From: Halomonas elongata | GTDB lineage: Bacteria; Pseudomonadota; Gammaproteobacteria; Pseudomonadales; Halomonadaceae | Assembly (NCBI RefSeq): GCF_029081005.1 | Contig: NZ_JAJQTQ010000002.1 | Span: 62,001-126,000 of the forward strand | DNA length: 64,000 nucleotides | Direction of reading: 5' to 3' | In this document: positions 1 through 64,000 of the stretch, one piece after another | Position numbering within the stretch: position 1 is the first letter of the stretch | Layout of the letters: every line of letters starts with the position of its first letter | Translations under genes and position numbers: made by a program | Notes under the pieces: model-generated | Told to the model about the DNA's origin: nothing | The model's database searches: none | What the model saw: the letters and a program-made list of their open reading frames with translations, nothing else

Positions 1-1
1 C

Positions 2-1237
2 GTGTGGGGGGCCTTCTTCTTCCAGCGCAAGGCCGGGCCGCTGTACGCCGAGGTGCGTGAGCGCGTCGGCGAACTGGCCAGCCGGCTGTCCAACAACCTG
101 GCGGGCATCGCGACGATCAAGAGCTTCACCGCCGAGACGCGCGAGGCCGAGCGCCTGCGCGAGACCAGCGAGGCCTATGTGGAGGCCAACCGCCGGGCGA
201 TTCGCATCAGCTCGGCCTTTATTCCGGTGATCCGCATGGCGATCCTTACCGGCTTCCTGGCGACCTTCACGGTGGGCGGCATGATGGCCTTGCGCGGCGA
301 TCTCAATGTCGGCGCCTACGGTGTGCTGGTGTTCCTGACGCAGCGACTGCTGTGGCCGCTGACCGGTCTGGCCCAGGTGATCGACCTGTTCGAGCGGGCC
401 ATGGCCAGTACCCGGCGCATTCTCGATCTGCTGGCCACGCCGATCCAGGTGCATGACGCCGGTGGTACCGAACTTGCGCGTCCGGTGCGTGGCGCGGTGT
501 GCTTCGAAGGCGTGGGGTTTCGTTACGCCGAGTCCGCTGCCGGTGTCGAGGGTATCGATCTCGAGGTGCCGTCCGGCCATACCCTGGCCCTGGTGGGGGC
601 TACCGGGTCGGGCAAGTCGACACTGATCAAGCTGCTGCTGCGCTTCCACGATCCGGCCGCGGGGCGGGTACTCATCGACGACCAGCCGACCGAGACGCTC
701 ACCCTTTCCTCGTTGCGCGAGGCCATCGGCCTGGTCAGCCAGGATGTCTATCTCTTCGAGGGCACGGTGCGCGACAACATCGCCTATGGCCGCCCCGAGG
801 CCGACGAGGACGAGGTGATCGAGGCGGCGCGCACCGCCGAGGCCTGGGGCTTCATCCAGACGTTGCCGCAAGGACTCGACACACCGGTCGGCGAGCGCGG
901 CGTGCGTCTTTCCGGGGGCCAGCGCCAGCGGTTGTCGCTGGCCCGGGCCTTGCTCAAGGACCCGCCGATCCTGGTGCTGGACGAGGCCACCAGCGCCGTG
1001 GACAACGAGACCGAGGCGGCGATCCAGCGCTCGTTGTCGCGTATCGGTCATGGCCGCACGGTGATCATGATCGCCCACCGGCTTTCGACCATCGTGCATG
1101 CCGACGAGATCGCGGTCGTGGAGGCCGGCCGGGTCGTCGAGCGTGGATGTCATGACGAGCTGCTGGCGCAGGACGGGCGCTATGCCACCCAGTGGCGGGT
1201 GCAGACCGGCGAGGCCGGGGCGGTGCTGTCGGTTTGA
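2..1237 (+). CDS. ABC transporter, permease-ATPase half (5'-truncated)
   Basis: C-terminal 411 residues of an MsbA/LmrA-like half-transporter in the inner membrane; the N-terminal membrane helices lie before the window. Seen: the last two membrane segments around residues 78-120, then a full nucleotide-binding domain with Walker [10 protein letters not shown] near 199, signature LSGGQ at 303-307, Walker [13 protein letters not shown] near 323 and the H-loop IAHRLST near 357. Family knowledge: such homodimers or heterodimers export lipids, drugs or peptides. Substrate cannot be told. The next gene is on the other strand, so nothing downstream is co-transcribed. The GTG at position 2 is only the first codon in the window, not a true start. 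Confidence 0.93.
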
Positions 1238-1271
1238 AGCGGGATCGATCCGTCCCCAGGCGGCGTGATGG

Positions 1272-2111
1272 TCAGACACGCGGCGTCTTGTCGCTCGGGC
1301 CACGAGGACTGTCATCGAGAAACGGCTGGAGCAACAGGCGATCCAGCCTGAGGGCGCGGGCGTTCCGGAACGCCTCGAGGCCGATCGTCATGCCGAGGTG
1401 GCCGGCACTGGGCTGAGCGCGGTAGGTGCCGAAGAGGTGATCCCACCAGGGTAGGTTGAAACCGAAGTTGCTGTCGGTCTCCCGGGGGATGATCGAGTGA
1501 TGCACGCGGTGCATCTCCGGCGTCACCACGAACCGCCGCAGGCGTCGATCGAGCCAGGCAGGCAAGCGCACATTGCCATGGTTGAACATCGAGGTGGCAT
1601 TGAGCACGACTTCGAAGATCAGCACCGCGAGCACCGGGGCGCCCAGCGCCATCACCGCGGCAAGCTTGATGCCCATCGAGAGCAGGATCTCCAGGGGGTG
1701 GAAGCGCAGTCCCGTGGTCACGTCGAATTCGAGATCGGCATGATGCATGCGGTGCAGTCGCCAGCACCAGGGCACGGCATGGAACAGCCTGTGCTGAAAG
1801 TAGATGGCCATGTCCAGTGCCACGAACGACACCAGAACCGCCAGCCAGCCCGGTGAGGCCAGCACGTTGAACAGGCCCCAGCCATGCTCGGCCGCGACAT
1901 GGGCGGCCCCGACCGCGGCCAGCGGAAAGACCAGGCGCAGCGCCAGGGTGTCGACTACCACGATCATCAGGTTGTGCGGCCAGCGCTGCCAGCGGCGGTA
2001 GCGCTGGGGGCGGCGCGGTGCGGCGATTTCCCAGAGCGCCATCGCCACCAGAACCCCGGTGAAGATACCGAGCCGTATCGTCGGTTCATGCGAAAGCAGC
2101 GTGTCGACCAT
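1272..2111 (-). CDS. sterol desaturase / fatty acid hydroxylase family protein
   Basis: Integral-membrane di-iron hydroxylase of the fatty acid hydroxylase superfamily, 279 residues from the chosen ATG. The histidine clusters expected for the di-iron site are present: HRLFH at 107-111, HRMHH at 120-124, FNHGN at 176-180 and HRVHH at 201-205, set among several hydrophobic segments. A longer frame reaches a TTG at 2183, just beside a strong hairpin (2185-2209); the ATG at 2111 was preferred. The natural substrate (lipid, carotenoid or hopanoid-like) is not visible. It sits between an ABC exporter and an iron receptor without an evident functional link. Confidence 0.88.
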   Translation of the reverse strand: MVDTLLSHEPTIRLGIFTGVLVAMALWEIAAPRRPQRYRRWQRWPHNLMIVVVDTLALRLVFPLAAVGAAHVAAEHGWGLFNVLASPGWLAVLVSFVALDMAIYFQHRLFHAVPWCWRLHRMHHADLEFDVTTGLRFHPLEILLSMGIKLAAVMALGAPVLAVLIFEVVLNATSMFNHGNVRLPAWLDRRLRRFVVTPEMHRVHHSIIPRETDSNFGFNLPWWDHLFGTYRAQPSAGHLGMTIGLEAFRNARALRLDRLLLQPFLDDSPRGPSDKTPRV

Positions 2112-2184
2112 GGCGTTCACCGGTTGCCGTGAAACAGGGCGGAGCCCGTGGCTCCAGTGTCGCCAGGGACGGGAAGAGGTCAAG

Positions 2185-2209
2185 CCCGATGCGGCAGGGC
2201 CGCATCGGG
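2185..2209 (-). terminator. hairpin after the TonB receptor gene
   Basis: Perfect 11-bp arms (CCCGATGCGGC and its complement) around a 3-nt loop, 41 bp beyond the stop of the leftward receptor gene. No strong T run follows, so it is terminator-like rather than a classical intrinsic terminator. Confidence 0.55.
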
Positions 2210-2250
2210 GGATCGGGGCAGAGTTTCTAGTGCAGTAATGTGTAAACGCC

Positions 2251-4332
2251 CTAGAAGTCGTAGCTGACGGTGGCCTTCACGCTGCGTTCGGCGCCGAAGT
2301 AGCAGTACTGCAGCGAGTTGCAGGAGGCCACGTACTCCTTGTCCATCAGGTTGTTGACGTTGAGACGTGCGGTGACGCCGTCCAGGCCGGCATTGGCGAA
2401 GTCGTAGCTCAGGGCGGCATCGACCAGGGTGTAGTCAGGCACCTGCTCGGTGTTGGCGCGGTCGGCCTGGATATCGGCGCGGTAGCGGATCCCCAGGCCG
2501 GCGCCGAGACCGGCGAACGCCCCGTCGTCGAACCGGTAATGCCCCCAGACCGATGCCTGATGACGCGGTGCGTAGATGGCGTGGTTGCCTTCGTTGCCGT
2601 CGTCGCTCTTGGCGTAGGTGATGTCGGTGAAGCTGTAGCTGGCCTGCAGGCGCAGGTTGTCGGTCAACTGGGTGTGAGCTTCGAGCTCGACCCCCTGGGA
2701 CTCGATCTCGCCGATGGCTTCATAGGGATCGGTAGGCTGCTCCTTGGTGGCGACGTTCTCCTGGTCGATATGGAACAGCGCCAGACTGTAGCGGTCCTGG
2801 GTGCCTCGGGGCTGGAACTTCACCCCGGTCTCGAGCTGTTGGCCCTCCATGGGCTCGAGCAGGTCGCCGTTGACATCGACGAAGCTGGTCGGCGTGAAGG
2901 CGGTCGAGTAGCTGACGTAGGGCGATACACCGTTGTCGAACCTGTAGAGCAGGCCGGCGCGGCCGCTGAACTGGGTGTCATCGAGCTCGCTGGTAGCGCC
3001 GGTGCCCTTGGTGGTGTTCTCGATATCGACCCAGTCGTAGCGGCCGCCGAGGGAGAAACGCCAGTTGCCGATGGCCATCTGATCCTGGACATAGGCCCCG
3101 ACCTGGCTGAGTTCGTGTTTCTCGCGAGTCGGCGCGTACATGGCCGTTGGCTCGGCGCCGTATTCGGGGTCGAAGGCATCCAGCGGCGGGAAGGCGCCGG
3201 ACGGCCAGCTGATGTCGTTCTCGCGTTGCTGGTAGTCGGCGCCGAACAGCAGCGTATGCTCGACGGCACCGGTCTCGAGCTCGGCCTGCAACTGGTTGTC
3301 GAGTGTCCAGGCTTCCATGGACTCCTCGCCGCCGGAATAGTAGCGGTTGAGTTCGGTGTCGTTGGCCCAGCCGAAGCCATAGACCTGATTGAGGGTCACG
3401 TCGGTGTTGAGATAGAGCAGCTTCTGGCGGGCCGTCCAGTCGTCGTTGAAGCGGTGTTCCAGGTCGTAGCCGATCAGGCGCTGGGTGCGCTCGAACTTGT
3501 CGTAGTCATCCTCGCCATCGAAGAAGGTGTTGTCGATCTTCTGGCCGTTGCGGCTTTCCACCGCCCCCTCATAGGGCACGCCGGAGTGATAGCCGCCTTC
3601 GGGGTCTTCTTGCAGATAGGCGTGCAGAGTCAGGCTGGTGGCATCGGTGATGTCCCAGGTCAACTGCGGGGCGAAGGCATAACGCTTCTCCTCGACCGGG
3701 CCGAACTGGGTATCGGCGGCGCTGGCCTTGCCGGTCAGGCGGAAGGCGACGCGGCGTTCCTCGTCCAGCGGACCGGTGAGGTCGAAAGCGGCGCTGCGCT
3801 GGGCATTGTTGCCCACGCCGACGCGGACCTCGCCGCTATCCTCGAACTCGGGGCGCTTGCTGGTCATCGAGACCAGGCCCCCGGGAGAGGCCCGGCCATA
3901 GAGCACCGACGCCGGCCCCTTGACCACCTCGACACTTTCCAGGAAGTAGGGGTCGACGACCAGCGAGCTGTAGGAGTTGGCATCGCCCATCAGCTTGAGG
4001 CCATCGAGGAAGGTGTTGCTCAGGCTGCCGTCCGAGAAACCGCGCATCACGATGTAATCATACCGGTTGGAGGCGCCGACCTGGTTGGCGTAGACCCCCG
4101 CCGTGTAGTTCAGGGCACGCTGCACCGTCTCGGCGCCTTTCTCCTCCCAGTCCTCGCGCTCGACCCGGGAGATGGCCTGCGGCGTTTCGTTGAAGGGCGT
4201 TTCGGTCTTGGTCGCCGCCGTGCCGGTGACGGTCACGGTATCGAGCTGTTCGGTCTGCTGGGCCTGGGTGGCCAGGGAGCTACCGGAAGCCGCCAGGGCG
4301 ACGGCAAGCGCCAGGGGGGTGGGTCGGAACAT
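2251..4332 (-). CDS. foxA: TonB-dependent hydroxamate siderophore receptor (ferrioxamine/ferrichrome type)
   Basis: Outer-membrane 22-strand receptor that imports a ferric siderophore using TonB energy. The 693 residues start with a signal peptide (about 1-24, ending ATQA), followed by a TonB box DTVTVTG at 31-37, a plug domain with PASVLYGRASPGGLVS and a barrel ending in the typical terminal Phe (SYDF). Two cysteines sit near the C-terminus (SCNSLQYCYFG), as in FhuA/FoxA relatives. A Fur-like box lies 48 bp before the ATG. Nearby desferrioxamine-type biosynthesis genes make ferrioxamine the most likely ligand; that specificity is inferred. Confidence 0.9.
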   Translation of the reverse strand: MFRPTPLALAVALAASGSSLATQAQQTEQLDTVTVTGTAATKTETPFNETPQAISRVEREDWEEKGAETVQRALNYTAGVYANQVGASNRYDYIVMRGFSDGSLSNTFLDGLKLMGDANSYSSLVVDPYFLESVEVVKGPASVLYGRASPGGLVSMTSKRPEFEDSGEVRVGVGNNAQRSAAFDLTGPLDEERRVAFRLTGKASAADTQFGPVEEKRYAFAPQLTWDITDATSLTLHAYLQEDPEGGYHSGVPYEGAVESRNGQKIDNTFFDGEDDYDKFERTQRLIGYDLEHRFNDDWTARQKLLYLNTDVTLNQVYGFGWANDTELNRYYSGGEESMEAWTLDNQLQAELETGAVEHTLLFGADYQQRENDISWPSGAFPPLDAFDPEYGAEPTAMYAPTREKHELSQVGAYVQDQMAIGNWRFSLGGRYDWVDIENTTKGTGATSELDDTQFSGRAGLLYRFDNGVSPYVSYSTAFTPTSFVDVNGDLLEPMEGQQLETGVKFQPRGTQDRYSLALFHIDQENVATKEQPTDPYEAIGEIESQGVELEAHTQLTDNLRLQASYSFTDITYAKSDDGNEGNHAIYAPRHQASVWGHYRFDDGAFAGLGAGLGIRYRADIQADRANTEQVPDYTLVDAALSYDFANAGLDGVTARLNVNNLMDKEYVASCNSLQYCYFGAERSVKATVSYDF

Positions 4333-4379
4333 GCAGGGTATCCTGTCGGGTTGTGCTTATCAGACCAAGCGGTATTGAA

Positions 4380-4398
4380 TGTAATGAGAATTATTGCC
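4380..4398 (-). promoter_or_regulatory. Fur-box-like site before the ferrioxamine receptor
   Basis: 19-bp site reading TGTAATGAGAATTATTGCC on the + strand, containing the AATGAGAAT / ATTATT half-sites usual in Fur operators. It lies between the receptor start and the end of the AraC gene, where a leftward promoter is expected. Match judged by eye. Confidence 0.6.
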
Positions 4399-4450
4399 TT
4401 TAATGCGCCGTCGTGAGTATGCGTGGCGATCACGCGCCTATGCGCAGTGA

Positions 4451-5392
4451 TCAGATCTGTTCGGTGAGGGAACTCGGCGAGACGCCGTAATGACGGCGGA
4501 AGGCGGTGGCGAAGTTGCTGGCGTGGCGATACCCGCAGAAGTGCGCGGCCTGCTGCACGCTGAAACCGCGCGTCAGGTAGTCCCGAGCGAGGGTGAGGCG
4601 GCACTCGCGTAGATCGTCGAAGACACTTCGGCCGAAGGCGGCGCGGTACTTGCGTCTGAGGCTGGCGGGACTCATGGCGGCGAGCTCGGCCAGGGACTCG
4701 AGGCGATGCTCCCGGGCGGGATCGGCGCGCAAGGCCTCGCGGACCCGTGCGAGACGCTGTCGCTCGCCCGGGGGCGGGATGGCAGGCGCTTCCCGGCGGG
4801 GTTCCGGCAAGCCATGGGCCAGCAACTGCAGGCTCAGGCCTTCGAATTGCAGGCGTTGCGCGGTGCCATCCAGGGGAGCCGCAATGGCCTCTTCGAGGGC
4901 ATGGTGCAGTGCGTTCGGCAGGTGCCAGGCGCGCATGCGCGAGCCCTGGTGGCGGGCCGGCTCGCCGACCAGGGCGGTCAGTCGGGATTCATCGAGCCCC
5001 AGGGTCAGGGCGCGGATGCGCTGCCCGGCGGGTTGTACGGCGTCCAGGCCATGACGCTCGTCGAGCTGAACGCTGAGCGCCATGCCGGGGCGCAGGATCA
5101 GGCGCTGCTGCGCCAGGCTGACTTCGGCCTCGCCATCCAGCATGACGATGATCGACAACGGTGCCGGGGCCCGGGAACGGGAGTCGTAGCGCTCCAGCAC
5201 CTCGATGTCGGAAGCCACCAGTTGCATGCCCGGCCCGGGAGACAGTTCCTGCACCCGGCCGCGCACCACGGTACGCGGCCGTGCGCCCAGGTCGGGGAAG
5301 TGGTAGTCGATGCCGTAGCGCTGCCCGTAGGCCTTGAGGTCCCGCGAGGTATGAGCCCGGACGCGCTGGCGTTCGACGGCGAGGCGTGTCAT
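4451..5392 (-). CDS. AraC-family transcriptional regulator
   Basis: 313-residue regulator with an N-terminal ligand-sensing half and a C-terminal pair of helix-turn-helix units (about 225-313, including AAHFCGYRHASNFATAFRRH and ending GVSPSSL). It overlaps the upstream reductase gene by 4 bp (ATGA), so the two are translationally coupled. Position between a receptor and a siderophore reductase suggests a PchR/AlcR-like activator that answers to the ferric siderophore; this role is inferred. A much longer open frame runs on upstream without a start but covers the reductase gene on another frame, so the overlap ATG was chosen. Confidence 0.9.
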   Translation of the reverse strand: MTRLAVERQRVRAHTSRDLKAYGQRYGIDYHFPDLGARPRTVVRGRVQELSPGPGMQLVASDIEVLERYDSRSRAPAPLSIIVMLDGEAEVSLAQQRLILRPGMALSVQLDERHGLDAVQPAGQRIRALTLGLDESRLTALVGEPARHQGSRMRAWHLPNALHHALEEAIAAPLDGTAQRLQFEGLSLQLLAHGLPEPRREAPAIPPPGERQRLARVREALRADPAREHRLESLAELAAMSPASLRRKYRAAFGRSVFDDLRECRLTLARDYLTRGFSVQQAAHFCGYRHASNFATAFRRHYGVSPSSLTEQI

Positions 5393-6147
5393 GTTGCCTC
5401 CGCCTGGCGACGCCCCCGGCACTCCAGGGGACAGTTCCCGCAGTAACCGAGCTCGTCGATCAGGTAACGGATGCAGCACAGGCGGCGTACCCGCTTGGGC
5501 GCACTGGCACCGGAATCGTCGTTGGCTGCTGCATCGACGTAGCGAACGGGCTGATACAGGGGGTTGCGGCGTCCGTCGGCCAGCTTTCGAGAGGCCAGCA
5601 GTTGTTGAGCGGGGTCGGCAGTCGTCGCGGAAGCCATGGGGTGCATCGGCACCGCCTGGGTGAAGTGCTCGAAATAGTTGCCGGCATTGCTCCAGAACAC
5701 CTTGGGCGAGGCCCCGGAATAGGCCGCGAGGCCCTCGATCAGCGGTGTCAGGTGACCATCGATCAGGGTGGTGAAGCGTGCGGTGCCGTCCAGCTCGGCC
5801 AGGGGGCGGCCCTCGTCCTTGAGACAGAGGCCGGTGACATGGCCCTCCGGCGCCAGGAGCAACCGCAGGTCGTCCAGCGCCAGGGGCAGGTCGCGCTCGA
5901 GGAGCAGGTTGGCGGCCAGGGTCGTGGACGCCACGGTGGCGAAGTGCCACTTCGTCCATAGCGAGACCAGGGCGCGGCGGTCGCCGCCGGGATAGCGGGC
6001 ACTGAAGTCGGCCATCAAGGCGTCGAGACGCGCCGGGTCCAGCAACTCGGTGGCCGCGATGGTATCGGACGCGGCATGGGTCGATACACGCGGTGGCGTC
6101 AACTGCTCCATGGGACCGATGTACAGCGATGACAGCGCGAAGGACAT
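5389..6147 (-). CDS. fhuF: FhuF-like ferric siderophore reductase
   Basis: 252-residue cytoplasmic iron-sulfur protein thought to release iron from imported ferric hydroxamates by reduction. The family mark is the C-terminal [2Fe-2S] motif C-C-x10-C-x2-C, seen here at Cys224, Cys225, Cys236 and Cys239. The body contains the IucA/IucC-adjacent FhuF fold features such as VFWSNAGNYFEH. First gene of a two-gene operon with the AraC regulator. A Fur-like box lies about 40 bp before the ATG. It fits the desferrioxamine pathway next door as the intracellular iron-release step. Confidence 0.88.
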   Translation of the reverse strand: MSFALSSLYIGPMEQLTPPRVSTHAASDTIAATELLDPARLDALMADFSARYPGGDRRALVSLWTKWHFATVASTTLAANLLLERDLPLALDDLRLLLAPEGHVTGLCLKDEGRPLAELDGTARFTTLIDGHLTPLIEGLAAYSGASPKVFWSNAGNYFEHFTQAVPMHPMASATTADPAQQLLASRKLADGRRNPLYQPVRYVDAAANDDSGASAPKRVRRLCCIRYLIDELGYCGNCPLECRGRRQAEAT

Positions 6148-6188
6148 GGGACACCGTCGAAGGTGGATGTGTCGGAATAGTAAAACAA

Positions 6189-6208
6189 ATGGGAATCGTT
6201 ATCAAAAT
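6189..6208 (-). promoter_or_regulatory. Fur-box-like site before fhuF
   Basis: ATGGGAATCGTTATCAAAAT on the + strand, i.e. a TGATAACGATTCCCAT core on the coding strand of the leftward fhuF. It resembles the Fur consensus of alternating GATAAT/ATTATC hexamers. It sits in the 68-bp gap between the sigma gene and fhuF. Confidence 0.6.
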
Positions 6209-6215
6209 AACATCC

Positions 6216-6725
6216 CTAGGCGGCCGGTTCGAGCAACCGACATCGGCAGCCCTCGATGGCCTGGGTGATGTAGCGACCCGCCATGCGTTCCGATACGCCG
6301 AGGCGTCGGCCAATCTCGGCCTGGGTGAGTCCTTCCAGCCGGTGCCAGGTCAGCGCCTGGCGCTGGCGCGTCGGCAATCCCGCCAGGGCCGTCTGGAGGC
6401 CTTTTCGGCACAGGCTGAGGTCGGTGGCGGCCTCGGGGTCGGCATAGGGGCAAGCCAGGCATGTTTCGGGGGCCTCCACCGGTGGCCCCTCGGGGCGGGC
6501 ACGGCAGCGGCGGTGGTGATCGATGAGCAGGTTGCGGGCGATGCGAAACAGATAGGCCCTGGGCTGTTCGAGGACATCGGGGGCTGGGTGCTGGCCGAGA
6601 CGCAGGAAGACGTCCTGGCACAGATCCTCGGCCAGATCGGGCGGGGACAGGCGACGCTGAAGATAGCCGGCAATATCCTGGGCATAACGACGGAAGAGGG
6701 CGTCGAGATCGGGAGAAGACGTCAT
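6216..6725 (-). CDS. FecI-like ECF RNA polymerase sigma factor
   Basis: 169-residue extracytoplasmic-function sigma factor of the iron-starvation (FecI/PvdS) type. Region 2 (DLAEDLCQDVFLRL ... AYLFRIARNLLIDHHRR) and region 4 with its helix-turn-helix (GLTQAEIGRRLGVSERMAGR) are both present. An upstream in-frame ATG at 6785 would run through a perfect 10-bp hairpin, so an internal ATG with AGGA in front was chosen; 6737 is an alternative. No FecR-like anti-sigma gene is adjacent, which is unusual for FecI proteins. Probable role: activation of the neighbouring siderophore genes (inferred). Confidence 0.85.
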   Translation of the reverse strand: MTSSPDLDALFRRYAQDIAGYLQRRLSPPDLAEDLCQDVFLRLGQHPAPDVLEQPRAYLFRIARNLLIDHHRRCRARPEGPPVEAPETCLACPYADPEAATDLSLCRKGLQTALAGLPTRQRQALTWHRLEGLTQAEIGRRLGVSERMAGRYITQAIEGCRCRLLEPAA

Positions 6726-6756
6726 GGAGCGTTCCATCCTGGCAAGCGGATTAATG

Positions 6757-6779
6757 CCCGGATCCCATGGGGATCCGGG
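6757..6779 (-). terminator. hairpin between the synthetase and sigma genes
   Basis: Perfect 10-bp arms (CCCGGATCCC and complement) with a 3-nt loop, located 29 bp after the stop of the leftward synthetase gene. No long T run follows. It may end or attenuate the biosynthesis operon before the sigma gene. Confidence 0.5.
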
Positions 6780-6807
6780 GGACATTCTTCTGATGCGGGT
6801 GCGGGGA

Positions 6808-9255
6808 CTAGGCCGGCACCTCCCGAGGGGCGTCCTCCGTTTCGCTGACAGGTCGATAGGCGGCGATCGGGTTGGTCAGGGTGCCGGCGAACTGCAGGTT
6901 GGCGGCCGGGTCGGCCAGGTCGATCATCTGCTGGTGATCCTTGAGCTGTAGCCGGTTCAGGCAGGAAAGGGTGAACTCCGGCGCGAAGAGATCATGACGA
7001 GCGAACTTCTCGGCGAATTCGGGATGCGACCGCTGATAACCGATCACGCACCGGGCCACGCGCTCCCAGAAACGCTCCTCGGTGATATCGCCCTGCTCGA
7101 TGAGGATCGCCGCCATGAACCGCAGGAAGCAGTCGAAGACATCGGTGAAGATCGACAGCACCTTGAGCGGTTCGGGGACCTCCACGCTGATGCGGGCTAT
7201 CGCCTCGGGCAGCTCCACGTCGGTATTCATGATGCCGATCTCCTCGGCGATATCCTTCATGATGGCGCGTACCGGCACGCCGTCCTCGAGCTGCAGGATC
7301 AGGTTCTCGCCATGGGGCATGAACACCAGATCATGGGCATAGAAGCAGTGCAGCAGCGGGCGTAAATAGACCCGAAAATAACGATCCAGCCAGTCGGAGG
7401 TCGTGAGCCCCGATGAGGCGATCAGTCGTGGCAGCAACGCCTGTCCTCCGGCGTCCACGTGCAGCAGGGCGGCCATGGTCATCAGGCGCTTCCCATCCTG
7501 CTGGTAGCGCACCGGACTCTCCCGCCACAGGCAGGCCAGCATCTTCTTGTAGGCGCTGTAGCGATCGAAGGACGCTTCGATGGCATCGCGGCGATAGCCG
7601 ATGGCGGCCTGCTCGCGTAGCACCGTGAAGCCCTGGGCGCACAGTTCGGGATCGCCATCGACCAGCCGCTTGATCCAGTCGTTGATGGCCGGGGTGGCGC
7701 GCATGTAGTTCGGCGAGAGGCCACGCATGAAGCCCATGTTGAGGACCGACAGCGCCGTCTTCACGTAACGCCGGTGGGGTTGGCTCAGGTTGAACCAGGT
7801 GCGGATCGACTGCTGGGCCTGGTACTGGTCGTGACCGTAACCCAGGCAGATGATGCGTTGGCGAGCCACTTCGGCGGCGAAGGTGATGGCCAGCTTGTGG
7901 AACCACTGCCAGGGGTGAGCCGGCATCAGCAGATAGTCGTCCGGCGCAAGGCCGAGCGCCTCGAGCCGGCGGTGAAAGTCGGCCAGGCCGGCCTCGCCGA
8001 TCTCCTCGTGAAGCAGGCGTTCGTAGTCCAGGCCCTCGATGGCGCTGTAATGGGCATCTTCGCGGTGTACCGCCAGCCATACCAGGGTGATGGGGGCGGC
8101 GGCTTCCGGTGCATAGGCGTGGTAGTCCACGGCATCGAAGCCCATGCGACCGTTGTTGGCGACGAAGACCGGATGACCCTCGGTCATGGCGGCCTCCAGG
8201 GTCTGGAAGTCGGCCTGGACCAGGCCGTCGGTATCCGGGCGGGTGCCGTCGAGCTTGTAGGCGCTGCCGAACAGGGTACTGGCGACCTCTTCGAGGTAGA
8301 CCGGCAACATGGCCTCGCCGATCCCCAGCGGTTGGCGGAACTCGAGAATGAACCACTGGGCATCGAGCTCGGTGGGCGCGCCGTCGACACGCCTTTCCAG
8401 GGAGTCGAGGTCGATGGCCCAGTGATCCAGCGCCAGGCGGCGGGCGCGGAAGTGGTAGGCGATCTTGCCCTCGGGAGCGACGAGTCGGTAGTCGCCGTGG
8501 CCCGATGCGTCGACGGCGAGCGGCTCGGGAGCTATCAGCCGCTCATGGCTGAATTCGGCGATGGCCTTGCGGATCAGCCAGCGGTTGGCGCGGGTCCAGA
8601 GCTCGGGCTTGAGGTGGGCGGCGGCACGGGCTGGTTCGGCGACCAGCGAGGGCTCGAGGCGCGGGTCCTGGCGGCTCACCGCCGCGGCGAAAGCCTCGCG
8701 GTTACAGAACGCCAGGTGCGCGGTCTTCTCCTCGAGCGCTATCTGGCGGTCGTAGACGAAGCCGACGCGTCGGTTGAGCGGGTGAATCCCGGTGTTGTTC
8801 ACGTCGGGCTCCACCACCACGCGCCGCGTCCCCGGGTCGTCAAACATGAAGGCGAGAATGGTGGTGATTACCTGGGTCGTGAAACCGGACAGGGGTGTCT
8901 CGGCCGGGGCGACCAGGAAGTGCATGCCGCGATCCCCCTCGGCTACCTCATAATGCTCGCCGACGGGGTCGTGTCGTGGGTCGTAGCATTCCACCAGGAA
9001 GGCAGGTTCGCCGTCGAACAGCCCCAGGTAGCCCTGGGCGTGGTCGCTCGCCTGAAGGTCGCGATAGAAATCCAGGACACGTTCCGGCGAATGCCCTTGC
9101 ATGCCCCAGAAGCGGGCTCGCGGGACACTGACCCAGGCATGGACCAGCGCCAGGTCGTCGGGCAGGTGCAGCGGGCGCAGGCTGAAGGTGCCCAGTCCTT
9201 GAGCGTGGCGAGAATAAACGCTACGGGTGGTCGGTGTCGGTTGAAAGAGGTTCAT
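6808..9255 (-). CDS. dfoC: fused acyltransferase / NIS siderophore synthetase (DfoC-like)
   Basis: 815-residue two-domain enzyme. Residues about 1-190 form a GNAT-type acyltransferase of the IucB/AlcB/DesC kind (FSLRPLHLPDDLALVHAW ... RVGFVYDRQIAL); residues about 210-815 form an IucA/IucC NRPS-independent siderophore synthetase (LLMPAHPWQWFHKLA near 440, KTALSVLNMGFMRGLS, HGENLILQ). Such fusions are known as DfoC in Erwinia amylovora, which succinylates N-hydroxycadaverine and oligomerises it to desferrioxamine. The ATG at 9255 has AAGGA 8 nt upstream and lies 3 bp after the exporter stop; a TTG just before it is disregarded. Last gene of the dfoJ-dfoA-MFS-dfoC operon. Confidence 0.92.
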   Translation of the reverse strand: MNLFQPTPTTRSVYSRHAQGLGTFSLRPLHLPDDLALVHAWVSVPRARFWGMQGHSPERVLDFYRDLQASDHAQGYLGLFDGEPAFLVECYDPRHDPVGEHYEVAEGDRGMHFLVAPAETPLSGFTTQVITTILAFMFDDPGTRRVVVEPDVNNTGIHPLNRRVGFVYDRQIALEEKTAHLAFCNREAFAAAVSRQDPRLEPSLVAEPARAAAHLKPELWTRANRWLIRKAIAEFSHERLIAPEPLAVDASGHGDYRLVAPEGKIAYHFRARRLALDHWAIDLDSLERRVDGAPTELDAQWFILEFRQPLGIGEAMLPVYLEEVASTLFGSAYKLDGTRPDTDGLVQADFQTLEAAMTEGHPVFVANNGRMGFDAVDYHAYAPEAAAPITLVWLAVHREDAHYSAIEGLDYERLLHEEIGEAGLADFHRRLEALGLAPDDYLLMPAHPWQWFHKLAITFAAEVARQRIICLGYGHDQYQAQQSIRTWFNLSQPHRRYVKTALSVLNMGFMRGLSPNYMRATPAINDWIKRLVDGDPELCAQGFTVLREQAAIGYRRDAIEASFDRYSAYKKMLACLWRESPVRYQQDGKRLMTMAALLHVDAGGQALLPRLIASSGLTTSDWLDRYFRVYLRPLLHCFYAHDLVFMPHGENLILQLEDGVPVRAIMKDIAEEIGIMNTDVELPEAIARISVEVPEPLKVLSIFTDVFDCFLRFMAAILIEQGDITEERFWERVARCVIGYQRSHPEFAEKFARHDLFAPEFTLSCLNRLQLKDHQQMIDLADPAANLQFAGTLTNPIAAYRPVSETEDAPREVPA

Positions 9256-9258
9256 CAA

Positions 9259-10428
9259 TCAAATCCTTGCAGAAGCGGAGTCGATGGACCGGGCGGATGT
9301 CGTATCCCCGGTCAGCAGCAGGCGGTGAGCCAGGGCGCAGAGGCCGAAGCCCAGCGCGCCGACGATGAAGGGACTGACCAGGCCGTGGGCATCGACCAGT
9401 CGGCCGGCGCCCCAGGAAGCGATGAGCACACCGAGTCCCTGGAAGATGTGGATCTTGCTGAAGTCGCTGGCGTAGCGATCGGGCGTGCTGAGACGAAACA
9501 GATGCAGCTCGAGGCGTATGGTGACGCGGAACAGGGTCCAGCCGAACAACACTCGCCCGACCAGGATGGCGGCGGTACTGCCGCTGGCCTGAAGCAGCAG
9601 GCCGACCAGGCCAATGGCCAGGGGCAGGATGATGGCGTGGCCGGCGGAGCGGCGTCCCAGCAGGTCGAAGGCCAGTAACGCCACGGCCACGCCACCGGGA
9701 ACGGCGAAGACGGCGCCGGCCAGCAATTCGCCTGGGAGCCCCGAGGCGACCTCCCAGTAGCGGGCGAAGAAGGGCCGTGCCAGATGGGCGCTGAAATAGA
9801 ACAGCAGCATCACCAGGCCCAGGCGCAGCAGGGCAGTGCCGGTGCCAGGAGCCGGCGGGGTGTCGGGGGTGGAGTGGGGTACCCGGCCGCGCCGGAGCAG
9901 CAGCAGGCAGACGACGACCTGCAGGGCGTCGCTGACCGCCATCGCCCGGAATACCTGGGCCGCCTGCCAGTGTTCCAGTACTAGACCGCCGATCATGGCG
10001 CCGAGGATGCCGCCGGCGTGCACCACCACCGAGAGCGTGCCGATGAGAATGGCGTGGCGAGTTCGGGGTTCGACATGCATCAGGTAGGGATAGACCAGCA
10101 GGTAGCTGGCCTTGGCCACCAGCATGGTCAGCGACAAGCCCCAGAACAACGGCAGCGAGGTGACTTCTGCGCATGACAGGCTCAGGCCGCCGGCCAGTAG
10201 CTGGGTGCCGAGCAGCAGCCGCAGGGTACCGACGCGTCGGGCCAGGCGTGCCCAGACGGGCAGTGCCACCATGACCACGAGGCAGCTCATTGCCAGGTAG
10301 AGGCCGACGTGGGAGGAATCGGTCACACCGAAGCGTGCGGCGAAGAACTGTGGGTAGAAGGGCAGCAGCATGGCGTCGCTGACCACCGCCACCGCGGTCA
10401 CGGCCACCAGCCAGGGCGTCGGGCTCAT
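9259..10428 (-). CDS. MFS transporter, probable siderophore exporter
   Basis: 389-residue major facilitator protein of the inner membrane with about 12 hydrophobic segments, beginning MSPTPWLVAVTAVAVVSDAM. It overlaps the stop of the monooxygenase gene by 4 bp (ATGA) and ends 3 bp before the synthetase ATG, so it belongs to the biosynthesis operon. MFS genes in siderophore operons usually export the finished siderophore (AlcS is an example); export of the desferrioxamine-like product is inferred. A longer frame upstream is a shadow of the monooxygenase gene and was discarded. Confidence 0.88.
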   Translation of the reverse strand: MSPTPWLVAVTAVAVVSDAMLLPFYPQFFAARFGVTDSSHVGLYLAMSCLVVMVALPVWARLARRVGTLRLLLGTQLLAGGLSLSCAEVTSLPLFWGLSLTMLVAKASYLLVYPYLMHVEPRTRHAILIGTLSVVVHAGGILGAMIGGLVLEHWQAAQVFRAMAVSDALQVVVCLLLLRRGRVPHSTPDTPPAPGTGTALLRLGLVMLLFYFSAHLARPFFARYWEVASGLPGELLAGAVFAVPGGVAVALLAFDLLGRRSAGHAIILPLAIGLVGLLLQASGSTAAILVGRVLFGWTLFRVTIRLELHLFRLSTPDRYASDFSKIHIFQGLGVLIASWGAGRLVDAHGLVSPFIVGALGFGLCALAHRLLLTGDTTSARSIDSASARI

Positions 10429-11753
10429 GCAAGCTCCGGACGCTGGGGCTCGAAGACCGCCTCGCTGGGGGCGCCGAAGCGCTGATAGGCGATACGGCGC
10501 TCCACGGGATAGATTTCCCGGCCGGTCAGCGCACGGATGAGGCAGGCGTTGCGGTAGGGCCCCATGCCCAGGTCCGGGGCCACCAGGCTGTGGGTGTGCA
10601 GTTCGGCATTCTGCACGAACAGCTCGCCGCGGCCGCCGTCGATGTCGTAGAAGCGCCCCACCGCATAGCGCCCGGCTCCGTCGAAGGCGATGCGCGACGC
10701 GATAGGCGCCAGGAAGTCCGGCATGTGGTAGCGGTAGCCGGTGGCCATGATCAGGGCCGGCGTGCGGTGGCGATAATGGCGCTGTTGTTCGGTATGCCAC
10801 AGGGTCAGGTCATACTCGCCGTGTTCGGTGTCGTAGTGACAGCTCTCGAGGCTGGTGCTGGTGAGCAGCTCGCTGTGGACCTCGCTGTTCAATTCCTTGG
10901 CGTAGCGCAGGTCGTAGATGGCGTTGATCAGCTCCAGGTCGATGCCCTTGTAAAGCCCTTTCTGGCGCTGCATCAGCGTGTTGCGGGTGGCTTCGGGCAG
11001 GGCATGGAAATAGTCGATGTAGTCCGGCGAGGTCATCTCCAGGGTCAGCTTGCCGTACTCCAGCGGAAAGAAACGCGGCGAGCGGGTGACCCAATCGAGC
11101 CGGTAGCCGAAGTGGTCGATGTCGGCGAGCAGGTCGTGGTAGATCTCGGCGGCACTCTGGCCGCTGCCGATCAGGGTGATGGCTCGCTGACGCTGCAGCT
11201 CGGCCTTGTGGTCGAGATATTCGCTGGAATGCAGTGGACGTGGTTCGACATCGCGACAGCCTTCCGGCAGGAAGGGAGTCGTGCCGGTGCCGAGTACCAG
11301 TCGACGGGCGAGGTGCTCGAACGTCTCGCCGCTGGCGGTGTCGCGGCAGCCGACCCGGTAGAGATCCTGGGTGTCGTCATGCTCGACCCGAAGGACCTCG
11401 GTGCTGAAACGGATGCTGTCGAGCTGAGCCGCCGCCCACTGACAATAGCGGTTGTATTCGGCACGCAGGAGGAAGAAGTCCTCGCGGATATAGAAGTTGT
11501 AGAGCCGGCCCTGCTGTTTCAGGTAGTTGAGCACGCTGAAGCGGCTGGTGGGGTCGGCCATGGTGACCAGATCGGCCAGGAAAGGCGTCTGCAGGGTAGC
11601 GTCCTCCAGCAGCATGCCAGGGTGCCAGTCAAAGCCGTCGCGGCGTTCCAGGAAGAGGCCGTCGAGGTTGTCGATGGGATCGGCCAGGCAGGCCAATCCC
11701 AGGTTGAAGGGGCCAAGGCCGATGGCGATGAAGTCATGGACGTGCTGGGTCAT
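10425..11753 (-). CDS. dfoA: lysine/ornithine/diamine N-monooxygenase (DfoA/IucD-like)
   Basis: 442-residue flavin- and NADPH-dependent N-hydroxylase that makes the hydroxamate precursor. The FAD motif GLGPFNLGL is at 12-20, the family GTGTTPFLP stretch at 155-163, the NADPH motif GSGQSAAE at 196-203, and the late ATGYRYHMP motif is intact. With a PLP decarboxylase 15 bp upstream and a DfoC-like fusion downstream, the likely substrate is cadaverine (or putrescine), rather than free lysine; this is inferred from operon content. Second gene of the operon. Confidence 0.92.
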   Translation of the reverse strand: MTQHVHDFIAIGLGPFNLGLACLADPIDNLDGLFLERRDGFDWHPGMLLEDATLQTPFLADLVTMADPTSRFSVLNYLKQQGRLYNFYIREDFFLLRAEYNRYCQWAAAQLDSIRFSTEVLRVEHDDTQDLYRVGCRDTASGETFEHLARRLVLGTGTTPFLPEGCRDVEPRPLHSSEYLDHKAELQRQRAITLIGSGQSAAEIYHDLLADIDHFGYRLDWVTRSPRFFPLEYGKLTLEMTSPDYIDYFHALPEATRNTLMQRQKGLYKGIDLELINAIYDLRYAKELNSEVHSELLTSTSLESCHYDTEHGEYDLTLWHTEQQRHYRHRTPALIMATGYRYHMPDFLAPIASRIAFDGAGRYAVGRFYDIDGGRGELFVQNAELHTHSLVAPDLGMGPYRNACLIRALTGREIYPVERRIAYQRFGAPSEAVFEPQRPELA

Positions 11754-11768
11754 GGGGTCCTCTCGGGA

Positions 11769-13310
11769 TCAGGAAGCGGCGGTGCTGGCCTGGGCCTCGC
11801 GCCAGGCGTGGCCGTGATGGGCGATGCGTTCGGCGATGGCGATGAGGTCGTCGAGGCGAGTGTCCGGATTGAGCAGCGTGAACTTGAGGTAGTGACGTCC
11901 CTCGACGCGCGTGGCGGCGATCACCGCCTCGCCGCCACGCGACAGCGCCTCCCGGATCCAGGAATTCATGGCGTCGAGTCCGGCCTCGTCGAGATCCGTC
12001 GGGCGGTAGCGAAAGACCAGGGTGCTCATCGGTGGGTCGAGCAGTACCTCGAAGTCAGGCCGGGCGGCCAGATGGGCGTATGCCTCGCCGGCCAGGTCGA
12101 TGACGCGCTCGAACATCTCGCCCAGGGCCTCCGCGCCCATGACGCGCAGGGTCAGCCACAGCTTGAGGGCGTCGAATCGCTTGGTGGTCTGCAGGCTCTT
12201 GTTGACCTGGTCCGGGGTGCCCGCCAGGGCCTGGCTCTCCGGGTTCAGGTAGTCGGCATGGTGGGTGACATGACGAAGGTCGGCGCTTCGTCGCACCAGG
12301 AAGGCGCTGCAACTCACCGGCTGGAAGAAGGTCTTGTGGTAGTCGATGGTCACCGAGTCGGCGTGTTCGATACCGGCCAGGCGATGGCGCTCACGCCGTG
12401 AGCACAGCAGGCCGCCCCCGTAGGCGGCGTCGACGTGCAGCCAGATGCCATGTTCCCGGCACAGCGCGGCGATCTCCTCGAGCGGATCGATGCTGCCGAA
12501 GTCGGTGGTCCCGGCGGTAGCCACCACGGCGATGGGCGTCAGGCCCGTGGACAGGCATTCCTCGAGGCGCTCGCGGAGGGCATGTGGGTCCAGGCGGTAG
12601 TCGGCATCGCAGGCCACCGGCATCACCGCCCGATAGCCGAGGCCGAGGATCGCCGCCGACTTCTGCAGGCTGAAGTGGCTGACCTCCGAGCCGAGGATGC
12701 GTAACTGGCGGTAGTCCGCCGGCAAGCCCTGTTGCTTGTTGCCGCCCGGATGATCGAGCGAAGCACCGTGGTGGTCACGGGCGATCATCAGGGCCATCAG
12801 GTTCGACTGGGTCCCGCCGCTGGTGAAGACGCCGTCGGCCTCCTCGCCCAGGCCGATGCACGCGGCCGTCCAGTCGATCAGCGACTGTTCGATAAAGGTG
12901 CCGCCAGCGCTCTGGTCCCAGGTATCCAGGGAGGAATTGATCGGCGACAGGATCGTCTCGGCAAGAATGCCGGGTAGCACGATGGGGCAGTTGAGATGGG
13001 CCACGTAGCGTGGATGGTGGAAGTAGACGGCATCGTCCAGGTAGAGGCGCTCCAGTTCATCCAGAGCCGGACGTAGTTCGCCGAGCGGCATGTTCAGGTC
13101 GATGGCATCGAAGTGACCACGGAGTTCCTCGGGTCTGGCGCCGGAGAAGGGGCGCTCCACATCGGCCACCTTGCGGCGTACCAGGTCGATGCAGCGCGTC
13201 GCCTGTTGCCAGTACGCCTCGGCGTGCCGGGCATTGAATAGCTGATTGACCGCCAGGGGAGCGGGCTCGGTGCCGAGCCCTCTCGCTCTGTCCTCTAGCC
13301 GTGATGTCAT
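11769..13310 (-). CDS. dfoJ: PLP-dependent decarboxylase (DfoJ/DesA-like lysine decarboxylase)
   Basis: 513-residue group II (glutamate/DABA/aromatic amino acid type) decarboxylase. The pyridoxal-phosphate lysine is in TIDYHKTFFQP near residue 325, preceded by the HVDAAYGGG cofactor-binding segment. Start: ATG at 13310 with GAGGTGA 5 nt upstream; longer frames upstream run through the promoter and a Fur-like box. Close relatives are annotated L-2,4-diaminobutyrate decarboxylase, but beside an N-monooxygenase and an acyltransferase-NIS fusion the DesA/DfoJ role (lysine to cadaverine) fits best. First gene of the operon. Confidence 0.88.
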   Translation of the reverse strand: MTSRLEDRARGLGTEPAPLAVNQLFNARHAEAYWQQATRCIDLVRRKVADVERPFSGARPEELRGHFDAIDLNMPLGELRPALDELERLYLDDAVYFHHPRYVAHLNCPIVLPGILAETILSPINSSLDTWDQSAGGTFIEQSLIDWTAACIGLGEEADGVFTSGGTQSNLMALMIARDHHGASLDHPGGNKQQGLPADYRQLRILGSEVSHFSLQKSAAILGLGYRAVMPVACDADYRLDPHALRERLEECLSTGLTPIAVVATAGTTDFGSIDPLEEIAALCREHGIWLHVDAAYGGGLLCSRRERHRLAGIEHADSVTIDYHKTFFQPVSCSAFLVRRSADLRHVTHHADYLNPESQALAGTPDQVNKSLQTTKRFDALKLWLTLRVMGAEALGEMFERVIDLAGEAYAHLAARPDFEVLLDPPMSTLVFRYRPTDLDEAGLDAMNSWIREALSRGGEAVIAATRVEGRHYLKFTLLNPDTRLDDLIAIAERIAHHGHAWREAQASTAAS

Positions 13311-13393
13311 GAGATCACCTCGTTCGTTCCTCTTCGCCGAGCCGGTGCGGGCTCGACGCCGGATGCCTCTAGCGGATGAGGCGGGTCCTGCTT

Positions 13394-13412
13394 GATGCGA
13401 ATGCCTATCATT
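13394..13412 (-). promoter_or_regulatory. Fur-box-like site before the siderophore operon
   Basis: GATGCGAATGCCTATCATT on the + strand; on the coding strand AATGATAGGCATTCGCATC, which keeps the AATGATA and ATTCGCAT half-sites of Fur operators. It lies 84 bp before the dfoJ ATG in the only sizeable gap of the region, where the operon promoter should be. Confidence 0.55.
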
Positions 13413-13526
13413 GTTTTTCAGGCAAGAAGAAGACGCACGAGGCGGAGGGTTCTGAACCGGGATGAGAAATTTTTTTCGCGGAGGGGGAGTGGGGCGGTGA
13501 AGACGGAGAGAGCGGTGTGGCGCGAG

Positions 13527-13556
13527 AAAAAAACGGGGACGACTGGCGTCGCCCCC
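13527..13556 (-). terminator. intrinsic terminator of the IutA-like receptor gene
   Basis: Read on the minus strand: a 9-bp stem (GGGGGCGAC with GTCGTCCCC, one G-T pair), a 4-nt loop and then G followed by seven T. It lies 52 bp beyond the receptor stop and is the clearest intrinsic terminator in the window. It separates the receptor from the dfoJ promoter. Confidence 0.85.
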
Positions 13557-13608
13557 GGGTATGTCCGCCAGGCAGTGCGCCGGGCGGCTGGCGCATGCGG
13601 GCCGTGGC

Positions 13609-15720
13609 TCAGTAGGCCATCGACCAGCCGAGCGTATAGGTGCGTCCGCGTCCCTGGTAGTCGTAGAGGTACTCCGGGCCATAGTAGGGCGAGTAGAACA
13701 TCGCCGCGCGCTGGCCCCAGACGGTGGAGTACTGCTCGTCGAGCAGGTTGGAGACGCCGAGGCTGAGCTCGCCCACCGGCAGGCGCTGGCTCAAGGACAG
13801 GTCCAGGGTGGTGTAGCCATCGATCTCGCGGTCATCGGCATCTTCCAGGTCGAAGGCATGGCTGGCCTGGAGACGCGCGGAACGCTCGCCGTTCGGGTCA
13901 TGCCAGCTGACATGGGCGGTGGCGGAGGAGAGCGAGGCATAGCGGGCGTCGCGCTTTTCCCAGTCGCCAGCGTCGTTTTCCTGCTCGGAACGGACCATGT
14001 GCAGGGTGCTGCCGACCTCGAAGCCGTTGTCGAAATAACGGGTCACCGAGCCCTCGAAGCCGTAGTCGCGCTTCTTCTGCTCGACCACGCTGACGCTGAG
14101 GTCCTCGGCGTTCTCCACGGCCTTGTCGGACCAGGCGTAGTAGAGGGCCGCCTGGGTCATCCAGTCGGCACCGCGATAACGCCAGCCGATCTCGACCTGA
14201 TCGGTCTTGATGGCGGAGAGCGGGTTCTCGGCGACGCTCACCTCGGCGCTCTTGCCGTAGTACTTGGCCGGGTCGGGCAGCTCGAAGCCCTGGCTGAACT
14301 GCAGCCAGTTCTGGTGGCCGTTGCCGTAGTCGTAGAGGGCGCTGGCGTTGAGCAGGGTGGCGTCATAGTCGTTCTCGCCGCCGGGAATGCCCTGGAAGTC
14401 CTCGACCTCGACGTCCATGTGCTGCTGGCGCACGCCGGCGGCGAGCTGCAGCCCCTCGGTGACCTGCCACTCGCTCTGGGCGAAGGCGGAGATGCCGTCG
14501 ACCTGATAGCTCGGGTAGCGCGGCTCGGTCTCGGTACCCTGTTGCACCAGGCCGCCACTGGCGTCGGAAACCGCCTCGTCGAAGGGCATCTGGTTGGCAT
14601 CGAAGGACTCGCGGTCAAGGTCCAGCCCATAGGTCAACGACAGGCTGTCGGTCAGGTCGGCATCGAACAGTGCCTTGAGCCCGGAAAGGTCGGTGTCCTG
14701 CTTGGAGGCATTGAACTGGTAGCCGCCGGCGACCGGATAGGGGAAGGCCTGGAAACTGGCTTCTTCCTCGCGGTGGTAGGCCTGGAGGTAGAAATCCTGG
14801 CCCAGCAGGTCGCCATGGTGGTACTGCAGGTTGACCATCTTGCGGTCGGTGGCCGGATCGCGGTCGGAGTCATAGCCGTCGCGGATCTCGGCATCGTCGA
14901 GGTTCGGTGTGGCGGCATCCAGGTTGGGGAAGTAGACGCCGCGATCTCCCTCGTAGCCGGATTCGTAGATCTGTGCGGCGACTTTCAGGGTCTGCTGCTC
15001 GGCCAGCCGGACATCGAGACTGCCCATGACATCAATGCTGCGGTTGTCCTGCAGGTCGGTCTGGGCGATGTCGGGGAAGATTTCCCGGCCGCTGGCATCG
15101 TAGTGGCGACCATTGTCCTCGTAGGCGGCGGCGATGCGGCCCTTGACGTCCTCGTTGCCGCCACTGATCGACTGGGCGAGGCGGTAGCTCAGGTCGTCAT
15201 CGTCGTTGAAGCCGGAGGTCACGCTGGTCTCGGTGGCCAGGTGGAAGCCTTCGCGCTCGCCCTTCTTGGTGATGATGTTGATCAAGCCGCCGGTAGCCCC
15301 GCCGCCATACAGGCTGCTGGCGCCGGAAAGCACCTCGATGCGCTCGATGTTGAAGGGATCGATGGAATCGAACTGCCGAGAAATGCCGCGCGAACTGTTC
15401 AGCGAGACGCCGTCGATCAGGACCTGGGCGGTGCGTCCGCGCATGTTCTGGCCGTAGTTGGTGCGCCCCTGGGGGGCCAGATCCAGCCCCGGCACCAGCT
15501 TGCCGAGCGCGGTCTTCAGATCGGCGCCGGCGCGCACCTGATCCTGCAGCTCCTGCTGGCCGATCACCCAGACGGCGCCGGGAATCTGGCTGATCTCGGA
15601 AGGCGTGCGGGAGCCGACCACCACCATGGTGTCTTGTTCGGTTGTATCCTGGGCCAGCGCCAGGCCGGGCAGGGCGCCGACCAGTGCCGTGAGTCCGACC
15701 GTCAAGCGTATGGAATGCAT
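13609..15720 (-). CDS. iutA: TonB-dependent siderophore receptor, IutA/RhtA type
   Basis: 703-residue outer-membrane receptor. Signal peptide MHSIRLTVGLTALVGALPG...LALAQ, TonB box DTMVVVGSR near 30, and a plug segment SIDPFNIERIEVLSGASS followed by SLYGGGATGGLINIITKKG, which is very close to the ferric aerobactin/rhizobactin receptor family. The barrel ends WSMAY with a terminal aromatic. An upstream in-frame ATG at 15801 overlaps a perfect Fur-type palindrome, so the ATG with the signal peptide was chosen. It probably imports a citrate-hydroxamate xenosiderophore; no aerobactin synthesis genes are seen here. Confidence 0.9.
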   Translation of the reverse strand: MHSIRLTVGLTALVGALPGLALAQDTTEQDTMVVVGSRTPSEISQIPGAVWVIGQQELQDQVRAGADLKTALGKLVPGLDLAPQGRTNYGQNMRGRTAQVLIDGVSLNSSRGISRQFDSIDPFNIERIEVLSGASSLYGGGATGGLINIITKKGEREGFHLATETSVTSGFNDDDDLSYRLAQSISGGNEDVKGRIAAAYEDNGRHYDASGREIFPDIAQTDLQDNRSIDVMGSLDVRLAEQQTLKVAAQIYESGYEGDRGVYFPNLDAATPNLDDAEIRDGYDSDRDPATDRKMVNLQYHHGDLLGQDFYLQAYHREEEASFQAFPYPVAGGYQFNASKQDTDLSGLKALFDADLTDSLSLTYGLDLDRESFDANQMPFDEAVSDASGGLVQQGTETEPRYPSYQVDGISAFAQSEWQVTEGLQLAAGVRQQHMDVEVEDFQGIPGGENDYDATLLNASALYDYGNGHQNWLQFSQGFELPDPAKYYGKSAEVSVAENPLSAIKTDQVEIGWRYRGADWMTQAALYYAWSDKAVENAEDLSVSVVEQKKRDYGFEGSVTRYFDNGFEVGSTLHMVRSEQENDAGDWEKRDARYASLSSATAHVSWHDPNGERSARLQASHAFDLEDADDREIDGYTTLDLSLSQRLPVGELSLGVSNLLDEQYSTVWGQRAAMFYSPYYGPEYLYDYQGRGRTYTLGWSMAY

Positions 15721-15800
15721 GTCGTGCCTTGTGAATTGTGTTGATCTGAACGGAACATGAGGTTTCGGGACGAGCGGGATTATAGAGAATAAATATGCCA

Positions 15801-15817
15801 TTGATAAGCATTATCAA
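15801..15817 (-). promoter_or_regulatory. Fur box before the IutA-like receptor
   Basis: TTGATAAGCATTATCAA, a perfect 7-3-7 inverted repeat close to the Fur consensus. It lies 81 bp upstream of the receptor ATG. The best Fur-like site in the window. Confidence 0.75.
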
Positions 15818-15967
15818 CGGTGAGGGAGAGTCAACGGTGGAGGGGGCTCGTCGCACGCCACGGGATACGAGCACGAGATCGCGCCCCACGTTATCCCTGG
15901 TCGCACCGGAGCGAATCGCCACTGGCCTCGGCCGGCGGCTTTCGATATCATACGCAGCCGCTGATAC

Positions 15968-16044
<77 letters not shown>

Positions 16045-16092
16045 ATGAAATCAATAGCTTACGTTCATGGCTTGGTGAGTCCCATAGTCCAA

Positions 16093-16113
16093 GGGTACAG
16101 TTTCGGTACAGTG
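16093..16113 (+). repeat. tandem GGTACAGT repeats near attL (candidate integrase arm sites)
   Basis: Two GGTACAGT octamers 11 bp apart, in the gap between the tRNA and the integrase gene. An almost identical pair lies near attR at 25657-25677. Position and pairing fit arm-type integrase binding sites. Confidence 0.55.
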
Positions 16114-16141
16114 CCGATCCTTCAGCCCCCTGGAGACTTTC

Positions 16142-17203
16142 ATGGCCACCATCGTCAAGACCCCTGCCGGTAGCTGGAAAGCCGTCATCCGCAAGACCGG
16201 CTGGCCCACTACCGCCAAGACCTTCCGAACCAAGCGCGATGCTCAGGATTGGTCACGCCGCACCGAAGACGAAATGGTGCGTGGTGTGTATATCCAGCGC
16301 AGTGCCTCGGAGCGCATGACGCTCGAAGCCGCAATCCGGCGCTACCTGGCCGATGTCACCCCTACCAAGAAGCCCAGCACGCAGAAGAGCGAGCACCACA
16401 AGGCGCGCACCCTGATCGAGCACCTGGGCAAATACTCCCTTGCGGCGCTGACGCCGGATCTGGTCGCCAACTACCGCGACACACGGCTCAACAGCCTGGG
16501 GAGTCGAGGCCAGCCTATCAGCCCCAACACCGTGCGCCTGGAGCTCGCCTTGCTCGGCCACCTCTTCACCGTGGCTATCCAGGAGTGGGGCTTGGGACTG
16601 ACCTACAATCCCGTCCAGAACATCCGCAAGCCCAGCCCGGGAGAGGGGCGTGACCGACGCCTGAGTCCTGACGAGGAGAAGCGCCTGTTCGCCGTCCTGC
16701 GGCAACACAGCAACCCAATGTTGGCCTGGATCGCCAGAATCGCCCTGGAGACCGGCATGCGCTCCTCGGAGATCCTGACCCTCACTCGCTCTCAGGTCGA
16801 CGTGAAACGCCGCGTGGTGCGCCTCACGGACACCAAGAACAACGAAGCCCGCCTTGTGCCATTGACCCAGGCTGCCACGGAGGTGTTCAAGCAGGCGCTG
16901 AACAACCCAGTGCGGCCCCTCGACTGCGACCTGGTGTTCTTTGGTGAGCCCGGTCGGGACGGGAAGCGCGGTCCCTATTCCTACAGCAAGCTCTGGAATC
17001 TGGCGAAGAAACAGGCCGGACTCGATGATTTCCGGTTTCACGACCTGCGCCATGAGGCCGTCAGCCGGTTGGTTGAGGCCGGTCTGTCCGACCAGGAAGT
17101 GGCGGCGATAAGTGGGCACAAGTCGATGCAGATGCTGAGGCGGTATACCCACCTTCGGGCCGAGGACCTGGTCTTGAAGCTGGACAGGCTTGCGGAAGGG
17201 TAA
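16142..17203 (+). CDS. int: tyrosine site-specific integrase
   Basis: 353-residue phage-type integrase that recombines attP with the tRNA attB. An N-terminal arm-binding part (about 1-55) and a core-binding SAM-like part (about 58-165) precede the catalytic domain. Catalytic residues are visible: Arg207 (GMRSSE), Lys232, His300 and Arg303 (HDLRHE), His326 (GHKS) and Tyr335 (RRYTH). All are intact, so the enzyme should be active. It starts 98 bp after the tRNA and reads into the element, the usual arrangement. Confidence 0.96.
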   Translation: MATIVKTPAGSWKAVIRKTGWPTTAKTFRTKRDAQDWSRRTEDEMVRGVYIQRSASERMTLEAAIRRYLADVTPTKKPSTQKSEHHKARTLIEHLGKYSLAALTPDLVANYRDTRLNSLGSRGQPISPNTVRLELALLGHLFTVAIQEWGLGLTYNPVQNIRKPSPGEGRDRRLSPDEEKRLFAVLRQHSNPMLAWIARIALETGMRSSEILTLTRSQVDVKRRVVRLTDTKNNEARLVPLTQAATEVFKQALNNPVRPLDCDLVFFGEPGRDGKRGPYSYSKLWNLAKKQAGLDDFRFHDLRHEAVSRLVEAGLSDQEVAAISGHKSMQMLRRYTHLRAEDLVLKLDRLAEG

Positions 17204-17273
17204 GACGCGACTACCTGCGAAATCAGACAAATATCTATCTTCCAGCACGTTTTGAGCGAGAGGAGAGACGGTG

Positions 17274-17603
17274 ATGCCGTTTTTGAAAATCAAGAAACTG
17301 GATTATGGAAAGATCTACAGCGCCTATAAATTGGCACCATATTCCGACAAGCAGGCTCTGCTTAGAGAAGCGGATGAGAAGTTTGGTCTTGACTTTGATC
17401 CGGAAGAGATTCTGGAAATGATCATCGATGAGATAAACGAACAACTATCTGATGACGATGAGCTTTTGGAAGTGACGAAGAGCCTCTATCTCAAGTGGCA
17501 TGAAATTGCCGGGAAGCTGAAAAAGGCTGGATTTTCTGAGCAAGCTAAATTAATGGTCCCGGCGATCAAGGAGTGTGGCTATGACACTGGTGGGCTGGGG
17601 TAG
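17274..17603 (+). CDS. hypothetical protein of the integrated element
   Basis: 109-residue acidic soluble protein with no signal peptide or membrane segment. Sequence is helical and charged (DPEEILEMIIDEINEQLSDD). AGGAGA precedes the ATG by about 8 nt; a GTG lies one codon earlier. Codon use is more A+T-rich than the chromosome. It follows the integrase in the same direction after 70 bp and could be co-expressed. No family recognised. Confidence 0.7.
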   Translation: MPFLKIKKLDYGKIYSAYKLAPYSDKQALLREADEKFGLDFDPEEILEMIIDEINEQLSDDDELLEVTKSLYLKWHEIAGKLKKAGFSEQAKLMVPAIKECGYDTGGLG

Positions 17604-17640
17604 AGCTTGCTGTTGATGGAAACTTCTATAGTAAAAATGG

Positions 17641-18543
17641 CTAGTCTGGGTCGGCTTGGTCGAAGTTTTCCCAAACAGCCAGGTCCTCTGGGTCAATGGG
17701 GAAGCTGGAAGTCCTTATTTCCCTCCAGTATTGAATAAACCCTTCGGTCTTCATCTTTATCTTTGAAATGCCCTGCCTGGAAGTGTCTAGCTTCCGGGCT
17801 ATCTCTGATTGCGAGCACCCCTCTATTAGCAGATCCATCACAGTAATATCCTTGTCCCGTATGTGAAGCCGGGTCATCCTGTAGGCGACCCATCGTGAAT
17901 GCTGGCGTTGTTCAAAATCCGTGATGTTGAAGTAATAGCCTGTCCTGGTGATGGTGCGAAGGTTGTCATAGAAGGCATCCCTGTTGTTGTGGTCGGTCCT
18001 GTACATTGAATCAGGGTTTCGTGGATCATGGTCTGCGCAGAATCTCTCGGTTTTAAGGCTGAATTCATCCCCTTCGTAGAGTTCCTGGTGAGCTTGGCTT
18101 CTTTTCCAACAAAGTTCACAAAAGGGTGGTCTGCCACCCTTCCTATAATATGGTGCTCTTGCTTTAGAGAAGTAATATGAAGATATCTTCATAGGCCGCC
18201 GGCCATGGCAGAATGAGATCGCATTTCTAATTATGTCGATGTCAGCGGCCCGTAGGTGGTTGTTATATTCCTTGAATCTTGAAGTTATATATAAGTCGGC
18301 CTCTGCGAGGCTGGATCTTTTGCAGAAAGCCGAAAACCGCTCCCCATGGAAGAAATCTTCTGCTCCATTGGCGTTAAGCAATAATTCCAGCGGCTGGTCG
18401 AAGTGATCACCTAGAAGTGACCAGATAGACCAGCGCCTGGAACCAGTGGTGTATGACTCCGTGACATTGTCACGAAATCCCTGGAGAGCTCCCTTGAGCT
18501 CCTCCGAGCAGCCGTCGACCGGGTCCAACTCTTCCAGCTCCAT
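17641..18543 (-). CDS. unknown protein with zinc-knuckle-like cysteines and a C-terminal HTH
   Basis: 300-residue cytoplasmic protein, convergent with the preceding gene. A C-x2-C at 142-145 and C-x2-H at 169-172 could bind one zinc, and the segment 240-265 (GCSQSEIARKLDTSRQGISK) reads as a helix-turn-helix, like a sigma-region-4 or resolvase-type DNA-binding unit. Rich in Tyr, Phe and Asn and A+T-rich in codon use, unlike the host chromosome. It is transcribed towards the integrase from the same gap as the AlpA-like gene, so it may be a regulator of the element. No known family is claimed. Confidence 0.72.
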   Translation of the reverse strand: MELEELDPVDGCSEELKGALQGFRDNVTESYTTGSRRWSIWSLLGDHFDQPLELLLNANGAEDFFHGERFSAFCKRSSLAEADLYITSRFKEYNNHLRAADIDIIRNAISFCHGRRPMKISSYYFSKARAPYYRKGGRPPFCELCWKRSQAHQELYEGDEFSLKTERFCADHDPRNPDSMYRTDHNNRDAFYDNLRTITRTGYYFNITDFEQRQHSRWVAYRMTRLHIRDKDITVMDLLIEGCSQSEIARKLDTSRQGISKIKMKTEGFIQYWREIRTSSFPIDPEDLAVWENFDQADPD

Positions 18544-18664
18544 ATACCACCCCCTGCGGATGTTTTACTGCACCTTGTCAACCAAATTTACATATATTGT
18601 TCCTTTCATTCAAGTGTCTTGGGGCTAGATTACGCAAACACCCACAAGAGATGGAGTTTGAAAA

Positions 18665-18895
18665 ATGGAAGATCCCAAGGCTGCTATTGAGCGTTCTCTT
18701 ATGGACAAGTATGGCCCTTTAATCAGCTTGGTGCAGTTGGCAGAACTTCTGCACCGGAGTCCGAATGGCCTACGTGTTTCGATGAATCAGTCAAATGGCT
18801 ACGGGAATGAAATCAGGAGGGCGCGGGTAAGAATCGGGCGCAGGGTGTATTTCCGCACACCACAAATTGCTGAGTTCATCGCTACAGGCGAGTGA
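18665..18895 (+). CDS. small AlpA/excisionase-like DNA-binding protein
   Basis: 76 residues: a short helical N-terminus, then a winged-helix-like segment (SLVQLAELLHRSPNGLR at about 21-37 and RVRIGRRVYFRTPQIAEFI) as in MerR-like AlpA or excisionase proteins. Divergent from the unknown HTH gene and 4 bp before the initiator-like gene, so it heads the right-hand operon. Role as directionality factor or activator is inferred from place and fold. Confidence 0.7.
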   Translation: MEDPKAAIERSLMDKYGPLISLVQLAELLHRSPNGLRVSMNQSNGYGNEIRRARVRIGRRVYFRTPQIAEFIATGE

Positions 18896-18899
18896 TCCC

Positions 18900-19697
18900 A
18901 TGAGTTACCACGCTCTCGAATGGGCCGTAGAAATGAATATGACACCCGCAGATAAAGTGGTTTTGTTGGTTTTAGCCTGGCATGCCAACTTTGAAAACGT
19001 TGGCTTTCCAAGCGTGAGAACCATTGCCGAGGAAACTGGCTACTCAACGCGAACGATCAGAAGGGCAATTAAAAGATTTATAGATCAAGGACTTATGGAG
19101 ACAAGATCGACGTATGGGGTGCGTGGTAGGCAGACAGTGAATGAATATCGCCTCTTTGTGGGCCAGGCCCCTGTCTGCTTGTTACCTCTCGGGGTGACAA
19201 CAGGGTGTCAAGGGGAGGGTGACACGGGTGTCACCCCTAGGGGTGACATAACTGTGTCACCCCTTGAACTGACAGAGGAAGTAAAAAAGGAAGTAAGGGA
19301 CGGGGCTGTGGATAACTCCGGTGGTGAGGCAGGCATGTGGCGTCGCCGAGCAGAGCTGTGGCCCAAGACTCCTGCATCGCTTCGTCGGGGCGAGCGCGCT
19401 TCCGTGGTTCGGTTGCTGGATGAGGTGCCCAGGGATGATGCCGCTCTGCTGATTGACGAATTGCACGGTGCATTAAGGGCGAAGGCAATTACTGGCTCAC
19501 CTGTCAGGTGGTTTGAAGGACTTTTGCGAAAATACCGTCAAGATAATTTTAGAGTGCATTATGCCTACTTTGAATTTTCGAACTCCAAAGGGAAAAGGTT
19601 GGATAAGCCGACGTCTCATCCCGTGGAAGGGAGGGAAGGTTTTTTGAGAGTTAAAAAGCAACTGTTGTCTAGAAGGGGTGAGGTAAATGGAGAATAA
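18900..19697 (+). CDS. replication-initiator-like helix-turn-helix protein
   Basis: 265 residues. Residues about 16-88 form a helix-turn-helix domain of the HTH_36/phage replication O type (TPADKVVLLVLAWHANFENV, FPSVRTIAEETGYSTRTIRR, then a wing). Residues about 98-122 are a low-complexity linker whose DNA carries iteron-like dyads, and about 135-265 form a second helical domain (SPVRWFEGLLRKYRQDNF). This matches the architecture of lambda O, which binds origin iterons inside its own gene. Start ATG at 18900 follows AGGCGAG; the gene overlaps the next by 11 bp. Function as an initiator is inferred. Confidence 0.7.
   Translation: MSYHALEWAVEMNMTPADKVVLLVLAWHANFENVGFPSVRTIAEETGYSTRTIRRAIKRFIDQGLMETRSTYGVRGRQTVNEYRLFVGQAPVCLLPLGVTTGCQGEGDTGVTPRGDITVSPLELTEEVKKEVRDGAVDNSGGEAGMWRRRAELWPKTPASLRRGERASVVRLLDEVPRDDAALLIDELHGALRAKAITGSPVRWFEGLLRKYRQDNFRVHYAYFEFSNSKGKRLDKPTSHPVEGREGFLRVKKQLLSRRGEVNGE
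19191..19263. repeat. iteron-like GGGTGACA dyads inside the initiator-like gene
   Basis: Six GGTGACA/TGTCACC units in 73 bp. Two perfect dyads have 9-bp arms: 19217-19225 with 19228-19236 (GGGTGACAC, 2-bp spacer) and 19240-19248 with 19255-19263 (GGGGTGACA, 6-bp spacer). A weaker third dyad lies at 19192-19210. They occupy the linker-coding part of the gene, the place where lambda-type origins sit. Confidence 0.75.
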
Positions 19698-20172
19698 AGA
19701 AACTGGGGGTTTAGAAAACTGGGCTGATTATGATGATGCGCCAGAGCTTGGTGATGAATGGCTAGAAGGGGCACACCACTATCGAGGTAAGGTTATGACA
19801 AAGAAAGGACGCGGCCATCCACCTCTTGATAATCCTGATGAGGCTCTGAGTGTGGTGATTAGTGGCGGCCCTCGTTATGAAGACGAGCTTGTCGATCATG
19901 GGATTCCAGCGCTTTTGAAATTGATAAGTGTGGCTCAAGGGCATAGCGGGCAGTCTCATCACCTTCGTAGGTTACTTCTTGGCGTTTATAACGGCTATGA
20001 GTGGCCATTCGAGTTGCAGCGTCTTCGAGCATTAGACAGGGATCTTCAAGTTGACAGTCTGTTGGTTGTTGCGCTTGCCACTTTCAGCCCCTATGAAGTG
20101 CATACGCTTGTGAAAGATGGGGACTCAGTGATGAAGGCGTTTTGGCTGCGTGAAAGTGAGCAAGGTGAGTGA
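19687..20172 (+). CDS. DUF7673-like hypothetical protein
   Basis: 161 residues; overlaps the initiator-like gene by 11 bp, so the two are coupled. The segment IPALLKLISVAQGHSGQSHHLRRLLLG (about residues 73-99) resembles the DUF7673 family often found on plasmids and integrative elements. No catalytic motif or membrane segment is seen. Function unknown; family link is from memory of the motif and unverified. Confidence 0.7.
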   Translation: MENKETGGLENWADYDDAPELGDEWLEGAHHYRGKVMTKKGRGHPPLDNPDEALSVVISGGPRYEDELVDHGIPALLKLISVAQGHSGQSHHLRRLLLGVYNGYEWPFELQRLRALDRDLQVDSLLVVALATFSPYEVHTLVKDGDSVMKAFWLRESEQGE

Positions 20173-20420
20173 GCCACCAACTGCTAGGAACCGGGGACTC
20201 CACCGGCAAAGGCGGGCTGCATCGTTTGGGACCTTCCCTCTGCGGCTTGTGAGGGGGTGTAGGGCGAAATAAAGAGCCAGGCAGGGGGTGGGCATAGGGT
20301 CGCTAGTAAAAATCCCTCAGAGGGGCCTGTGAGGCGATTTGATGCAAGCAAGTCTTCTCGCGTGGCGTTCGAAAAGCTGCGAAGCGCTAGCAGTGTGGGG
20401 ATTGCAGCGAAGCCGGACAG
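20173..20420. other. non-coding gap before the repeat region
   Basis: No credible gene. Only a weak CCCT/AGGG mini-hairpin near 20311 is seen. It leads into the phased repeats and palindrome that follow. Confidence 0.5.
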
Positions 20421-20520
20421 CATTTTAGTTCATTTTGAGTGATTTTATTTCATTTTAATTCATTCTAGTTCATTTGCATGCTCTGAGCCCGAAATGAACC
20501 AAAGTGAAGCAAAATGTGTG
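20421..20520. repeat. 10-bp-phased CATTTTAGTT repeats with an inverted set
   Basis: From 20421 to 20480 six consecutive decamers follow the pattern CATTTTAGTT (with up to four changes each). After a 10-bp spacer, 20491-20515 holds two and a half copies in the opposite orientation (AAATGAACCA, AAGTGAAGCA, AAATG). One repeat per helical turn would place all sites on one face of the DNA. Candidate origin, centromere-like or operator array. Confidence 0.7.
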
Positions 20521-20539
20521 ATGAGCCAATGGCAGGATG

Positions 20540-20581
20540 TGCATTGTACAGGTACGCCGCATGCGGCTACTGTACAATGCA
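20540..20581. repeat. 42-bp palindrome with nested core
   Basis: Perfect 12-bp arms TGCATTGTACAG and CTGTACAATGCA enclose an inner palindrome GCCGCATGCGGC at 20556-20567. It could extrude as a cruciform or form a strong hairpin. It lies between the DUF7673-like gene and the end of the convergent restriction gene, so it could also act as a bidirectional terminator, though no T run is present. Confidence 0.7.
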
Positions 20582-20674
20582 AGCTGCTTACTCGCCCGTT
20601 GGGCTCAACGCTGTCCTGCTCTGCGAGGCTGAGCGGCTACCGCCTTACCAATACACCACCTGTCCCATACATGT

Positions 20675-23206
20675 TCATGAGCGCCAAGCCATGCGGGGGA
20701 TCTCGAAGGTGGATTCTTCTTCGAGTCTGCCACTGAGATTTCTTAGAAACTTGTAATTGGACTCTCCACGGCGGCGGCCCACCATGTACACACGGCCATA
20801 ATCAAGATGCTCGGCTGCTGCCTTTTCAGCTTCCTTGCCCGCACCCCATAGATGTGCACCTTTGATTTCTAGCAATGCGACCTGGTCCGGGGTTTCCCGA
20901 CCTTCGAGAGCGACGATGAAGTCGGGGAAAAAACCATCTCCCTCATCCCAACGATACAGGCCCAGGGCATCAGCTCTATGAGCGCCGACAGGGTTGCGGT
21001 GCCACCATAATACTCGCGTATCTTGGTCCAGAAGCTGCGCTACACGTCGCTCGTCCTCGTTCATGCCGATTGGAAAAACGCCATAAACGCTGCGCTCGGC
21101 TGTCTCCAGTGGAACTTCGCTTTCTAGTACAGGCGGGATCGACACTTCGATATCGTGAACCTGGTCCAGCCGTGCCCTGCGACAGGCTTCGCGTAACAAT
21201 GTTGGGTGGCTAATCAGCACTCGATCGAGTTGTTGTTCTAGAATTTCTTCGTCCTCCGGCGGCATGGCGCCACTAGCTTCGATTGCGTGCCTAAAGCGAT
21301 CAAGTAGTCGCTCACGAATTTCACGCTCGTTTACGCCTTCTAGCCTTAATACGACCTGCCGCGCCTTTTCGGCGATTGCCGCTACCGATAGTTGGGCCCA
21401 TACATCGCTACCGTCCTCAGCGATATGGTCACTTTTGAAGATATCGGTTTCACCCCGGCGTACTTGGGTGCGTACGCGTTCCCGGCTAGCCAACACTTGA
21501 GCGGTAAAATCTACGAATTCGACCAGGCGGATTTCTAAATCGAGCGGCGCGGGAGGCAAGCGCTCACCACGAAGTACGGCAGGAACATCCTTCCGCCGTG
21601 GATATTGACGATTTGATTCTTGCACCGACAGGGTCAATCCAGCTAATGACTGCTTTTGATTGCCTTCAAGAGGTGGTTTCTTTTCGCCCTGTCGATGCTG
21701 CTCAGCCTGAGTCAATGCGGCTTGACCGAATTCCAGCATCCCCTGCCAGGATTTATCTGTACCAGGCGGGTTGTTGCTATCGGATTGCTGCTCGTCAGCG
21801 CTGTCGTCGGCGTCTTCCCGGGTGATGTTACCATCTGGATTTATCGACAGCGCGAAAGACTCTCCGGTACGCGTAAGCTGCACGCAGCGCTGAGTTCCGC
21901 TATAAGTGATAGTCGTAGAAGTACCCACTTCCGGTGCCTGAGTGCGCAAGCTGTTGATCTGTGCACCAGCGCTCAGCAAGCCTTCCTGTGATTCGGCGTT
22001 GGCTAGGAACACATAGCCATAGCCGAGAGCTTCTGGAAGGTCATCGCGCCCTTGCAACAGTGCATGTACGCGCATGAGTCGGCCTACCACCTGCACTCCG
22101 AAGGAGGGATCGCGCGCGCCACGCAGCGCCGCGAGAGTGAAAGCACGAGGCGCATCGAAACCTAACGCTACTGCCATTTTGAAGATCAGCACTTCAACCT
22201 TTGGATCATTGGCCAGCGATATCAAATCGGCGTCGGGCTCGTCACTGGTATGGATACGTATCGCATCTTCGGCGAAGCCTAGATTATCGATTAGATGGCG
22301 CCTTGCGGTTTCCTGTGCAGCCTTGCCATTGGGTACTTGTACCAGCATGAGCGGTGTCAGATTCGTGCCGCTGTTGGCTAGCATCTTTTTGATTAGCCGA
22401 TGTGTCTCTGTACATTCGCGCAACGCCAATTGCTCGAAGTCGATCAACTGTTCAGTGTCGTCGTCTTTGGCAAGGAAGCGCACTACACGCACGCCCCGTT
22501 TAAGTAGCCCGGCATTGACCGCATCGATGCGTGCCACTGAGGCCCAATCAGCCTCATCGCCCAGGCGATAACCGGTATCACGTTGGAAAGGAGCGATATC
22601 GGTATCGCGTGGGGTCGCTGTCATTAGTAGCGCATAGTCGGGTTTCAGCACGTCACGAAAGAAAACCTGTGCCTGACGTGCGCGCTGGAAACCGTGGTGT
22701 GCTTCGTCAACAACGCAGCCGATACGAACACCCTGTTGCCGAGCTAACTCGATCAACGCATCGACGGACAGGCCAGTATCGCTGGTGTTGCGCGCACGGC
22801 GCCCAGAGGCATTGCTGGTCGCTACGGCACTCCAGGTTGTGACGAACACCCCACCTTCGTTGGCGAGATCCGGTCGACGATCGGATATCAAGTCAAGCAC
22901 GCGTAAATTTGGCGCCTGCGCATGTAGAGTTTTGCGGGCCTGTTCGACTAGGCCAGCAAAGGGGGCGAACCAGAACCAGAGAACCTGCTCCTGCGATGAG
23001 AATCGCGCCATTGCTTCGATGGCGATAGCAGTCTTGCCGGACCCTGTTGGTGCCTGTAGGACCACCGCCGCATCTTGTTCGCGTACGGTTTTTAGCTCGG
23101 CTTCGCTGGCATTACTGAGATGCCGATATTGTTCCGCCAAATTATTGAAGCGAGCAACCAGTCCATCGCAGAGCGTTTCCTGGAATGGCTTGAGAACGAG
23201 CGGCAT
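20675..23206 (-). CDS. res: type III restriction enzyme-like helicase-nuclease (Res)
   Basis: 843-residue DEAD/DEAH-box superfamily 2 translocase with a C-terminal nuclease. Walker A APTGSGKT near 52-59, DEAH box (VVDEAHH) near 168, TATPR near 199 and a late helicase segment VVGRLMRVHALL. The C-terminus has a PD-(D/E)xK nuclease motif: Pro761-Asp762, then Glu780-Ile-Lys782 (LLEIKG). Its ATG overlaps the stop of the methyltransferase gene by 1 bp, as expected for a Mod-Res operon. Type III Res cuts DNA after collision of two complexes; the assignment to type III rests on domain order and partner. Confidence 0.85.
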   Translation of the reverse strand: MPLVLKPFQETLCDGLVARFNNLAEQYRHLSNASEAELKTVREQDAAVVLQAPTGSGKTAIAIEAMARFSSQEQVLWFWFAPFAGLVEQARKTLHAQAPNLRVLDLISDRRPDLANEGGVFVTTWSAVATSNASGRRARNTSDTGLSVDALIELARQQGVRIGCVVDEAHHGFQRARQAQVFFRDVLKPDYALLMTATPRDTDIAPFQRDTGYRLGDEADWASVARIDAVNAGLLKRGVRVVRFLAKDDDTEQLIDFEQLALRECTETHRLIKKMLANSGTNLTPLMLVQVPNGKAAQETARRHLIDNLGFAEDAIRIHTSDEPDADLISLANDPKVEVLIFKMAVALGFDAPRAFTLAALRGARDPSFGVQVVGRLMRVHALLQGRDDLPEALGYGYVFLANAESQEGLLSAGAQINSLRTQAPEVGTSTTITYSGTQRCVQLTRTGESFALSINPDGNITREDADDSADEQQSDSNNPPGTDKSWQGMLEFGQAALTQAEQHRQGEKKPPLEGNQKQSLAGLTLSVQESNRQYPRRKDVPAVLRGERLPPAPLDLEIRLVEFVDFTAQVLASRERVRTQVRRGETDIFKSDHIAEDGSDVWAQLSVAAIAEKARQVVLRLEGVNEREIRERLLDRFRHAIEASGAMPPEDEEILEQQLDRVLISHPTLLREACRRARLDQVHDIEVSIPPVLESEVPLETAERSVYGVFPIGMNEDERRVAQLLDQDTRVLWWHRNPVGAHRADALGLYRWDEGDGFFPDFIVALEGRETPDQVALLEIKGAHLWGAGKEAEKAAAEHLDYGRVYMVGRRRGESNYKFLRNLSGRLEEESTFEIPRMAWRS

Positions 23207-24843
23207 TATCGCTTCCTTTTGCTGAAACGGGCTTGTAAGGCATCGGGGATTCGTGGCCAGTCGAGTGATGGTGCCTGCGCCTCGAAGCGCTCGGGCGACC
23301 AGCTATAAACTCGTCCACGGATTGGCTCGGCCTTATCCAGCCAAGCCTGTAGACGCTCGATGCTGTCTGTTTTCTGATCCGCCAAATAGGCAACCCAGCC
23401 ATCATGGGCTTCGATGGCTTGAAAACCGTAGTCCCCCCAAGGCTGAAGAGGCGCTTCATGCAGCAATTGCAGGGCATACCAAACTTCACCGTGAGCGATT
23501 TTTGTCGGCAGCCGGTGCATTGGCACTTGGCGGGTACGCAGATAGGCAAAGCTGCCACCCAATCCCTCGATATCTTCGCCCTTGGCATTGGTATAGCCGC
23601 CCATAATCCGTCGTACCCGCTCGGCGCAAACATCGCGGCACAGGTTCTTTCCTGGCGCTTCTTCGGTGGCTTCGCTATTGCTTACCAGAATAAAGCGACG
23701 TTCGCCGTTGTCTTCGGCGTTTAGCTTTGCGACAGCTTGTGCCGTTGTGCCCGATCCAGCGAAGAAGTCCAGCACGATATCGCCAGGGTTACAAGCGATT
23801 CGCAAGATGCGTTCCATCAGTTGGACGGGCTTCGGAGTAGAGAATACATCTTGCGACGTGTGGAATTTGAGCACATCCAAAAGCTGTTTTTTGGCATCCT
23901 GCGTATGACCGACCTCTTGGTAGGTCCAGAGGGTTTGCGGGACAACGCCCTGTTTCGTCTCGGAGAGAAAACGCTTTACGGCCGGAACGTTGTTGCCATC
24001 TTTGCCCCACCAGATACGTCCATCCGCATCCATTTCTTTGAGTTTTTTTTCTGAAACTCGCCAATACATTCCTGATGGAGGGGCAGGTATAACGCGGCCA
24101 GATGGACAGGTGATTGAGTAAGTACCTGAGCCATAATAATTACGCGCAGAAAGATCACCAGCTTTCCACGGGCCACGTGGATCATTATCTGGATTTTTAT
24201 AAGCTTTATTCTGGGCGGCATTCCTGGGCAAAGAGTTTGGCTGCCACTTGGAACGCTCCTTCGCATAGACCAATATGTATTCATGGTCGTCAGAAAAATG
24301 CTGGGCCGAGTTTTTGGGTGAGTAAACTTTTTGCCAGATTACATTGGCTAAAAAGTTTCCTTCCCCAAAAATCCGATCCATCAACATGCCAAGCCGAAAC
24401 AACTCGTTATCGTCGATGCTGACAAAGATAACGCCATTTTCCGCCAATAGCTCTTTCGCAAGCAATAGGCGTTGATGCATAAACTCTAGCCACAGTGAAT
24501 GGCGAAAGCGGTGTGTTTTATCGATAAAATGGTCGTTGTAAACAAAGTCCTTGTTGCCGGTGTTGTAAGGGGGATCGATGTAGATGCAACGGATTCGTCC
24601 GGCATGAGTCATGCGAAGGGCACGAAGGGCATCATAGTTATCACCTTCGATAATAAGGTTATTCCAAGGCGACTCGCCATGAGAGAGCGAGGCATCTAGG
24701 CTCAAACCGACGAAATCATCGTTGATCGCCCGATCGGCCTCTATCTCGTCACGCTCCCACACCAGTCCTAGCTGGCGTCCACGGTCGCGCTGCTCCAGCA
24801 AACGGATCAGCGTTTCGCGATCTAGCCCTTCGTACTTGCTCAT
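23206..24843 (-). CDS. mod: site-specific DNA methyltransferase (type III Mod-like)
   Basis: 545-residue beta-class amino-methyltransferase: catalytic DPPY at 90-93 comes before the S-adenosylmethionine motif FAGSGTT near 360, the order seen in type III Mod proteins. An intervening target-recognition region (about 150-330) is present. ATG at 24843 has AAGGA 5 nt upstream; a GTG six codons earlier is less likely. Methylates adenine (or cytosine) in a site that cannot be predicted and guides the Res partner. Confidence 0.88.
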   Translation of the reverse strand: MSKYEGLDRETLIRLLEQRDRGRQLGLVWERDEIEADRAINDDFVGLSLDASLSHGESPWNNLIIEGDNYDALRALRMTHAGRIRCIYIDPPYNTGNKDFVYNDHFIDKTHRFRHSLWLEFMHQRLLLAKELLAENGVIFVSIDDNELFRLGMLMDRIFGEGNFLANVIWQKVYSPKNSAQHFSDDHEYILVYAKERSKWQPNSLPRNAAQNKAYKNPDNDPRGPWKAGDLSARNYYGSGTYSITCPSGRVIPAPPSGMYWRVSEKKLKEMDADGRIWWGKDGNNVPAVKRFLSETKQGVVPQTLWTYQEVGHTQDAKKQLLDVLKFHTSQDVFSTPKPVQLMERILRIACNPGDIVLDFFAGSGTTAQAVAKLNAEDNGERRFILVSNSEATEEAPGKNLCRDVCAERVRRIMGGYTNAKGEDIEGLGGSFAYLRTRQVPMHRLPTKIAHGEVWYALQLLHEAPLQPWGDYGFQAIEAHDGWVAYLADQKTDSIERLQAWLDKAEPIRGRVYSWSPERFEAQAPSLDWPRIPDALQARFSKRKR

Positions 24844-24948
24844 CAGTTCCTTATGCTCCACTGGCGAGCACAGGTCTCCCTGCCCTCGAAGCCTCTATTA
24901 CGTTCGGCATGATACCTATCGCCATGCATGGGTGCATTCGCTAGGCTT

Positions 24949-24978
24949 TATGCTATCATTGATGTCATTGAAAGCATA
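24949..24978. promoter_or_regulatory. inverted repeat before the antitoxin gene (candidate operator)
   Basis: TATGCT at 24949-24954 and AGCATA at 24973-24978, centred just ahead of the antitoxin ATG at 24992. Ribbon-helix-helix antitoxins usually autorepress from such dyads. Confidence 0.5.
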
Positions 24979-24991
24979 TGGTGAGGCTGTC

Positions 24992-25234
24992 ATGGCATCG
25001 ATTACAATTCGTAATTTGGACGAACAGTTAAAGGCTCAGCTTCGCATGGAGGCGGCTAGGCATGGCCACTCGATGGAAGAGGAGGTTCGGATCATCCTGC
25101 GCAATGCGCTGAACCGACCTCAAACAAAGGGGTTGGGGACTCGCATACGCGAACGCTTCGCAGGGGAGGGTGGCATTGAGATCGAACTGCCGCCCAGGTG
25201 TGATAAGCCTCGTGAGCCGGGGTTCGGCTCATGA
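24992..25234 (+). CDS. FitA/VapB-type antitoxin
   Basis: 80 residues. A ribbon-helix-helix DNA-binding N-terminus (MASITIRNLDEQLKAQLRM then HGHSMEEEVRIILRNAL) of the FitA/Phd-like class, and a C-terminal tail (about 48-80) that would block the toxin active site. Its stop overlaps the toxin ATG by 4 bp. A longer frame upstream covers the divergent mod gene and was discarded. Expected to repress its own operon and neutralise the PIN toxin. Confidence 0.88.
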   Translation: MASITIRNLDEQLKAQLRMEAARHGHSMEEEVRIILRNALNRPQTKGLGTRIRERFAGEGGIEIELPPRCDKPREPGFGS

Positions 25235-25653
25235 TTGTTCTTGATACCAATGTGCTGTCAGAGCTTATGAAGCCTGTGCCTGACGCTCGGGTTGTCGACT
25301 GGCTGGACAGGCAGGATGCTATTTCCGTGACAATTTCCGCTATTACAGTCGCTGAAATTCTCTATGGCATCGAGCGCCTGCCCGACGGTAGGCGCAAACG
25401 TGGTTTCGCAGCCATAGCGGCGGCAATGTTTGAGGAAGATTTCTCTGGCCGCATACTATCGTTCGATAGCGGGGCTGCGATTCACTACGCAGAGCAGGTC
25501 GCTGCCAGCGAGAGTGCAGGAAGGCAGGTTCACATGGCCGATGCCCAAATTGCTGCTATCTGCATCCAGCATGGAGCGGTGTTGGCGACACGCAATATAA
25601 AGGATTTCGAGACGTTGAGCGTCGAGACGACCAATCCTTGGGAAATGGGCTGA
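25231..25653 (+). CDS. FitB/VapC-type PIN-domain toxin
   Basis: 140-residue PIN-domain ribonuclease. Acidic active-site residues are visible: Asp5 in VLDTNVLSELM, a Glu in TVAEILYGIERL near 43 and Asp in HMADAQIAAI near 104. Family knowledge: VapC/FitB toxins cleave tRNA or rRNA when the antitoxin is lost. Here it sits at the attR end, so it probably stabilises the element in the host. Confidence 0.9.
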   Translation: MIVLDTNVLSELMKPVPDARVVDWLDRQDAISVTISAITVAEILYGIERLPDGRRKRGFAAIAAAMFEEDFSGRILSFDSGAAIHYAEQVAASESAGRQVHMADAQIAAICIQHGAVLATRNIKDFETLSVETTNPWEMG

Positions 25654-25656
25654 TAT

Positions 25657-25677
25657 CGGTACACTGACGGTACAGTG
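25657..25677 (+). repeat. tandem GGTACA(C/G)T repeats near attR (candidate integrase arm sites)
   Basis: Two octamers GGTACACT and GGTACAGT 11 bp apart, matching the pair at 16093-16113 near attL in sequence, spacing and orientation. Confidence 0.55.
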
Positions 25678-25795
25678 GTTGGTTCGGGCGGGTTACGCTA
25701 ACTTTCGCTAAGCTGCTGATATTCCTATTCTTTAATCCTTGTTAGGTTGCGGTAGATTTCGTAGAATTTTTAGTATCTTATTGATTTAAAAGCCA

Positions 25796-25841
25796 ACTCA
25801 TAATCCCTTGGTCGGCGGTTCGAGTCCGCCTGGGCCCGCCA
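25796..25841 (+). repeat. attR (displaced tRNA 3' half)
   Basis: 46-bp copy of the tRNA 3' half, identical to attL for the first 19 bp. The T stem differs at two base pairs, and both partners changed (GCTGG/CCAGC in attL, GGCGG/CCGCC here), so the stem still pairs. The acceptor strand TGGGCCC and terminal CCA are kept, with a changed discriminator base. Confidence 0.88.
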
Positions 25842-26190
25842 TAGAACAAGCAATTACGTTTTCCCTCCTTCCTCACTTTCTGTACCTGCCATCCTGCCCA
25901 TATTCTGTCCAGCATGGGCCATGGCCTCCCGGCTTCCGAGCGCCACCAGCTTCAACAGCCCAATGTCCTGACTTTTCATCTGGTCATCGAGCTGAGCTGT
26001 CCCGTGTCCTGGGACAGGCGATTCTTTTCTTGTTACGTGCACATTGTGTCTCCACTGTCCTACATCCTATGCAGATCTGCCGGTGTTACTCTGCGACGTG
26101 CTGTATCCCACAGCACCCCCGCAGCTTGGGCGCCACGGATGGCAAATGCTGCATCCAAGGAGGAACGCGTGGCCAGGGACGGCCTCTTTG
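25842..26190. other. gap after attR with a possible gene fragment
   Basis: No intact gene. A short minus-strand frame at about 25854-25985 (MKSQDIGLLKLVALGSREAM) reads like the first residues of a small helix-turn-helix protein that is broken soon after. Otherwise nothing is seen. Confidence 0.35.
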
Positions 26191-26451
26191 CTATCCAGAG
26201 ATCAGTCGCGCGCCGGGCGGAACCTGATAGCGAAGCTCGTGGCATGGGCCGGGTGGCGGTTGCTGGCCAGCAGGTCGATCCGAATACCAGATCCGGCATT
26301 CTCCGGGCGGCGGCATGTGGCCTTGGGGGACTGACGAGCTTGAGCGATGATGACCGCCGCCATGCCCGCCATAGTCTCCACCGTATGCCACGCATCCAGA
26401 CAGTGTGCCAAGCAGTCCGACGACTGCTGTCAGTCTTCCCATCTTCATCAT
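26191..26451 (-). CDS. small lipoprotein, Pro-rich
   Basis: 86 residues. Begins MMKMGRLTAVVGLLGTLSGC, a lipoprotein signal with the lipobox LSGC, then a His/Gly-rich stretch and a region with repeated PPPG (HMPPPGECRIWYSDRPAG and QQPPPGPC). Start supported by GAGGTAGC just upstream. It should be anchored to a membrane facing the periplasm. Proteins with this C-terminal pattern occur in many proteobacteria as unknowns; function not known. Confidence 0.7.
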   Translation of the reverse strand: MMKMGRLTAVVGLLGTLSGCVAYGGDYGGHGGGHHRSSSSVPQGHMPPPGECRIWYSDRPAGQQPPPGPCHELRYQVPPGARLISG

Positions 26452-26617
26452 TGCTACCTCTCCAAAGGTGTTTTCTCGCACCATAGCAAGAGATCTTGTG
26501 CTGTCTCGGGCAGAGGGCGACATGCCTGGAGATTGCACCGGGTGTCGCTGCCATGCCACAGGGCAGCAGTGCACAGGCTTGCTAGCATGAGAGCTCATTC
26601 TTCACTGGAGAGCCATC

Positions 26618-26851
26618 ATGCGTGTACTGAAAACGGGTCTACTGGTTGGGCTGTTGGCCCTCGGGCTTTCTGCTTGCGGCACATCGACAGGTGAGCGCGC
26701 GCTCAGCGGAGCGGGTGTGGGAGCGGCTGTGGGCGGTGCAGCGGCTGCCGTAACAGGCGGCGATGTCTCCCAGGGGGCTGTCATTGGCGCCGGTGCAGGC
26801 GCAGCTACAGGGGCGGCAACAGACGAGGGTGATATCGACCTGGACGATTGA
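26618..26851 (+). CDS. small glycine-zipper lipoprotein
   Basis: 77 residues. Signal peptide with lipobox LSAC at about 18-21, then a Gly/Ala-rich glycine-zipper stretch (GAGVGAAVGGAAAAVTGG) typical of YMGG/SlyB-like envelope proteins, and an acidic tail. GGAG precedes the ATG. Divergent from the Pro-rich lipoprotein. Probably an outer-membrane-associated structural protein; no enzymatic role. Confidence 0.82.
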   Translation: MRVLKTGLLVGLLALGLSACGTSTGERALSGAGVGAAVGGAAAAVTGGDVSQGAVIGAGAGAATGAATDEGDIDLDD

Positions 26852-26863
26852 GATTCCCGCGCC

Positions 26864-26886
26864 GGCGTCGGGTGATGCCCGACGCC
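26864..26886 (+). terminator. hairpin after the glycine-zipper lipoprotein gene
   Basis: Perfect 9-bp arms GGCGTCGGG and CCCGACGCC with a 5-nt loop, starting 12 bp after the stop. No T run follows. Confidence 0.55.
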
Positions 26887-27092
26887 CTCGAGAAATGCCC
26901 AGCACAGCGCGTGCGACACGCGATGTGTCATCGATGATGCCGAACTGTGCCGATGGTTCGATTCCAACTGAGCCATCTCTTTAGCGTTTTGGCATCAACC
27001 TGCATTCCTTTTTGGCTGCTTGTCCCGTCTTTTCTGGTTCTTTGGTGTGTGCAGCGATTTGTAGCCATTCCTCTCAGGTATCTACTCATCTC

Positions 27093-28214
27093 TCAATATG
27101 ATGAGTCGCTGATGCGCCACGCCTGCTTCAAGCGCGTCACGGTATGTTCCCATTTCGGTGTCGTGGGTTTGCAGACAGTGTTCTGATTGCCGAACAGGCC
27201 GACTTCGCTGAATGCCTGCGAGGCAGGAAATGAGGTGATCCAGCGGACCGGTACGAGATATTCCGCCGCGTCTTCGTCATCTTCATCGATAGCTTGGTGA
27301 AGATGCGGGTACTCGTCGGCCGTCGTGAGGTCCTGAAGTCGCGTGCTGCCTTGATCGGTCTGCACCGTGAAATGGTCGCCTCGGCAGCGCTCCCCGGTTA
27401 CCTCGGCCACACCCACATAGCCGGTCTTGGGGATATTGATCCAGACTCTGTCACCTTCTGACAGCATGGCGAGGGTCTTCGAGTACCAGGCTGCTCCACC
27501 GCCGGCGATGAAGCCGTAGCGACGTGCCAGCTCCCAGGGGCGGTTATCGCCGAAGGAGGCGTAGAACTCACCGTTCCAGGGCTCCTTGTGTGCCTTGCGG
27601 GCGGCCGACTGGGCCGGCTCGTCCGGATCGATCATCCAGGCGCGGCTCAGGTAATGGTTGCCCTGGTCCTCGAAGGCGGCGAAGAACATGGCATTGATCG
27701 AGAGCTGGGCATGCTCGTTGAGGTAATTGATGATCCGCTCGCTGCTGGCGTCGAGCTGGGTGGCCACGACCACCAGCTGGTGATTCTCGTTGAGGGTGAC
27801 CCTGTCCAGGGTGATACCGAACTTGGCCTCGAAGGCATCCTCGAGAGACGCATGAGGGCGCTGATAGCGTTCGGCGAAGGCCTGGTAGATCTCAATCAGC
27901 TGGTAGTCGGCCAGGGTGACGACCCAGGAGGCATAGTCGATGGCCTGAGCCACCACGTCTCGAGGCGTCTTGTCGCGCTTGAGTTCGATGATGATGACCG
28001 TGCCGTTGGCGTCGATCGCCAGCAGGTCGATCAGCTTGTCAAAGCCGGTGCGAACTTGGCGGCCGATCAGCAGCCAATCCCGGTTGAGGATCGAGACATC
28101 CTGCATGATCTGTTCTTCCAGTTGCCCCTCGTCGGCGAGCCCCGTAGGCCGCAGCTTCTGCGGCCGTTCACCTGTATTACCTGCCAGCTTCCAGATACCT
28201 TGCTCGATGGCCAT
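27093..28214 (-). CDS. DUF91-type endonuclease-like protein
   Basis: 373 residues. The N-terminal third carries a PD-(D/E)xK-like nuclease core: FDKLIDLLAIDANGTVIIIELKRD (Asp, then Glu-x-Lys) followed by VVAQAIDYASWV, as in NucS/DUF91 proteins. The C-terminal part (about 220-373) is less clear and includes a PWELARRYGFIAGG stretch. The ATG at 28214 was preferred to a GTG upstream. Stand-alone DUF91 proteins are often near mobile elements; the role here (repair or defence) is open. Confidence 0.8.
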   Translation of the reverse strand: MAIEQGIWKLAGNTGERPQKLRPTGLADEGQLEEQIMQDVSILNRDWLLIGRQVRTGFDKLIDLLAIDANGTVIIIELKRDKTPRDVVAQAIDYASWVVTLADYQLIEIYQAFAERYQRPHASLEDAFEAKFGITLDRVTLNENHQLVVVATQLDASSERIINYLNEHAQLSINAMFFAAFEDQGNHYLSRAWMIDPDEPAQSAARKAHKEPWNGEFYASFGDNRPWELARRYGFIAGGGAAWYSKTLAMLSEGDRVWINIPKTGYVGVAEVTGERCRGDHFTVQTDQGSTRLQDLTTADEYPHLHQAIDEDDEDAAEYLVPVRWITSFPASQAFSEVGLFGNQNTVCKPTTPKWEHTVTRLKQAWRISDSSY

Positions 28215-28301
28215 ACTGAATCTCTTATGCAATTCGGCGCTATAAAACCCTTTGTGCCTCGCAAGGGTAATCACTATAGTTGTTTGGCAACACGGCCCCG
28301 A

Positions 28302-28740
28302 TCAGTAGATCCGCTTTGCGGTGAAGCTGCTGAGGGGTTTTTTTAATGCCTGTTGCCAGACTGTGCGGGCCACTCCCAGTTTTCCCAGCCTTCGATGATG
28401 CTCACGCCCTCGCTGCCAGGCGAACTTGAAATGCGCTACATCGCCTGCAGTTGATTTGGCCGGCTGATCCACCATATTGCGATTCCATAGGCAGTGATGA
28501 TGGGCGCAGACATTGCGCAGATAGTTGAGGCTGCACAGCCAGGAGGCGAGCACTTGGCCGTCACGAATGCCATAGCAGCCGGCGTTCGATCCTGGTCATC
28601 CTGACGCATTTCGTCGTAGAGCGTGGAAAGCGTGTCGAAGTCCCACACCTCGCAGGCGATCCAGATCGGAAGATCAGCCCGTACTTCTCCTTGTGATGTA
28701 CTTGGTGCAGATATCTCGTCCGCTGAAAGCCTGCCTGGTC
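28302..28740 (-). pseudogene. Abi (AbiD/AbiF-type) abortive-infection gene remnant
   Basis: Pieces in three frames line up with the Abi_2 family: HQVHHKEKYGL, then PIWIACEVWDFDTLSTLYDE, then YGIRDGQVLASWLCSLNYL and RNVCAHHHCLWNRNM. Frame changes occur near 28680 and 28585, and the N-terminal half is missing, so no full protein can be made. The family senses phage infection and stops growth. The remnant shows that a defence gene was once here. Confidence 0.7.
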
Positions 28741-29063
28741 ATAGCCGCTTCCCTGCTGCGTTCATAGATTAGTTATCATGCTAGGTTACGTGAAACCGCG
28801 CTTAAACGCACCGATGGGACCTGAGCCGCCATACGTGCGCGTCCATGTCGGCGATTGGGCTCACGCAAGCCTCATGATCCCGTGAAAAAGCGGCTTCCAT
28901 GGCAATGAAGTTAGCGACGATGACGAGCTGTGTTTCGAGGTCAAGAAACTTATGGTTTAAGGAATATACTAAAAGCGGCCTTAAATGACGATTTTGTGCT
29001 TGAAGATAAACCGTTGTGTTTTATCTTTTCCACTGAAAACGGAAATAAAGGCCGCTATGGAGC
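28741..29063. other. gap with nested inverted repeats before the AbiEi gene
   Basis: No gene seen. AGCGGCCTT at about 28974 pairs with AAGGCCGCT at about 29048, and inside it AGATAAA pairs with TTTATCT across a short spacer. The nested structure ends just before the GTG of the AbiEi-like gene and may be its promoter-leader or operator. Confidence 0.45.
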
Positions 29064-29840
29064 GTGAAAATAAACCAGCTGTTGCACAAGATCCCGTATG
29101 GCGCCGTCGTGACGACCGCCTGGCTTGCGTCACACGGCGTCACCTCGGATCAGGCACGTAAGCTGGCCAGCAGTGGCTGGCTGCAGCGCGTGGGGTACGG
29201 TGCCTACTGCCAAGCGGGGGAGCCTCTTACCTGGGAGAGCGCTGTTTTCGCCTTACAGGCGAGCGACGACACGGGCTTACCACCGCTTTGGCCGGGTGGC
29301 CAGACGGCCCTGGCATTGCATGGCTTTGCCCACTATCTGCCCATGGGGGAAAGCACGACACACCTGTATGGCAATGAGGCCGTTCGGCTGCCCCGGTGGT
29401 TGAGTGATGCCGAGTGGGCAGGGCGGATGGTCCTCCACTCTGAAAAGGGCCTGCCAGTACAGCTTCCCGGTAGCTTCACTGACTACGCGCCGGATGGCAG
29501 GGCCTTCAGCTTGCAGGTATCGACCCCCGAGCGAGCGGTGTTGGAATGGATTGCCGTGACGCCGAATGCGCTGCTGTTCAACAGTGGGCTGGTCGACACC
29601 TTCGGTGGCCTCAATACGCTGCGCCCGCGCCGGCTTCAGGCATTGCTGGAGGGGTGCCGTTCGGTGAGAACCAAGCGGGCCTTCCTGGTGCTGGCTCGCC
29701 ACGCCGGGCATGCCTGGTACGGTCGTCTGGAACCACGCCGACTGGACCTCGGCAAAGGCAAGCGGCAGCTCTGCCAGGGTGGCAAGTTGGATAGGGAATA
29801 TCACGTGACGGTGCCGGAGACGTTCCTGCATGCCGATTGA
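29064..29840 (+). CDS. AbiEi-family antitoxin-like protein (no toxin partner)
   Basis: 258 residues of the AbiEi type: an N-terminal winged helix (TTAWLASHGVTSDQARKLAS, then GWLQRVGYGAYCQ) and a C-terminal domain (about 95-258, with GGQTALALHGFAHYLPMG and STPERAVLEW). In type IV systems AbiEi represses and counteracts the nucleotidyltransferase toxin AbiEii encoded right after it. Here no AbiEii gene follows; the next sequence is a minus-strand fragment. Start is GTG. It may be an orphan regulator. Confidence 0.8.
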   Translation: MKINQLLHKIPYGAVVTTAWLASHGVTSDQARKLASSGWLQRVGYGAYCQAGEPLTWESAVFALQASDDTGLPPLWPGGQTALALHGFAHYLPMGESTTHLYGNEAVRLPRWLSDAEWAGRMVLHSEKGLPVQLPGSFTDYAPDGRAFSLQVSTPERAVLEWIAVTPNALLFNSGLVDTFGGLNTLRPRRLQALLEGCRSVRTKRAFLVLARHAGHAWYGRLEPRRLDLGKGKRQLCQGGKLDREYHVTVPETFLHAD

Positions 29841-30059
29841 ATCGAGATCCATCCCCTGCTGGGCGATATGCTTTCGAAGTTTTGTTCGTTCTCTGCGAAC
29901 GATGATTGCCACATAGGTAATGACAACCGTCAGGCCGGCGCCTCCTCCCATGAATATTCCCGCGCCCCCGCTGGTTAGGGATGCCATGACAGCGAAAGCG
30001 AGAAACGCCAGAAACGGTATGATGATCAGTATCTGAAAAACGACCCATAAAGCTTGCAT
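29841..30059 (-). pseudogene. membrane protein fragment
   Basis: MQALWVVFQILIIIPFLAFL and a second hydrophobic segment (GGGAGLTVVITYVAIIV) followed by basic RRERTKLRKH: two membrane helices, then the frame runs into antisense of the AbiEi gene. Probably the remaining part of a larger membrane protein gene cut by recombination. Could also be a short real protein with an unusual C-terminus. Confidence 0.35.
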
Positions 30060-30084
30060 ACGATAGAGTGATGTCCTGTCTGTC

Positions 30085-30417
30085 TGAGCTATCTGGAGCG
30101 TTCCCGCCCAGGGGGACATAATGGCGATAGCCTTGCAGCGTGAGTGCCGTCATGCCGCCGACATGGACATCGTAGTCCATGATGTGCTGCATCGAGAGGA
30201 GGCTGGCCTTGCAGTCGATCATGTCGGTTTGTTTGGCGCCTGGCGCTGGGCGCAGGAAAACGCCGCGCGTCACACGCTCCAGCCAGCCGCGGTCCACATA
30301 TTTGCGCGCGAGGAAGCGGCTGACCTCATGTCGTTCCAGCCAACCTGAATCGACCATGAAACCAGGAGGGGCGGCTTCGAGGATACGCTTTAGCTTCCCT
30401 TCTTCATGTGTACTCAT
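30085..30417 (-). pseudogene. second AbiEi-like gene, N-terminal fragment
   Basis: About 110 residues clearly of the AbiEi type: FMVDSGWLERHEVSRFLARK, RGWLERVTRGVFLRP, then GGMTALTLQGYRHYVPLGGN. The family sequence stops there and changes into unrelated code around 30085, at the start of the membrane-protein fragment. The C-terminal domain is lost. It faces the intact AbiEi gene on the other strand, so this locus has gone through a rearrangement. Confidence 0.65.
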
Positions 30418-30581
30418 CGGGCACTTATTATCATGTTTTCAAAGAATTGACTATATGGTTCTTTGTTTATCAAGATTTCTGTGCATCTTAAGGGTACAAA
30501 CTTACCACAAAGCAAAGCCAGGAAGAGTCTGTCAGCCAACTACGCGATGGCGCCCTTGCTTCGTCAACCTTCGGGTCACAT

Positions 30582-31478
30582 ATGGATATTCTCGATAAAC
30601 GGGCATTTTACCTTCATGAGGTCTGCAATTGCGGCGGGATTCGCGCTGCTTCAGAGCACCTCCATATCAACCCTTCGGTGATCAGCCGTCAGGTGCGTAG
30701 CCTGGAGCGTGAGCTCGGCATGGCGCTGCTGGAAAAGCAGGGACGCCATGTCGTCCCTACCGAAGCAGGAAAGCTGGTGGAGGACAGTTTTCTGGCTCAG
30801 CGACGGCTGAATTCGGAGTTGAGCGACACATTGTCGCGGCTCAATAATCTGCAACTTGGCAAGGTCGTGGTATCGGTTGGAGATGGCTTCGTTGATAGTT
30901 TTATCCATGATGTCATGCAGAAGGTCGCCGAACAGTATCCAGATGTTCTGATCGACATTCGTACCGGCATCTACTATCCACAAGAGCCCCATGAGATGGT
31001 AGCCAACGATGAGGTCGACATCGCGGTCACCTATGGGCCGGTATCGGACCCGCGCCTGGTAGTGCATTCCTTTGAACGTGGTCCGCTGTGTGCGCTGGTC
31101 GCACCGGGACATCCATTGGCTCACGCTCAGAGTGTCAGTATTGCCGAGTTGGCGCGTCACAAATTGATTTTCTTGCCGGACGTGTCTGGCACCCAGCGCT
31201 TTGTGAACGACGTTTTCCGTGCCGGAGGACAGTTGGTGACACCTGCATATCGTTGCAACCTGCATTCGATCTCGCGGCGTATGGCCTGTGCAGGCATCGG
31301 GGTGGCGTTCATGACGGCGGCGGCGGCCGGGAAGGAGGTGGCCGCGGGGGAGCTCGAGGCTATTCCCATCGCCCATCCCATGGCCGAGGCAAGCCAGGGA
31401 AACCTGGTGCGCAGGGCCGGCAGGCGGTTGTCCCCGGCTGCCGGCTATTTGTGGAAGGTAATGCTATCGATGCAGTGA
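30582..31478 (+). CDS. LysR-family regulator (AbgR-like by context)
   Basis: 298 residues with the LysR winged helix-turn-helix at about 17-65 (GGIRAASEHLHINPSVISRQ, RSLERELGMALLEKQGRHV) and a periplasmic-binding-protein-like effector domain. Its stop codon abuts the stop of the convergent transporter gene with no gap. In E. coli the abgABT genes for p-aminobenzoyl-glutamate use are controlled by the LysR protein AbgR, so control of the transporter and hydrolase here is likely but inferred. Confidence 0.88.
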   Translation: MDILDKRAFYLHEVCNCGGIRAASEHLHINPSVISRQVRSLERELGMALLEKQGRHVVPTEAGKLVEDSFLAQRRLNSELSDTLSRLNNLQLGKVVVSVGDGFVDSFIHDVMQKVAEQYPDVLIDIRTGIYYPQEPHEMVANDEVDIAVTYGPVSDPRLVVHSFERGPLCALVAPGHPLAHAQSVSIAELARHKLIFLPDVSGTQRFVNDVFRAGGQLVTPAYRCNLHSISRRMACAGIGVAFMTAAAAGKEVAAGELEAIPIAHPMAEASQGNLVRRAGRRLSPAAGYLWKVMLSMQ

Positions 31479-32984
31479 TCAGCTGGCCATCATGTAGATG
31501 CCAGGGCCGATCGGCCAGCCCATGCTGAGCCAGAACATCAGGAAGGCGCTCCAGGCCAGCAGGAAGGTAACAGCCATGGGCAGCATGGTGGCGATTAGCG
31601 TTCCCAGCCCCATGTCCGGCTTGTAACGCTGCATGTACACCAGTGCGACAGAGAAGTACGGACTCATGGGCGAGATGATGTTGGTACTCGAGTCGCCGAT
31701 GCGGAACATGGCGAGCACGAAGGCCGGATCGAAGTCGATCATCATGAGCATGGGGACGAACACCGGGGCCATGAGCGCCCATTGTGCCGAGCCGCTGGTC
31801 ATGAAGACGTTGAGTACCGTGCTCATGAGGATGAAGGCGAATACCAGAGGGAGTCCGGTGAAACCGGTGCTCTGCAGGATGTTCGAGCCTTCGATGGCGA
31901 TGAACTGCCCGAGCTCGGACCATTTGAAGTAGGCAATGAACTGCGAGATGGCAAAGAAGAGCACCAATGTCGGTGCCAGCTCGCTGGCGGCCTCCGACAT
32001 GTGCTGGGGGACATCTTTGCTGTTCTTGATCTTGCCAGTGGTGATTCCGTAGACCAGGCCGATCACCACAAAGTAGCCGAACATCAGCGGTACCAGTGAG
32101 CGCAGGAAGGGCGACGGAATCAGGCCACCATCCTCGTTGCGCAGTGGTGAGGCTTCCGGCAGCACCGTCAGCAGAATCAGGGCGAGATAGACCAGGGTGG
32201 CCAGCCCCACACGCTTGAGTCCGCGTTTCTCGTCAGTGGTGAGCTCGTGGTGGTCGACGGTGGTGGTGAAGTCCTTGTCCAGGGGAAGAGTACGCTGCAG
32301 ACGTGGCTCTACCACCTTGTCGATCACCAGGGTACCGGCGGTGGCCAGTACGAACACCGAGCAAGCGACGAAGTAGTAGTTGTCCACTGGCGAGATATAG
32401 GCATCGGGATCGACCAGACGCGCCGCATCGGTGGTGATGCCGGCAAACAGCGCATCGCCCACGGTGATGAACAGGCTGGCGTCGAAGCCGGCGCCCGCCG
32501 CAGCATAGGCCGCTGCGGCTCCGGCAATGGGGTGGCGGCCTACCGAGTAGTAGACCATGGCCGCCAGTGGAATAAGGATCAGATAGTTTGCATCGGAGGC
32601 GATACTGCCGCAGATGCCCGCCAGGAAGACGCAGAAGGTCAGCAGTGAAGATGGCGCTTTAGCCACACTGACTTGCATCAGTGTTGACATCAGCCCCACC
32701 TTGTCGGCGAGGCCGATGCCGAACATGACGACCAGGATGAGCCCCAGGGGAGGGAAGTTGACAAAGTTTCTGACCACACTGGTCAACATGAACTCCAGCC
32801 CCTCCGGAGAGATAAGGCTTCGGACATGGACCTCGGCTTCGGTCTGCGGGTTGACTGCCGATACGCCTAAAAAGGCCAATAGGGCGGAAAGCACTATTAC
32901 CACGGCGGCCAGAATAGAAAAAAGAATGAAAGGGTGAGGCAGTTTATTGCCCACGCGTTCGATAGAACTGAGTACGGCTTGCAT
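31479..32984 (-). CDS. abgT: AbgT-family transporter
   Basis: 501-residue inner-membrane transporter of the AbgT/MtrF family with about 11-13 hydrophobic segments. Family segments are visible: VGNKLPHPFILFSILA at the N-terminus, GICGSIASDANYLILIPLAA, AAAYAAAGAGFDASLF, and a late IGDSSTNIISPMSPYF. Members take up p-aminobenzoyl-glutamate or export antifolate sulfonamides. A hydrolase gene is 103 bp upstream in the same direction, which supports an uptake-and-hydrolysis pathway. Confidence 0.92.
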   Translation of the reverse strand: MQAVLSSIERVGNKLPHPFILFSILAAVVIVLSALLAFLGVSAVNPQTEAEVHVRSLISPEGLEFMLTSVVRNFVNFPPLGLILVVMFGIGLADKVGLMSTLMQVSVAKAPSSLLTFCVFLAGICGSIASDANYLILIPLAAMVYYSVGRHPIAGAAAAYAAAGAGFDASLFITVGDALFAGITTDAARLVDPDAYISPVDNYYFVACSVFVLATAGTLVIDKVVEPRLQRTLPLDKDFTTTVDHHELTTDEKRGLKRVGLATLVYLALILLTVLPEASPLRNEDGGLIPSPFLRSLVPLMFGYFVVIGLVYGITTGKIKNSKDVPQHMSEAASELAPTLVLFFAISQFIAYFKWSELGQFIAIEGSNILQSTGFTGLPLVFAFILMSTVLNVFMTSGSAQWALMAPVFVPMLMMIDFDPAFVLAMFRIGDSSTNIISPMSPYFSVALVYMQRYKPDMGLGTLIATMLPMAVTFLLAWSAFLMFWLSMGWPIGPGIYMMAS

Positions 32985-33087
32985 GATGATTGACCTTGTT
33001 GTGTATCACGTGGTGAGTGGAGTCAGGCAGCGTCAATCGGCATTACCTATCACTCGGTTTGTTATTTCCCGTGGATTGTTACCCCAG

Positions 33088-34245
33088 TTATTCAGGCTTC
33101 ATGAGGCCTTTGGCCAGGGCAACGAAAACGCCCCCTGCGATCGGCAGGATGTGGTCGTTGAAGTCGTAGTGTTCGTTGTGCAGATAGGCGCTGTCGCCGT
33201 TGCCAACGAAGAAGAAACATCCCGGTACTTCCTGCAGGTAGAAGGCGAAATCCTCCGCCCCCATGGTCGGCATGTAGTCCAACTGCTGAATGTCATTGCT
33301 CACTTCGCATGCGCGGGAAAGCTCCAGTACCCGTTCTGCCCAGAATACGTCGTTGACCAACGGGGGAATCTGGTGCTCATGCTCCAGGCTGAAAGTGGCC
33401 CCATGGGCGGCGCAGACACCGTTGACAAGCGCCTCCAGCTTTCCGACCAAGGCGTCACGCGAGGAGGGACGATCACTGCGGATATTGACCACGAGTTCTG
33501 CATCACCGGGTATGACGTTGGCCGCGTCACCGGCATGGAAAGCCGCCACAGTGATTACCCCTGCTTCGAGAGGAGACTTGTGTCGTCCAACCAGCCCTTG
33601 CAGCTGCTGGACGATACTGGCGCCGACGTAGATGGGATCGACGGCGAGATGGGGCATGGCGGCGTGGCCGGAACGCCCGCTGATCTTGAGCCGGAAGGTA
33701 TCGTTGCCACCCATGGCTGGGCCGGGTTTGACGAACACCTGGCCGGCGGGAAAGCCGGGGCGGTTGTGGTAGCCAAAGATGGCGGAAACGCGGGGGTTGT
33801 CCAGCACACCTTCTTCGATCATGCGTGCGGCGCCGTTGCCGCCTTCTTCCGCTGGCTGGAAGATCAGCTTCAGATGCCCGCTGAGCGAGTCTCGCTGGGC
33901 CATGATCGTTTCCGCTGCCAATAACAACGCAGCAGTGTGGCCATCATGGCCACAGGCGTGCATCAACCCGGCATTGCGAGATCCGTGGGCAAAGGTATTG
34001 GCTTCATGGATGGGCAAGGCGTCCATATCGGCCCGAAAGGCGATGACGGGACCGTCACGTCCCGTGTCGAGTTCACCCATGACGCCTGTTTGAGCGATAT
34101 TTTTCGTCACCTTGTAGCCCAACTTCTGCAGGTGTTCAGCAACGATATCGGCGGTTCGAGTTTCCTCGAACTTGAGCTCGGGATGACGATGCAGGTCCCG
34201 TCGTAGCTCGGTGATGGTTTCCAACTGTCGATCGTTGAACATCAT
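33088..34245 (-). CDS. M20 amidohydrolase (AbgA/AbgB or hippurate hydrolase type)
   Basis: About 385 residues of the M20D amidohydrolase family. Metal-site motifs are present: RADMDALPI, LMHACGHDGHTA and QPAEEGGNGA, then the dimerisation domain with SGRSGHAAMPHLAVD and the late metal ligand in MGAEDFAFYL. The start is one of two adjacent ATGs after AAGGA (34245 or 34242). First gene of a probable operon with abgT; it likely cleaves an N-acyl or aminobenzoyl amino acid taken up by that transporter. Exact substrate inferred. Confidence 0.9.
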   Translation of the reverse strand: MMFNDRQLETITELRRDLHRHPELKFEETRTADIVAEHLQKLGYKVTKNIAQTGVMGELDTGRDGPVIAFRADMDALPIHEANTFAHGSRNAGLMHACGHDGHTAALLLAAETIMAQRDSLSGHLKLIFQPAEEGGNGAARMIEEGVLDNPRVSAIFGYHNRPGFPAGQVFVKPGPAMGGNDTFRLKISGRSGHAAMPHLAVDPIYVGASIVQQLQGLVGRHKSPLEAGVITVAAFHAGDAANVIPGDAELVVNIRSDRPSSRDALVGKLEALVNGVCAAHGATFSLEHEHQIPPLVNDVFWAERVLELSRACEVSNDIQQLDYMPTMGAEDFAFYLQEVPGCFFFVGNGDSAYLHNEHYDFNDHILPIAGGVFVALAKGLMKPE

Positions 34246-34334
34246 TGTTCCTTGTCGATTCATCAAACATGTTGCTAGTCCGCTAACAGTAGGCGAATGA
34301 CCGGGGACGAAAGAGTGCGGGTAATAGTCATCTT

Positions 34335-34353
34335 TGTTGCCTTGAAGGCAACA
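34335..34353. promoter_or_regulatory. perfect palindrome before the amidohydrolase gene
   Basis: TGTTGCCTTGAAGGCAACA, 9-bp arms around one base, 90 bp upstream of the amidohydrolase ATG. Shape fits a LysR or GntR operator; which protein binds is unknown. Confidence 0.5.
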
Positions 34354-34446
34354 GTCCTTTGAAGAACCGGTTTCGGTGGAGTGCCGGGACTGGATATGGG
34401 GCCCTGAGCAAGGATCTGTGGCCGCATGCTCGCTTTTGCGACGAAG

Positions 34447-35060
34447 TCAACTGAAGCCGTGTAAGACTGACGTTGTGTCGTTGATTACGGGCTGTGATTT
34501 TCGAGAAAGTAGCTGAACGAGTTTATGACAAAGTGTGTAATGCCCCCGGGTTTCCGCACACCCTACGTGGCTAATCCCGGATGCTCTTGGGGCCACATAG
34601 TCCAGAGACTGATGTGACTGTTCTTCGTTGTGGTACCGGATTCCGCGATCGATCACGATCCTGACTTGGCCCAGCGACTCGAAGCGATGGAGCCTGATAC
34701 GCTCCTTGTGCCCGTATAGTGGCGACTGCTTGTTGTCGGACCGCAGCGCCAGAAGCTGAGGAATCCGGCCCAGGAGGCCGATAGGAGGGGAACCGTTCTT
34801 CTTGGTCTCCCGGAGCTCGGACTCATACTGCTCACGAATGTCCTTGGGACGAGTCTTGACCCCGTTCTTCATGCTGCGCTGGGCCTCATCGATCCAGCCC
34901 TCGCCTCCAGAGACAGTGAGATCGTACTGGCGAGCCACCCCAGCCGTCGTTGTCTTGCCCTTGAAGATGTCCATGACCACGGCGGTCCTTCGCTTCGCGG
35001 CCCATTGTTTATGGGATTGCCGTCGCTCATTCTCTCTTCCTGATGGCTGCACTATACCTG
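34447..35060 (-). pseudogene. IS3-family transposase remnant
   Basis: One frame joins the start of an IS3 OrfA (HKQWAAKRRTAVVMDIFKGK, VARQYDLTVS, TRPKDIREQYESELRETK) directly to the end of OrfB (LHRFESLGQVRIVIDRGIRY, NEEQSHQSLDYVAP). Most of the DDE catalytic domain is deleted and several family residues are changed, so it is dead. The natural OrfA start is also out of frame. It marks the border of the accessory stretch that holds the adenylation-reductase gene. Confidence 0.75.
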
Positions 35061-35373
35061 TGCAGCTCTGGAGGGGGCTCTTCAGGGGCGGCCTGGCCCG
35101 CTCCGCATCGATGCCTCCTGGCGCTCCTCGTAGCCCCAACGGGCAGGCGGCATACCTGATTCGAGCCCCGTATTCTCGGCCCGGGGCAGTAGTTGGATGT
35201 CGTTCTTTTAGATGGTTTTCGAATACCTATAAGCCATTCCTGGTTAATTTCATATTAATTAGAGTGTTGTTCTCTAGTCTGTGATTTTTCATTGGTTATT
35301 TGTTTGTGGGATTTGTATCCAGGCTCTAGTGCATGGCGTATAATTATTTCGATGGTTTGGTTTGGAGAAACCC
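35061..35373. other. gap turning A+T-rich
   Basis: No gene supported. The first half is G+C-rich and probably old IS flank; after about 35210 the sequence becomes clearly A+T-rich and leads into the next unknown gene. Confidence 0.45.
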
Positions 35374-35781
35374 ATGAAAAAATTAACTTTGTTTACAGGT
35401 CAGGAGCTGATGAGTATTGCTTCTGTTGTTAAGTGCAAGTTTTTCTATGTTCCCATCCCGATTTCCGTGGTGGAAGGCGGAGGTAGTACTCTCCAAGTAA
35501 ACAAAACGAGGGAAAAGGTTTTCGATAAGGACGCGATTGATACTGCTGAAAATGAAGGGTGGCCGACTTCCTTCGGAATCTGTGGAGACCGAAGCAAAGC
35601 TGGTCTAAATAAAGAGAAAGCTTCTTCAAGCTCCACTTTTTCCAGGATAAAGAAGGCTTTCGGGAAATTCAAGGGTTCCTTTTCTGGGGTTAAAGAAAGC
35701 AGTCCTGAAAAGAAAATTGAGAAATATTATATTCCAAAGGATAAAGCGGCTGGGTTTAGTCGCCCCCCTTACATAGATTGA
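35374..35781 (+). CDS. hypothetical protein, A+T-rich, lysine-rich
   Basis: 135 residues from an ATG preceded by TTTGGAG. The N-terminus is hydrophobic-basic (MKKLTLFTGQELMSIASVVK) without a convincing signal cleavage site; the middle has KCKFFYVPIPISVVEGGGST; the C-terminal half is rich in Lys and Ser. Codon use is far more A+T-rich than the chromosome, which suggests recent transfer. No family recognised and no functional partner nearby. Confidence 0.55.
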   Translation: MKKLTLFTGQELMSIASVVKCKFFYVPIPISVVEGGGSTLQVNKTREKVFDKDAIDTAENEGWPTSFGICGDRSKAGLNKEKASSSSTFSRIKKAFGKFKGSFSGVKESSPEKKIEKYYIPKDKAAGFSRPPYID

Positions 35782-36593
35782 AAATAGGGGCTTGCAGTCC
35801 TCTCTGGCTGGTACGGGGTCGCCTTGGGCGGCCCTGTGTTCGTTTATGCTCGCCAGGTACTCGCAGTATTCCTGGATTGCAGAGTTCAGAATAGAGCAGG
35901 GACACAGCACCTTATCGAATCGGTCAGGTGTTGCACCAATAATTTGCAACCAACGGCCTCGTGCGTGAGTCCGATCAACAAGCTCATTGACTCCTTGTGA
36001 ACTTCGCTTTTGGCTCACGACATCGCTGTTGCTCGCTTTATGAGCAGAAGAGGTTCCCCATTGTTCCATCCTGACGATTTTTCGACCGATTTCGACTCGT
36101 GATCCGCAAGGATGTAGAAAATGCGTTGGCCCGCCCTGGCCCTGACCATCGCTCGACGGCTTTTCAGACAGGGGATGGTTGAGGTTATACGCCCTCCTGA
36201 GAGGGACGTAATAGTGCCCATATATTAGTAGTTTGTTAACTATTTTCGGGTTCTGTTTTTTATGTCCATGATTTTTTTGATTTTATTTAATGTTTTTTCG
36301 TTGTTACAAATAAATACTTTTTTAGTGGGTGAAAGATTAGAATTTCATTATGGTTGGTCTAGGCTTGTGTGTGGACTTGCAATGGATGGAGGGGAAAGAC
36401 TTATGGCGTTACACGCCTGTTGGTAGGTTGGATCTGTGTCTTTGGCGACTATAGCGGCCAGAGCGGAGACCATGTACATAAAGCGGAAGTTCTTTCCGAA
36501 TCGCTATCTCATTCATGCTGAGTATTGAAGTATAGAAATCTCGGTGTTGTGGGAAAGCGCGTTAGATCGCTCACTAATTTCAAGGAAAGCTGC
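35782..36593. other. long gap, A+T-rich in its right half
   Basis: No convincing gene. Minus-strand frames in 35790-36221 overlap each other in two frames and look like decayed code with no recognised family. 36221-36360 is a very A+T-rich stretch. The promoter of the adenylation-reductase gene should lie in the last 150 bp. Confidence 0.45.
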
Positions 36594-39500
36594 ATGATGG
36601 CACATTACGATACCGTACTTCATTATTTTCTAAACTATGCCGAGCGTTTCCCGGAGAGGGAAGCGGTGACTGATGCAACTACCCGGCTCACGTACAGCGA
36701 ACTGGATAGGCGCAGCAGTGCCGTGGCCGCTTTTCTGCGTGCGCAGGGGATAGGCAAGGGGGACCTGGTCCCTTTGCTGTGTGATCGTACCCACCGTTAC
36801 GTGGTGGCCATTCTGGGTGTCATGAAAAGTGGCGCTGCCTATATTCCGGTGGACGTTCGTTATCCGTCGGAGCGGCAACGGCGTATCTTGACGCAAAGCG
36901 GCGCATCCTTTGCGCTGGCGGCCTGTGCCGATACTCCTGCTGATGCTCCCTTCCGGGTACATTCCATCGATGACATGACGGACAGTGATGATACGCCGGC
37001 CACCTTGCCGTCTTCCCAGGACCTGGCCTACGTCATCTTCACCTCGGGAACCACCGGCAACCCCAAGGGCGTCATGGTAGAACACCATGCCTTTGAACGG
37101 GTGGTGTCCTCGCACAACGACAACTTGGAAGTGGCTCAAGGAAGCCGCTCTACGCTGATGGCTGGCACCGGGTTCGATGTCGCCCAGCTGGAAATTGCGT
37201 CGATGTTGATGGCGGGGGGCACGTTGATCCTGCCTGACGAGGAAACGCGGCTGGACCCTGATCGGTTGCTGGCGTTCTTTGCCCGCCAAGGTCTCACCCA
37301 TGCTTTTGTGCCCACGGCTCTGGTTCCGGGCATTACGGCGCTTGCTCAGCCGCCGGAACTGGCGTTGACCCATCTCTTCACCGCCGGGGAAAAGCTGATC
37401 CCGCCAGCCACTGAACATCTGCCGTACGAGCTGGTGGATTGCTATGGACCGGCCGAGGCCACGATTTTTGCCACGCGTCACCGCGTTCCCGGTATCGAGG
37501 TGGACGAGCGGCCCTCCATCGGCTACCCCATGGCCGGTAGCGAAATCTTCTTGCTGGATGAACGACTGGCGCAGGTGCCTGATGGAGAGACGGGGGAGAT
37601 TTTCATTGGCGGTGACAACCTGGCTCGGGGGTATCTGCACAACGAGCCGCTGACACGGGAAAAATTTATCATTCACCCTCAATGGCGACAGCGCCTGTAT
37701 CGAACGGGCGACTTGGCGCGATGGCTTCCGGACGGTCGTCTCCAGTTCCTGGGACGCCTGGACGATCAGGTGAAGATTCGAGGCAATCGGGTGGAACTGG
37801 CCGAGGTGGAAGAAGCGCTCCATGCCCAGGCGGGGGTGAGCGAGGCGGTGGTGCTGGTTTCCGCAGCGGAGACCGATGGTGAAGAATTGAATCTTCTGGC
37901 CTTTATCGTGCCCGATCAGCAACAGCCCTCGACAGAGACCGAAATGCGGCGGGAGATGCTGAAAACCCTGCCGGACTACATGGCACCGTCGGCCATCTTG
38001 CGCCTCGACTCCCTGCCGCTCAACGCCAATGGTAAAACGGACAAGCAGGCGTTGCTGCAGATGTACCGGCGGTTGACAGGCAGCACCGACAATGGCGTTC
38101 GAGAACATGCATCGGAAGCGGTGTATATCAGCCAGATGGAACGCGACATTGCGGACGCCTGGGCGAGCGTACTCGGGCATCGTCGCTTCGACCGCACCGA
38201 TCGCTTTTTCGATGTCGGTGGCCATTCATTGCTGGCCGCTCGCCTGATGCAGGATGTGCGCGAACGGTTGTCCATTCAGGTCTGGATTCGCGACCTTTTC
38301 GAGCATGATACCGTTGCGTCATTGGCCTCGCTGCTGGAAGAGCGTCGTCGTGACGATCAGCCACGACCCTTGCTGGACCGCGAGCGTATCCACCCACTTC
38401 GTGAAGATGCCAGTCTGCCCGATGATCTTGTGTTCCAGCCTTGGCAGGCGACGGATTCCCTGGCGCGGCCGCGTCACATCCTGCTCACTGGCGTCACTGG
38501 CTTCGTCGGCGCCCACTTGCTGGTCGATCTGCTTGCGACCACCGACGCTTGCCTCCACTGCCCGATACGAGCCCGATCTGGATCGGATCCTTGGCGACGC
38601 CTGGATGACACCCTGGCCCGTTACGGTATGACGCTTTCCGACGCAGATCGGGAACGCATCGAGGTATATCGAGCCGACTTGTCAGATCCGCGCCTCGGGC
38701 TGACGAAGATGCATTATGACGAGCTCGCTGAGGCGGTAGACGTCATTTATCATTCTGCCAGTGCGGTCAATTTCATCCAGCCCTATTCGTACATGAAGCG
38801 TGACAACGTCCAGGGGCTGATGGAGTTGTTGCGCTTTGCTGCCGCCAAGCGCACCAAGCCTTTGATGCTATTGTCTACCATCTCCGTTTACAGCTGGGGG
38901 CACCTGCACACCCGCAAGCGCGTGATGCGCGAGGACGATGACATCGACCAGAACCTGGATGCGGTGATCACGGACATCGGCTATGTCCGAAGCAAGTGGG
39001 TCATGGAGAAAATCGCTGATCAAGCGGCTCAGCGCGGCCTGCCGCTGATGACCTTCCGTCTGGGCTATGCCACCTACCATAGTACCCGCGGGGTGTGTGC
39101 GGACTATCAGTGGTGGGGCCGCCTGGTACAAACCTGCGTGGAGCATCAGAGTATCCCGGATCTGGAAGCCCTGCGTGAGGGGCTTACCAGCGTCGACTAC
39201 ATGACCGCAGCGATCGCACACATCTCTCGAAACCCGGAAGGCCTGGATCACAAGTTCAACCTGATTCACGAGGGCGACAACAATCTGACGTTCAAGGAGT
39301 TCTTCAGTCGGCTGGAGGAGCAGTTTGGTTTCCGCTTCAAGGTGTTGCCCTATGCACAATGGAAGGCTCAGTGGGAACATGATCCCAGGGCTCCCCTTTA
39401 TCCTCTGTTGAGCCTCTTCACCGATACCATGTATGACGGCAAGTCCACGGTGGAGCTGTACCAGAACACCTACCTCTGGGATTGTCGAAATACCAAGAAC

Positions 39501-39611
39501 TTCCTCAGAGGCAGTGGTATCGAGGAGCCGGTATTTTCCCATGAGGAACTGACGAGTTACCTGTCGTACCTGGATGTGCCGATTCCCCAGGGCACATCGC
39601 ATATTGTCTAG
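36594..39611 (+). CDS. NRPS-like adenylation-carrier-thioester reductase protein (A-T-R)
   Basis: 1005 residues in one mono-module. Adenylation domain about 1-500: FTSGTTGNPKG near 150, the FD of the specificity pocket (FDVAQLE), DCYGPAEATIF, YRTGDLARWLPDG, LDDQVKIRGNRVEL and the catalytic NANGKTDKQALL. Carrier protein with the Ser to be phosphopantetheinylated in DVGGHSLLAARL near 545. Reductase domain about 625-1005: NAD(P)-binding TGVTGFVGAHLL and active-site Tyr-x3-Lys in YVRSKWVMEK near 797-801. No condensation domain. Such enzymes activate one acid and release it as an aldehyde. AAGGA 7 nt before the ATG fixes the start. Substrate unknown; the pocket Asp suggests an amino acid. Confidence 0.93.
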   Translation: MMAHYDTVLHYFLNYAERFPEREAVTDATTRLTYSELDRRSSAVAAFLRAQGIGKGDLVPLLCDRTHRYVVAILGVMKSGAAYIPVDVRYPSERQRRILTQSGASFALAACADTPADAPFRVHSIDDMTDSDDTPATLPSSQDLAYVIFTSGTTGNPKGVMVEHHAFERVVSSHNDNLEVAQGSRSTLMAGTGFDVAQLEIASMLMAGGTLILPDEETRLDPDRLLAFFARQGLTHAFVPTALVPGITALAQPPELALTHLFTAGEKLIPPATEHLPYELVDCYGPAEATIFATRHRVPGIEVDERPSIGYPMAGSEIFLLDERLAQVPDGETGEIFIGGDNLARGYLHNEPLTREKFIIHPQWRQRLYRTGDLARWLPDGRLQFLGRLDDQVKIRGNRVELAEVEEALHAQAGVSEAVVLVSAAETDGEELNLLAFIVPDQQQPSTETEMRREMLKTLPDYMAPSAILRLDSLPLNANGKTDKQALLQMYRRLTGSTDNGVREHASEAVYISQMERDIADAWASVLGHRRFDRTDRFFDVGGHSLLAARLMQDVRERLSIQVWIRDLFEHDTVASLASLLEERRRDDQPRPLLDRERIHPLREDASLPDDLVFQPWQATDSLARPRHILLTGVTGFVGAHLLVDLLATTDACLHCPIRARSGSDPWRRLDDTLARYGMTLSDADRERIEVYRADLSDPRLGLTKMHYDELAEAVDVIYHSASAVNFIQPYSYMKRDNVQGLMELLRFAAAKRTKPLMLLSTISVYSWGHLHTRKRVMREDDDIDQNLDAVITDIGYVRSKWVMEKIADQAAQRGLPLMTFRLGYATYHSTRGVCADYQWWGRLVQTCVEHQSIPDLEALREGLTSVDYMTAAIAHISRNPEGLDHKFNLIHEGDNNLTFKEFFSRLEEQFGFRFKVLPYAQWKAQWEHDPRAPLYPLLSLFTDTMYDGKSTVELYQNTYLWDCRNTKNFLRGSGIEEPVFSHEELTSYLSYLDVPIPQGTSHIV

Positions 39612-39620
39612 CCGTGACAG

Positions 39621-39721
39621 GGTGTCCATGGTCGAGTTGCGTTCGCTTTTCGGTCACCGTTTGCGATTTTGGATGGGCGAGGGGCGGATGGTGATGTCGC
39701 ACCACCTTGACCATGGACACC
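39621..39721. repeat. 13-bp inverted repeats between convergent genes
   Basis: GGTGTCCATGGTC at 39621-39633 and its exact complement at 39709-39721, 75 bp apart, in the gap between the A-T-R gene and the convergent PPTase gene. May work as a long-armed terminator; could also be the ends of a lost small element. Confidence 0.55.
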
Positions 39722-39760
39722 TCCCCGGATCCGGTTGTGAAACTTGCCGGAGTGCCCGCG

Positions 39761-40420
39761 TCAGGTGGGCCTCCTTTTCAGCACGCATAACGATAGGCAC
39801 ATACTCGACCCGGTCCATTGCTGGACGGGCAGTATGGTGCCTTTGGCAAAGGGAGGTACGGTGTGATTAAAGCACAGGCCATCAGGCGTGACTTTTAGCG
39901 TATCGAAATCGATAAACGTTTGGCTAAGCGGATACTGTGCCTTGTAGGCGGCTTCCTTCATTGAAAATATCTGCAGGGCTGCCAGGCCCGGAGGGCTATC
40001 AATACAAGCGAGTTCCTCGGGGTCGGTAATGTAGGGGGGAAGCTTGCTTTCAAGGGGGGCCAGGTTTTCGACATCGATGCCGATGGCCTGCACATGCTGT
40101 GACAGGGCAGCGACCCCTATGCAGACATCGGCCGTATGGGAGAGGCTACCGATGGTTCCTGCCGGCCAGATCGGTGCACGGTTTTGATCCATCGGGATCA
40201 CCCCGTGAGGAAAACCGAGCTTTTTCAGAACAGCGCGTGCGGCGGAGCGACCCGCCGCGAATTCCAGCCGTCGTCTTGTGTTCGCGCCAACGATGGCGGC
40301 TTCTTCGGTCGGGTAAAGCGAGAGATGTTTTTCTTTAGGGTCGCGGGTGGCATGGACCACGTCTTCCGGCCAGTCCCCCCGGCTTCCTGCAATCAAGCGG
40401 TCAAGTGACGCTACATCCAT
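39761..40420 (-). CDS. 4'-phosphopantetheinyl transferase (EntD/Sfp type)
   Basis: 219 residues of the EntD class. It attaches phosphopantetheine from CoA to a carrier-protein Ser. Motifs present: GRSAAR at 57-62, the SLSHT segment at 92-96, GIDVE with Asp116 and Glu118 for magnesium, and FSMKEAAYK with Glu156 and Lys160. It is convergent with the A-T-R gene 149 bp away, so it most likely activates that carrier domain. The siderophore genes in this window are NRPS-independent and would not need it. Confidence 0.92.
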   Translation of the reverse strand: MDVASLDRLIAGSRGDWPEDVVHATRDPKEKHLSLYPTEEAAIVGANTRRRLEFAAGRSAARAVLKKLGFPHGVIPMDQNRAPIWPAGTIGSLSHTADVCIGVAALSQHVQAIGIDVENLAPLESKLPPYITDPEELACIDSPPGLAALQIFSMKEAAYKAQYPLSQTFIDFDTLKVTPDGLCFNHTVPPFAKGTILPVQQWTGSSMCLSLCVLKRRPT

Positions 40421-40610
40421 GTAGATCTTCCTTCTTCTGCTTTAGCCCCTGTGCGTTGATCCTGCTTGATATGGGGGGATGTGGAAAGGCTGGATGCAGC
40501 CGAAGAGGATTCGGCTGCAGTTAGGCGAGCTTTCGACCGGGCTGGCGCACCAGCACCGCGCACAAATTTGCCAGGAGCGAATCTGAACCGTCTTTAAAGG
40601 GCCGGCAGGG

Positions 40611-40632
40611 TAGCCGCCATGGATGGCGGCTA
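40611..40632. repeat. perfect palindrome beyond the chemoreceptor gene
   Basis: TAGCCGCCAT and its complement with a 2-bp centre, 84 bp after the chemoreceptor stop. Too tight a loop for a good hairpin; could be an operator for the divergent side or part of a terminator. Confidence 0.4.
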
Positions 40633-40715
40633 TAGCGACGCGATTGGCATGCGCAGGTATTTAAGCAGCGCTTCCTTAAAGGCAGTGTTTCCCTAACCTT
40701 TGCGTTCGACTGCCA

Positions 40716-42608
40716 TCACGTACTGTGCTGCACGACGTGTGCTGGCGACGCCTGCCGGTCGTCGTTGAGCTTGAAGCTGCCGACCAGTTCCGCCAGGCGG
40801 TCGGCCTGTTCGCGCAGCTGCTCGGCGGCGGAGGTGGATTCTTCCGCCAGGGCGGCGTTCTGCTGGGTCATGCGATCGAGCTCGGCGACGGCGATGTTGA
40901 CCTGGCCGATGCCGTCGCTCTGTTCGGTGGTGGCGTGGCTGATTTCCCCGAGCATGCCGGCGACGCGGTTCACCACCTCGACGAGTTCGTGCATGGCGCT
41001 GCCGGCGTCGCGCACCAGCCGGGTGCCGCCCTGGACCTTCTCGCCGGAGGCCTCGATCAGGCCGCGAATGTCCCGCGAGGCCTCGGCGCTGCGGGTGGCC
41101 AGCTGGCGTACCTCATTGGCCACCACGGCGAAGCCCTTGCCGCTCTCGCCGGCGCGGGCGGCTTCCACCGAGGCGTTGAGCGCCAGCAGGTTGGTCTGGA
41201 AGGCGATGTCGTCCATGACCTTGATGATGTTGCCGATGCGCTCGGAGGCCTGCTGGATGTCGCCCATCGTGGTGACCACGTCGGTGACGGTGTCGCCGGT
41301 GCCCTGAGCCAGCCTGGCGGCGGACTGCGAGAGGTTGTTGGCCTCGAGGGAGGACGCCGAGGTGTTTTCCACCGTGCCGGTGATCTGTTCCATGGAGGCC
41401 GAGGTTTGCTGCAGGCTGGAGGCCGCCTGGTCGGTGCGCCGCGACATGTCCTGGCCGCCGCTGGCGATTTCCTGGGCGGCGTGGCGAACGGCGTCGCTGC
41501 TGCGCCTGACGTGGGCGAGCACGTCGTGCATCTTGTCGGCGAAGGCGTTGAACTGGATGGCGAGTTCGCTGGCCTCGTCCTTGCCCTGGACGGGCAGCCT
41601 CAGGGTCAGGTCGCCATCGCCGTCGGCGATCTCGCCCATGGCCTCGGCGGTGCGCCGTATCGGGCGGAACAGCGCGCGCTGCAGTAGTGCCAGCACCACC
41701 AGGCTCGCCAGCAGGATCGCGGCCACCAGCAGCATGACCAGCAGCACCGCGCGATTGAGATCGGCAAACAATTCGCTGCGTGGTATCTGGGCGAAGGCGA
41801 CCCAGTCGGTGCCGGGCACTTCGATGGCGGCGACCAGCTGCTCGGCGCCGTCCTGGTCGGTGAGGGTGGTGTAGCGATAGCCGTCGCCTGCCAGCAGTTC
41901 GTCGGCCTGGGTCTCCCAGCCGGGCAGCTCGGCGATCGGCTGGCCGGCCATGGCGGCGCCCTCGGGGTGCACGCTGATGGTGCCGTCCTGGCTTGCCAGG
42001 AACACCGAGCCGGTGTCGCCGAGCTGGTAGGTGCTGATCGTCTCCGCCATGGCGTCCAGGGTATAGCCGACCCCGGCGATACCGACGCGCTCGCCGTCGA
42101 TCTCGACCACGTGGTTGATGAAGACCTTCAGCTCGCCGCCCTCGGAATCGACGTCCAGGGTGTACTCGGGCGCGTCGGCGTCGTCGACCACGTCGTAGAA
42201 CCAGGCATCTTCTTCGCGGTCCAGCGTCCGCTCGACGCCTGCCTCCGTGTAGTAGTGGCCGCTGAGGGCCGAGACGAAGAACACGGTATTGGCCCCGGTG
42301 CGTTGCTGGAGGCGGTCCAGGTAGGTCACGGCGCGCTCGCTGTCTGCTTGTGTCTCTCCCCGGCGAATCCAGTCCTGCAGGTAGCCGTTGTTGGCCAGGT
42401 CCTGGGCGGTGGTGATTGGTCCGGTCAGGGTGGCCGTGATGTCGTTGCTGATGCTCTCGAGCGTGGTCGGCAGTTCGGCGTCGGTGACCCGGTCGGTGAT
42501 CAGCTCGCTGAACAGCCGATACTGGATGGCCGTGGCCCCGCCGACGATCAGGACCATGCAGAGGCTGATGCTGATCATCAGCTTTTGGGCAATGGTGAGA
42601 TGCTTCAC
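40716..42608 (-). CDS. methyl-accepting chemotaxis protein with Cache sensor
   Basis: 630 residues. Membrane segment about 10-30, a periplasmic Cache-type sensor (about 35-285, with [21 protein letters not shown] and [20 protein letters not shown]), second membrane segment about 290-315, HAMP domain, then a cytoplasmic signalling domain with the CheA/CheW tip ([35 protein letters not shown]). The GTG start is chosen because GGGGGAAAG lies just upstream and gives the usual [10 protein letters not shown] beginning; an ATG at 42644 is the alternative. Ligand unknown, perhaps an amino or organic acid. Confidence 0.92.
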
Positions 42609-42748
42609 TGTCTTTCCCCCGGCTCGCGCTCCGTTCGGGCGCATGCATTTTTGTTGACTACTTGGTCAACATGTATCGGCGGGGCGGGGAAAATCTGTAG
42701 GCGGCAGCGGATAATTCGTGTCGACCAGGCCCGAGTGTGGGCCTGGCG

Positions 42749-43090
42749 TCAACGCATTCCCGCCAGGATTACCACCATGCCATAGGCTGCCACGCCGGCG
42801 GCGACGGGCCAGCCGAGCGAGCGTTTGCGGTACCAGACGAGCAGGGTGATGGCGACGCCGATGGCCGTGGCGAGCCAGGCCGTGGCATCGGGGTGGCGGG
42901 GCACCAGCGAGACGCCGAGCAGGGCGGCGATCATCAATGGGCCCAGGATGCCGAGCCACTGGGGCATGGCGTCCATGTCGTCGTCACCGAAGCGCCGCAG
43001 GCGCCGTCGCATCCAGAGCAGCGGCAGTACGCGTATCAGGTAGGTGCCGAGGGCGGAGGCCAGTACGGCCAGCCAGAGGGCGTTACTCAT
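42749..43090 (-). CDS. azlD: AzlD-family branched-chain amino acid export subunit
   Basis: 113-residue membrane protein with about four hydrophobic segments and the family start LWLAVLASALGTYLIRVLPL. AzlD is the small subunit that works with AzlC in exporting branched-chain amino acids or analogues such as azaleucine. Its start overlaps the end of azlC by 8 bp, so it is the last gene of the XRE-azlC-azlD operon. Confidence 0.92.
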   Translation of the reverse strand: MSNALWLAVLASALGTYLIRVLPLLWMRRRLRRFGDDDMDAMPQWLGILGPLMIAALLGVSLVPRHPDATAWLATAIGVAITLLVWYRKRSLGWPVAAGVAAYGMVVILAGMR

Positions 43091-43814
43091 GGGCGCCTCC
43101 TGTGTGTCGCGAGTCGAACTTCACCAGGTAGAAGCAGAGGGCACCACACAGGGCGGCCAGCGGGATGCCGAGGTTGGTGAGGCCGGCCAGGGTGCAGGCC
43201 ATGGCCGTGGCGATGGTGAGGCACAGGGCCAGCGACCAGCGCCGCGAGGTGAAGCGGGGCATGACCAGCACGAGGAACAAGGCCGGCAGCGCGAATGGCA
43301 TGACCTCGCCGAGCAGTGGCCACTGTGCCATCAGCCAGTCCCCGGCGATGGCGCCGAGCGCCGTGCCGGCGATCCAGCTGGCCCAGGCCAGCATGGCGGC
43401 ACCGGTGTACCAGCTGAGGCGCTGGTGCTCCGGCAACTGTGGCAGGCGGCTGTGGGCCAGGGCGAAGACCTGATCGGTCAGGCCGTGCATCAGCCAGGGC
43501 CAGTGCCGGCTCGCGGTGAGCCAGGGGGCCAGGTTCGGCGCATAGACCAGGTGGCGCACGTTGATCAGCAGGGTCATGGCGACGACGAGCCACAGCGGTG
43601 CGCCGGCGGCGGCCATGCCGATGAACAGGAACTGGGAGGCGCCGGCATAGATCAGCACCGAGATGAGCGTGGCCTCCCAGGTGGTGAAGCCGGCCTGGAT
43701 GGCGATCAAGCCGAAGGAGATGGCCACCGGGACGTAGCCGCCCAGCAGAGGGATCGCCTCGCGCATCCCGGTCAGCCAGGGTGTGGTGCGTAGCGGATGG
43801 GTCCGTGTCGTCAT
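43083..43814 (-). CDS. azlC: AzlC-family branched-chain amino acid exporter
   Basis: 243-residue inner-membrane protein with the AzlC segments GGYVPVAISFGLIAIQAGF, VLIYAGASQFLFIGM and LINVRHLVYAPNLAPWL. Large subunit of the AzlCD exporter. Overlaps the regulator gene by 4 bp upstream and azlD by 8 bp downstream, a tightly coupled operon. Confidence 0.94.
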   Translation of the reverse strand: MTTRTHPLRTTPWLTGMREAIPLLGGYVPVAISFGLIAIQAGFTTWEATLISVLIYAGASQFLFIGMAAAGAPLWLVVAMTLLINVRHLVYAPNLAPWLTASRHWPWLMHGLTDQVFALAHSRLPQLPEHQRLSWYTGAAMLAWASWIAGTALGAIAGDWLMAQWPLLGEVMPFALPALFLVLVMPRFTSRRWSLALCLTIATAMACTLAGLTNLGIPLAALCGALCFYLVKFDSRHTGGAHE

Positions 43815-44350
43815 GGTACGGCCTCGGTGTCGGTGTACACGATGGTCATGAGCAAGGTCGCCCAGGTGTCATGCGTGCGGTAGAGATGGGGCCGGTCGGC
43901 GTCGAAACTCAGGGTGTCACCCGCCGAGAGCGCTCGCACCGATTCTTCGGGGCCGGCCTCGAGCCGGCCGCTGACGACGGTGAGCGATTCCCGCGTGCCC
44001 GGCGAGTGAGCCTCGGCGTGACGCGTGATGTGCGGTGCGCAGCGCATCCAGTAAGCATCGACGCGGGGGGCGTCCTGGCCCTGGTCGAGCAGGCGGACTT
44101 CCACGCCGTCTTCGCCCAGGGGCACCTGGATCGGTGCCACCAGGGTGCCGAAGGGGACGTGCAGCTGTACCGCCAGGCGCCAGATCGTATCCAGCGTCGG
44201 GTTGCCGTCGCCCTGTTCGAGGCGCGACAGGTTCGACTTGGCGATGCCGGCGGCGGTGGCCAGTTGCGATAGCGACCAGCCCCGGGCGCGCCGCAGCGTC
44301 TGCAGATGCTGTCCCAGGGTGCTGAGTGAGAGCTTGTCCATGTCGCTCAT
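43811..44350 (-). CDS. XRE-cupin transcriptional regulator
   Basis: 179 residues: an XRE helix-turn-helix at about 12-66 (LRRARGWSLSQLATAAGIAKSNLSRLEQG) and a cupin sensor at about 105-175 (HSPGTRESLTVVSGRLEAG ... GDTLSFDADRPHLYR). Heads the azlCD operon and is preceded by a perfect inverted repeat, so it probably represses itself and the exporter until an amino acid or analogue binds the cupin pocket. Similar regulators are common before azlCD. Confidence 0.92.
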   Translation of the reverse strand: MSDMDKLSLSTLGQHLQTLRRARGWSLSQLATAAGIAKSNLSRLEQGDGNPTLDTIWRLAVQLHVPFGTLVAPIQVPLGEDGVEVRLLDQGQDAPRVDAYWMRCAPHITRHAEAHSPGTRESLTVVSGRLEAGPEESVRALSAGDTLSFDADRPHLYRTHDTWATLLMTIVYTDTEAVP

Positions 44351-44366
44351 GACGTCTTCTCATATC

Positions 44367-44398
44367 GTTCGTTATATCGAACGTTCTATATAACGAAC
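44367..44398. promoter_or_regulatory. operator of the XRE-azlCD operon
   Basis: GTTCGTTATAT at 44367-44377 and its exact complement at 44388-44398, around a centre that holds the smaller palindrome AACGTT. It begins 17 bp before the regulator ATG, where it would overlap the promoter. Confidence 0.75.
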
Positions 44399-44543
44399 AG
44401 CGGCCTGTCAATGATGCGGTATCTCGCGTGCCGCTTTCTTCTGTGCGAGGAGATCGCATAATGGAGAGCGGCTGAATCGTCATGCTCGGGGTGGAGGCCG
44501 ATGCCGCCGCGAGCCTGTCTTCTCTCAACGTGATGGAGCCACC

Positions 44544-45572
44544 ATGAGTTATCTGCCCTCGGAGCATCGCTATGAGCGCATGTCGTATCACCGCTGCGGA
44601 CGCAGTGGCCTGAAGCTGCCGGCCATATCGCTTGGCCTGTGGCAGAATTTCGGCGAGAACGCCAATCCCGACAATGCCCGGGCAATCTGCCGCACCGCCT
44701 TCGATCACGGCATCACCCATTTCGATCTGGCCAACAACTACGGGCCGCCGCCGGGCAGTGCCGAGGAACTGTTCGGCCGCATCCTCAAGCGGGATTTCGC
44801 CGGCTATCGTGATGAGCTGGTGATCTCGACCAAGGCGGGATACCGAATGCACCCCGGGCCCTATGGCGAGTGGGGGAGTCGCAAGTACTTGCTCTCCAGC
44901 CTCGACCGGAGCCTCGAACGGCTGGGCATCGACTGCGTCGACATCTTCTATTCGCACCGTTTCGACCCGGAGACGCCGCTCGAGGAGACCATGATGGCCC
45001 TCGACCAGGCGGTGCGTCAGGGCAAGGCGCTGTATGCGGGCATTTCTTCCTACAACGCCCAACGTACCCGCGAGGCCATCGAGATCCTGGACTCCCTGGG
45101 CACCCCCTGCCTGATCCACCAGCCCAGCTATTCGATGCTCAATCGCTGGGTCGAGGACGACGGTCTGCTGGATACCCTCGATGAACTCGGTACCGGCTCG
45201 ATCGTCTTTTCCCCGCTGGCCCAGGGGCTGCTGACCGACAAGTACCTGGCGGGCGTGCCCGACGACAGCCGAGCCTCGCGGGGCGCGACCCTCAAGGATT
45301 CGCACCTGTCCGAGGAGAACCTGGCGCATGTGCGGGCCCTGAACGAGATCGCCCGGCAACGCGGCCAGAGCCTGGCGCAGATGGCCATTGCCTGGGTGCT
45401 GAGGGGCGGTCGGGTGACCTCGGCATTGATCGGTGCCAGCCGTCCGGAGCAGGTCGTCGACTGCCTGGGGGCCCTGGAGCGGCGGGACTTCACCGACGAG
45501 GAGCTGCGCGAGATCGATCGCCACGCCGTGGAAGGCGGCATCAATCTGTGGGCCGCCTCGGCGGAGCGCTGA
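44544..45572 (+). CDS. yghZ: aldo/keto reductase, YghZ/glyceraldehyde 3-phosphate reductase type
   Basis: 342 residues of the NADPH-dependent aldo/keto reductase superfamily. Catalytic set visible: Asp and Tyr in THFDLANNYGPP, Lys in VISTKAGYR, His in FYSHRFDPE. The N-terminal CGRSGLKLPAISLGLWQNFG and GPYGEWGSRKYLLSSLD place it with YghZ/MgrA, which reduce L-glyceraldehyde 3-phosphate and methylglyoxal. Single gene, GGAG before the ATG, followed by a strong hairpin. Detoxification of reactive aldehydes is the likely role. Confidence 0.92.
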   Translation: MSYLPSEHRYERMSYHRCGRSGLKLPAISLGLWQNFGENANPDNARAICRTAFDHGITHFDLANNYGPPPGSAEELFGRILKRDFAGYRDELVISTKAGYRMHPGPYGEWGSRKYLLSSLDRSLERLGIDCVDIFYSHRFDPETPLEETMMALDQAVRQGKALYAGISSYNAQRTREAIEILDSLGTPCLIHQPSYSMLNRWVEDDGLLDTLDELGTGSIVFSPLAQGLLTDKYLAGVPDDSRASRGATLKDSHLSEENLAHVRALNEIARQRGQSLAQMAIAWVLRGGRVTSALIGASRPEQVVDCLGALERRDFTDEELREIDRHAVEGGINLWAASAER

Positions 45573-45596
45573 TCAAGCGAAAAACGCGGGAGGGAT

Positions 45597-45624
45597 GCCA
45601 TGGCCCGAGCGCGCGGGCCATGGC
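45597..45624. terminator. bidirectional hairpin between the reductase and sstT
   Basis: Perfect 11-bp arms GCCATGGCCCG and complement with a 6-nt loop, between two convergent genes. On the minus side it is followed within 20 nt by CGTTTTTCG. Serves both genes. Confidence 0.75.
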
Positions 45625-45635
45625 AGTGCGTGTGC

Positions 45636-46865
45636 TCAGTCGCCGTCGAGATCGGCGTCCTTGGCGCGGCAGGCCGCCGCGGTGAACAGCACGTCGGTGG
45701 AGGAGTTGAGGGCCGTCTCGGTGGAGTCCTGCACCACGCTGATCACGAAGCCGATCGCTACCACCTGCATGGCCACGTCGGTGGAGATGCCGAACAGGCT
45801 CGCGGCCATGGGAATCAGCAGCAACGAGCCGCCGGCCACCCCGGAGACCCCACAGGCCGCCAGGGCGGAGACGATGCACAGCAGCAGCGCAGTCAAAAAG
45901 TCGACGCCGATGCCCAGGGTATGAGCGGCGGAGAGCGTGATCACCGTGATGGTGATGGCGGCGCCGCACATGTTGATGGTCGCGCCTAGCGGGATCGAGA
46001 TGGAGTAGGTGTCGGCGTGCAGCTTGAGGCGTCGGCATAGCTCCAGATTGATCGGAATGTTGGCCGCCGAACTGCGCGTGAAGAAGGCGGTGATGGCACT
46101 GCCGCGCAGGCAGGCGAAGACCAGCGGGTAGGGATTGCGGCCCGTCTTCCAGAAGACGATCAACGGGTTGGTGACCAGGGCGACGAACAGCATGCAGCCG
46201 ATGATCACCAGCAGCAGATGGGCGTAGTCGAGCAGGGCGCCCATGCCGGCCTCGGCCAGGGTGCCGGCGACCAGCCCGAAGATGCCCAGCGGGGCGAAGC
46301 GAATCACGACCTTGACGATCCGCGACACGGCATCGGAGAGATCGCCCATCAGGGTCCGCGTGGTGTCGCTGGCGTGGCGCAGCATGACGCCAAGGCCGAT
46401 GGCCCAGGCCAGGATGGCGATGAAGTTGGCCTCCATCAGCGCACTGACCGGGTTGGCGACCGCGTTCATCAGCAGGTTCCGGAGAATCTCCACGACGCCC
46501 CCCGGCGGATTGCCGCTGACCTCGGGGGCGTCCAGGGCCAGTGTCGTGGGGAAGGCGAAGCTTGCCACCACGGCGACCAGGGCGGCCACCAGGGTGCCGA
46601 TCAGATAGAGCACCAGCACCGAACGGGTATGGGTCGGCTGGCCTCGCTGGTGGCCGGCGATGGCGGCCGCCACGAGGATGAATACCAGGATCGGGGCGAC
46701 TGCTTTCAGCGCGGAAATGAACAGCTGGCCAAGCAGCGAGACCGACTGGGCCGTTTCCGGTGACAGGGTGGCGAGCAGGATGCCGCAGGCGATGCCGATG
46801 GCGATCTGGGGAATCAGGCCCAGTCGCCGTATGGGACGGCTCAGGGCATTGACGGTTGCGATCAT
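45636..46865 (-). CDS. sstT: serine/threonine:sodium symporter SstT
   Basis: 409 residues of the dicarboxylate/amino acid:cation symporter family. The SstT-like segments [39 protein letters not shown] and [20 protein letters not shown] are all present and match the substrate and sodium sites. About eight membrane helices plus two re-entrant loops expected. The ATG at 46865 was chosen over an upstream ATG in unlikely, Pro-rich code. Imports serine and threonine; a biosynthetic-type threonine deaminase is also in the window. Confidence 0.93.
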
Positions 46866-47147
46866 GAAAGGTCTCTCGGGCGCTTCGGGCTGGATTGAAT
46901 GGGCAGAAACCACGATGGCGGGCTGGCCGGGTCGGCACGGGCGCGACATTGGAGAGGAGACCAGTAACACGTGCCGTGCCGGAGCCGATGATCGGGCTTC
47001 TGCAAAGTGCGCGGGAGTCTAACATTCTCTGCTCTGGCAGGTGGTGCGACTTTCGTTTGTCATGGAGGCAGAAAAAAACGCTGTCTTTGTGTCGTTTGAG
47101 AGACCGTCCGCTAGAGGTGTGCCGGGTGGTGAGAGGATGGGCGGCCA

Positions 47148-48659
47148 TCAGCACTGTTGTGGTCGAGAGTCCCGTAACCACAAGGCCGAGAGCAGGGCTA
47201 GCGTCAGGATGCCGGCGCCGGCGACTATGGCCGAGAGGTTCATGCCGGCGATGAAGGCCTGTCTGGCCTGGATGAGCACCTCTGGCGGTAAACGCGAGGC
47301 AATGGAGGACGCCCCCCAGAGGCCATCTTCCAGCTTGAGAATCAGGTCGGGGGACAGGCCACTCGGGAGATGGGGAATGAGCTGCAGCCGATACACCAGG
47401 GTGGTCAGGCTTCCCAGGATGGCGACCCCAAGGGCGACGCCCAGTTCCTGTACCGTTTCCGACATCGCCGAGGCTGCCCCGGCCATTTCCGCTGGCGCCG
47501 AGCCCACGACCAGGTCCGTGCCGAGTGCGGCGATGGCACCGAGTCCCAGATAGACCAGCGAAAAGCCGGCCACCACCGTCATGACCTCGGTGGGGCCGTC
47601 GACGCTGGCGAGCAGCAGGTAACCCAGGGTGGAAACGGTCAGCGTGCCGGCGACGACCAGGCCGGGAGGGAAGCGGCGCACCAGGAGGGGAGCCGTGATG
47701 GCGGCGACGAACATCGCCAGGGCGGGAGGCGCCATCCACATCCCCGCTGCCAGTGGGGGAAGACCGGCGACCAGCTGCAGGTATTGGGTGACCAGCAGCA
47801 TGATGCCACCGACGCTGATGAGCCCGATGAGCAGGATGCCCAGTGCCGCATTGAAGGCCGGGCTGTGAAACAGGCGCATGTCGAGCAGTGGCGTGGTGAG
47901 CCTGTGCTGGCGACGGACGAAGCGGAAGCCGAACGTCACGCCCGCCAGCAGCGCGACTACCCCACCGAATGTGACGCCCTGGTCGGCCAGGTGCTTGAGG
48001 GCATAGATGGTCGGCAGGATGGCGGCCAGCGACAGGGCGACGCTGCCGAGATCGAACCGGCCACTATGTGGCGCCTTGAACTCCGGGAGGCAGAAGGGAG
48101 CGGCCAGCAGCAGAATGCCGACCACCGGTAGCGCGACCAGGAAGGCGGCTCCCCACCAGAACTGGGCCAGCAGCGCTCCACCCACCAGTGGCCCGGCGAC
48201 CATTCCCGATGAGAAGGCCGTGGCCCAGACACCGATGGCCAGCGCACGCTGCTGGGCATCGACGAACATGTTGGTGATCAGCGCGAGGGTCGAAGGCATC
48301 AGGGTGGCGCCGGCGATGCCCAGCAAGGCACGGGCGGCGATGAGCATGCCCGGGCTGGTAGCGTAGGCGGCGAGCACGGACACGATGCCGAATGCGGTGG
48401 CGCCTATCATCAAAAGCCTGCGTCGACCGATGCGGTCTCCCAGCGTTCCCATGGTGATCAGGAAACCGGCAATGAGGAAACCATAGGCATCCATGATCCA
48501 CAGCGCCTGGGTATTGGTGGGCTGGAGGTCCGCGGCCAGGGCGGGAAGCACCAGATAGAGCAGGGTAACGTCCAGGCCAAGCAGCGCCGTCGGCAGTGCG
48601 AGTACGGCAAGCCCGATCCACTCCTGTAGACGGGCCCTGGGAGATGCGATGGTCTTCAT
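47148..48659 (-). CDS. DHA2-family MFS exporter (SmvA/QacA-like)
   Basis: 503-residue 14-helix drug:proton antiporter. Motifs: LDVTLLYLVLPALAADL in helix 1, TMGTLGDRIGRRRLLMIG (motif A) and the ARALLGIAGATLMPSTLALI stretch. GGAGG precedes the ATG by about 8 nt. SmvA/QacA proteins export quaternary ammonium and other cationic compounds. Divergent from a second DHA2 exporter across a 271-bp gap; no regulator gene adjoins. Confidence 0.92.
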   Translation of the reverse strand: MKTIASPRARLQEWIGLAVLALPTALLGLDVTLLYLVLPALAADLQPTNTQALWIMDAYGFLIAGFLITMGTLGDRIGRRRLLMIGATAFGIVSVLAAYATSPGMLIAARALLGIAGATLMPSTLALITNMFVDAQQRALAIGVWATAFSSGMVAGPLVGGALLAQFWWGAAFLVALPVVGILLLAAPFCLPEFKAPHSGRFDLGSVALSLAAILPTIYALKHLADQGVTFGGVVALLAGVTFGFRFVRRQHRLTTPLLDMRLFHSPAFNAALGILLIGLISVGGIMLLVTQYLQLVAGLPPLAAGMWMAPPALAMFVAAITAPLLVRRFPPGLVVAGTLTVSTLGYLLLASVDGPTEVMTVVAGFSLVYLGLGAIAALGTDLVVGSAPAEMAGAASAMSETVQELGVALGVAILGSLTTLVYRLQLIPHLPSGLSPDLILKLEDGLWGASSIASRLPPEVLIQARQAFIAGMNLSAIVAGAGILTLALLSALWLRDSRPQQC

Positions 48660-48930
48660 CGAATGCCTCCTGCCCGGCGCGGGCCGGACATGTTGAGATG
48701 TTGGCATGCTGGCGCTTTCCCGGCAGGCCCTGGTCGAGGGAAGCCGTCGCCGCAGGACAAGAGTCTCGAGGCATTTTTATAGGGTTACAATTTAAGTGTT
48801 TATGCTGTTACTAAAAGTGATGGCCTGATCGGCGGAAGCACGCTGCGAGAACCAAGGCACGAGGCCGTCATCGGGGGCACAGGACCGGGATCGAACTGGA
48901 TAGACGAGGCCCGGAACGCGAGGAGACACC

Positions 48931-50304
48931 ATGGAGGCAGGCGGCCTGCCCAGCATTTCGATGCGAACCTGGAAGATCGCTGCCGTGACCGGAGCCGGGG
49001 CCTTCATGGCGATGCTCGATACCACGGTGGCCAATCTTGCCATCGCGGCCATCCGACGCGACTTCGCTGTGTCGCTGGCCATGGTGCAGTGGGTGGCGAC
49101 CGGGTATCTGGTCGCTCTGGCGGTCTCGCTACCGGTGGCCGGCTGGCTGGGGAGTCGACATGGTTACGGGCGTCTCTGGGGAGCCGCCATGATCCTGTTC
49201 CTCCTCAGCTCCGTGGGTTGTGCCCTGGCGCCCGATATCTGGAGCCTGATCGGGGCCCGGCTCATGCAAGGGCTGGCGGCCGGTGTGATGGTACCCGCCG
49301 GGCAAGCCGTTGTCGGTTCGGTCGCCAGTGCTCGGCAACTCGGCCGACTGATGGGGACCCTGGGGCTGGTCGTCGCCTTGGGGCCCGCCATTGGCCCTGG
49401 ACTCGGCGGCCTGATGCTCGAAGTGGTCTCGTGGCGCTGGCTGTTCTGGATCAACGTGCCCGTGGGTTTCCTGGCGTTGGTGGCCGCTCGGCACCTGGTG
49501 CCCCGAGGGGATACGACACATGCCCGCCCCCTGGATGGTGCCGGACTGCTGCTGATCGGGGCCGGCCTGCCGACGATGCTTTATGGCGCGGCACGGCTGG
49601 GCACGCAAGGTGCCGGGCTGGTGTCACTCTGCATCGTGTTGCTGGGGGGCGTCATGGTGGCGACTTTCGGCTGGCGCGCCGGATATCTGCGCCATCCTCT
49701 GATCGATGTGCGCCTGCTGCATGCCAGGCGCTTCGCCGCCGCGACGCTGACCACTGGCCTGGCCGGCGCCAACCTGTATGCCGGCCTGTTGGTGCTGCCG
49801 TTGTACCTGCAAGTCGCTGCCGCCCAGGGGGCAGCCGGCACTGGCGTGCAACTCTTGGCGATGGGGCTGGGGAGTGCCCTGATGCTGCCCCTGGCCGGTG
49901 CGCTCACCGATCGCCTTGATGCGCCGCGTGTGGCGATGGGAGGTGCCGCGCTGCTGGCGCTGTCGACCTTGCCGCTGGCGCTGGGGGTGTCGCTCGAGGG
50001 GGGAGGTCTGGCAATGTTACTGGCCGTTCGTGGTGCCGGACTGGCGCTGGCCCAGATGCCCGCGATGACGGCCGCTTACGCCTCGGCAACCCAGGCGCAG
50101 ATGGGGGATGCCACGACGATCGTCAACGTCGTCCAGCGTGTCGGTGGCGCCCTGGGCGCCATTGCCGTCGTGATTATCCTGTCCCGGGGAAGCGGCCGAT
50201 CAGGCGATGATGCCCACGATGTGGCCTTCGCGATGCTCACCTTGCTGGCGGTCGCCACACTCGCCTCGGCGGCACTGATGCGTGATCGCTCACGACGCCA
50301 CTGA
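48931..50304 (+). CDS. DHA2-family MFS exporter (EmrB-like)
   Basis: 457 residues, about 14 hydrophobic segments. Helix 1 carries AFMAMLDTTVANLAIAAIRR, followed by VQWVATGYLVALAVSLPVAG and the MPAGQAVV-like motif C (GPAIGPGLGGLMLE). Resembles EmrB-type multidrug exporters but without an EmrA adaptor next door, so probably a single-component pump. GAGGAGAC lies just before the ATG. Divergent from the SmvA-like gene. Confidence 0.92.
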   Translation: MEAGGLPSISMRTWKIAAVTGAGAFMAMLDTTVANLAIAAIRRDFAVSLAMVQWVATGYLVALAVSLPVAGWLGSRHGYGRLWGAAMILFLLSSVGCALAPDIWSLIGARLMQGLAAGVMVPAGQAVVGSVASARQLGRLMGTLGLVVALGPAIGPGLGGLMLEVVSWRWLFWINVPVGFLALVAARHLVPRGDTTHARPLDGAGLLLIGAGLPTMLYGAARLGTQGAGLVSLCIVLLGGVMVATFGWRAGYLRHPLIDVRLLHARRFAAATLTTGLAGANLYAGLLVLPLYLQVAAAQGAAGTGVQLLAMGLGSALMLPLAGALTDRLDAPRVAMGGAALLALSTLPLALGVSLEGGGLAMLLAVRGAGLALAQMPAMTAAYASATQAQMGDATTIVNVVQRVGGALGAIAVVIILSRGSGRSGDDAHDVAFAMLTLLAVATLASAALMRDRSRRH

Positions 50305-50420
50305 GCATCGGCGGTCGCGGGACATGATGCGACAAGGCACCGCGTCAGATAGCGCCCCTCGCTCTCGCTGGCTGCGCTATCATGTCGCGTCGCTCCAGCC
50401 CGCTTTCATGTGTATCGCCC

Positions 50421-50828
50421 ATGTTGCATCGTTTCCAGCACCATCGCTCCCGTCTGGCTGCGCGTTTCGCGCTGCTGGCGATGCTGTTGCTGGTCACCGG
50501 CCCACTGATCGGGCAGGTGAGTGCGGCCAGCAGTGAGGTTCATGCCGGGCACACCACGGAGACCTCGCCACGCACGGCGATGGCGGCGTCGAGCGAGACC
50601 GGCCATCATGACGCGGAGCCCCACGCGGCGGTGTTCTGCTGGCAGGCTCAATGCGGCTACTGCTCGCTCTTCCAGCAGATGCCCGTGCTCATGGCGATGC
50701 TGCCGCATGTCGTTCCGGTGGCGTCGCATGCCATCATGGCCCCCGTGGTCGCCACGCGCACGGCGCATGGCGGGCCGGCCGTCTTTCCCCAGGCATTGAC
50801 CCGGGCCCCTCCGATCTTTCCTCTCTGA
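50421..50828 (+). CDS. DUF2946-family protein
   Basis: 135 residues: basic start, a membrane/signal segment (ARFALLAMLLLVTGPLIGQV), a His-rich periplasmic stretch and the family-type CWQAQCGYCSLFQQMP, then a second hydrophobic segment (MAMLPHVVPVASHAIMAPVV). DUF2946 genes are typically found beside PepSY or TonB receptor genes for copper or iron. Here it lies 129 bp before a PepSY membrane protein, the usual pairing. Exact role unknown; metal handling is inferred. Confidence 0.8.
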   Translation: MLHRFQHHRSRLAARFALLAMLLLVTGPLIGQVSAASSEVHAGHTTETSPRTAMAASSETGHHDAEPHAAVFCWQAQCGYCSLFQQMPVLMAMLPHVVPVASHAIMAPVVATRTAHGGPAVFPQALTRAPPIFPL

Positions 50829-50957
50829 TCGACCGACACCATACCGCGCGCCGCACCGTCGTCCGATGGTGAGGTGCCCGTGCATCAAGCCTGTCGCGAG
50901 GCGTTATTCGAACATTGCCCCGGCAGGCGACAAGGTTTTCCGTCTTTCGAGGGACCC

Positions 50958-52283
50958 ATGAGTCATAAATCCAACGACGTCTATCGTGCCGTCTGGCGCT
51001 GGCATTTCTATGCGGGCCTTATCGCCATTCCCTTCCTGATAACCCTGGCGGTGACCGGTGCGCTTTACCTGTTCAAGGATGAGATCGACCACTGGCTGCA
51101 TGCCGACCTGATGCGGGTCCAGGCGCAGGAGAGTGTCATGGTTTCGCCGCAGGCGCAGCGAGACGCGGCCCTGGCATCGGTCGAAGGCGAGGCGTTCCGC
51201 TATGTGCCGTCGTCCGGTGCGGAACGGGCCAGCGAGATCGACGTACGCCGCCCGGATGGCGCCAGGGTCGCCGTGTTCGTCGATCCCTACAGCGGTGAGG
51301 TGACAGGCGACATGCCCTATCAGGGCAGCGTGATGTGGACGATTCGCCAACTGCACAGCCTCAATTTCTTCGGCGCCAATGCCAGCATGATCATCGAGAT
51401 CGTCGCCGGCTGGTCGATCCTGCTGGTACTGACCGGCCTTTACCTGTGGTGGCCGAGGGGACGTCGCGGGGGCGTGATGTCGGTGCGTGGACGGCCGCGC
51501 AAGCGAGTGTTCTGGCGCGACCTGCATGCCGTGACCGGGCTCTTCGTCGGTGGCTTCCTCCTGTTTCTGGCCGTCACCGGGATGCCCTGGTCGACGGTGT
51601 GGGGCAGCAAGGTCAACGAGCTGGCCAATGGGCACAACTTCGGCTATCCCGACGGGGTACGCGTCAATGTGCCGATGTCCGAGGAGCGCCTGGCGGAGAA
51701 TACCGAGACCTCATGGTCGCTGGAGCAGGCGCAACTGCCGGCCTCGGCCGATTCTCCGGCACCTTCCATCGGGCTCGACCGGGCCGTGGCCGCCTTCGAC
51801 GCCCTCGGGCTGGCACCGGGATACGCGGTCAGCCTGCCCAGCGGGCCGAATGGCGTCTATACCGGCTCCATCTATCCAGACGACCTGAGCCATCAGCGAG
51901 TCGTGCATCTCGACCAGTACAGCGGCGAGCCGCTGCTGGACATGAGTTATGCCGACTATGGCCCCCTGGGACGAGGTCTCGAATGGGGCGTCAACGTACA
52001 CCTGGGCCAACAGTACGGCCTGGCCAACCAGCTCATCCTGGCCCTGGCCTGCGCCGGCATCGTGCTGCTGTGCGTGTCCTCGGGCGTGATGTGGTGGAAG
52101 CGTCGCCCCACCGGGCGTCTTGGTGTGCCGCCGGAACCCGACGATCCGAAGCGACTGCGCGGCGTGCTGGCGCTGCTCGCCATCGGCGGGGTGATCTTCC
52201 CGCTGGTCGGCGCCTCGATGATCGTCATGGCCGTAGTGGACGGCCTGGTCAGGCAGCGAAAGAGGCAGCGGGTGCCGATTTGA
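50958..52283 (+). CDS. PepSY-associated membrane protein
   Basis: 441 residues with four or five membrane segments. N-terminal YRAVWRWHFYAGLIAIPFLI and ALYLFKDEIDHWLH, then PepSY-like periplasmic parts, IIEIVAGWSILLVLTGLYLWWPR, FWRDLHAVTGLFVGGFLLFL and a late VMWWKRRPTGR. Conserved His residues in the helices fit heme-binding ferric-reductase-like members (FpvG/PiuB type). GAGGGA precedes the ATG. Probably reduces or handles iron or copper together with the DUF2946 protein (inferred). Confidence 0.88.
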   Translation: MSHKSNDVYRAVWRWHFYAGLIAIPFLITLAVTGALYLFKDEIDHWLHADLMRVQAQESVMVSPQAQRDAALASVEGEAFRYVPSSGAERASEIDVRRPDGARVAVFVDPYSGEVTGDMPYQGSVMWTIRQLHSLNFFGANASMIIEIVAGWSILLVLTGLYLWWPRGRRGGVMSVRGRPRKRVFWRDLHAVTGLFVGGFLLFLAVTGMPWSTVWGSKVNELANGHNFGYPDGVRVNVPMSEERLAENTETSWSLEQAQLPASADSPAPSIGLDRAVAAFDALGLAPGYAVSLPSGPNGVYTGSIYPDDLSHQRVVHLDQYSGEPLLDMSYADYGPLGRGLEWGVNVHLGQQYGLANQLILALACAGIVLLCVSSGVMWWKRRPTGRLGVPPEPDDPKRLRGVLALLAIGGVIFPLVGASMIVMAVVDGLVRQRKRQRVPI

Positions 52284-52297
52284 GTCGATTTCGACTC
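52282..52297. promoter_or_regulatory. palindrome upstream of the sigma54 promoter (candidate enhancer site)
   Basis: GAGTCGATTTCGACTC, 7-bp arms around TT, beginning in the stop codon of the PepSY gene and overlapping a second palindrome TTTCGACTCGAAA. About 75-90 bp before the -24 box, the distance normal for bEBP enhancer sites. Confidence 0.6.
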
Positions 52298-52371
52298 GAA
52301 AAGCCGTCAAGAGCGTCATTTCTCTTGGCGGATTTTTTGTAACTTATTGACATTAAAGAACTTTATTTAAG

Positions 52372-52387
52372 TGGCATGGAGTGTGCT
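52372..52387 (+). promoter_or_regulatory. sigma54 (-24/-12) promoter
   Basis: TGGCATGGAGTGTGCT: the GG at 52373-52374 and the GC at 52385-52386 are 10 bp apart, as required, and TGGCAT matches the -24 consensus. It lies 31 bp before the first ATG of a hydrolase-transporter operon that ends in a sigma54 activator gene. Confidence 0.72.
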
Positions 52388-52417
52388 TGATGATCCACCG
52401 GCATACGACCGGAGATC

Positions 52418-53680
52418 ATGATGCAACCAACGACAACCACATCGACACGGATCGATATCAACGCCGAGCGACTCTGGCGCTCGTTGATGGACATGGCGGC
52501 GATTGGCCCCTCGCCGAACGGAGGGAGCCGTCGTCTCGCCCTTACCGAGGAAGACGTGGCCGGGCGACGTCAGTTTCGGCAGTGGGCCGAGGATCTGGAC
52601 TGTCATTGTCGTCTCGATGAAGCGGGCAACCTGTTCGTGCGACGCGAGGGGCAGGACGCGAGTCTTGCGCCGGTCGCCTTCGGCAGCCATCTAGATACTC
52701 AACCCCTGGGCGGTCGTTTCGACGGTGTGCTGGGGGTTCTGGCCGGGCTGGAGGTCCTGCGCAGTCTGCACGAGCACGACATCCAGACGCGACGCCCCCT
52801 GGAGCTGGTGGTCTGGACCAACGAGGAGGGCAGTCGTTTCGCGCCAGCCATGGGCGGAAGCGGCGTCTATGCCGGGCGGCTCGAGTCCTCCGCCTTCTTC
52901 GGAGCGACGGATGCCGATGGCACGAGTCTGGCAGACGCGCTCGAGGAGAGCGGCCAGCGTGGCGACCTGCCACTCGGCACGCCGGCGTTGGATGCCTACT
53001 TCGAACTGCATATCGAGCAGGGTCCCGTGCTCGAACAGAGTGGCGAGTCCCTGGGCGTGGTGACCGGAGTACAGGGCATTCGCTGGTATGACGTGTGCTT
53101 CACGGGGCAGTCGGCCCATGCCGGGCCAACCCCGATGTCCCACCGGCGTGATCCGTTGCTGGCAGCGGCCGATGGTCTCGTGGCGATGCGTGATGACGTC
53201 GAAGCCGATCCATCCGGTAACGCTCGCCTGACGATCGGCGAGCTGAATGTGGTGGAGCCTTCCCGCAACGTGATACCCGGCGAGATCCATCTGGCGGTCG
53301 ACCTGCGCCACGTCGACGACGCCAGGCTCGATGACCTCGAGTCAGCCTTGCACCGACGGCTCGGTGCAGCCGCCGCCAAGGCCGGCGTATCGGTCGACAT
53401 CGAGCGACGCTGGCGGTCCCCGGTGACGCCTTTCGACCCAGACCTGATCGCCTCGCTGGATGCCGCCGCTCGAGAGCGGGGCATGATGGTTCCCCTCATG
53501 ATGAGCGGTGCCGGGCATGATGCCGTAAATGTTTCTCATGTTGCGCCCACGGTCATGCTGTTCATTCCCTGCCGCGACGGCATCAGTCACAACGAGGCCG
53601 AATACGCCGAGCCCGAGCACTGTGCCTTGGGGGCTCAGGTACTTTGCGATGCAATCCTCGATCGGGCGAATCACGGCTGA
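52418..53680 (+). CDS. M20 Zn-dependent hydrolase, N-carbamoyl-amino-acid hydrolase type
   Basis: 420 residues of the hydantoinase/carbamoylase branch of the M20 family. Metal and substrate motifs: FGSHLDTQPLGGRFDGVLG, VVWTNEEGSRFAPAM, AYFELHIEQGPVLE, HAGPTPMSHRRDP and late PCRDGISHNEAEY. Such enzymes cleave N-carbamoyl or related amide bonds (L-carbamoylase, allantoate amidohydrolase, beta-ureidopropionase). First gene after the sigma54 promoter. The next gene is another M20 enzyme, so a two-step breakdown of a modified amino acid is likely (inferred). Confidence 0.9.
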   Translation: MMQPTTTTSTRIDINAERLWRSLMDMAAIGPSPNGGSRRLALTEEDVAGRRQFRQWAEDLDCHCRLDEAGNLFVRREGQDASLAPVAFGSHLDTQPLGGRFDGVLGVLAGLEVLRSLHEHDIQTRRPLELVVWTNEEGSRFAPAMGGSGVYAGRLESSAFFGATDADGTSLADALEESGQRGDLPLGTPALDAYFELHIEQGPVLEQSGESLGVVTGVQGIRWYDVCFTGQSAHAGPTPMSHRRDPLLAAADGLVAMRDDVEADPSGNARLTIGELNVVEPSRNVIPGEIHLAVDLRHVDDARLDDLESALHRRLGAAAAKAGVSVDIERRWRSPVTPFDPDLIASLDAAARERGMMVPLMMSGAGHDAVNVSHVAPTVMLFIPCRDGISHNEAEYAEPEHCALGAQVLCDAILDRANHG

Positions 53681-53724
53681 ATCGAAAGGGAATCACTAGT
53701 GAATCGATAACGACTCGGGAGACG

Positions 53725-54993
53725 ATGAGCATGTCCTTGCCAGATGAAATTCGCGCCTTTATTCGAGCGCATCGCGATGATTACACGGGCCTGCTTCAGG
53801 ATTGGGTGCGTGATGCCACCTTGTCCGGACAGGAGGCGACGCATCAGGCCAAGATACGCGATCTCTACCAGTCGCTGGGCCTCGATACGGACTACTGGGA
53901 AGTGGATGTCGAGGCGTTGCGCGATAACCCATTGTTCAATAGCCATCGTGACGATTTTTCCGGAAGCCCCAATGTGGTGGGGACGTGGAAAGGGAGCGGG
54001 GGCGGACGTTCGCTGATTCTCAATGGGCACGTGGATGTCGTGCCCGAGGGCGACCATGCGCAATGGGAACAACATCCTTATTCGGGCGAGATCATCGACG
54101 GCTGTCTATATGGTCGCGGCGTGACCGATATGAAGGGCGGTAATCTGGCGTCCTTCATCGCGGTGGCCACGCTCAAGTCACTTGGCGTGAGGCTCAAGGG
54201 CGACGTCATTCTGCAGAGCGTGATCGAAGAGGAGGCCGGAGGCGCTGGCACCCTGGCGGCGCTGGAGCGTGGCTATCGAGCCGACGCGGCGCTGATTCCT
54301 GAGCCCAGCGAGCAGATGATCTTTCCTCGTCAGCAGGGATCCCGCTGGTTTCGACTCAAGGTTGTCGGCATCAAGGCGCACGGCGGAACACGCTACGAGG
54401 GCGTCAGCGCCCTTGAAAAGGCGATGACGGTACTCAAGGCACTGCAGGCGCTCGAAAAACGACGTAACGATGAACTGGAGGACCCGCTCTACGATGGGGT
54501 GCCGATTCCGTTGCCGATCAATGTCGGTCGCATTGCCGGTGGAGACTGGCCCTCCAGCGTTCCCGACGAGATCACCCTGGAAGGGCGGGTCGGCGTTGGC
54601 CCCGGCGAGACCGTGGCCGACGCCCAGCGTGATGTCGAGTCGACCCTGGCCGCCTTGGCGGAATGCGATCCCTGGTTTGGCGAGCACCCGGTGGACATCG
54701 AGTGGTTCGGCGCCTGTTGGCAGCCCGGGGGAATTGCGACGGACGATCCACTCCTGGACATGCTGTCCACGTCCTATCGCGAGGTTCATGGCGAAGCGCC
54801 ACGCATTCAGGCTTCGCCATGGGGGACAGACGGAGGACTGATGACGCAGTACGGCATCCCGGCACTGGTGTTCGGCCCCGGCATCACCCGTCTGGCGCAT
54901 TTTCCCAATGAGCACATACGTCTGGACGATGTCTTCGATGTCGCCGAGATCATCGCTCTGACCGTGCTGCATTGGTGCGGGCACGACGATTGA
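53725..54993 (+). CDS. M20 ArgE/DapE-family deacylase
   Basis: 422 residues. Metal-site motifs LILNGHVDVVPEGD, GRGVTDMKGG and SVIEEEAGGAGT, a dimerisation domain with VGIKAHGGTRYEGVSALEK and a late GPGITRLAHFPNEH. ArgE/DapE-type enzymes remove acyl groups from amino acids. The ATG at 53725 follows GGGAG; another ATG lies two codons on. It starts 45 bp after the carbamoylase-type gene, in the same operon. Confidence 0.9.
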   Translation: MSMSLPDEIRAFIRAHRDDYTGLLQDWVRDATLSGQEATHQAKIRDLYQSLGLDTDYWEVDVEALRDNPLFNSHRDDFSGSPNVVGTWKGSGGGRSLILNGHVDVVPEGDHAQWEQHPYSGEIIDGCLYGRGVTDMKGGNLASFIAVATLKSLGVRLKGDVILQSVIEEEAGGAGTLAALERGYRADAALIPEPSEQMIFPRQQGSRWFRLKVVGIKAHGGTRYEGVSALEKAMTVLKALQALEKRRNDELEDPLYDGVPIPLPINVGRIAGGDWPSSVPDEITLEGRVGVGPGETVADAQRDVESTLAALAECDPWFGEHPVDIEWFGACWQPGGIATDDPLLDMLSTSYREVHGEAPRIQASPWGTDGGLMTQYGIPALVFGPGITRLAHFPNEHIRLDDVFDVAEIIALTVLHWCGHDD

Positions 54994-55053
54994 CGTTAGC
55001 AGCATGCCCCGACAACAAGCCACCCATGAAGACAAACGACAAAAGGTGAAAGC

Positions 55054-55248
55054 GTGAATTTCAATCCTCATCTGCTGCTGCTGTTCGGCAACGCCTTTCT
55101 GACCACGGCGCTGTCGGTTGCCATCGTGGCCTGGATACTGATCCGAGAATACCGGCCGACGGTCAAGCGGTTGTCCCGGGAAAACGAGGCATCGAGGGAA
55201 TCGGCGTCGCATGACCGGGATGTCGATGCCTTGCCGCATCGCGAATGA
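55054..55248 (+). CDS. small membrane protein before the symporter
   Basis: 64 residues, GTG start with AAAAGGTGA just upstream. One membrane helix (LLLFGNAFLTTALSVAIVAWIL) followed by a short basic then acidic cytoplasmic tail. It lies 31 bp before the SSS symporter gene, like the small partner subunits of some symporters. Function unknown; a helper for the symporter is a guess from position. Confidence 0.72.
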   Translation: MNFNPHLLLLFGNAFLTTALSVAIVAWILIREYRPTVKRLSRENEASRESASHDRDVDALPHRE

Positions 55249-55278
55249 CCAAGACTTCCAATAATAGGATACATCGCT

Positions 55279-56871
55279 ATGACACTGTGGATCTTTTGCC
55301 TGGTGCTGACTGCCTACGTGGTGGTGGCGGCATCCCTGGCACGTTTCATCAAGAACAAGGATGACTTCTACGTCATGGGCCAGCAGGGCTCGACCCTGTT
55401 GATTGTCGGTACCCTGGCGGCCACTTTCCTGAGCGCCGTGACCCTGATGGGCATTGCCGGAATCTCATACAGCGAAGGGCCGCTGGTGATCGGCGCCCTG
55501 GGGTCGTTCGGTGCCTGGATCGGCACCTTGATCGCGGTGGTGTTCATCGGCCGCAAGCTCAAGGCCATGGGCTGCCGCACAATGATGGATTTCTTCGACA
55601 ACCGCTTCGACAACAAATGGGTCAGTGTGGTGGCTCTGGTGCTGATGGTCATCGGCCTGCTGGGCTACGGCATCATCCAGTTGATCGGCGCCGGTCTGGT
55701 GCTGGCCGAGATCATCGATATTCCCTTTCCGGTGATCATCGTTGCCTTCACCCTGGCATTGCTGGTGTTCTGCAGCCTGTCGGGAATGTATGGCGTCGTC
55801 TATACCGACACCATGATGTTCTTCACCATGCTGGCGATCGCCTTTCTGATTGCTCCCATGCTGATCGATGATGCCGGTTTCGAGACAATGCGGGGTCTCA
55901 GCGAGAAGTTGCCCGGTTTCTGGACGCTGGGAGGGGCGAACGACCGCCCTCTGGGCTGGTCAATCTCCCAGTTTCTGGTGTGGATCCTGTTCTTCGCCTG
56001 TACGCCGGCGCTGGTGTCGCGTGTCTTTCCCGCCAAGAATGACTTCGTGATTCTCAAGGTTGCAGTCATCGGGGTCTTCTTCGCGCCGGCCATGCAATTG
56101 CTGGTCTTCCTGGCAGCAGGGGCGATGCAGGTGCTGGACCCGGGAATCGAACCGGCGGACCGTGCCATGGTGGTCGGTTTCATGGAACACACCAACCCGG
56201 CCCTTGCGGGCGTCGGACTGGCAGGGCTGATGGCTTCCATCATGTCGACGGCCTCGACGCTGTTCGTGTTGACCGGGTTTGCTCTGGCGCGGGATCTGTA
56301 CGAGAAGCTGTTCGATCGCCAGGTGAGCGAACGCCGAGGCGTCATGCTGGGGAGGATCTCCCAGGCGCTGGTCGCAATCGTCGTCTGCGTGGTGGCGATC
56401 TCGCGCCCGGCGGGCATCTACTGGATCTCCATCTATGCCGGGGCGATCTTTGCCGTTGCCTGGCTGCCGACTATCGTCGCGGCCCTGAAGTGGCGTCGAA
56501 TGAGCGCTCAGGCGGCACTGGCCTGCATGCTGGTCGGATCGATCAGTTTCATCGTCGTCGGTGAGCTGCAGCGCCATGACTGGATCAGCCTGCCCGCGCA
56601 CGTCGACAACCTGATGATTGCTATCGTGCTCGGTACCCTTGCGTTGATCGTCGTGGGCCTGTGGTGCCGTCCCTCCGAGCACGAGGTTGCAAGCTTCGAT
56701 GCCTTGCGCGCCCAGCGTCTCTCCGACTCCACTATGCGTGACTTCCTCGCCCGTGAAGGTGGTGCACGACAATTGGTGCGCGAGTATCGGCGGGTATGGG
56801 GCATCATGGTGTTGTTCGTGCTGATCGCCCTTGCCCTGTGGGGCTATCTGTTCGTCAAGTTGGGGCTCTGA
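55279..56871 (+). CDS. SSS-family sodium:solute symporter
   Basis: 530 residues with about 13 membrane helices. Family features: FIKNKDDFYVMGQQGSTLL near the start, TFLSAVTLMGIAGISYSEG for sodium binding, and LASIMSTASTLFVLTGFALA, with a soluble C-terminal tail before the last helix. Relatives import proline, pantothenate, carboxylates or hydantoins. In an operon with two M20 hydrolases it most likely imports their substrate. Exact substrate unknown. Confidence 0.92.
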   Translation: MTLWIFCLVLTAYVVVAASLARFIKNKDDFYVMGQQGSTLLIVGTLAATFLSAVTLMGIAGISYSEGPLVIGALGSFGAWIGTLIAVVFIGRKLKAMGCRTMMDFFDNRFDNKWVSVVALVLMVIGLLGYGIIQLIGAGLVLAEIIDIPFPVIIVAFTLALLVFCSLSGMYGVVYTDTMMFFTMLAIAFLIAPMLIDDAGFETMRGLSEKLPGFWTLGGANDRPLGWSISQFLVWILFFACTPALVSRVFPAKNDFVILKVAVIGVFFAPAMQLLVFLAAGAMQVLDPGIEPADRAMVVGFMEHTNPALAGVGLAGLMASIMSTASTLFVLTGFALARDLYEKLFDRQVSERRGVMLGRISQALVAIVVCVVAISRPAGIYWISIYAGAIFAVAWLPTIVAALKWRRMSAQAALACMLVGSISFIVVGELQRHDWISLPAHVDNLMIAIVLGTLALIVVGLWCRPSEHEVASFDALRAQRLSDSTMRDFLAREGGARQLVREYRRVWGIMVLFVLIALALWGYLFVKLGL

Positions 56872-56942
56872 GAGCGCTGGACAGGGTAGGAAGGCCGACG
56901 GAAGATGGGCGCCACGCCCATTTTCCGTCCCGGAACACCACG

Positions 56943-58340
56943 ATGCCCGCCGAGCGATTTCCCATGCAGGATCAGTTACTGTCGATTCTCAATGCTCTGG
57001 AGGACGGGATCTTCATCACCGACCTCATGGGGCGACCGTTGTGGGTGAACCGGGCCAGTCTCGATCAACTGGAATGCAGCGAGCAGCACCTTTTCGCGAG
57101 CGATGTGTATCGCCTGGAAGAAGAAGGCGTCTTCTCGCCCTCGGTTACCCGCTTCGTCATCGATGAGCGTCGGCCAGTGAGCGTCGTGCATCGCTATCGC
57201 GGCAAGGATTATCTGGTCAATGGTCGGCTCTTCTCGCTCTATGGGAAAGAGCCGGACGCCGTGCTGGTGCAGACTCGAAATCTCGGGGAGGATGTGCTCA
57301 CCACGCGTGCGCCGGATGAGACGCAGGCCCTGCTGGATTACGCGCTGCGTCAACTGCGAAAGGCTCGTCAGGAGCAGGTGCGTCCCCTCGACAAGGATGC
57401 AAGGCTCAGTCGGAGCCCCGCTTATCGGCGTTGTCTCGATCTGATCGAGCGGGCCGCCGCTACCGATACCACGGTGCTGTTGACCGGTGAGACCGGGGTG
57501 GGCAAGAGCTGGCTTGTCAGTCGTCTGCATCAGTTGAGTGCGCGGCACGAACATCCGCTGATCCACGTCAATTGCGCGGCCATTCCCGAGGCGTTGCTCG
57601 AGGCCGAGCTCTTCGGACACGTGAAGGGAGCCTTCACCGGCGCGAGTCGAGAGGGGCGGGAGGGTTACGTGGCGCTGGCAGAGGGAGGCACCCTGTTTCT
57701 CGACGAGATCGGTGATCTTCCGGCTATCCTGCAGCCCAAACTGCTGCAGTTGTTGCAGGAGCGTGTCTACCATCCCTTGGGTGGCAAGCCCACTCAGGCC
57801 GAAGTCCGGATTGTGGCCGCCACCAATGCCGACCTGGCTGAGAAAGTTCGCGAGGGCAGCTTTCGCTCCGACCTCTACTATCGGCTCAACATCATTCCCG
57901 TTCGGGTCCCACCGTTACGTGAGCGGCGCGAAGATATTCTGGCGCTGGCGCGTCATCTCATGGTGCGTGTCGGGGAGCGTCAGCAGCGGCCGATGCAACT
58001 GGATCGCAGTGCTCTGCGAGCCCTGTTGAAGTATTCCTGGCCGGGCAACGTGCGCGAGTTGGAGAACCTGCTGGAGCGCATGACGGTGGTGTGTGATGCG
58101 ACGCTGATTACCGCCGACGATCTGGACCTCGAGGAATCGAACGAGCAGCCGTCGTCACCCGTGCCGGACAAGGGGCTGCCCGATGGCGAGACCTTGCCCG
58201 AACGGCTGGCTGCGCTGGAGCGACGCCTCGTTATCGAGACGCTGGAGCAAGAGGGCAGCACGCGTCGTACCGCCCGGACGCTCGGTGTTTCCCAGTCGTG
58301 GTTGATGCGGCGTATCAGACGCTATGGCATTGAACGTTAG
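56943..58340 (+). CDS. sigma54-dependent enhancer-binding activator with PAS domain
   Basis: 466 residues: a PAS-like sensor (about 8-110, SILNALEDGIFITDLMGRPL), an AAA+ domain with Walker A GETGVGKS at 182-189, the sigma54 contact loop GAFTGA at 229-234 and Walker B LFLDEIG near 251-257, then a C-terminal helix-turn-helix (TRRTARTLGVSQSWLMRRIR). An upstream extension to 56796 overlaps the symporter gene and was dropped. It probably activates the -24/-12 promoter at 52372 from the palindrome at 52282 when the PAS domain binds a pathway compound. Confidence 0.93.
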   Translation: MPAERFPMQDQLLSILNALEDGIFITDLMGRPLWVNRASLDQLECSEQHLFASDVYRLEEEGVFSPSVTRFVIDERRPVSVVHRYRGKDYLVNGRLFSLYGKEPDAVLVQTRNLGEDVLTTRAPDETQALLDYALRQLRKARQEQVRPLDKDARLSRSPAYRRCLDLIERAAATDTTVLLTGETGVGKSWLVSRLHQLSARHEHPLIHVNCAAIPEALLEAELFGHVKGAFTGASREGREGYVALAEGGTLFLDEIGDLPAILQPKLLQLLQERVYHPLGGKPTQAEVRIVAATNADLAEKVREGSFRSDLYYRLNIIPVRVPPLRERREDILALARHLMVRVGERQQRPMQLDRSALRALLKYSWPGNVRELENLLERMTVVCDATLITADDLDLEESNEQPSSPVPDKGLPDGETLPERLAALERRLVIETLEQEGSTRRTARTLGVSQSWLMRRIRRYGIER

Positions 58341-58394
58341 CCGGTTTGGAGCATGACGTATCGGCCGACGGCTGCGCGCGCCGGCCGTCTCGTC

Positions 58395-58721
58395 TTACCC
58401 GCCCCGTGGGGCGAGCAGGATGACACCGGCGCCGGCCAGGCAGAGCGCGGCGCCGAACAGGTCCCAGCGATCGGGGAGGCGCTGTTCGACCAGCCATAGC
58501 CAGCCCAGCGAGGCGACGATGTAGATGCCGCCGTAAGCCGCGTAGGCGCGGCCGGCATAGTCGGCGTCGCTCAGGCTGAGCAGCCAGGCGAACAGGATCA
58601 GGCTGGCCACGCCGGGCAGCAACCAGAGGATGGACTTGTCGAGCCGCCACCAGGCCCAGACGCTGAAGCAACCGGCGATCTCGGCCAGGGCGGCGGCGAG
58701 GTAGATGGCCAGGGTCGTCAT
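58395..58721 (-). CDS. ynfA: YnfA family (UPF0060) membrane protein
   Basis: 108 residues with four membrane helices, [18 protein letters not shown] and [20 protein letters not shown] being typical of YnfA. Size matches the family (about 108). Related in fold to small multidrug resistance proteins. Stands alone, convergent with the activator gene. Confidence 0.93.
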
Positions 58722-58775
58722 GGGCCTAGCTGCCTGTCGCCGTGTCCTGGCCGCAGGACATGCACTCCATGGCGA

Positions 58776-60515
58776 TCACGAGGCGAGGCGAACCGCCACG
58801 GCGTCGAGGAAGCCCTGCATGTCGACCACGGTTTCCTTGTCCGGCTCGGTGGTCTTGCCCTTGAGGTCGCCGGTGACGATGCCGTCGCCGATGGTGTCGA
58901 TCAGCGCCGCCTTGAGGCGGGTGGCGTAATCGCCGAGTTCGGCGTTGCTCTCGCGTTCCGCCAGGGTCTCCAGGGCGTTGCCCACGGCGTAGATCAGCGC
59001 GGAGGAGTTGAAGTGTGCCTCCTTGCCGTCACTCTCGAGGTACTTGAGGTAGAGGTCGTGGGCGGTGCCGTGGGGCGCCTCGAACAGCATGGTGCCGTTC
59101 TTGCTCTCGATGATCGAGCTGGCGGTGGCCAGGCTACCGCCGAGCGCGGCGGAGATGTCCGAGAAGATATCGCCGTCCAGGTTCTGCGCCGGGTAGAGGG
59201 CGTTTCTGGGCGGGTCGGTGATCATCTTGATCAGCTGGCTGGAGGGCCGCATGATCATGAACGACGGCGGCGGGGTATCGGCCTTGGCGAGTTCACGACG
59301 CGCCTCGGTGATGACGTCGCTGAACACTTCGTCGTAATCCATGTACTCGCGCTTGAGGCCGAAATAGACCTCCTTGTCCTTGCGCGAGGCGTCGCGGAAC
59401 ACTTGCAGCACCCAGTCCTTGATCGCCGCGCGGTCGTTGGACATCAGCAGGATGGGATCGCCCTTGTTCACGCGACGGGCGTGCTTCTCCTCGCCGTCGA
59501 CCACTACCTTGAGGATGCCGTCCTCATTGGCCGGGGCGTTGTAGCTGCCGTACTGGTCTCCGCCGCCGGCGCTCATCCGCGAGATTGACACCTGGGCCTT
59601 GCGCTCGGGGATGCCGTAGCGTTTGAGTTGCTCGACCAGCTTGTAGAGCTTGCGTCCGGTGTTGTTGTCCGGCACGCCCCACAGCGCCCGTTCGGGTGGG
59701 TTGGCGACCAGCCGCGCAGCCTGGGCGTCGATCAGCTCGTAATGGTACTCGAGCCCCAGTTCCTCGGCCCTGGCCTGGTAATCGGCCCGGAAGATGTCTT
59801 CGATGGCGGCGCGCATCACGCCGTCATAGCCGGCGATCACGGTGTCCTTGAGGCCCAGGTAGATGTCGCGCTTCTCGTCGAGGGCACGCTGGAAGAAGCG
59901 GTGGGCCCAGGCCTCGACGTCCTCCAGGTCATTGGTGGCCAGCAGCCAGGGATCGCCCTTGTTGACCTCGCGGCGGTGCAGCTCGATCGGGTCGCCGCTC
60001 TGTCCGACGAACAGCAGTTTGACCACCCCGGTGGCATCGGACAGGGCGTTGTAGCTGTCCTTGGTGCCGCCGTGCTCCATGGTCTCGACCTCGATGTCGC
60101 GGCCGATCCACGCCGGCCGCTCGACCTGAAGGTTGCGGAACTCGATGTCCTCGCGGGTGATGTTGCCGCCGATGCCCTTACGGATGGCACCGTTGGGCGA
60201 CTTGGTGGCCAGCGGATGGAGGCTGGCGCGATCCAGTGTCGAATGCTCGGCCAGCAGGGCATCGAGCTGTTCGCGGTTGACCGTCATGCCGGCGTTCTTG
60301 ACACCCACACCATGGCGATTGAGGGCCTCGATGGCATCGGTCACCGCCTGGCCGTTGGTGGAAAGGCGGTTTTCCGCGGTCAGGTCGATCTCGACCAGAT
60401 CGATGTCCAGCGGGGTGGTCACGAAGGTCTCGAGGATGCGTTCGAAGGCTACCTGGGCCATCTCGTCGCCGTGCAGGATGACAAGCGGGGAGGCCACGTT
60501 GATCTTTCTGCTCAT
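58776..60515 (-). CDS. icd: isocitrate dehydrogenase-like protein with internal duplication
   Basis: 579 residues. IDH features: GDEMAQVAFERI at 16-27, SPNGAIRKGIGGNITRE at 106-122 (phosphate/substrate Ser and Arg), YDGVMRAAIEDIFRADY near 230-246 and GDIFSDISAALGGSLATASS at 448-467, then EAPHGTAHD for NADP. A segment of about 130 residues is present twice: about 148-283 and 318-447 (RREVNKGDPWLL with RRVNKGDPILL; DIYLGLK with EVYFGLK; NPPERALWG with DPPRNALYP). Decarboxylates isocitrate to 2-oxoglutarate in the TCA cycle if active; ordinary enzymes of this class are shorter (about 400-420). Confidence 0.82.
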   Translation of the reverse strand: MSRKINVASPLVILHGDEMAQVAFERILETFVTTPLDIDLVEIDLTAENRLSTNGQAVTDAIEALNRHGVGVKNAGMTVNREQLDALLAEHSTLDRASLHPLATKSPNGAIRKGIGGNITREDIEFRNLQVERPAWIGRDIEVETMEHGGTKDSYNALSDATGVVKLLFVGQSGDPIELHRREVNKGDPWLLATNDLEDVEAWAHRFFQRALDEKRDIYLGLKDTVIAGYDGVMRAAIEDIFRADYQARAEELGLEYHYELIDAQAARLVANPPERALWGVPDNNTGRKLYKLVEQLKRYGIPERKAQVSISRMSAGGGDQYGSYNAPANEDGILKVVVDGEEKHARRVNKGDPILLMSNDRAAIKDWVLQVFRDASRKDKEVYFGLKREYMDYDEVFSDVITEARRELAKADTPPPSFMIMRPSSQLIKMITDPPRNALYPAQNLDGDIFSDISAALGGSLATASSIIESKNGTMLFEAPHGTAHDLYLKYLESDGKEAHFNSSALIYAVGNALETLAERESNAELGDYATRLKAALIDTIGDGIVTGDLKGKTTEPDKETVVDMQGFLDAVAVRLAS

Positions 60516-60726
60516 TGCGCGTCTCGTATTGCGATGGGGGTTGGCGTCTTGCGTCAGCCGATCGGCGTGTGGGCCGGGACTTTCGTCATCCCGGCCTGGT
60601 CGTCGCGAAGCGGCGGTTCATCCACTCGGTGACGCGCCGTCGATGACAGGGCCTGGCCTGGGCCGGTGACGCCAAGTGCATTACAGGGTAGGGCGTCGGT
60701 GGCCCGCGGGCAAAGCGCGCCTCGCT

Positions 60727-62001
60727 TCAGTCACCCCCATTATACTCGCCATGGCCCTCGGGGTCGTCGGCCCAACGCTCATCGGGGTGCACTTCATTGG
60801 CCGGCAAGACGGGATCGTAGCCTTCGGCTCGTAACGCTTCGATGACATCCCGGGTGTGCTCGCGGCCGAGGGTCTCCAGGGTGGCCTCGACCTCGGTGGC
60901 GCGCAGCGAGAGATCGGTGAAGGTACGCTGGTGGGCGATGGTGATGACATTGGCGCGTTGCTCGGCGAGCAGGTTGGTGAGTTCGGAAAGGGCGCCGGGG
61001 ACATCGGAGATGCCGACCCGCACCCGCACGATGCGGCCGGTGCGCACCAGGCCACGCTGGATCACCGACGACAGGGCCAGCATGTCGATGTTGCCACCGC
61101 ACAGCACCAGCCCCACCTTGCGACCCCGGTAGCGCTCGGGTTCGGTGAGCAGGGCGGCGAGACCTGCGGCGCCGGCACCTTCGGCGACGGTCTTCTCGAT
61201 TTCCAGCAGCATCAGGATGGCGCGCTCGATCTCCGGTTCGTCCACCAGGGTGATGTCGCTGACCAGCTCGCGCACCAGCTCCCGGGTCAGCTCGCCCGGC
61301 TGCTTGACGGCGATGCCTTCGGCCAGGGTGGCCAGGCCGCAATGGACCGGCTCGCCGGCCAGGGCCTGCTTCATGGCCGGAAAGCGCTGGGTCTGAACCC
61401 CCACCACCTCGATGTCGGGGCGCAGTGCCTTGGCGGCCACGGCATTGCCGCTGATCAGGCCGCCGCCACCGATCGGGACCACCAGGCTGTCCAGGTCGGG
61501 CACGTCCTCGAGCATTTCCAGGGCGATGGTGCCCTGGCCGGCGATGATGTGTTCGTCATCGTAGGGGTGGACGAAGACCAGGTCGCGTTCTGTGGCCAGG
61601 CGTTGCGCATAAGCGCCGGCGTCGTCGACGCCATTGCCTTCCAGATGGACTTCGGCACCGAAGTTGCGGGTATTGCGGACCTTGAGGTTGGGCGTGTGGC
61701 GCGGCATGACGATGGTGGCGTGGATGCCCAGTCGAGCGGCGTGATAGGCCACCGCCTGGGCGTGATTACCCGCCGACATCGCAATGACGCCCCGGCGACG
61801 CTCGTCCTCGGAGAGCTGCAGCAGGCGATTCAGGGCGCCGCGTTCCTTGAAGGCGGCGGTGAACTGGTGATTCTCGAACTTGATGTAGAGCTCGCAGCCG
61901 GTCAGCTTCGAGAGAGTGGCCGAGTGCAGGCAGGGCGTGCGTACGAGGTGCTCCTGGGTGCGCTCGGCGGCGCGTTGGACGTCATCCAGATTGACGGTCA
62001 T
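60727..62001 (-). CDS. ilvA: threonine ammonia-lyase with ACT domain
   Basis: 424-residue PLP enzyme converting threonine to 2-oxobutyrate and ammonia. PLP Lys52 in FTAAFKERGA, SAGNHAQ, the glycine loop IGGGGLISG near 177 and a C-terminal ACT-type regulatory domain (VRVRVGISDVPGALSELTNL). Length fits the TdcB/IlvA short class with one ACT domain. Monocistronic. Supplies isoleucine synthesis or degrades threonine. Confidence 0.9.
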   Translation of the reverse strand: MTVNLDDVQRAAERTQEHLVRTPCLHSATLSKLTGCELYIKFENHQFTAAFKERGALNRLLQLSEDERRRGVIAMSAGNHAQAVAYHAARLGIHATIVMPRHTPNLKVRNTRNFGAEVHLEGNGVDDAGAYAQRLATERDLVFVHPYDDEHIIAGQGTIALEMLEDVPDLDSLVVPIGGGGLISGNAVAAKALRPDIEVVGVQTQRFPAMKQALAGEPVHCGLATLAEGIAVKQPGELTRELVRELVSDITLVDEPEIERAILMLLEIEKTVAEGAGAAGLAALLTEPERYRGRKVGLVLCGGNIDMLALSSVIQRGLVRTGRIVRVRVGISDVPGALSELTNLLAEQRANVITIAHQRTFTDLSLRATEVEATLETLGREHTRDVIEALRAEGYDPVLPANEVHPDERWADDPEGHGEYNGGD

Positions 62002-62056
62002 GCGGTGGGTTCTCCAGATAGTCGGTCATGGCGTCGGGGTTTCATCAGGCATCCTT

Positions 62057-62641
62057 TCAGCGGGCATCGGGGGCCTCGCTGTCGAGGTGGCGCACATGGT
62101 GGGCCAGTTCGGCGACATGCGCGTCTTTTACGTCGAGCGCGCGCAGGGCCTCGTCCAGATTCAGCAGGTAGTCGCGATTGGGGCCGCTGGGCCCGCGTGC
62201 CGCGGCGATCTGCCGGGCGATCGCTTCCGCCGGCGCCTCGCCGAGATAGGCGGCGTTGTCCTCGGTGGCGATATAGACCAGCCCCTGGGCCGTGTCGCCG
62301 TCCGCGAAGCGCAGGGTGACGACCTCACGCAGATAGCCGTTCTTCTCGCGGACATCGAGAGGACCGAGGATGTCCGGCGTGATGCGGTAGGCCATGCCAT
62401 GACAGATGGCGCCGGAGGCGGGCAGCAGGGTCGCGACCCGACCCGGTGCCGTCGGCGTGCCACGATGATCGTGGGAGCCCTGCCAGAAACGTCGCGTCCA
62501 GCCCCGAATGTGGGCCGGGCGGCGTTCCAGGTAGTCGAAGCCGGCCTTCCAGATCAACGAGCCGTAGCCGAACAGCCAGATGGATTCGTGATCGTTGAAG
62601 TGGGTCATGCGTCGGTTCTGCTGGGTGGTGTCGAGAGCCAT
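62057..62641 (-). CDS. chaC: ChaC-like gamma-glutamylcyclotransferase
   Basis: 194 residues. Substrate-binding FGYGSLIWKAGFDY at about 24-37, RGWTRRFWQGSHDHRGTP, and the catalytic-Glu segment in LDVREKNGYLRE. ChaC enzymes cleave glutathione to 5-oxoproline and Cys-Gly. The gene starts at one of two ATGs (62641 or 62608). A 20-bp near-palindrome lies 30 bp upstream. Confidence 0.9.
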   Translation of the reverse strand: MALDTTQQNRRMTHFNDHESIWLFGYGSLIWKAGFDYLERRPAHIRGWTRRFWQGSHDHRGTPTAPGRVATLLPASGAICHGMAYRITPDILGPLDVREKNGYLREVVTLRFADGDTAQGLVYIATEDNAAYLGEAPAEAIARQIAAARGPSGPNRDYLLNLDEALRALDVKDAHVAELAHHVRHLDSEAPDAR

Positions 62642-62670
62642 GTCGAGTGTCGCGTCGATGCCGGAGAGGC

Positions 62671-62690
62671 GTGCCCAACATGTTGGACAC
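62671..62690. promoter_or_regulatory. 20-bp near-palindrome before chaC
   Basis: GTGCCCAACATGTTGGACAC: inverted repeat with one mismatch and a perfect CCAACATGTTGG core, 30 bp upstream of the chaC ATG. Candidate repressor site. Confidence 0.45.
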
Positions 62691-62749
62691 GATGGGAGTC
62701 CATCATGCGATGTTCATGAGCACTTGTCGAAAGAGAAACATAAGGTATT

Positions 62750-62775
62750 CAATAAACCGGATTTATTGTATACAA
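62750..62775. promoter_or_regulatory. overlapping palindromes before ytoQ
   Basis: CAATAAA / TTTATTG (5-bp spacer) at 62750-62768 overlaps TTGTATACAA at 62766-62775. The second has the TNGTnnACNA form liked by GntR-family regulators. About 80 bp before the ytoQ ATG. Confidence 0.45.
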
Positions 62776-62854
62776 AAATGGAAAGCGTAGAATGAAGAAG
62801 GTTCGGTGATGATACCGACCACGACATGACAATCATGACAATGGGGGAGAGACG

Positions 62855-63298
62855 ATGAGCTTTCAGGTTTACTTGTCCGGCGAGATTCATACCGACTGGC
62901 GTGACGAGATTCGTCGCGGTGTCGAGGCGGCCGGGCTGGATGTGGTGCTGACCTCGCCGGTGACCAACCATGACGCCAGCGATGCTGCCGGCGACCATCT
63001 CGGCGAGGAGCGCGAGGGGTTCTGGCGCGATCACCGCTCCTCCAAGGTCAACGCCATTCGTACCCGCACGTTGATCGCCGCCAGCGACCTGGTCGTGGTG
63101 CGCTTCGGTGACAAGTACAAGCAGTGGAACGCCGCCTTCGATGCCGGCTACTGCGCGGCACTGGGCAAGCCCTATGTGACCCTGCACAGCGAAGAGATCG
63201 TTCACCCGCTCAAGGAAGTCGACGCCGAGGCCATGGCCTGGGCCCGCTCGACGGACCAGGTGGTGAAGATCCTCGAGCACGTGCTGCGCCAGGCCTGA
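62855..63298 (+). CDS. ytoQ: YtoQ family protein
   Basis: 147 residues matching the YtoQ family in length and in VYLSGEIHTDWRDEIRRG, TSPVTNHDASDAAG, VVVRFGDKYKQWNAAFDAGY and ALGKPYVTLHSEEIVHPLKE. Fold is related to nucleoside 2-deoxyribosyltransferases; true function is not established. GGGGGAGA precedes the ATG. Confidence 0.93.
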   Translation: MSFQVYLSGEIHTDWRDEIRRGVEAAGLDVVLTSPVTNHDASDAAGDHLGEEREGFWRDHRSSKVNAIRTRTLIAASDLVVVRFGDKYKQWNAAFDAGYCAALGKPYVTLHSEEIVHPLKEVDAEAMAWARSTDQVVKILEHVLRQA

Positions 63299-63320
63299 GC
63301 GATCGGCATCGGGGCCGGCG

Positions 63321-64000
63321 CTATGCGTCGTTCCGGGGGGCCGGGAAGCGTACATCGAAGCCCCGGGCATCGAGTTGTCGGATCTCCTCGGGACGTCCCT
63401 GCTCGTCCAGCACGACCAGGCCGATGCCGGTGCCGTTCCACAGGCGTTCGCCGGCCTCGGCGCGATCCGGGTCGCGAGGTCGGATACGCATGGGCCGCCG
63501 CTTGGTGAACCAGTTGAGCGGCGAACGTGGTGCGTAGAGCCAGCGGTTGGCCCGGTCGAAGACGTCCAGCAGGGTATCGGGGAAGGTGTTCTTCACGCCG
63601 CTGGAGGTGATCTGCCAGATCTTCGAGCCCTGCCGGCGATGGCGAAGCTCGATATCATAGGCGAAGGAGTAGTGCACATCGCCCGAGAGAACCACGTAGT
63701 GGCCGGGAGTGCGCGAGTGGCGGAAGATGTTGAGCATCACGCTGGCCGCGCCGCGATGGGCCATCCAGTTCTCGGCGTCCACCAGTAGCGGTTTGCCGGC
63801 CAGGGTGAAGAGTTTCTGGACGACCTCGATGAGCTTGACGCCGAACATCGGTGTCGGCGAGACGATCACCACCGAGGGGGCGTCGAGCATCTGCTGTTGC
63901 AGCTCGGAGAGCGCCTCCCAGTCCATGAGCCCGGAGGGGCGTCCGAGTTTTCGCTCGCTGCGCCAACGGCGGGTACGGGTATCCAGCACCAACAGCGTCG
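63321..64000 (-). CDS. PhoD-like phosphatase/metallophosphoesterase (5'-truncated)
   Basis: C-terminal 226 residues or so of an alkaline phosphatase D-type protein; the frame stays open to the right edge of the window, so the start lies beyond. Visible: VIVSPTPMFGVKLIEVVQ, the metal-site segment HYVVLSGDVHYSFAYD and SKIWQITSSGVKN. PhoD enzymes are metal-dependent phosphomono/diesterases, often periplasmic; export signal cannot be checked here. Confidence 0.85.
   Translation of the reverse strand, partial: TLLVLDTRTRRWRSERKLGRPSGLMDWEALSELQQQMLDAPSVVIVSPTPMFGVKLIEVVQKLFTLAGKPLLVDAENWMAHRGAASVMLNIFRHSRTPGHYVVLSGDVHYSFAYDIELRHRRQGSKIWQITSSGVKNTFPDTLLDVFDRANRWLYAPRSPLNWFTKRRPMRIRPRDPDRAEAGERLWNGTGIGLVVLDEQGRPEEIRQLDARGFDVRFPAPRNDA

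Follow-up and report, generated by a model that had tools for sequence, protein, structure and literature searches.

A convergent gene pair in an A+T-rich variable region

The window analyzed here, a 64,000-nucleotide stretch of Halomonas elongata DNA, carries two genes whose 3' ends face each other across 149 nt. The forward-strand gene (36594..39608, stop codon to 39611) is an open frame of 1005 aa that Pfam and NCBIfam profiles resolve into adenylation (A), thiolation (T) and thioester reductase (R) domains, and is termed ATR below. Its convergent partner on the reverse strand (39761..40420), recognized by Pfam profiles and motifs, encodes an Sfp/EntD-type PPTase of 219 aa. A Pfam scan of the neighbours identified a LysR regulator, an AbgT transporter and an M20 peptidase to the left and a chemotaxis receptor as the single right-hand neighbour scanned. 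No further biosynthetic gene adjoining the pair was found among these neighbours, in agreement with the first-pass annotation, which had described a lone A-T-R protein facing a PPTase.

The pair lies in a variable region that contains broken genes and has a tRNA-Met at its left edge (15968..16044, forward strand). The G+C content falls to 0.485 at 35001-37000 and is 0.55-0.60 across the pair, against ~0.65 outside the variable region, supporting the earlier description of A+T-rich, acquired DNA. That description had also called the patch IS-bordered, which is weakly supported. On the left lies a degenerate IS3-like transposase remnant (34447..35139, reverse strand), whose matches do not reach the thresholds of Pfam (rve_3, 21.1 vs 26.5 bits; DUF1153, 19.5 vs 23.5 bits), and the right-hand neighbour scanned is the chemotaxis receptor. 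The pair has no att site immediately beside it; the sole repeat of the tRNA end (51 nt, 86%), at 25796-25846, bounds another element, of 9.8 kb. No RNA family reached its gathering score in 34000-42000, a megablast of 36000-40600 against a plasmid collection returned no match, and scans for terminator-like signals (2 found vs 4.1 in shuffles) and promoter-like signals were uninformative.

Domain organization and family membership

All domains of ATR could be located with their key residues in place. The N-terminal part of the A domain spans residues 15-348 (36636..37637; Pfam), and its pocket code reads DVLAFACIFK, with position numbering after GrsA and motif anchors that were checked against LgrA. 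The C-terminal part (residues 404-481, 37803..38036; Pfam and alignment) ends in an invariant Lys481, which we take to be the A10 motif. It is followed by the T (carrier) domain (residues 518-581, 38145..38336; Pfam and alignment), with an invariant phosphopantetheine Ser545 in GGHS, and by the R domain (residues 631 to ~993, 38484..39572; Pfam, NCBIfam and alignment), whose GxxGxxG (633-639) and YxxxK (797-801) motifs are invariant across 15 aligned members. The Pfam E-values were 4.1e-73 for AMP-binding, 7.8e-10 for AMP-binding_C, 2.3e-13 for PP-binding and 1.4e-54 for NAD_binding_4, and the protein passed both the amino acid adenylation profile TIGR01733 (368 bits, cut-off 317) and the thioester reductase profile TIGR01746 (345 bits, cut-off 213). 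ATR thus joins A, T and R in a single protein without a condensation domain and has an amino acid-type A domain with Asp235, two defining features of a minimal NRPS of the ATRed kind. An AlphaFold2 model built from 12 sequences (mean pLDDT 80.4, pTM 0.50) had the LgrA initiation module as its best Foldseek match, which supports the fold and does not indicate the substrate.

ATR did not score as a member of any of four characterized families. The first-pass annotation had named known carboxylic acid and aminoadipate reductases as identities that would refute its reading, and both cut-offs were missed by a wide margin (NF041592, 168.4 of 1300 bits; TIGR03443, 385.9 of 1030 bits), as were those of the aureusimine synthetase AusA (NF047350, 384.8 of 2500 bits) and the myxochelin synthetase MxcG (NF038078, 511.2 of 2300 bits, covering profile positions 457-1431 of 1442). 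MxcG was nevertheless the top whole-protein NCBIfam match, its 511 bits extending over A, T and R. For the R domain alone, the nearest solved structures were MxaA (E-value 2.9e-52) and an R domain from a type I PKS (3.7e-49), with carboxylic acid reductase (1.6e-20) and AusA (8.1e-9) far behind MxaA.

The PPTase matched 4PPT_N (8.5e-21) and ACPS (1.6e-11), both above the gathering score, and displays readable GIDVE and FSMKEAAYK sequences, presumably the motifs of Sfp/EntD-type enzymes. It fell short of the EntD equivalog (NF007604, 54.4 bits, cut-off 169) and is therefore EntD-like rather than EntD. Both genes are under purifying selection, with dN/dS in three comparisons each of 0.09-0.10 for ATR and 0.19-0.28 for the PPTase.

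The pair is a unit in Halomonadaceae

The same convergent arrangement occurs in five Halomonadaceae genomes, the window's and four others, in four different settings, which argues against a chance association. In all four comparisons with the window, DNA similarity begins at ~36563-36682, near the start of ATR, and ends at ~40412-40423, near the start of the PPTase, with a gap between the genes, and we therefore regard the pair as a real unit. No convincing block of conserved DNA was detected upstream in the five genomes.

The cassette PPTases form one group (SH-aLRT 99), with 30-37% identity to 20 other PPTases of the family, hand-picked from 80 family matches other than those of G000 and G074. 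The 4PPT_N profile (PF17837) had matches in 82/201 genomes of the family, including 13 members of the genus (49 genus members listed), and the absence of an Sfp-type PPTase from most sampled congeners would explain why the cassette carries its own. In four of the five cassette genomes (G000, G074, G938 and G939), the ACPS profile detected no second Sfp-type PPTase, recovering only the cassette enzyme and a 128-141 aa frame that is probably AcpS, judging by its size; the fifth, G937, encodes another PPTase besides, as well as a PP-binding frame of 1388 aa. In G000, the PP-binding profile matched nothing but ATR and two further frames, of 85 and 2492 aa, and a frame similar in size to the longer of these two (2496-2597 aa) is present in 4 of 11 congeners lacking a detected Sfp-type PPTase. 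In G074, a PP-binding frame of 977 aa and an adenylation frame of 1491 aa lie ~22-33 kb from ATR, such that its PPTase may serve further clients. These observations on G074 and G937 weigh against the cassette model proposed below. The Halomonadaceae pair would accordingly represent a compact biosynthetic cassette with its own activator, which should work in hosts without an Sfp-type PPTase.

A scattered clade with a near-uniform pocket

ATR belongs to a clade of 23 sequences, set apart from other proteins and mostly encoded by solitary genes, that is distributed over Proteobacteria and Actinobacteria with a tree at odds with taxonomy. The enzyme is rare in its own family (2/201 genomes), consistent with its earlier portrayal as peculiar to the group, but relatives occur in several other groups. 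Asp235 and Lys517 are present in 23/23 members, extending to the whole clade the claim that the Asp binding an amino group is kept. A further acidic pocket residue occurs in 0/23, making unlikely the suggestion that the aldehyde cyclises onto a side-chain amine, as with Lys or Orn. The main pocket code is DVWAFAYIFK; Halomonadaceae have lost its bulky W/Y pair at positions 239/322, mostly showing L/C instead, and one Pseudomonas group has A/C there. Interrupted ATR copies were found in 2/149 Pseudomonas-type genomes, indicating that the function can be lost; the one in G1276 was excluded from the clade tree and code table.

No shared neighbourhood emerged among 17 ATR loci (blastp, 1e-10), where matches outside the pair were sporadic (26-51%) and included ABC-ATPase-like genes at varying distances in four loci and a LysR-containing gene pair common to L036 and L043; apart from these, L031 and L043 share a flank. 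Likewise, the neighbours examined contained no conserved co-enzyme beside clade members, and an N-oxygenase (PvfB/HamC) was absent from 30 Pfam-scanned neighbour proteins and 16 further neighbouring features. In the open-licence literature searched, we found neither a reported substrate for the clade's pocket code nor any of six pocket code strings. What appeared to be an isolated oddity is thereby placed in a defined, testable family, whose solitary ATR enzymes share an almost uniform pocket code and are scattered over Proteobacteria and Actinobacteria.

A model for the cassette and its alternatives

Combining these results, we consider it fairly probable that the pair is a mobile, self-sufficient two-gene cassette, in which a PPTase-activated ATR reduces one, probably hydrophobic, amino acid to an amino aldehyde that yields a pyrazine or an amino alcohol. 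The PPTase would load phosphopantetheine onto Ser545; the A domain would activate one alpha-amino acid with ATP and hand it to the carrier arm; and the R domain would use NAD(P)H to release the alpha-amino aldehyde, a product that the first-pass annotation had proposed and that the domain content and intact motifs render probable. Because the gene pair encodes no peptide-bond-forming function, the aldehyde would then either self-condense to a dihydropyrazine, to be oxidised to a symmetrical pyrazine in the manner reported for the Xenorhabdus indica ATRed, or be reduced on to the amino alcohol. With low confidence, the pocket points to a hydrophobic, probably aliphatic, substrate.

The end product may be the amino alcohol, since the best solved relative of the R domain is MxaA, which we take to be a four-electron, alcohol-forming reductase. 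A stricter version, in which the R domain reduces twice in succession to give free amino alcohol and no pyrazine, is unlikely though a serious contender: MxaA and the type I PKS domain rank ahead of carboxylic acid reductase and AusA, MxcG is the top whole-protein match, and both MxaA and MxcG are presumably able to make alcohols. Sequence kinship, however, cannot settle two- versus four-electron reduction, on which the available text of PMC11659414 cites work in myxochelin biosynthesis, and the solitary bacterial ATRed of PMC7586950 is described in the accessible part of that paper as releasing the aldehyde. It is improbable that ATR instead belongs to a pathway whose other genes lie elsewhere in the genome and feeds an aminoacyl thioester or aldehyde to an unlinked enzyme. 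Dispersed pathways can include solitary genes, and a plasmid copy in Pseudomonas aeruginosa is followed by a short-chain dehydrogenase, but neighbours vary by locus, the Halomonadaceae unit comprises two genes, and G000 has no other NRPS-type carrier frame save the 2492-aa one.

The broken genes of the variable region and the interrupted copies in two other genomes might suggest a decaying remnant without present function, a reading rendered very improbable by the intact frame and motifs and by a dN/dS of ~0.1. Scarcely credible is a primary-metabolic or detoxifying carboxylic acid or L-aminoadipate reductase, which would share the A-T-R order but is opposed by the family scores (168 of 1300 and 386 of 1030 bits), by an A domain above the amino acid adenylation cut-off and by the retained Asp235.

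Extending the favoured cassette model to the clade, we offer as a rather doubtful generalization that gene transfer has carried the clade between phyla and that each member, as a single enzyme, makes the same conserved small molecule, either a particular pyrazine or an amino alcohol, which perhaps serves as a shared volatile or signal; the Halomonadaceae version would have become a self-activating, two-gene mobile cassette. Were this true, the W239/Y322 losses in Halomonadaceae and in one Pseudomonas group would represent two independent substrate shifts.

Comparison with known systems

MxcG resembles ATR across A, T and R, but the match begins only at profile position 457 of 1442; the N-terminal part missing from ATR is presumably the condensation domain. 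PvfC of Pseudomonas is an NRPS with a terminal reductase domain. The available text of PMC11659414 presents HamD of Burkholderia H111 as another such NRPS and names PvfC through the Pvf pathway, the products being (dihydro)pyrazine N-oxides or valdiazen; likened here by description, both act in clusters with an N-oxygenase, a gene that did not appear among the neighbours examined for this analysis. Small NRPS-like A-T-R enzymes of Aspergillus, fungal and also likened by description, form pyrazinones unaided, according to the accessible part of PMC10512218. The Xenorhabdus indica ATRed (xind01729) shares the monomodular A-T-R order, and alone in E. coli it made a Phe-derived pyrazine via an amino aldehyde, as described in the accessible text of PMC7586950; compared by description, it differs from the window pair in that its A domain uses Phe and that this text reports no linked PPTase. 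An Sfp-type PPTase encoded beside the enzyme it activates is described for the granaticin cluster in the available part of PMC9813960, although there it accompanies a whole polyketide cluster, whereas the PPTase of the window accompanies one client gene only.

The ATR and PPTase genes form a minimal cassette

Gene calls and domain profiles bore out the positions that the first-pass annotation had given to a stand-alone adenylation-thiolation-reductase (ATR) gene (36594-39611, +) and a convergent Sfp/EntD-type PPTase gene (39761-40420, -). The ATR protein (1005 aa) comprises A, T and R domains; profile search detected no condensation domain in it. Across 15 aligned members, the A-domain glycine-rich motif, the A-domain motif of Lys481, the carrier Ser545, and the reductase GxxGxxG (633-639) with Tyr797/Lys801 are intact and invariant. 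Profile search also recovered both halves of the Sfp/EntD fold in the PPTase, which at 54 bits stays below the EntD cut-off of 169 bits. The two genes make up a real minimal NRPS cassette that is probably functional. The nearest solved relatives of the R domain are MxaA (2.9e-52) and then a PKS R domain (3.7e-49), with carboxylic acid reductase at 1.6e-20 and AusA at 8.1e-9; either an aldehyde or an alcohol could be its product.

In Halomonas caseinilytica (L031), V. zhaodongensis (L032), H. organivorans (L033) and a further genome of the family (G074), the ATR shares 81-84% and the PPTase 62-68% identity with its counterpart in the window, and the genes are convergent in every case. In all four comparisons, DNA similarity to the window begins no more than ~90 nt from the ATR start and stops at the PPTase start; flanks are common to L031 and G074 and different in the others, giving four settings. 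The pair is therefore a unit. With dS near saturation, the ATR has a dN/dS of 0.09-0.10 and the PPTase one of 0.19-0.28, from three comparisons for each gene.

Genomic setting

The genome holding the window (4.18 Mb; contig C93) has Halomonadaceae as its nearest named relatives by contig comparison. The pair lies inside a low-G+C variable region that starts at a tRNA-Met (15968-16044). This tRNA, next to which lies a phage-type integrase gene, and a 51-nt tRNA-end repeat (86%, 25796-25846) delimit a 9.8-kb integrative element (15968-25846), which carries an N6/N4 DNA methylase, a ResIII-type helicase and a PIN-domain gene; the pair is outside it, past the repeat. Two congeners (G084 and G1394) match the right flank of the pair at 88-90% identity, the matching block lying 9.9 and 8.2 kb, respectively, from a tRNA-Met end with different intervening DNA; in the 19.9- and 19.4-kb stretches taken from these genomes, neither the pair nor the chemotaxis receptor has left a trace.

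Left of the pair, the code at 29277-30417 is decayed, its broken overlapping frames holding the N-terminus of an AbiEi-type antitoxin as well as an MFS-like fragment. An IS3-like remnant on the same side scores below the Pfam threshold. A LysR regulator, an AbgT transporter and an M20 peptidase adjoin one another at 30582-34266, resembling an uptake-and-hydrolysis operon for amidated amino acids. An open frame of 139 aa at 35362-35781, in an A+T-rich stretch, has no Pfam match.

Relatives and rarity of the ATR

The ATR is rare. A close full-length copy occurs in 2/201 family genomes, and only the window's own genome was recovered among 390 at order level (1e-150) and 369 at class level (1e-180). 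Plasmid records gave 82 matches with at least 80% query coverage, only three of which (two Burkholderia, one P. aeruginosa) reach ~50% identity, the next best being 33.5%; among genome contigs, 12 relatives were recovered, of which 11 are nearly full-length (47-84% identity). Counting each query's own genome, clade members occur in 3/149 genomes of the Providencia neighbourhood (5 matches), 2/149 of the Lysobacter neighbourhood and 5/149 of the Pseudomonas neighbourhood (one with a TAG), the last additionally containing a 38% sister and an interrupted copy. A quick tree placed 23 of 27 rows in one clade (SH-aLRT 99), the four outside rows being long branches; Nocardia and Amycolatopsis group with the copy on the P. 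aeruginosa plasmid (96), nested in a set with Pseudomonas (100).

In genomes G1339 and G1276 (L074, L076 and L077) the ATR is interrupted, in one case by an internal TAG and in another by a split into two frames. On the P. aeruginosa plasmid (L030, 8992-12746), small regulators precede the ATR and a short-chain dehydrogenase comes after it. Two free-standing frames outside the clade, of 1021 aa (L075, in G1340) and 1016 aa (L067, in G1062), have the pocket codes DAMMGGAIAK and DAFMLGVVFK, and are likely further ATR types with different substrates.

Substrate pocket

We assigned the ten pocket-code positions as in GrsA. Six of the 23 clade members have the exact code DVWAFAYIFK, nine have variants one to two letters off with W239 kept, five have the Halomonadaceae L239 form (DVLAFACIFK in the window), and three the Pseudomonas form DLA(A/G)YCCIFK. 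Asp235 and Lys517 are conserved in 23/23, and none of the remaining code positions carries an acidic residue in any member, which disfavours Lys, Orn or Arg as substrate. Positions 239/322 are W with Y or F in 15/23, L/C in four, L/Y in one and A/C in three, such that smaller residues replace the bulky pair in two lineages. With low confidence, the code points to a hydrophobic, probably aliphatic substrate and, as tentatively, to a pocket that in the window's form could take a larger side chain.

PPTase distribution and possible clients

PF17837 was found in 82/201 family genomes (81 above cut-off), including 13 congeners, G000 (the window's own genome) and G074 among these; 49 congeners are listed in a 201-genome draw that appears to be identical to this one. 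In a quick tree with long-branch warnings, the five cassette PPTases group together (SH-aLRT 99); they share 30-37% identity, across 131-196 aligned residues, with 20 of the 80 other family PPTases. The ACPS profile has two matches each in G000, G074, G938 and G939, namely the cassette PPTase and a 128-141 aa frame that by its size would be AcpS, and three in G937.

Three PP-binding matches, possible clients of the PPTase, occur in each of G000, G938 and G939: one small carrier (frame of 85 or 122 aa), one frame of 2480-2589 aa, and the ATR. Frames of 2496-2597 aa with a PP-binding domain also occur in 4/11 congeners where PF17837 was not found, so the large carrier protein, if the same across genomes, would not need an Sfp-type PPTase. 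The ATR as exclusive client is disfavoured by the larger numbers of PP-binding matches in G937, with five, and in G074, with seven, one of them a 977-aa frame located ~22 kb from the ATR there. The window's genome itself has a 2492-aa carrier-domain frame (G000:C159:23030), with similar-sized frames in congeners without a detected Sfp-type PPTase.

Outside Halomonadaceae, all-against-all comparison of loci (with short flanks at L034-L036 and unannotated Burkholderia records) found no PPTase-like neighbour, nor was such a gene present among 20 non-Halomonadaceae neighbours (of 30 Pfam-scanned) or in 16 annotated features around the P. aeruginosa plasmid ATR.

Comparison with known systems

An open-licence literature search, with most subscription papers outside its reach, yielded no report that we recognised on the clade or its pocket code. 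A functional precedent is the solitary ATRed of Xenorhabdus indica, which, according to PMC7586950, is active in E. coli and yields a Phe-derived pyrazine; the paper also enumerates A-T-R enzymes described before it. The chemistry of the cassette is of a known kind; its novelty lies in the clade, in the pocket of that clade and in the PPTase that is co-mobile with the ATR.
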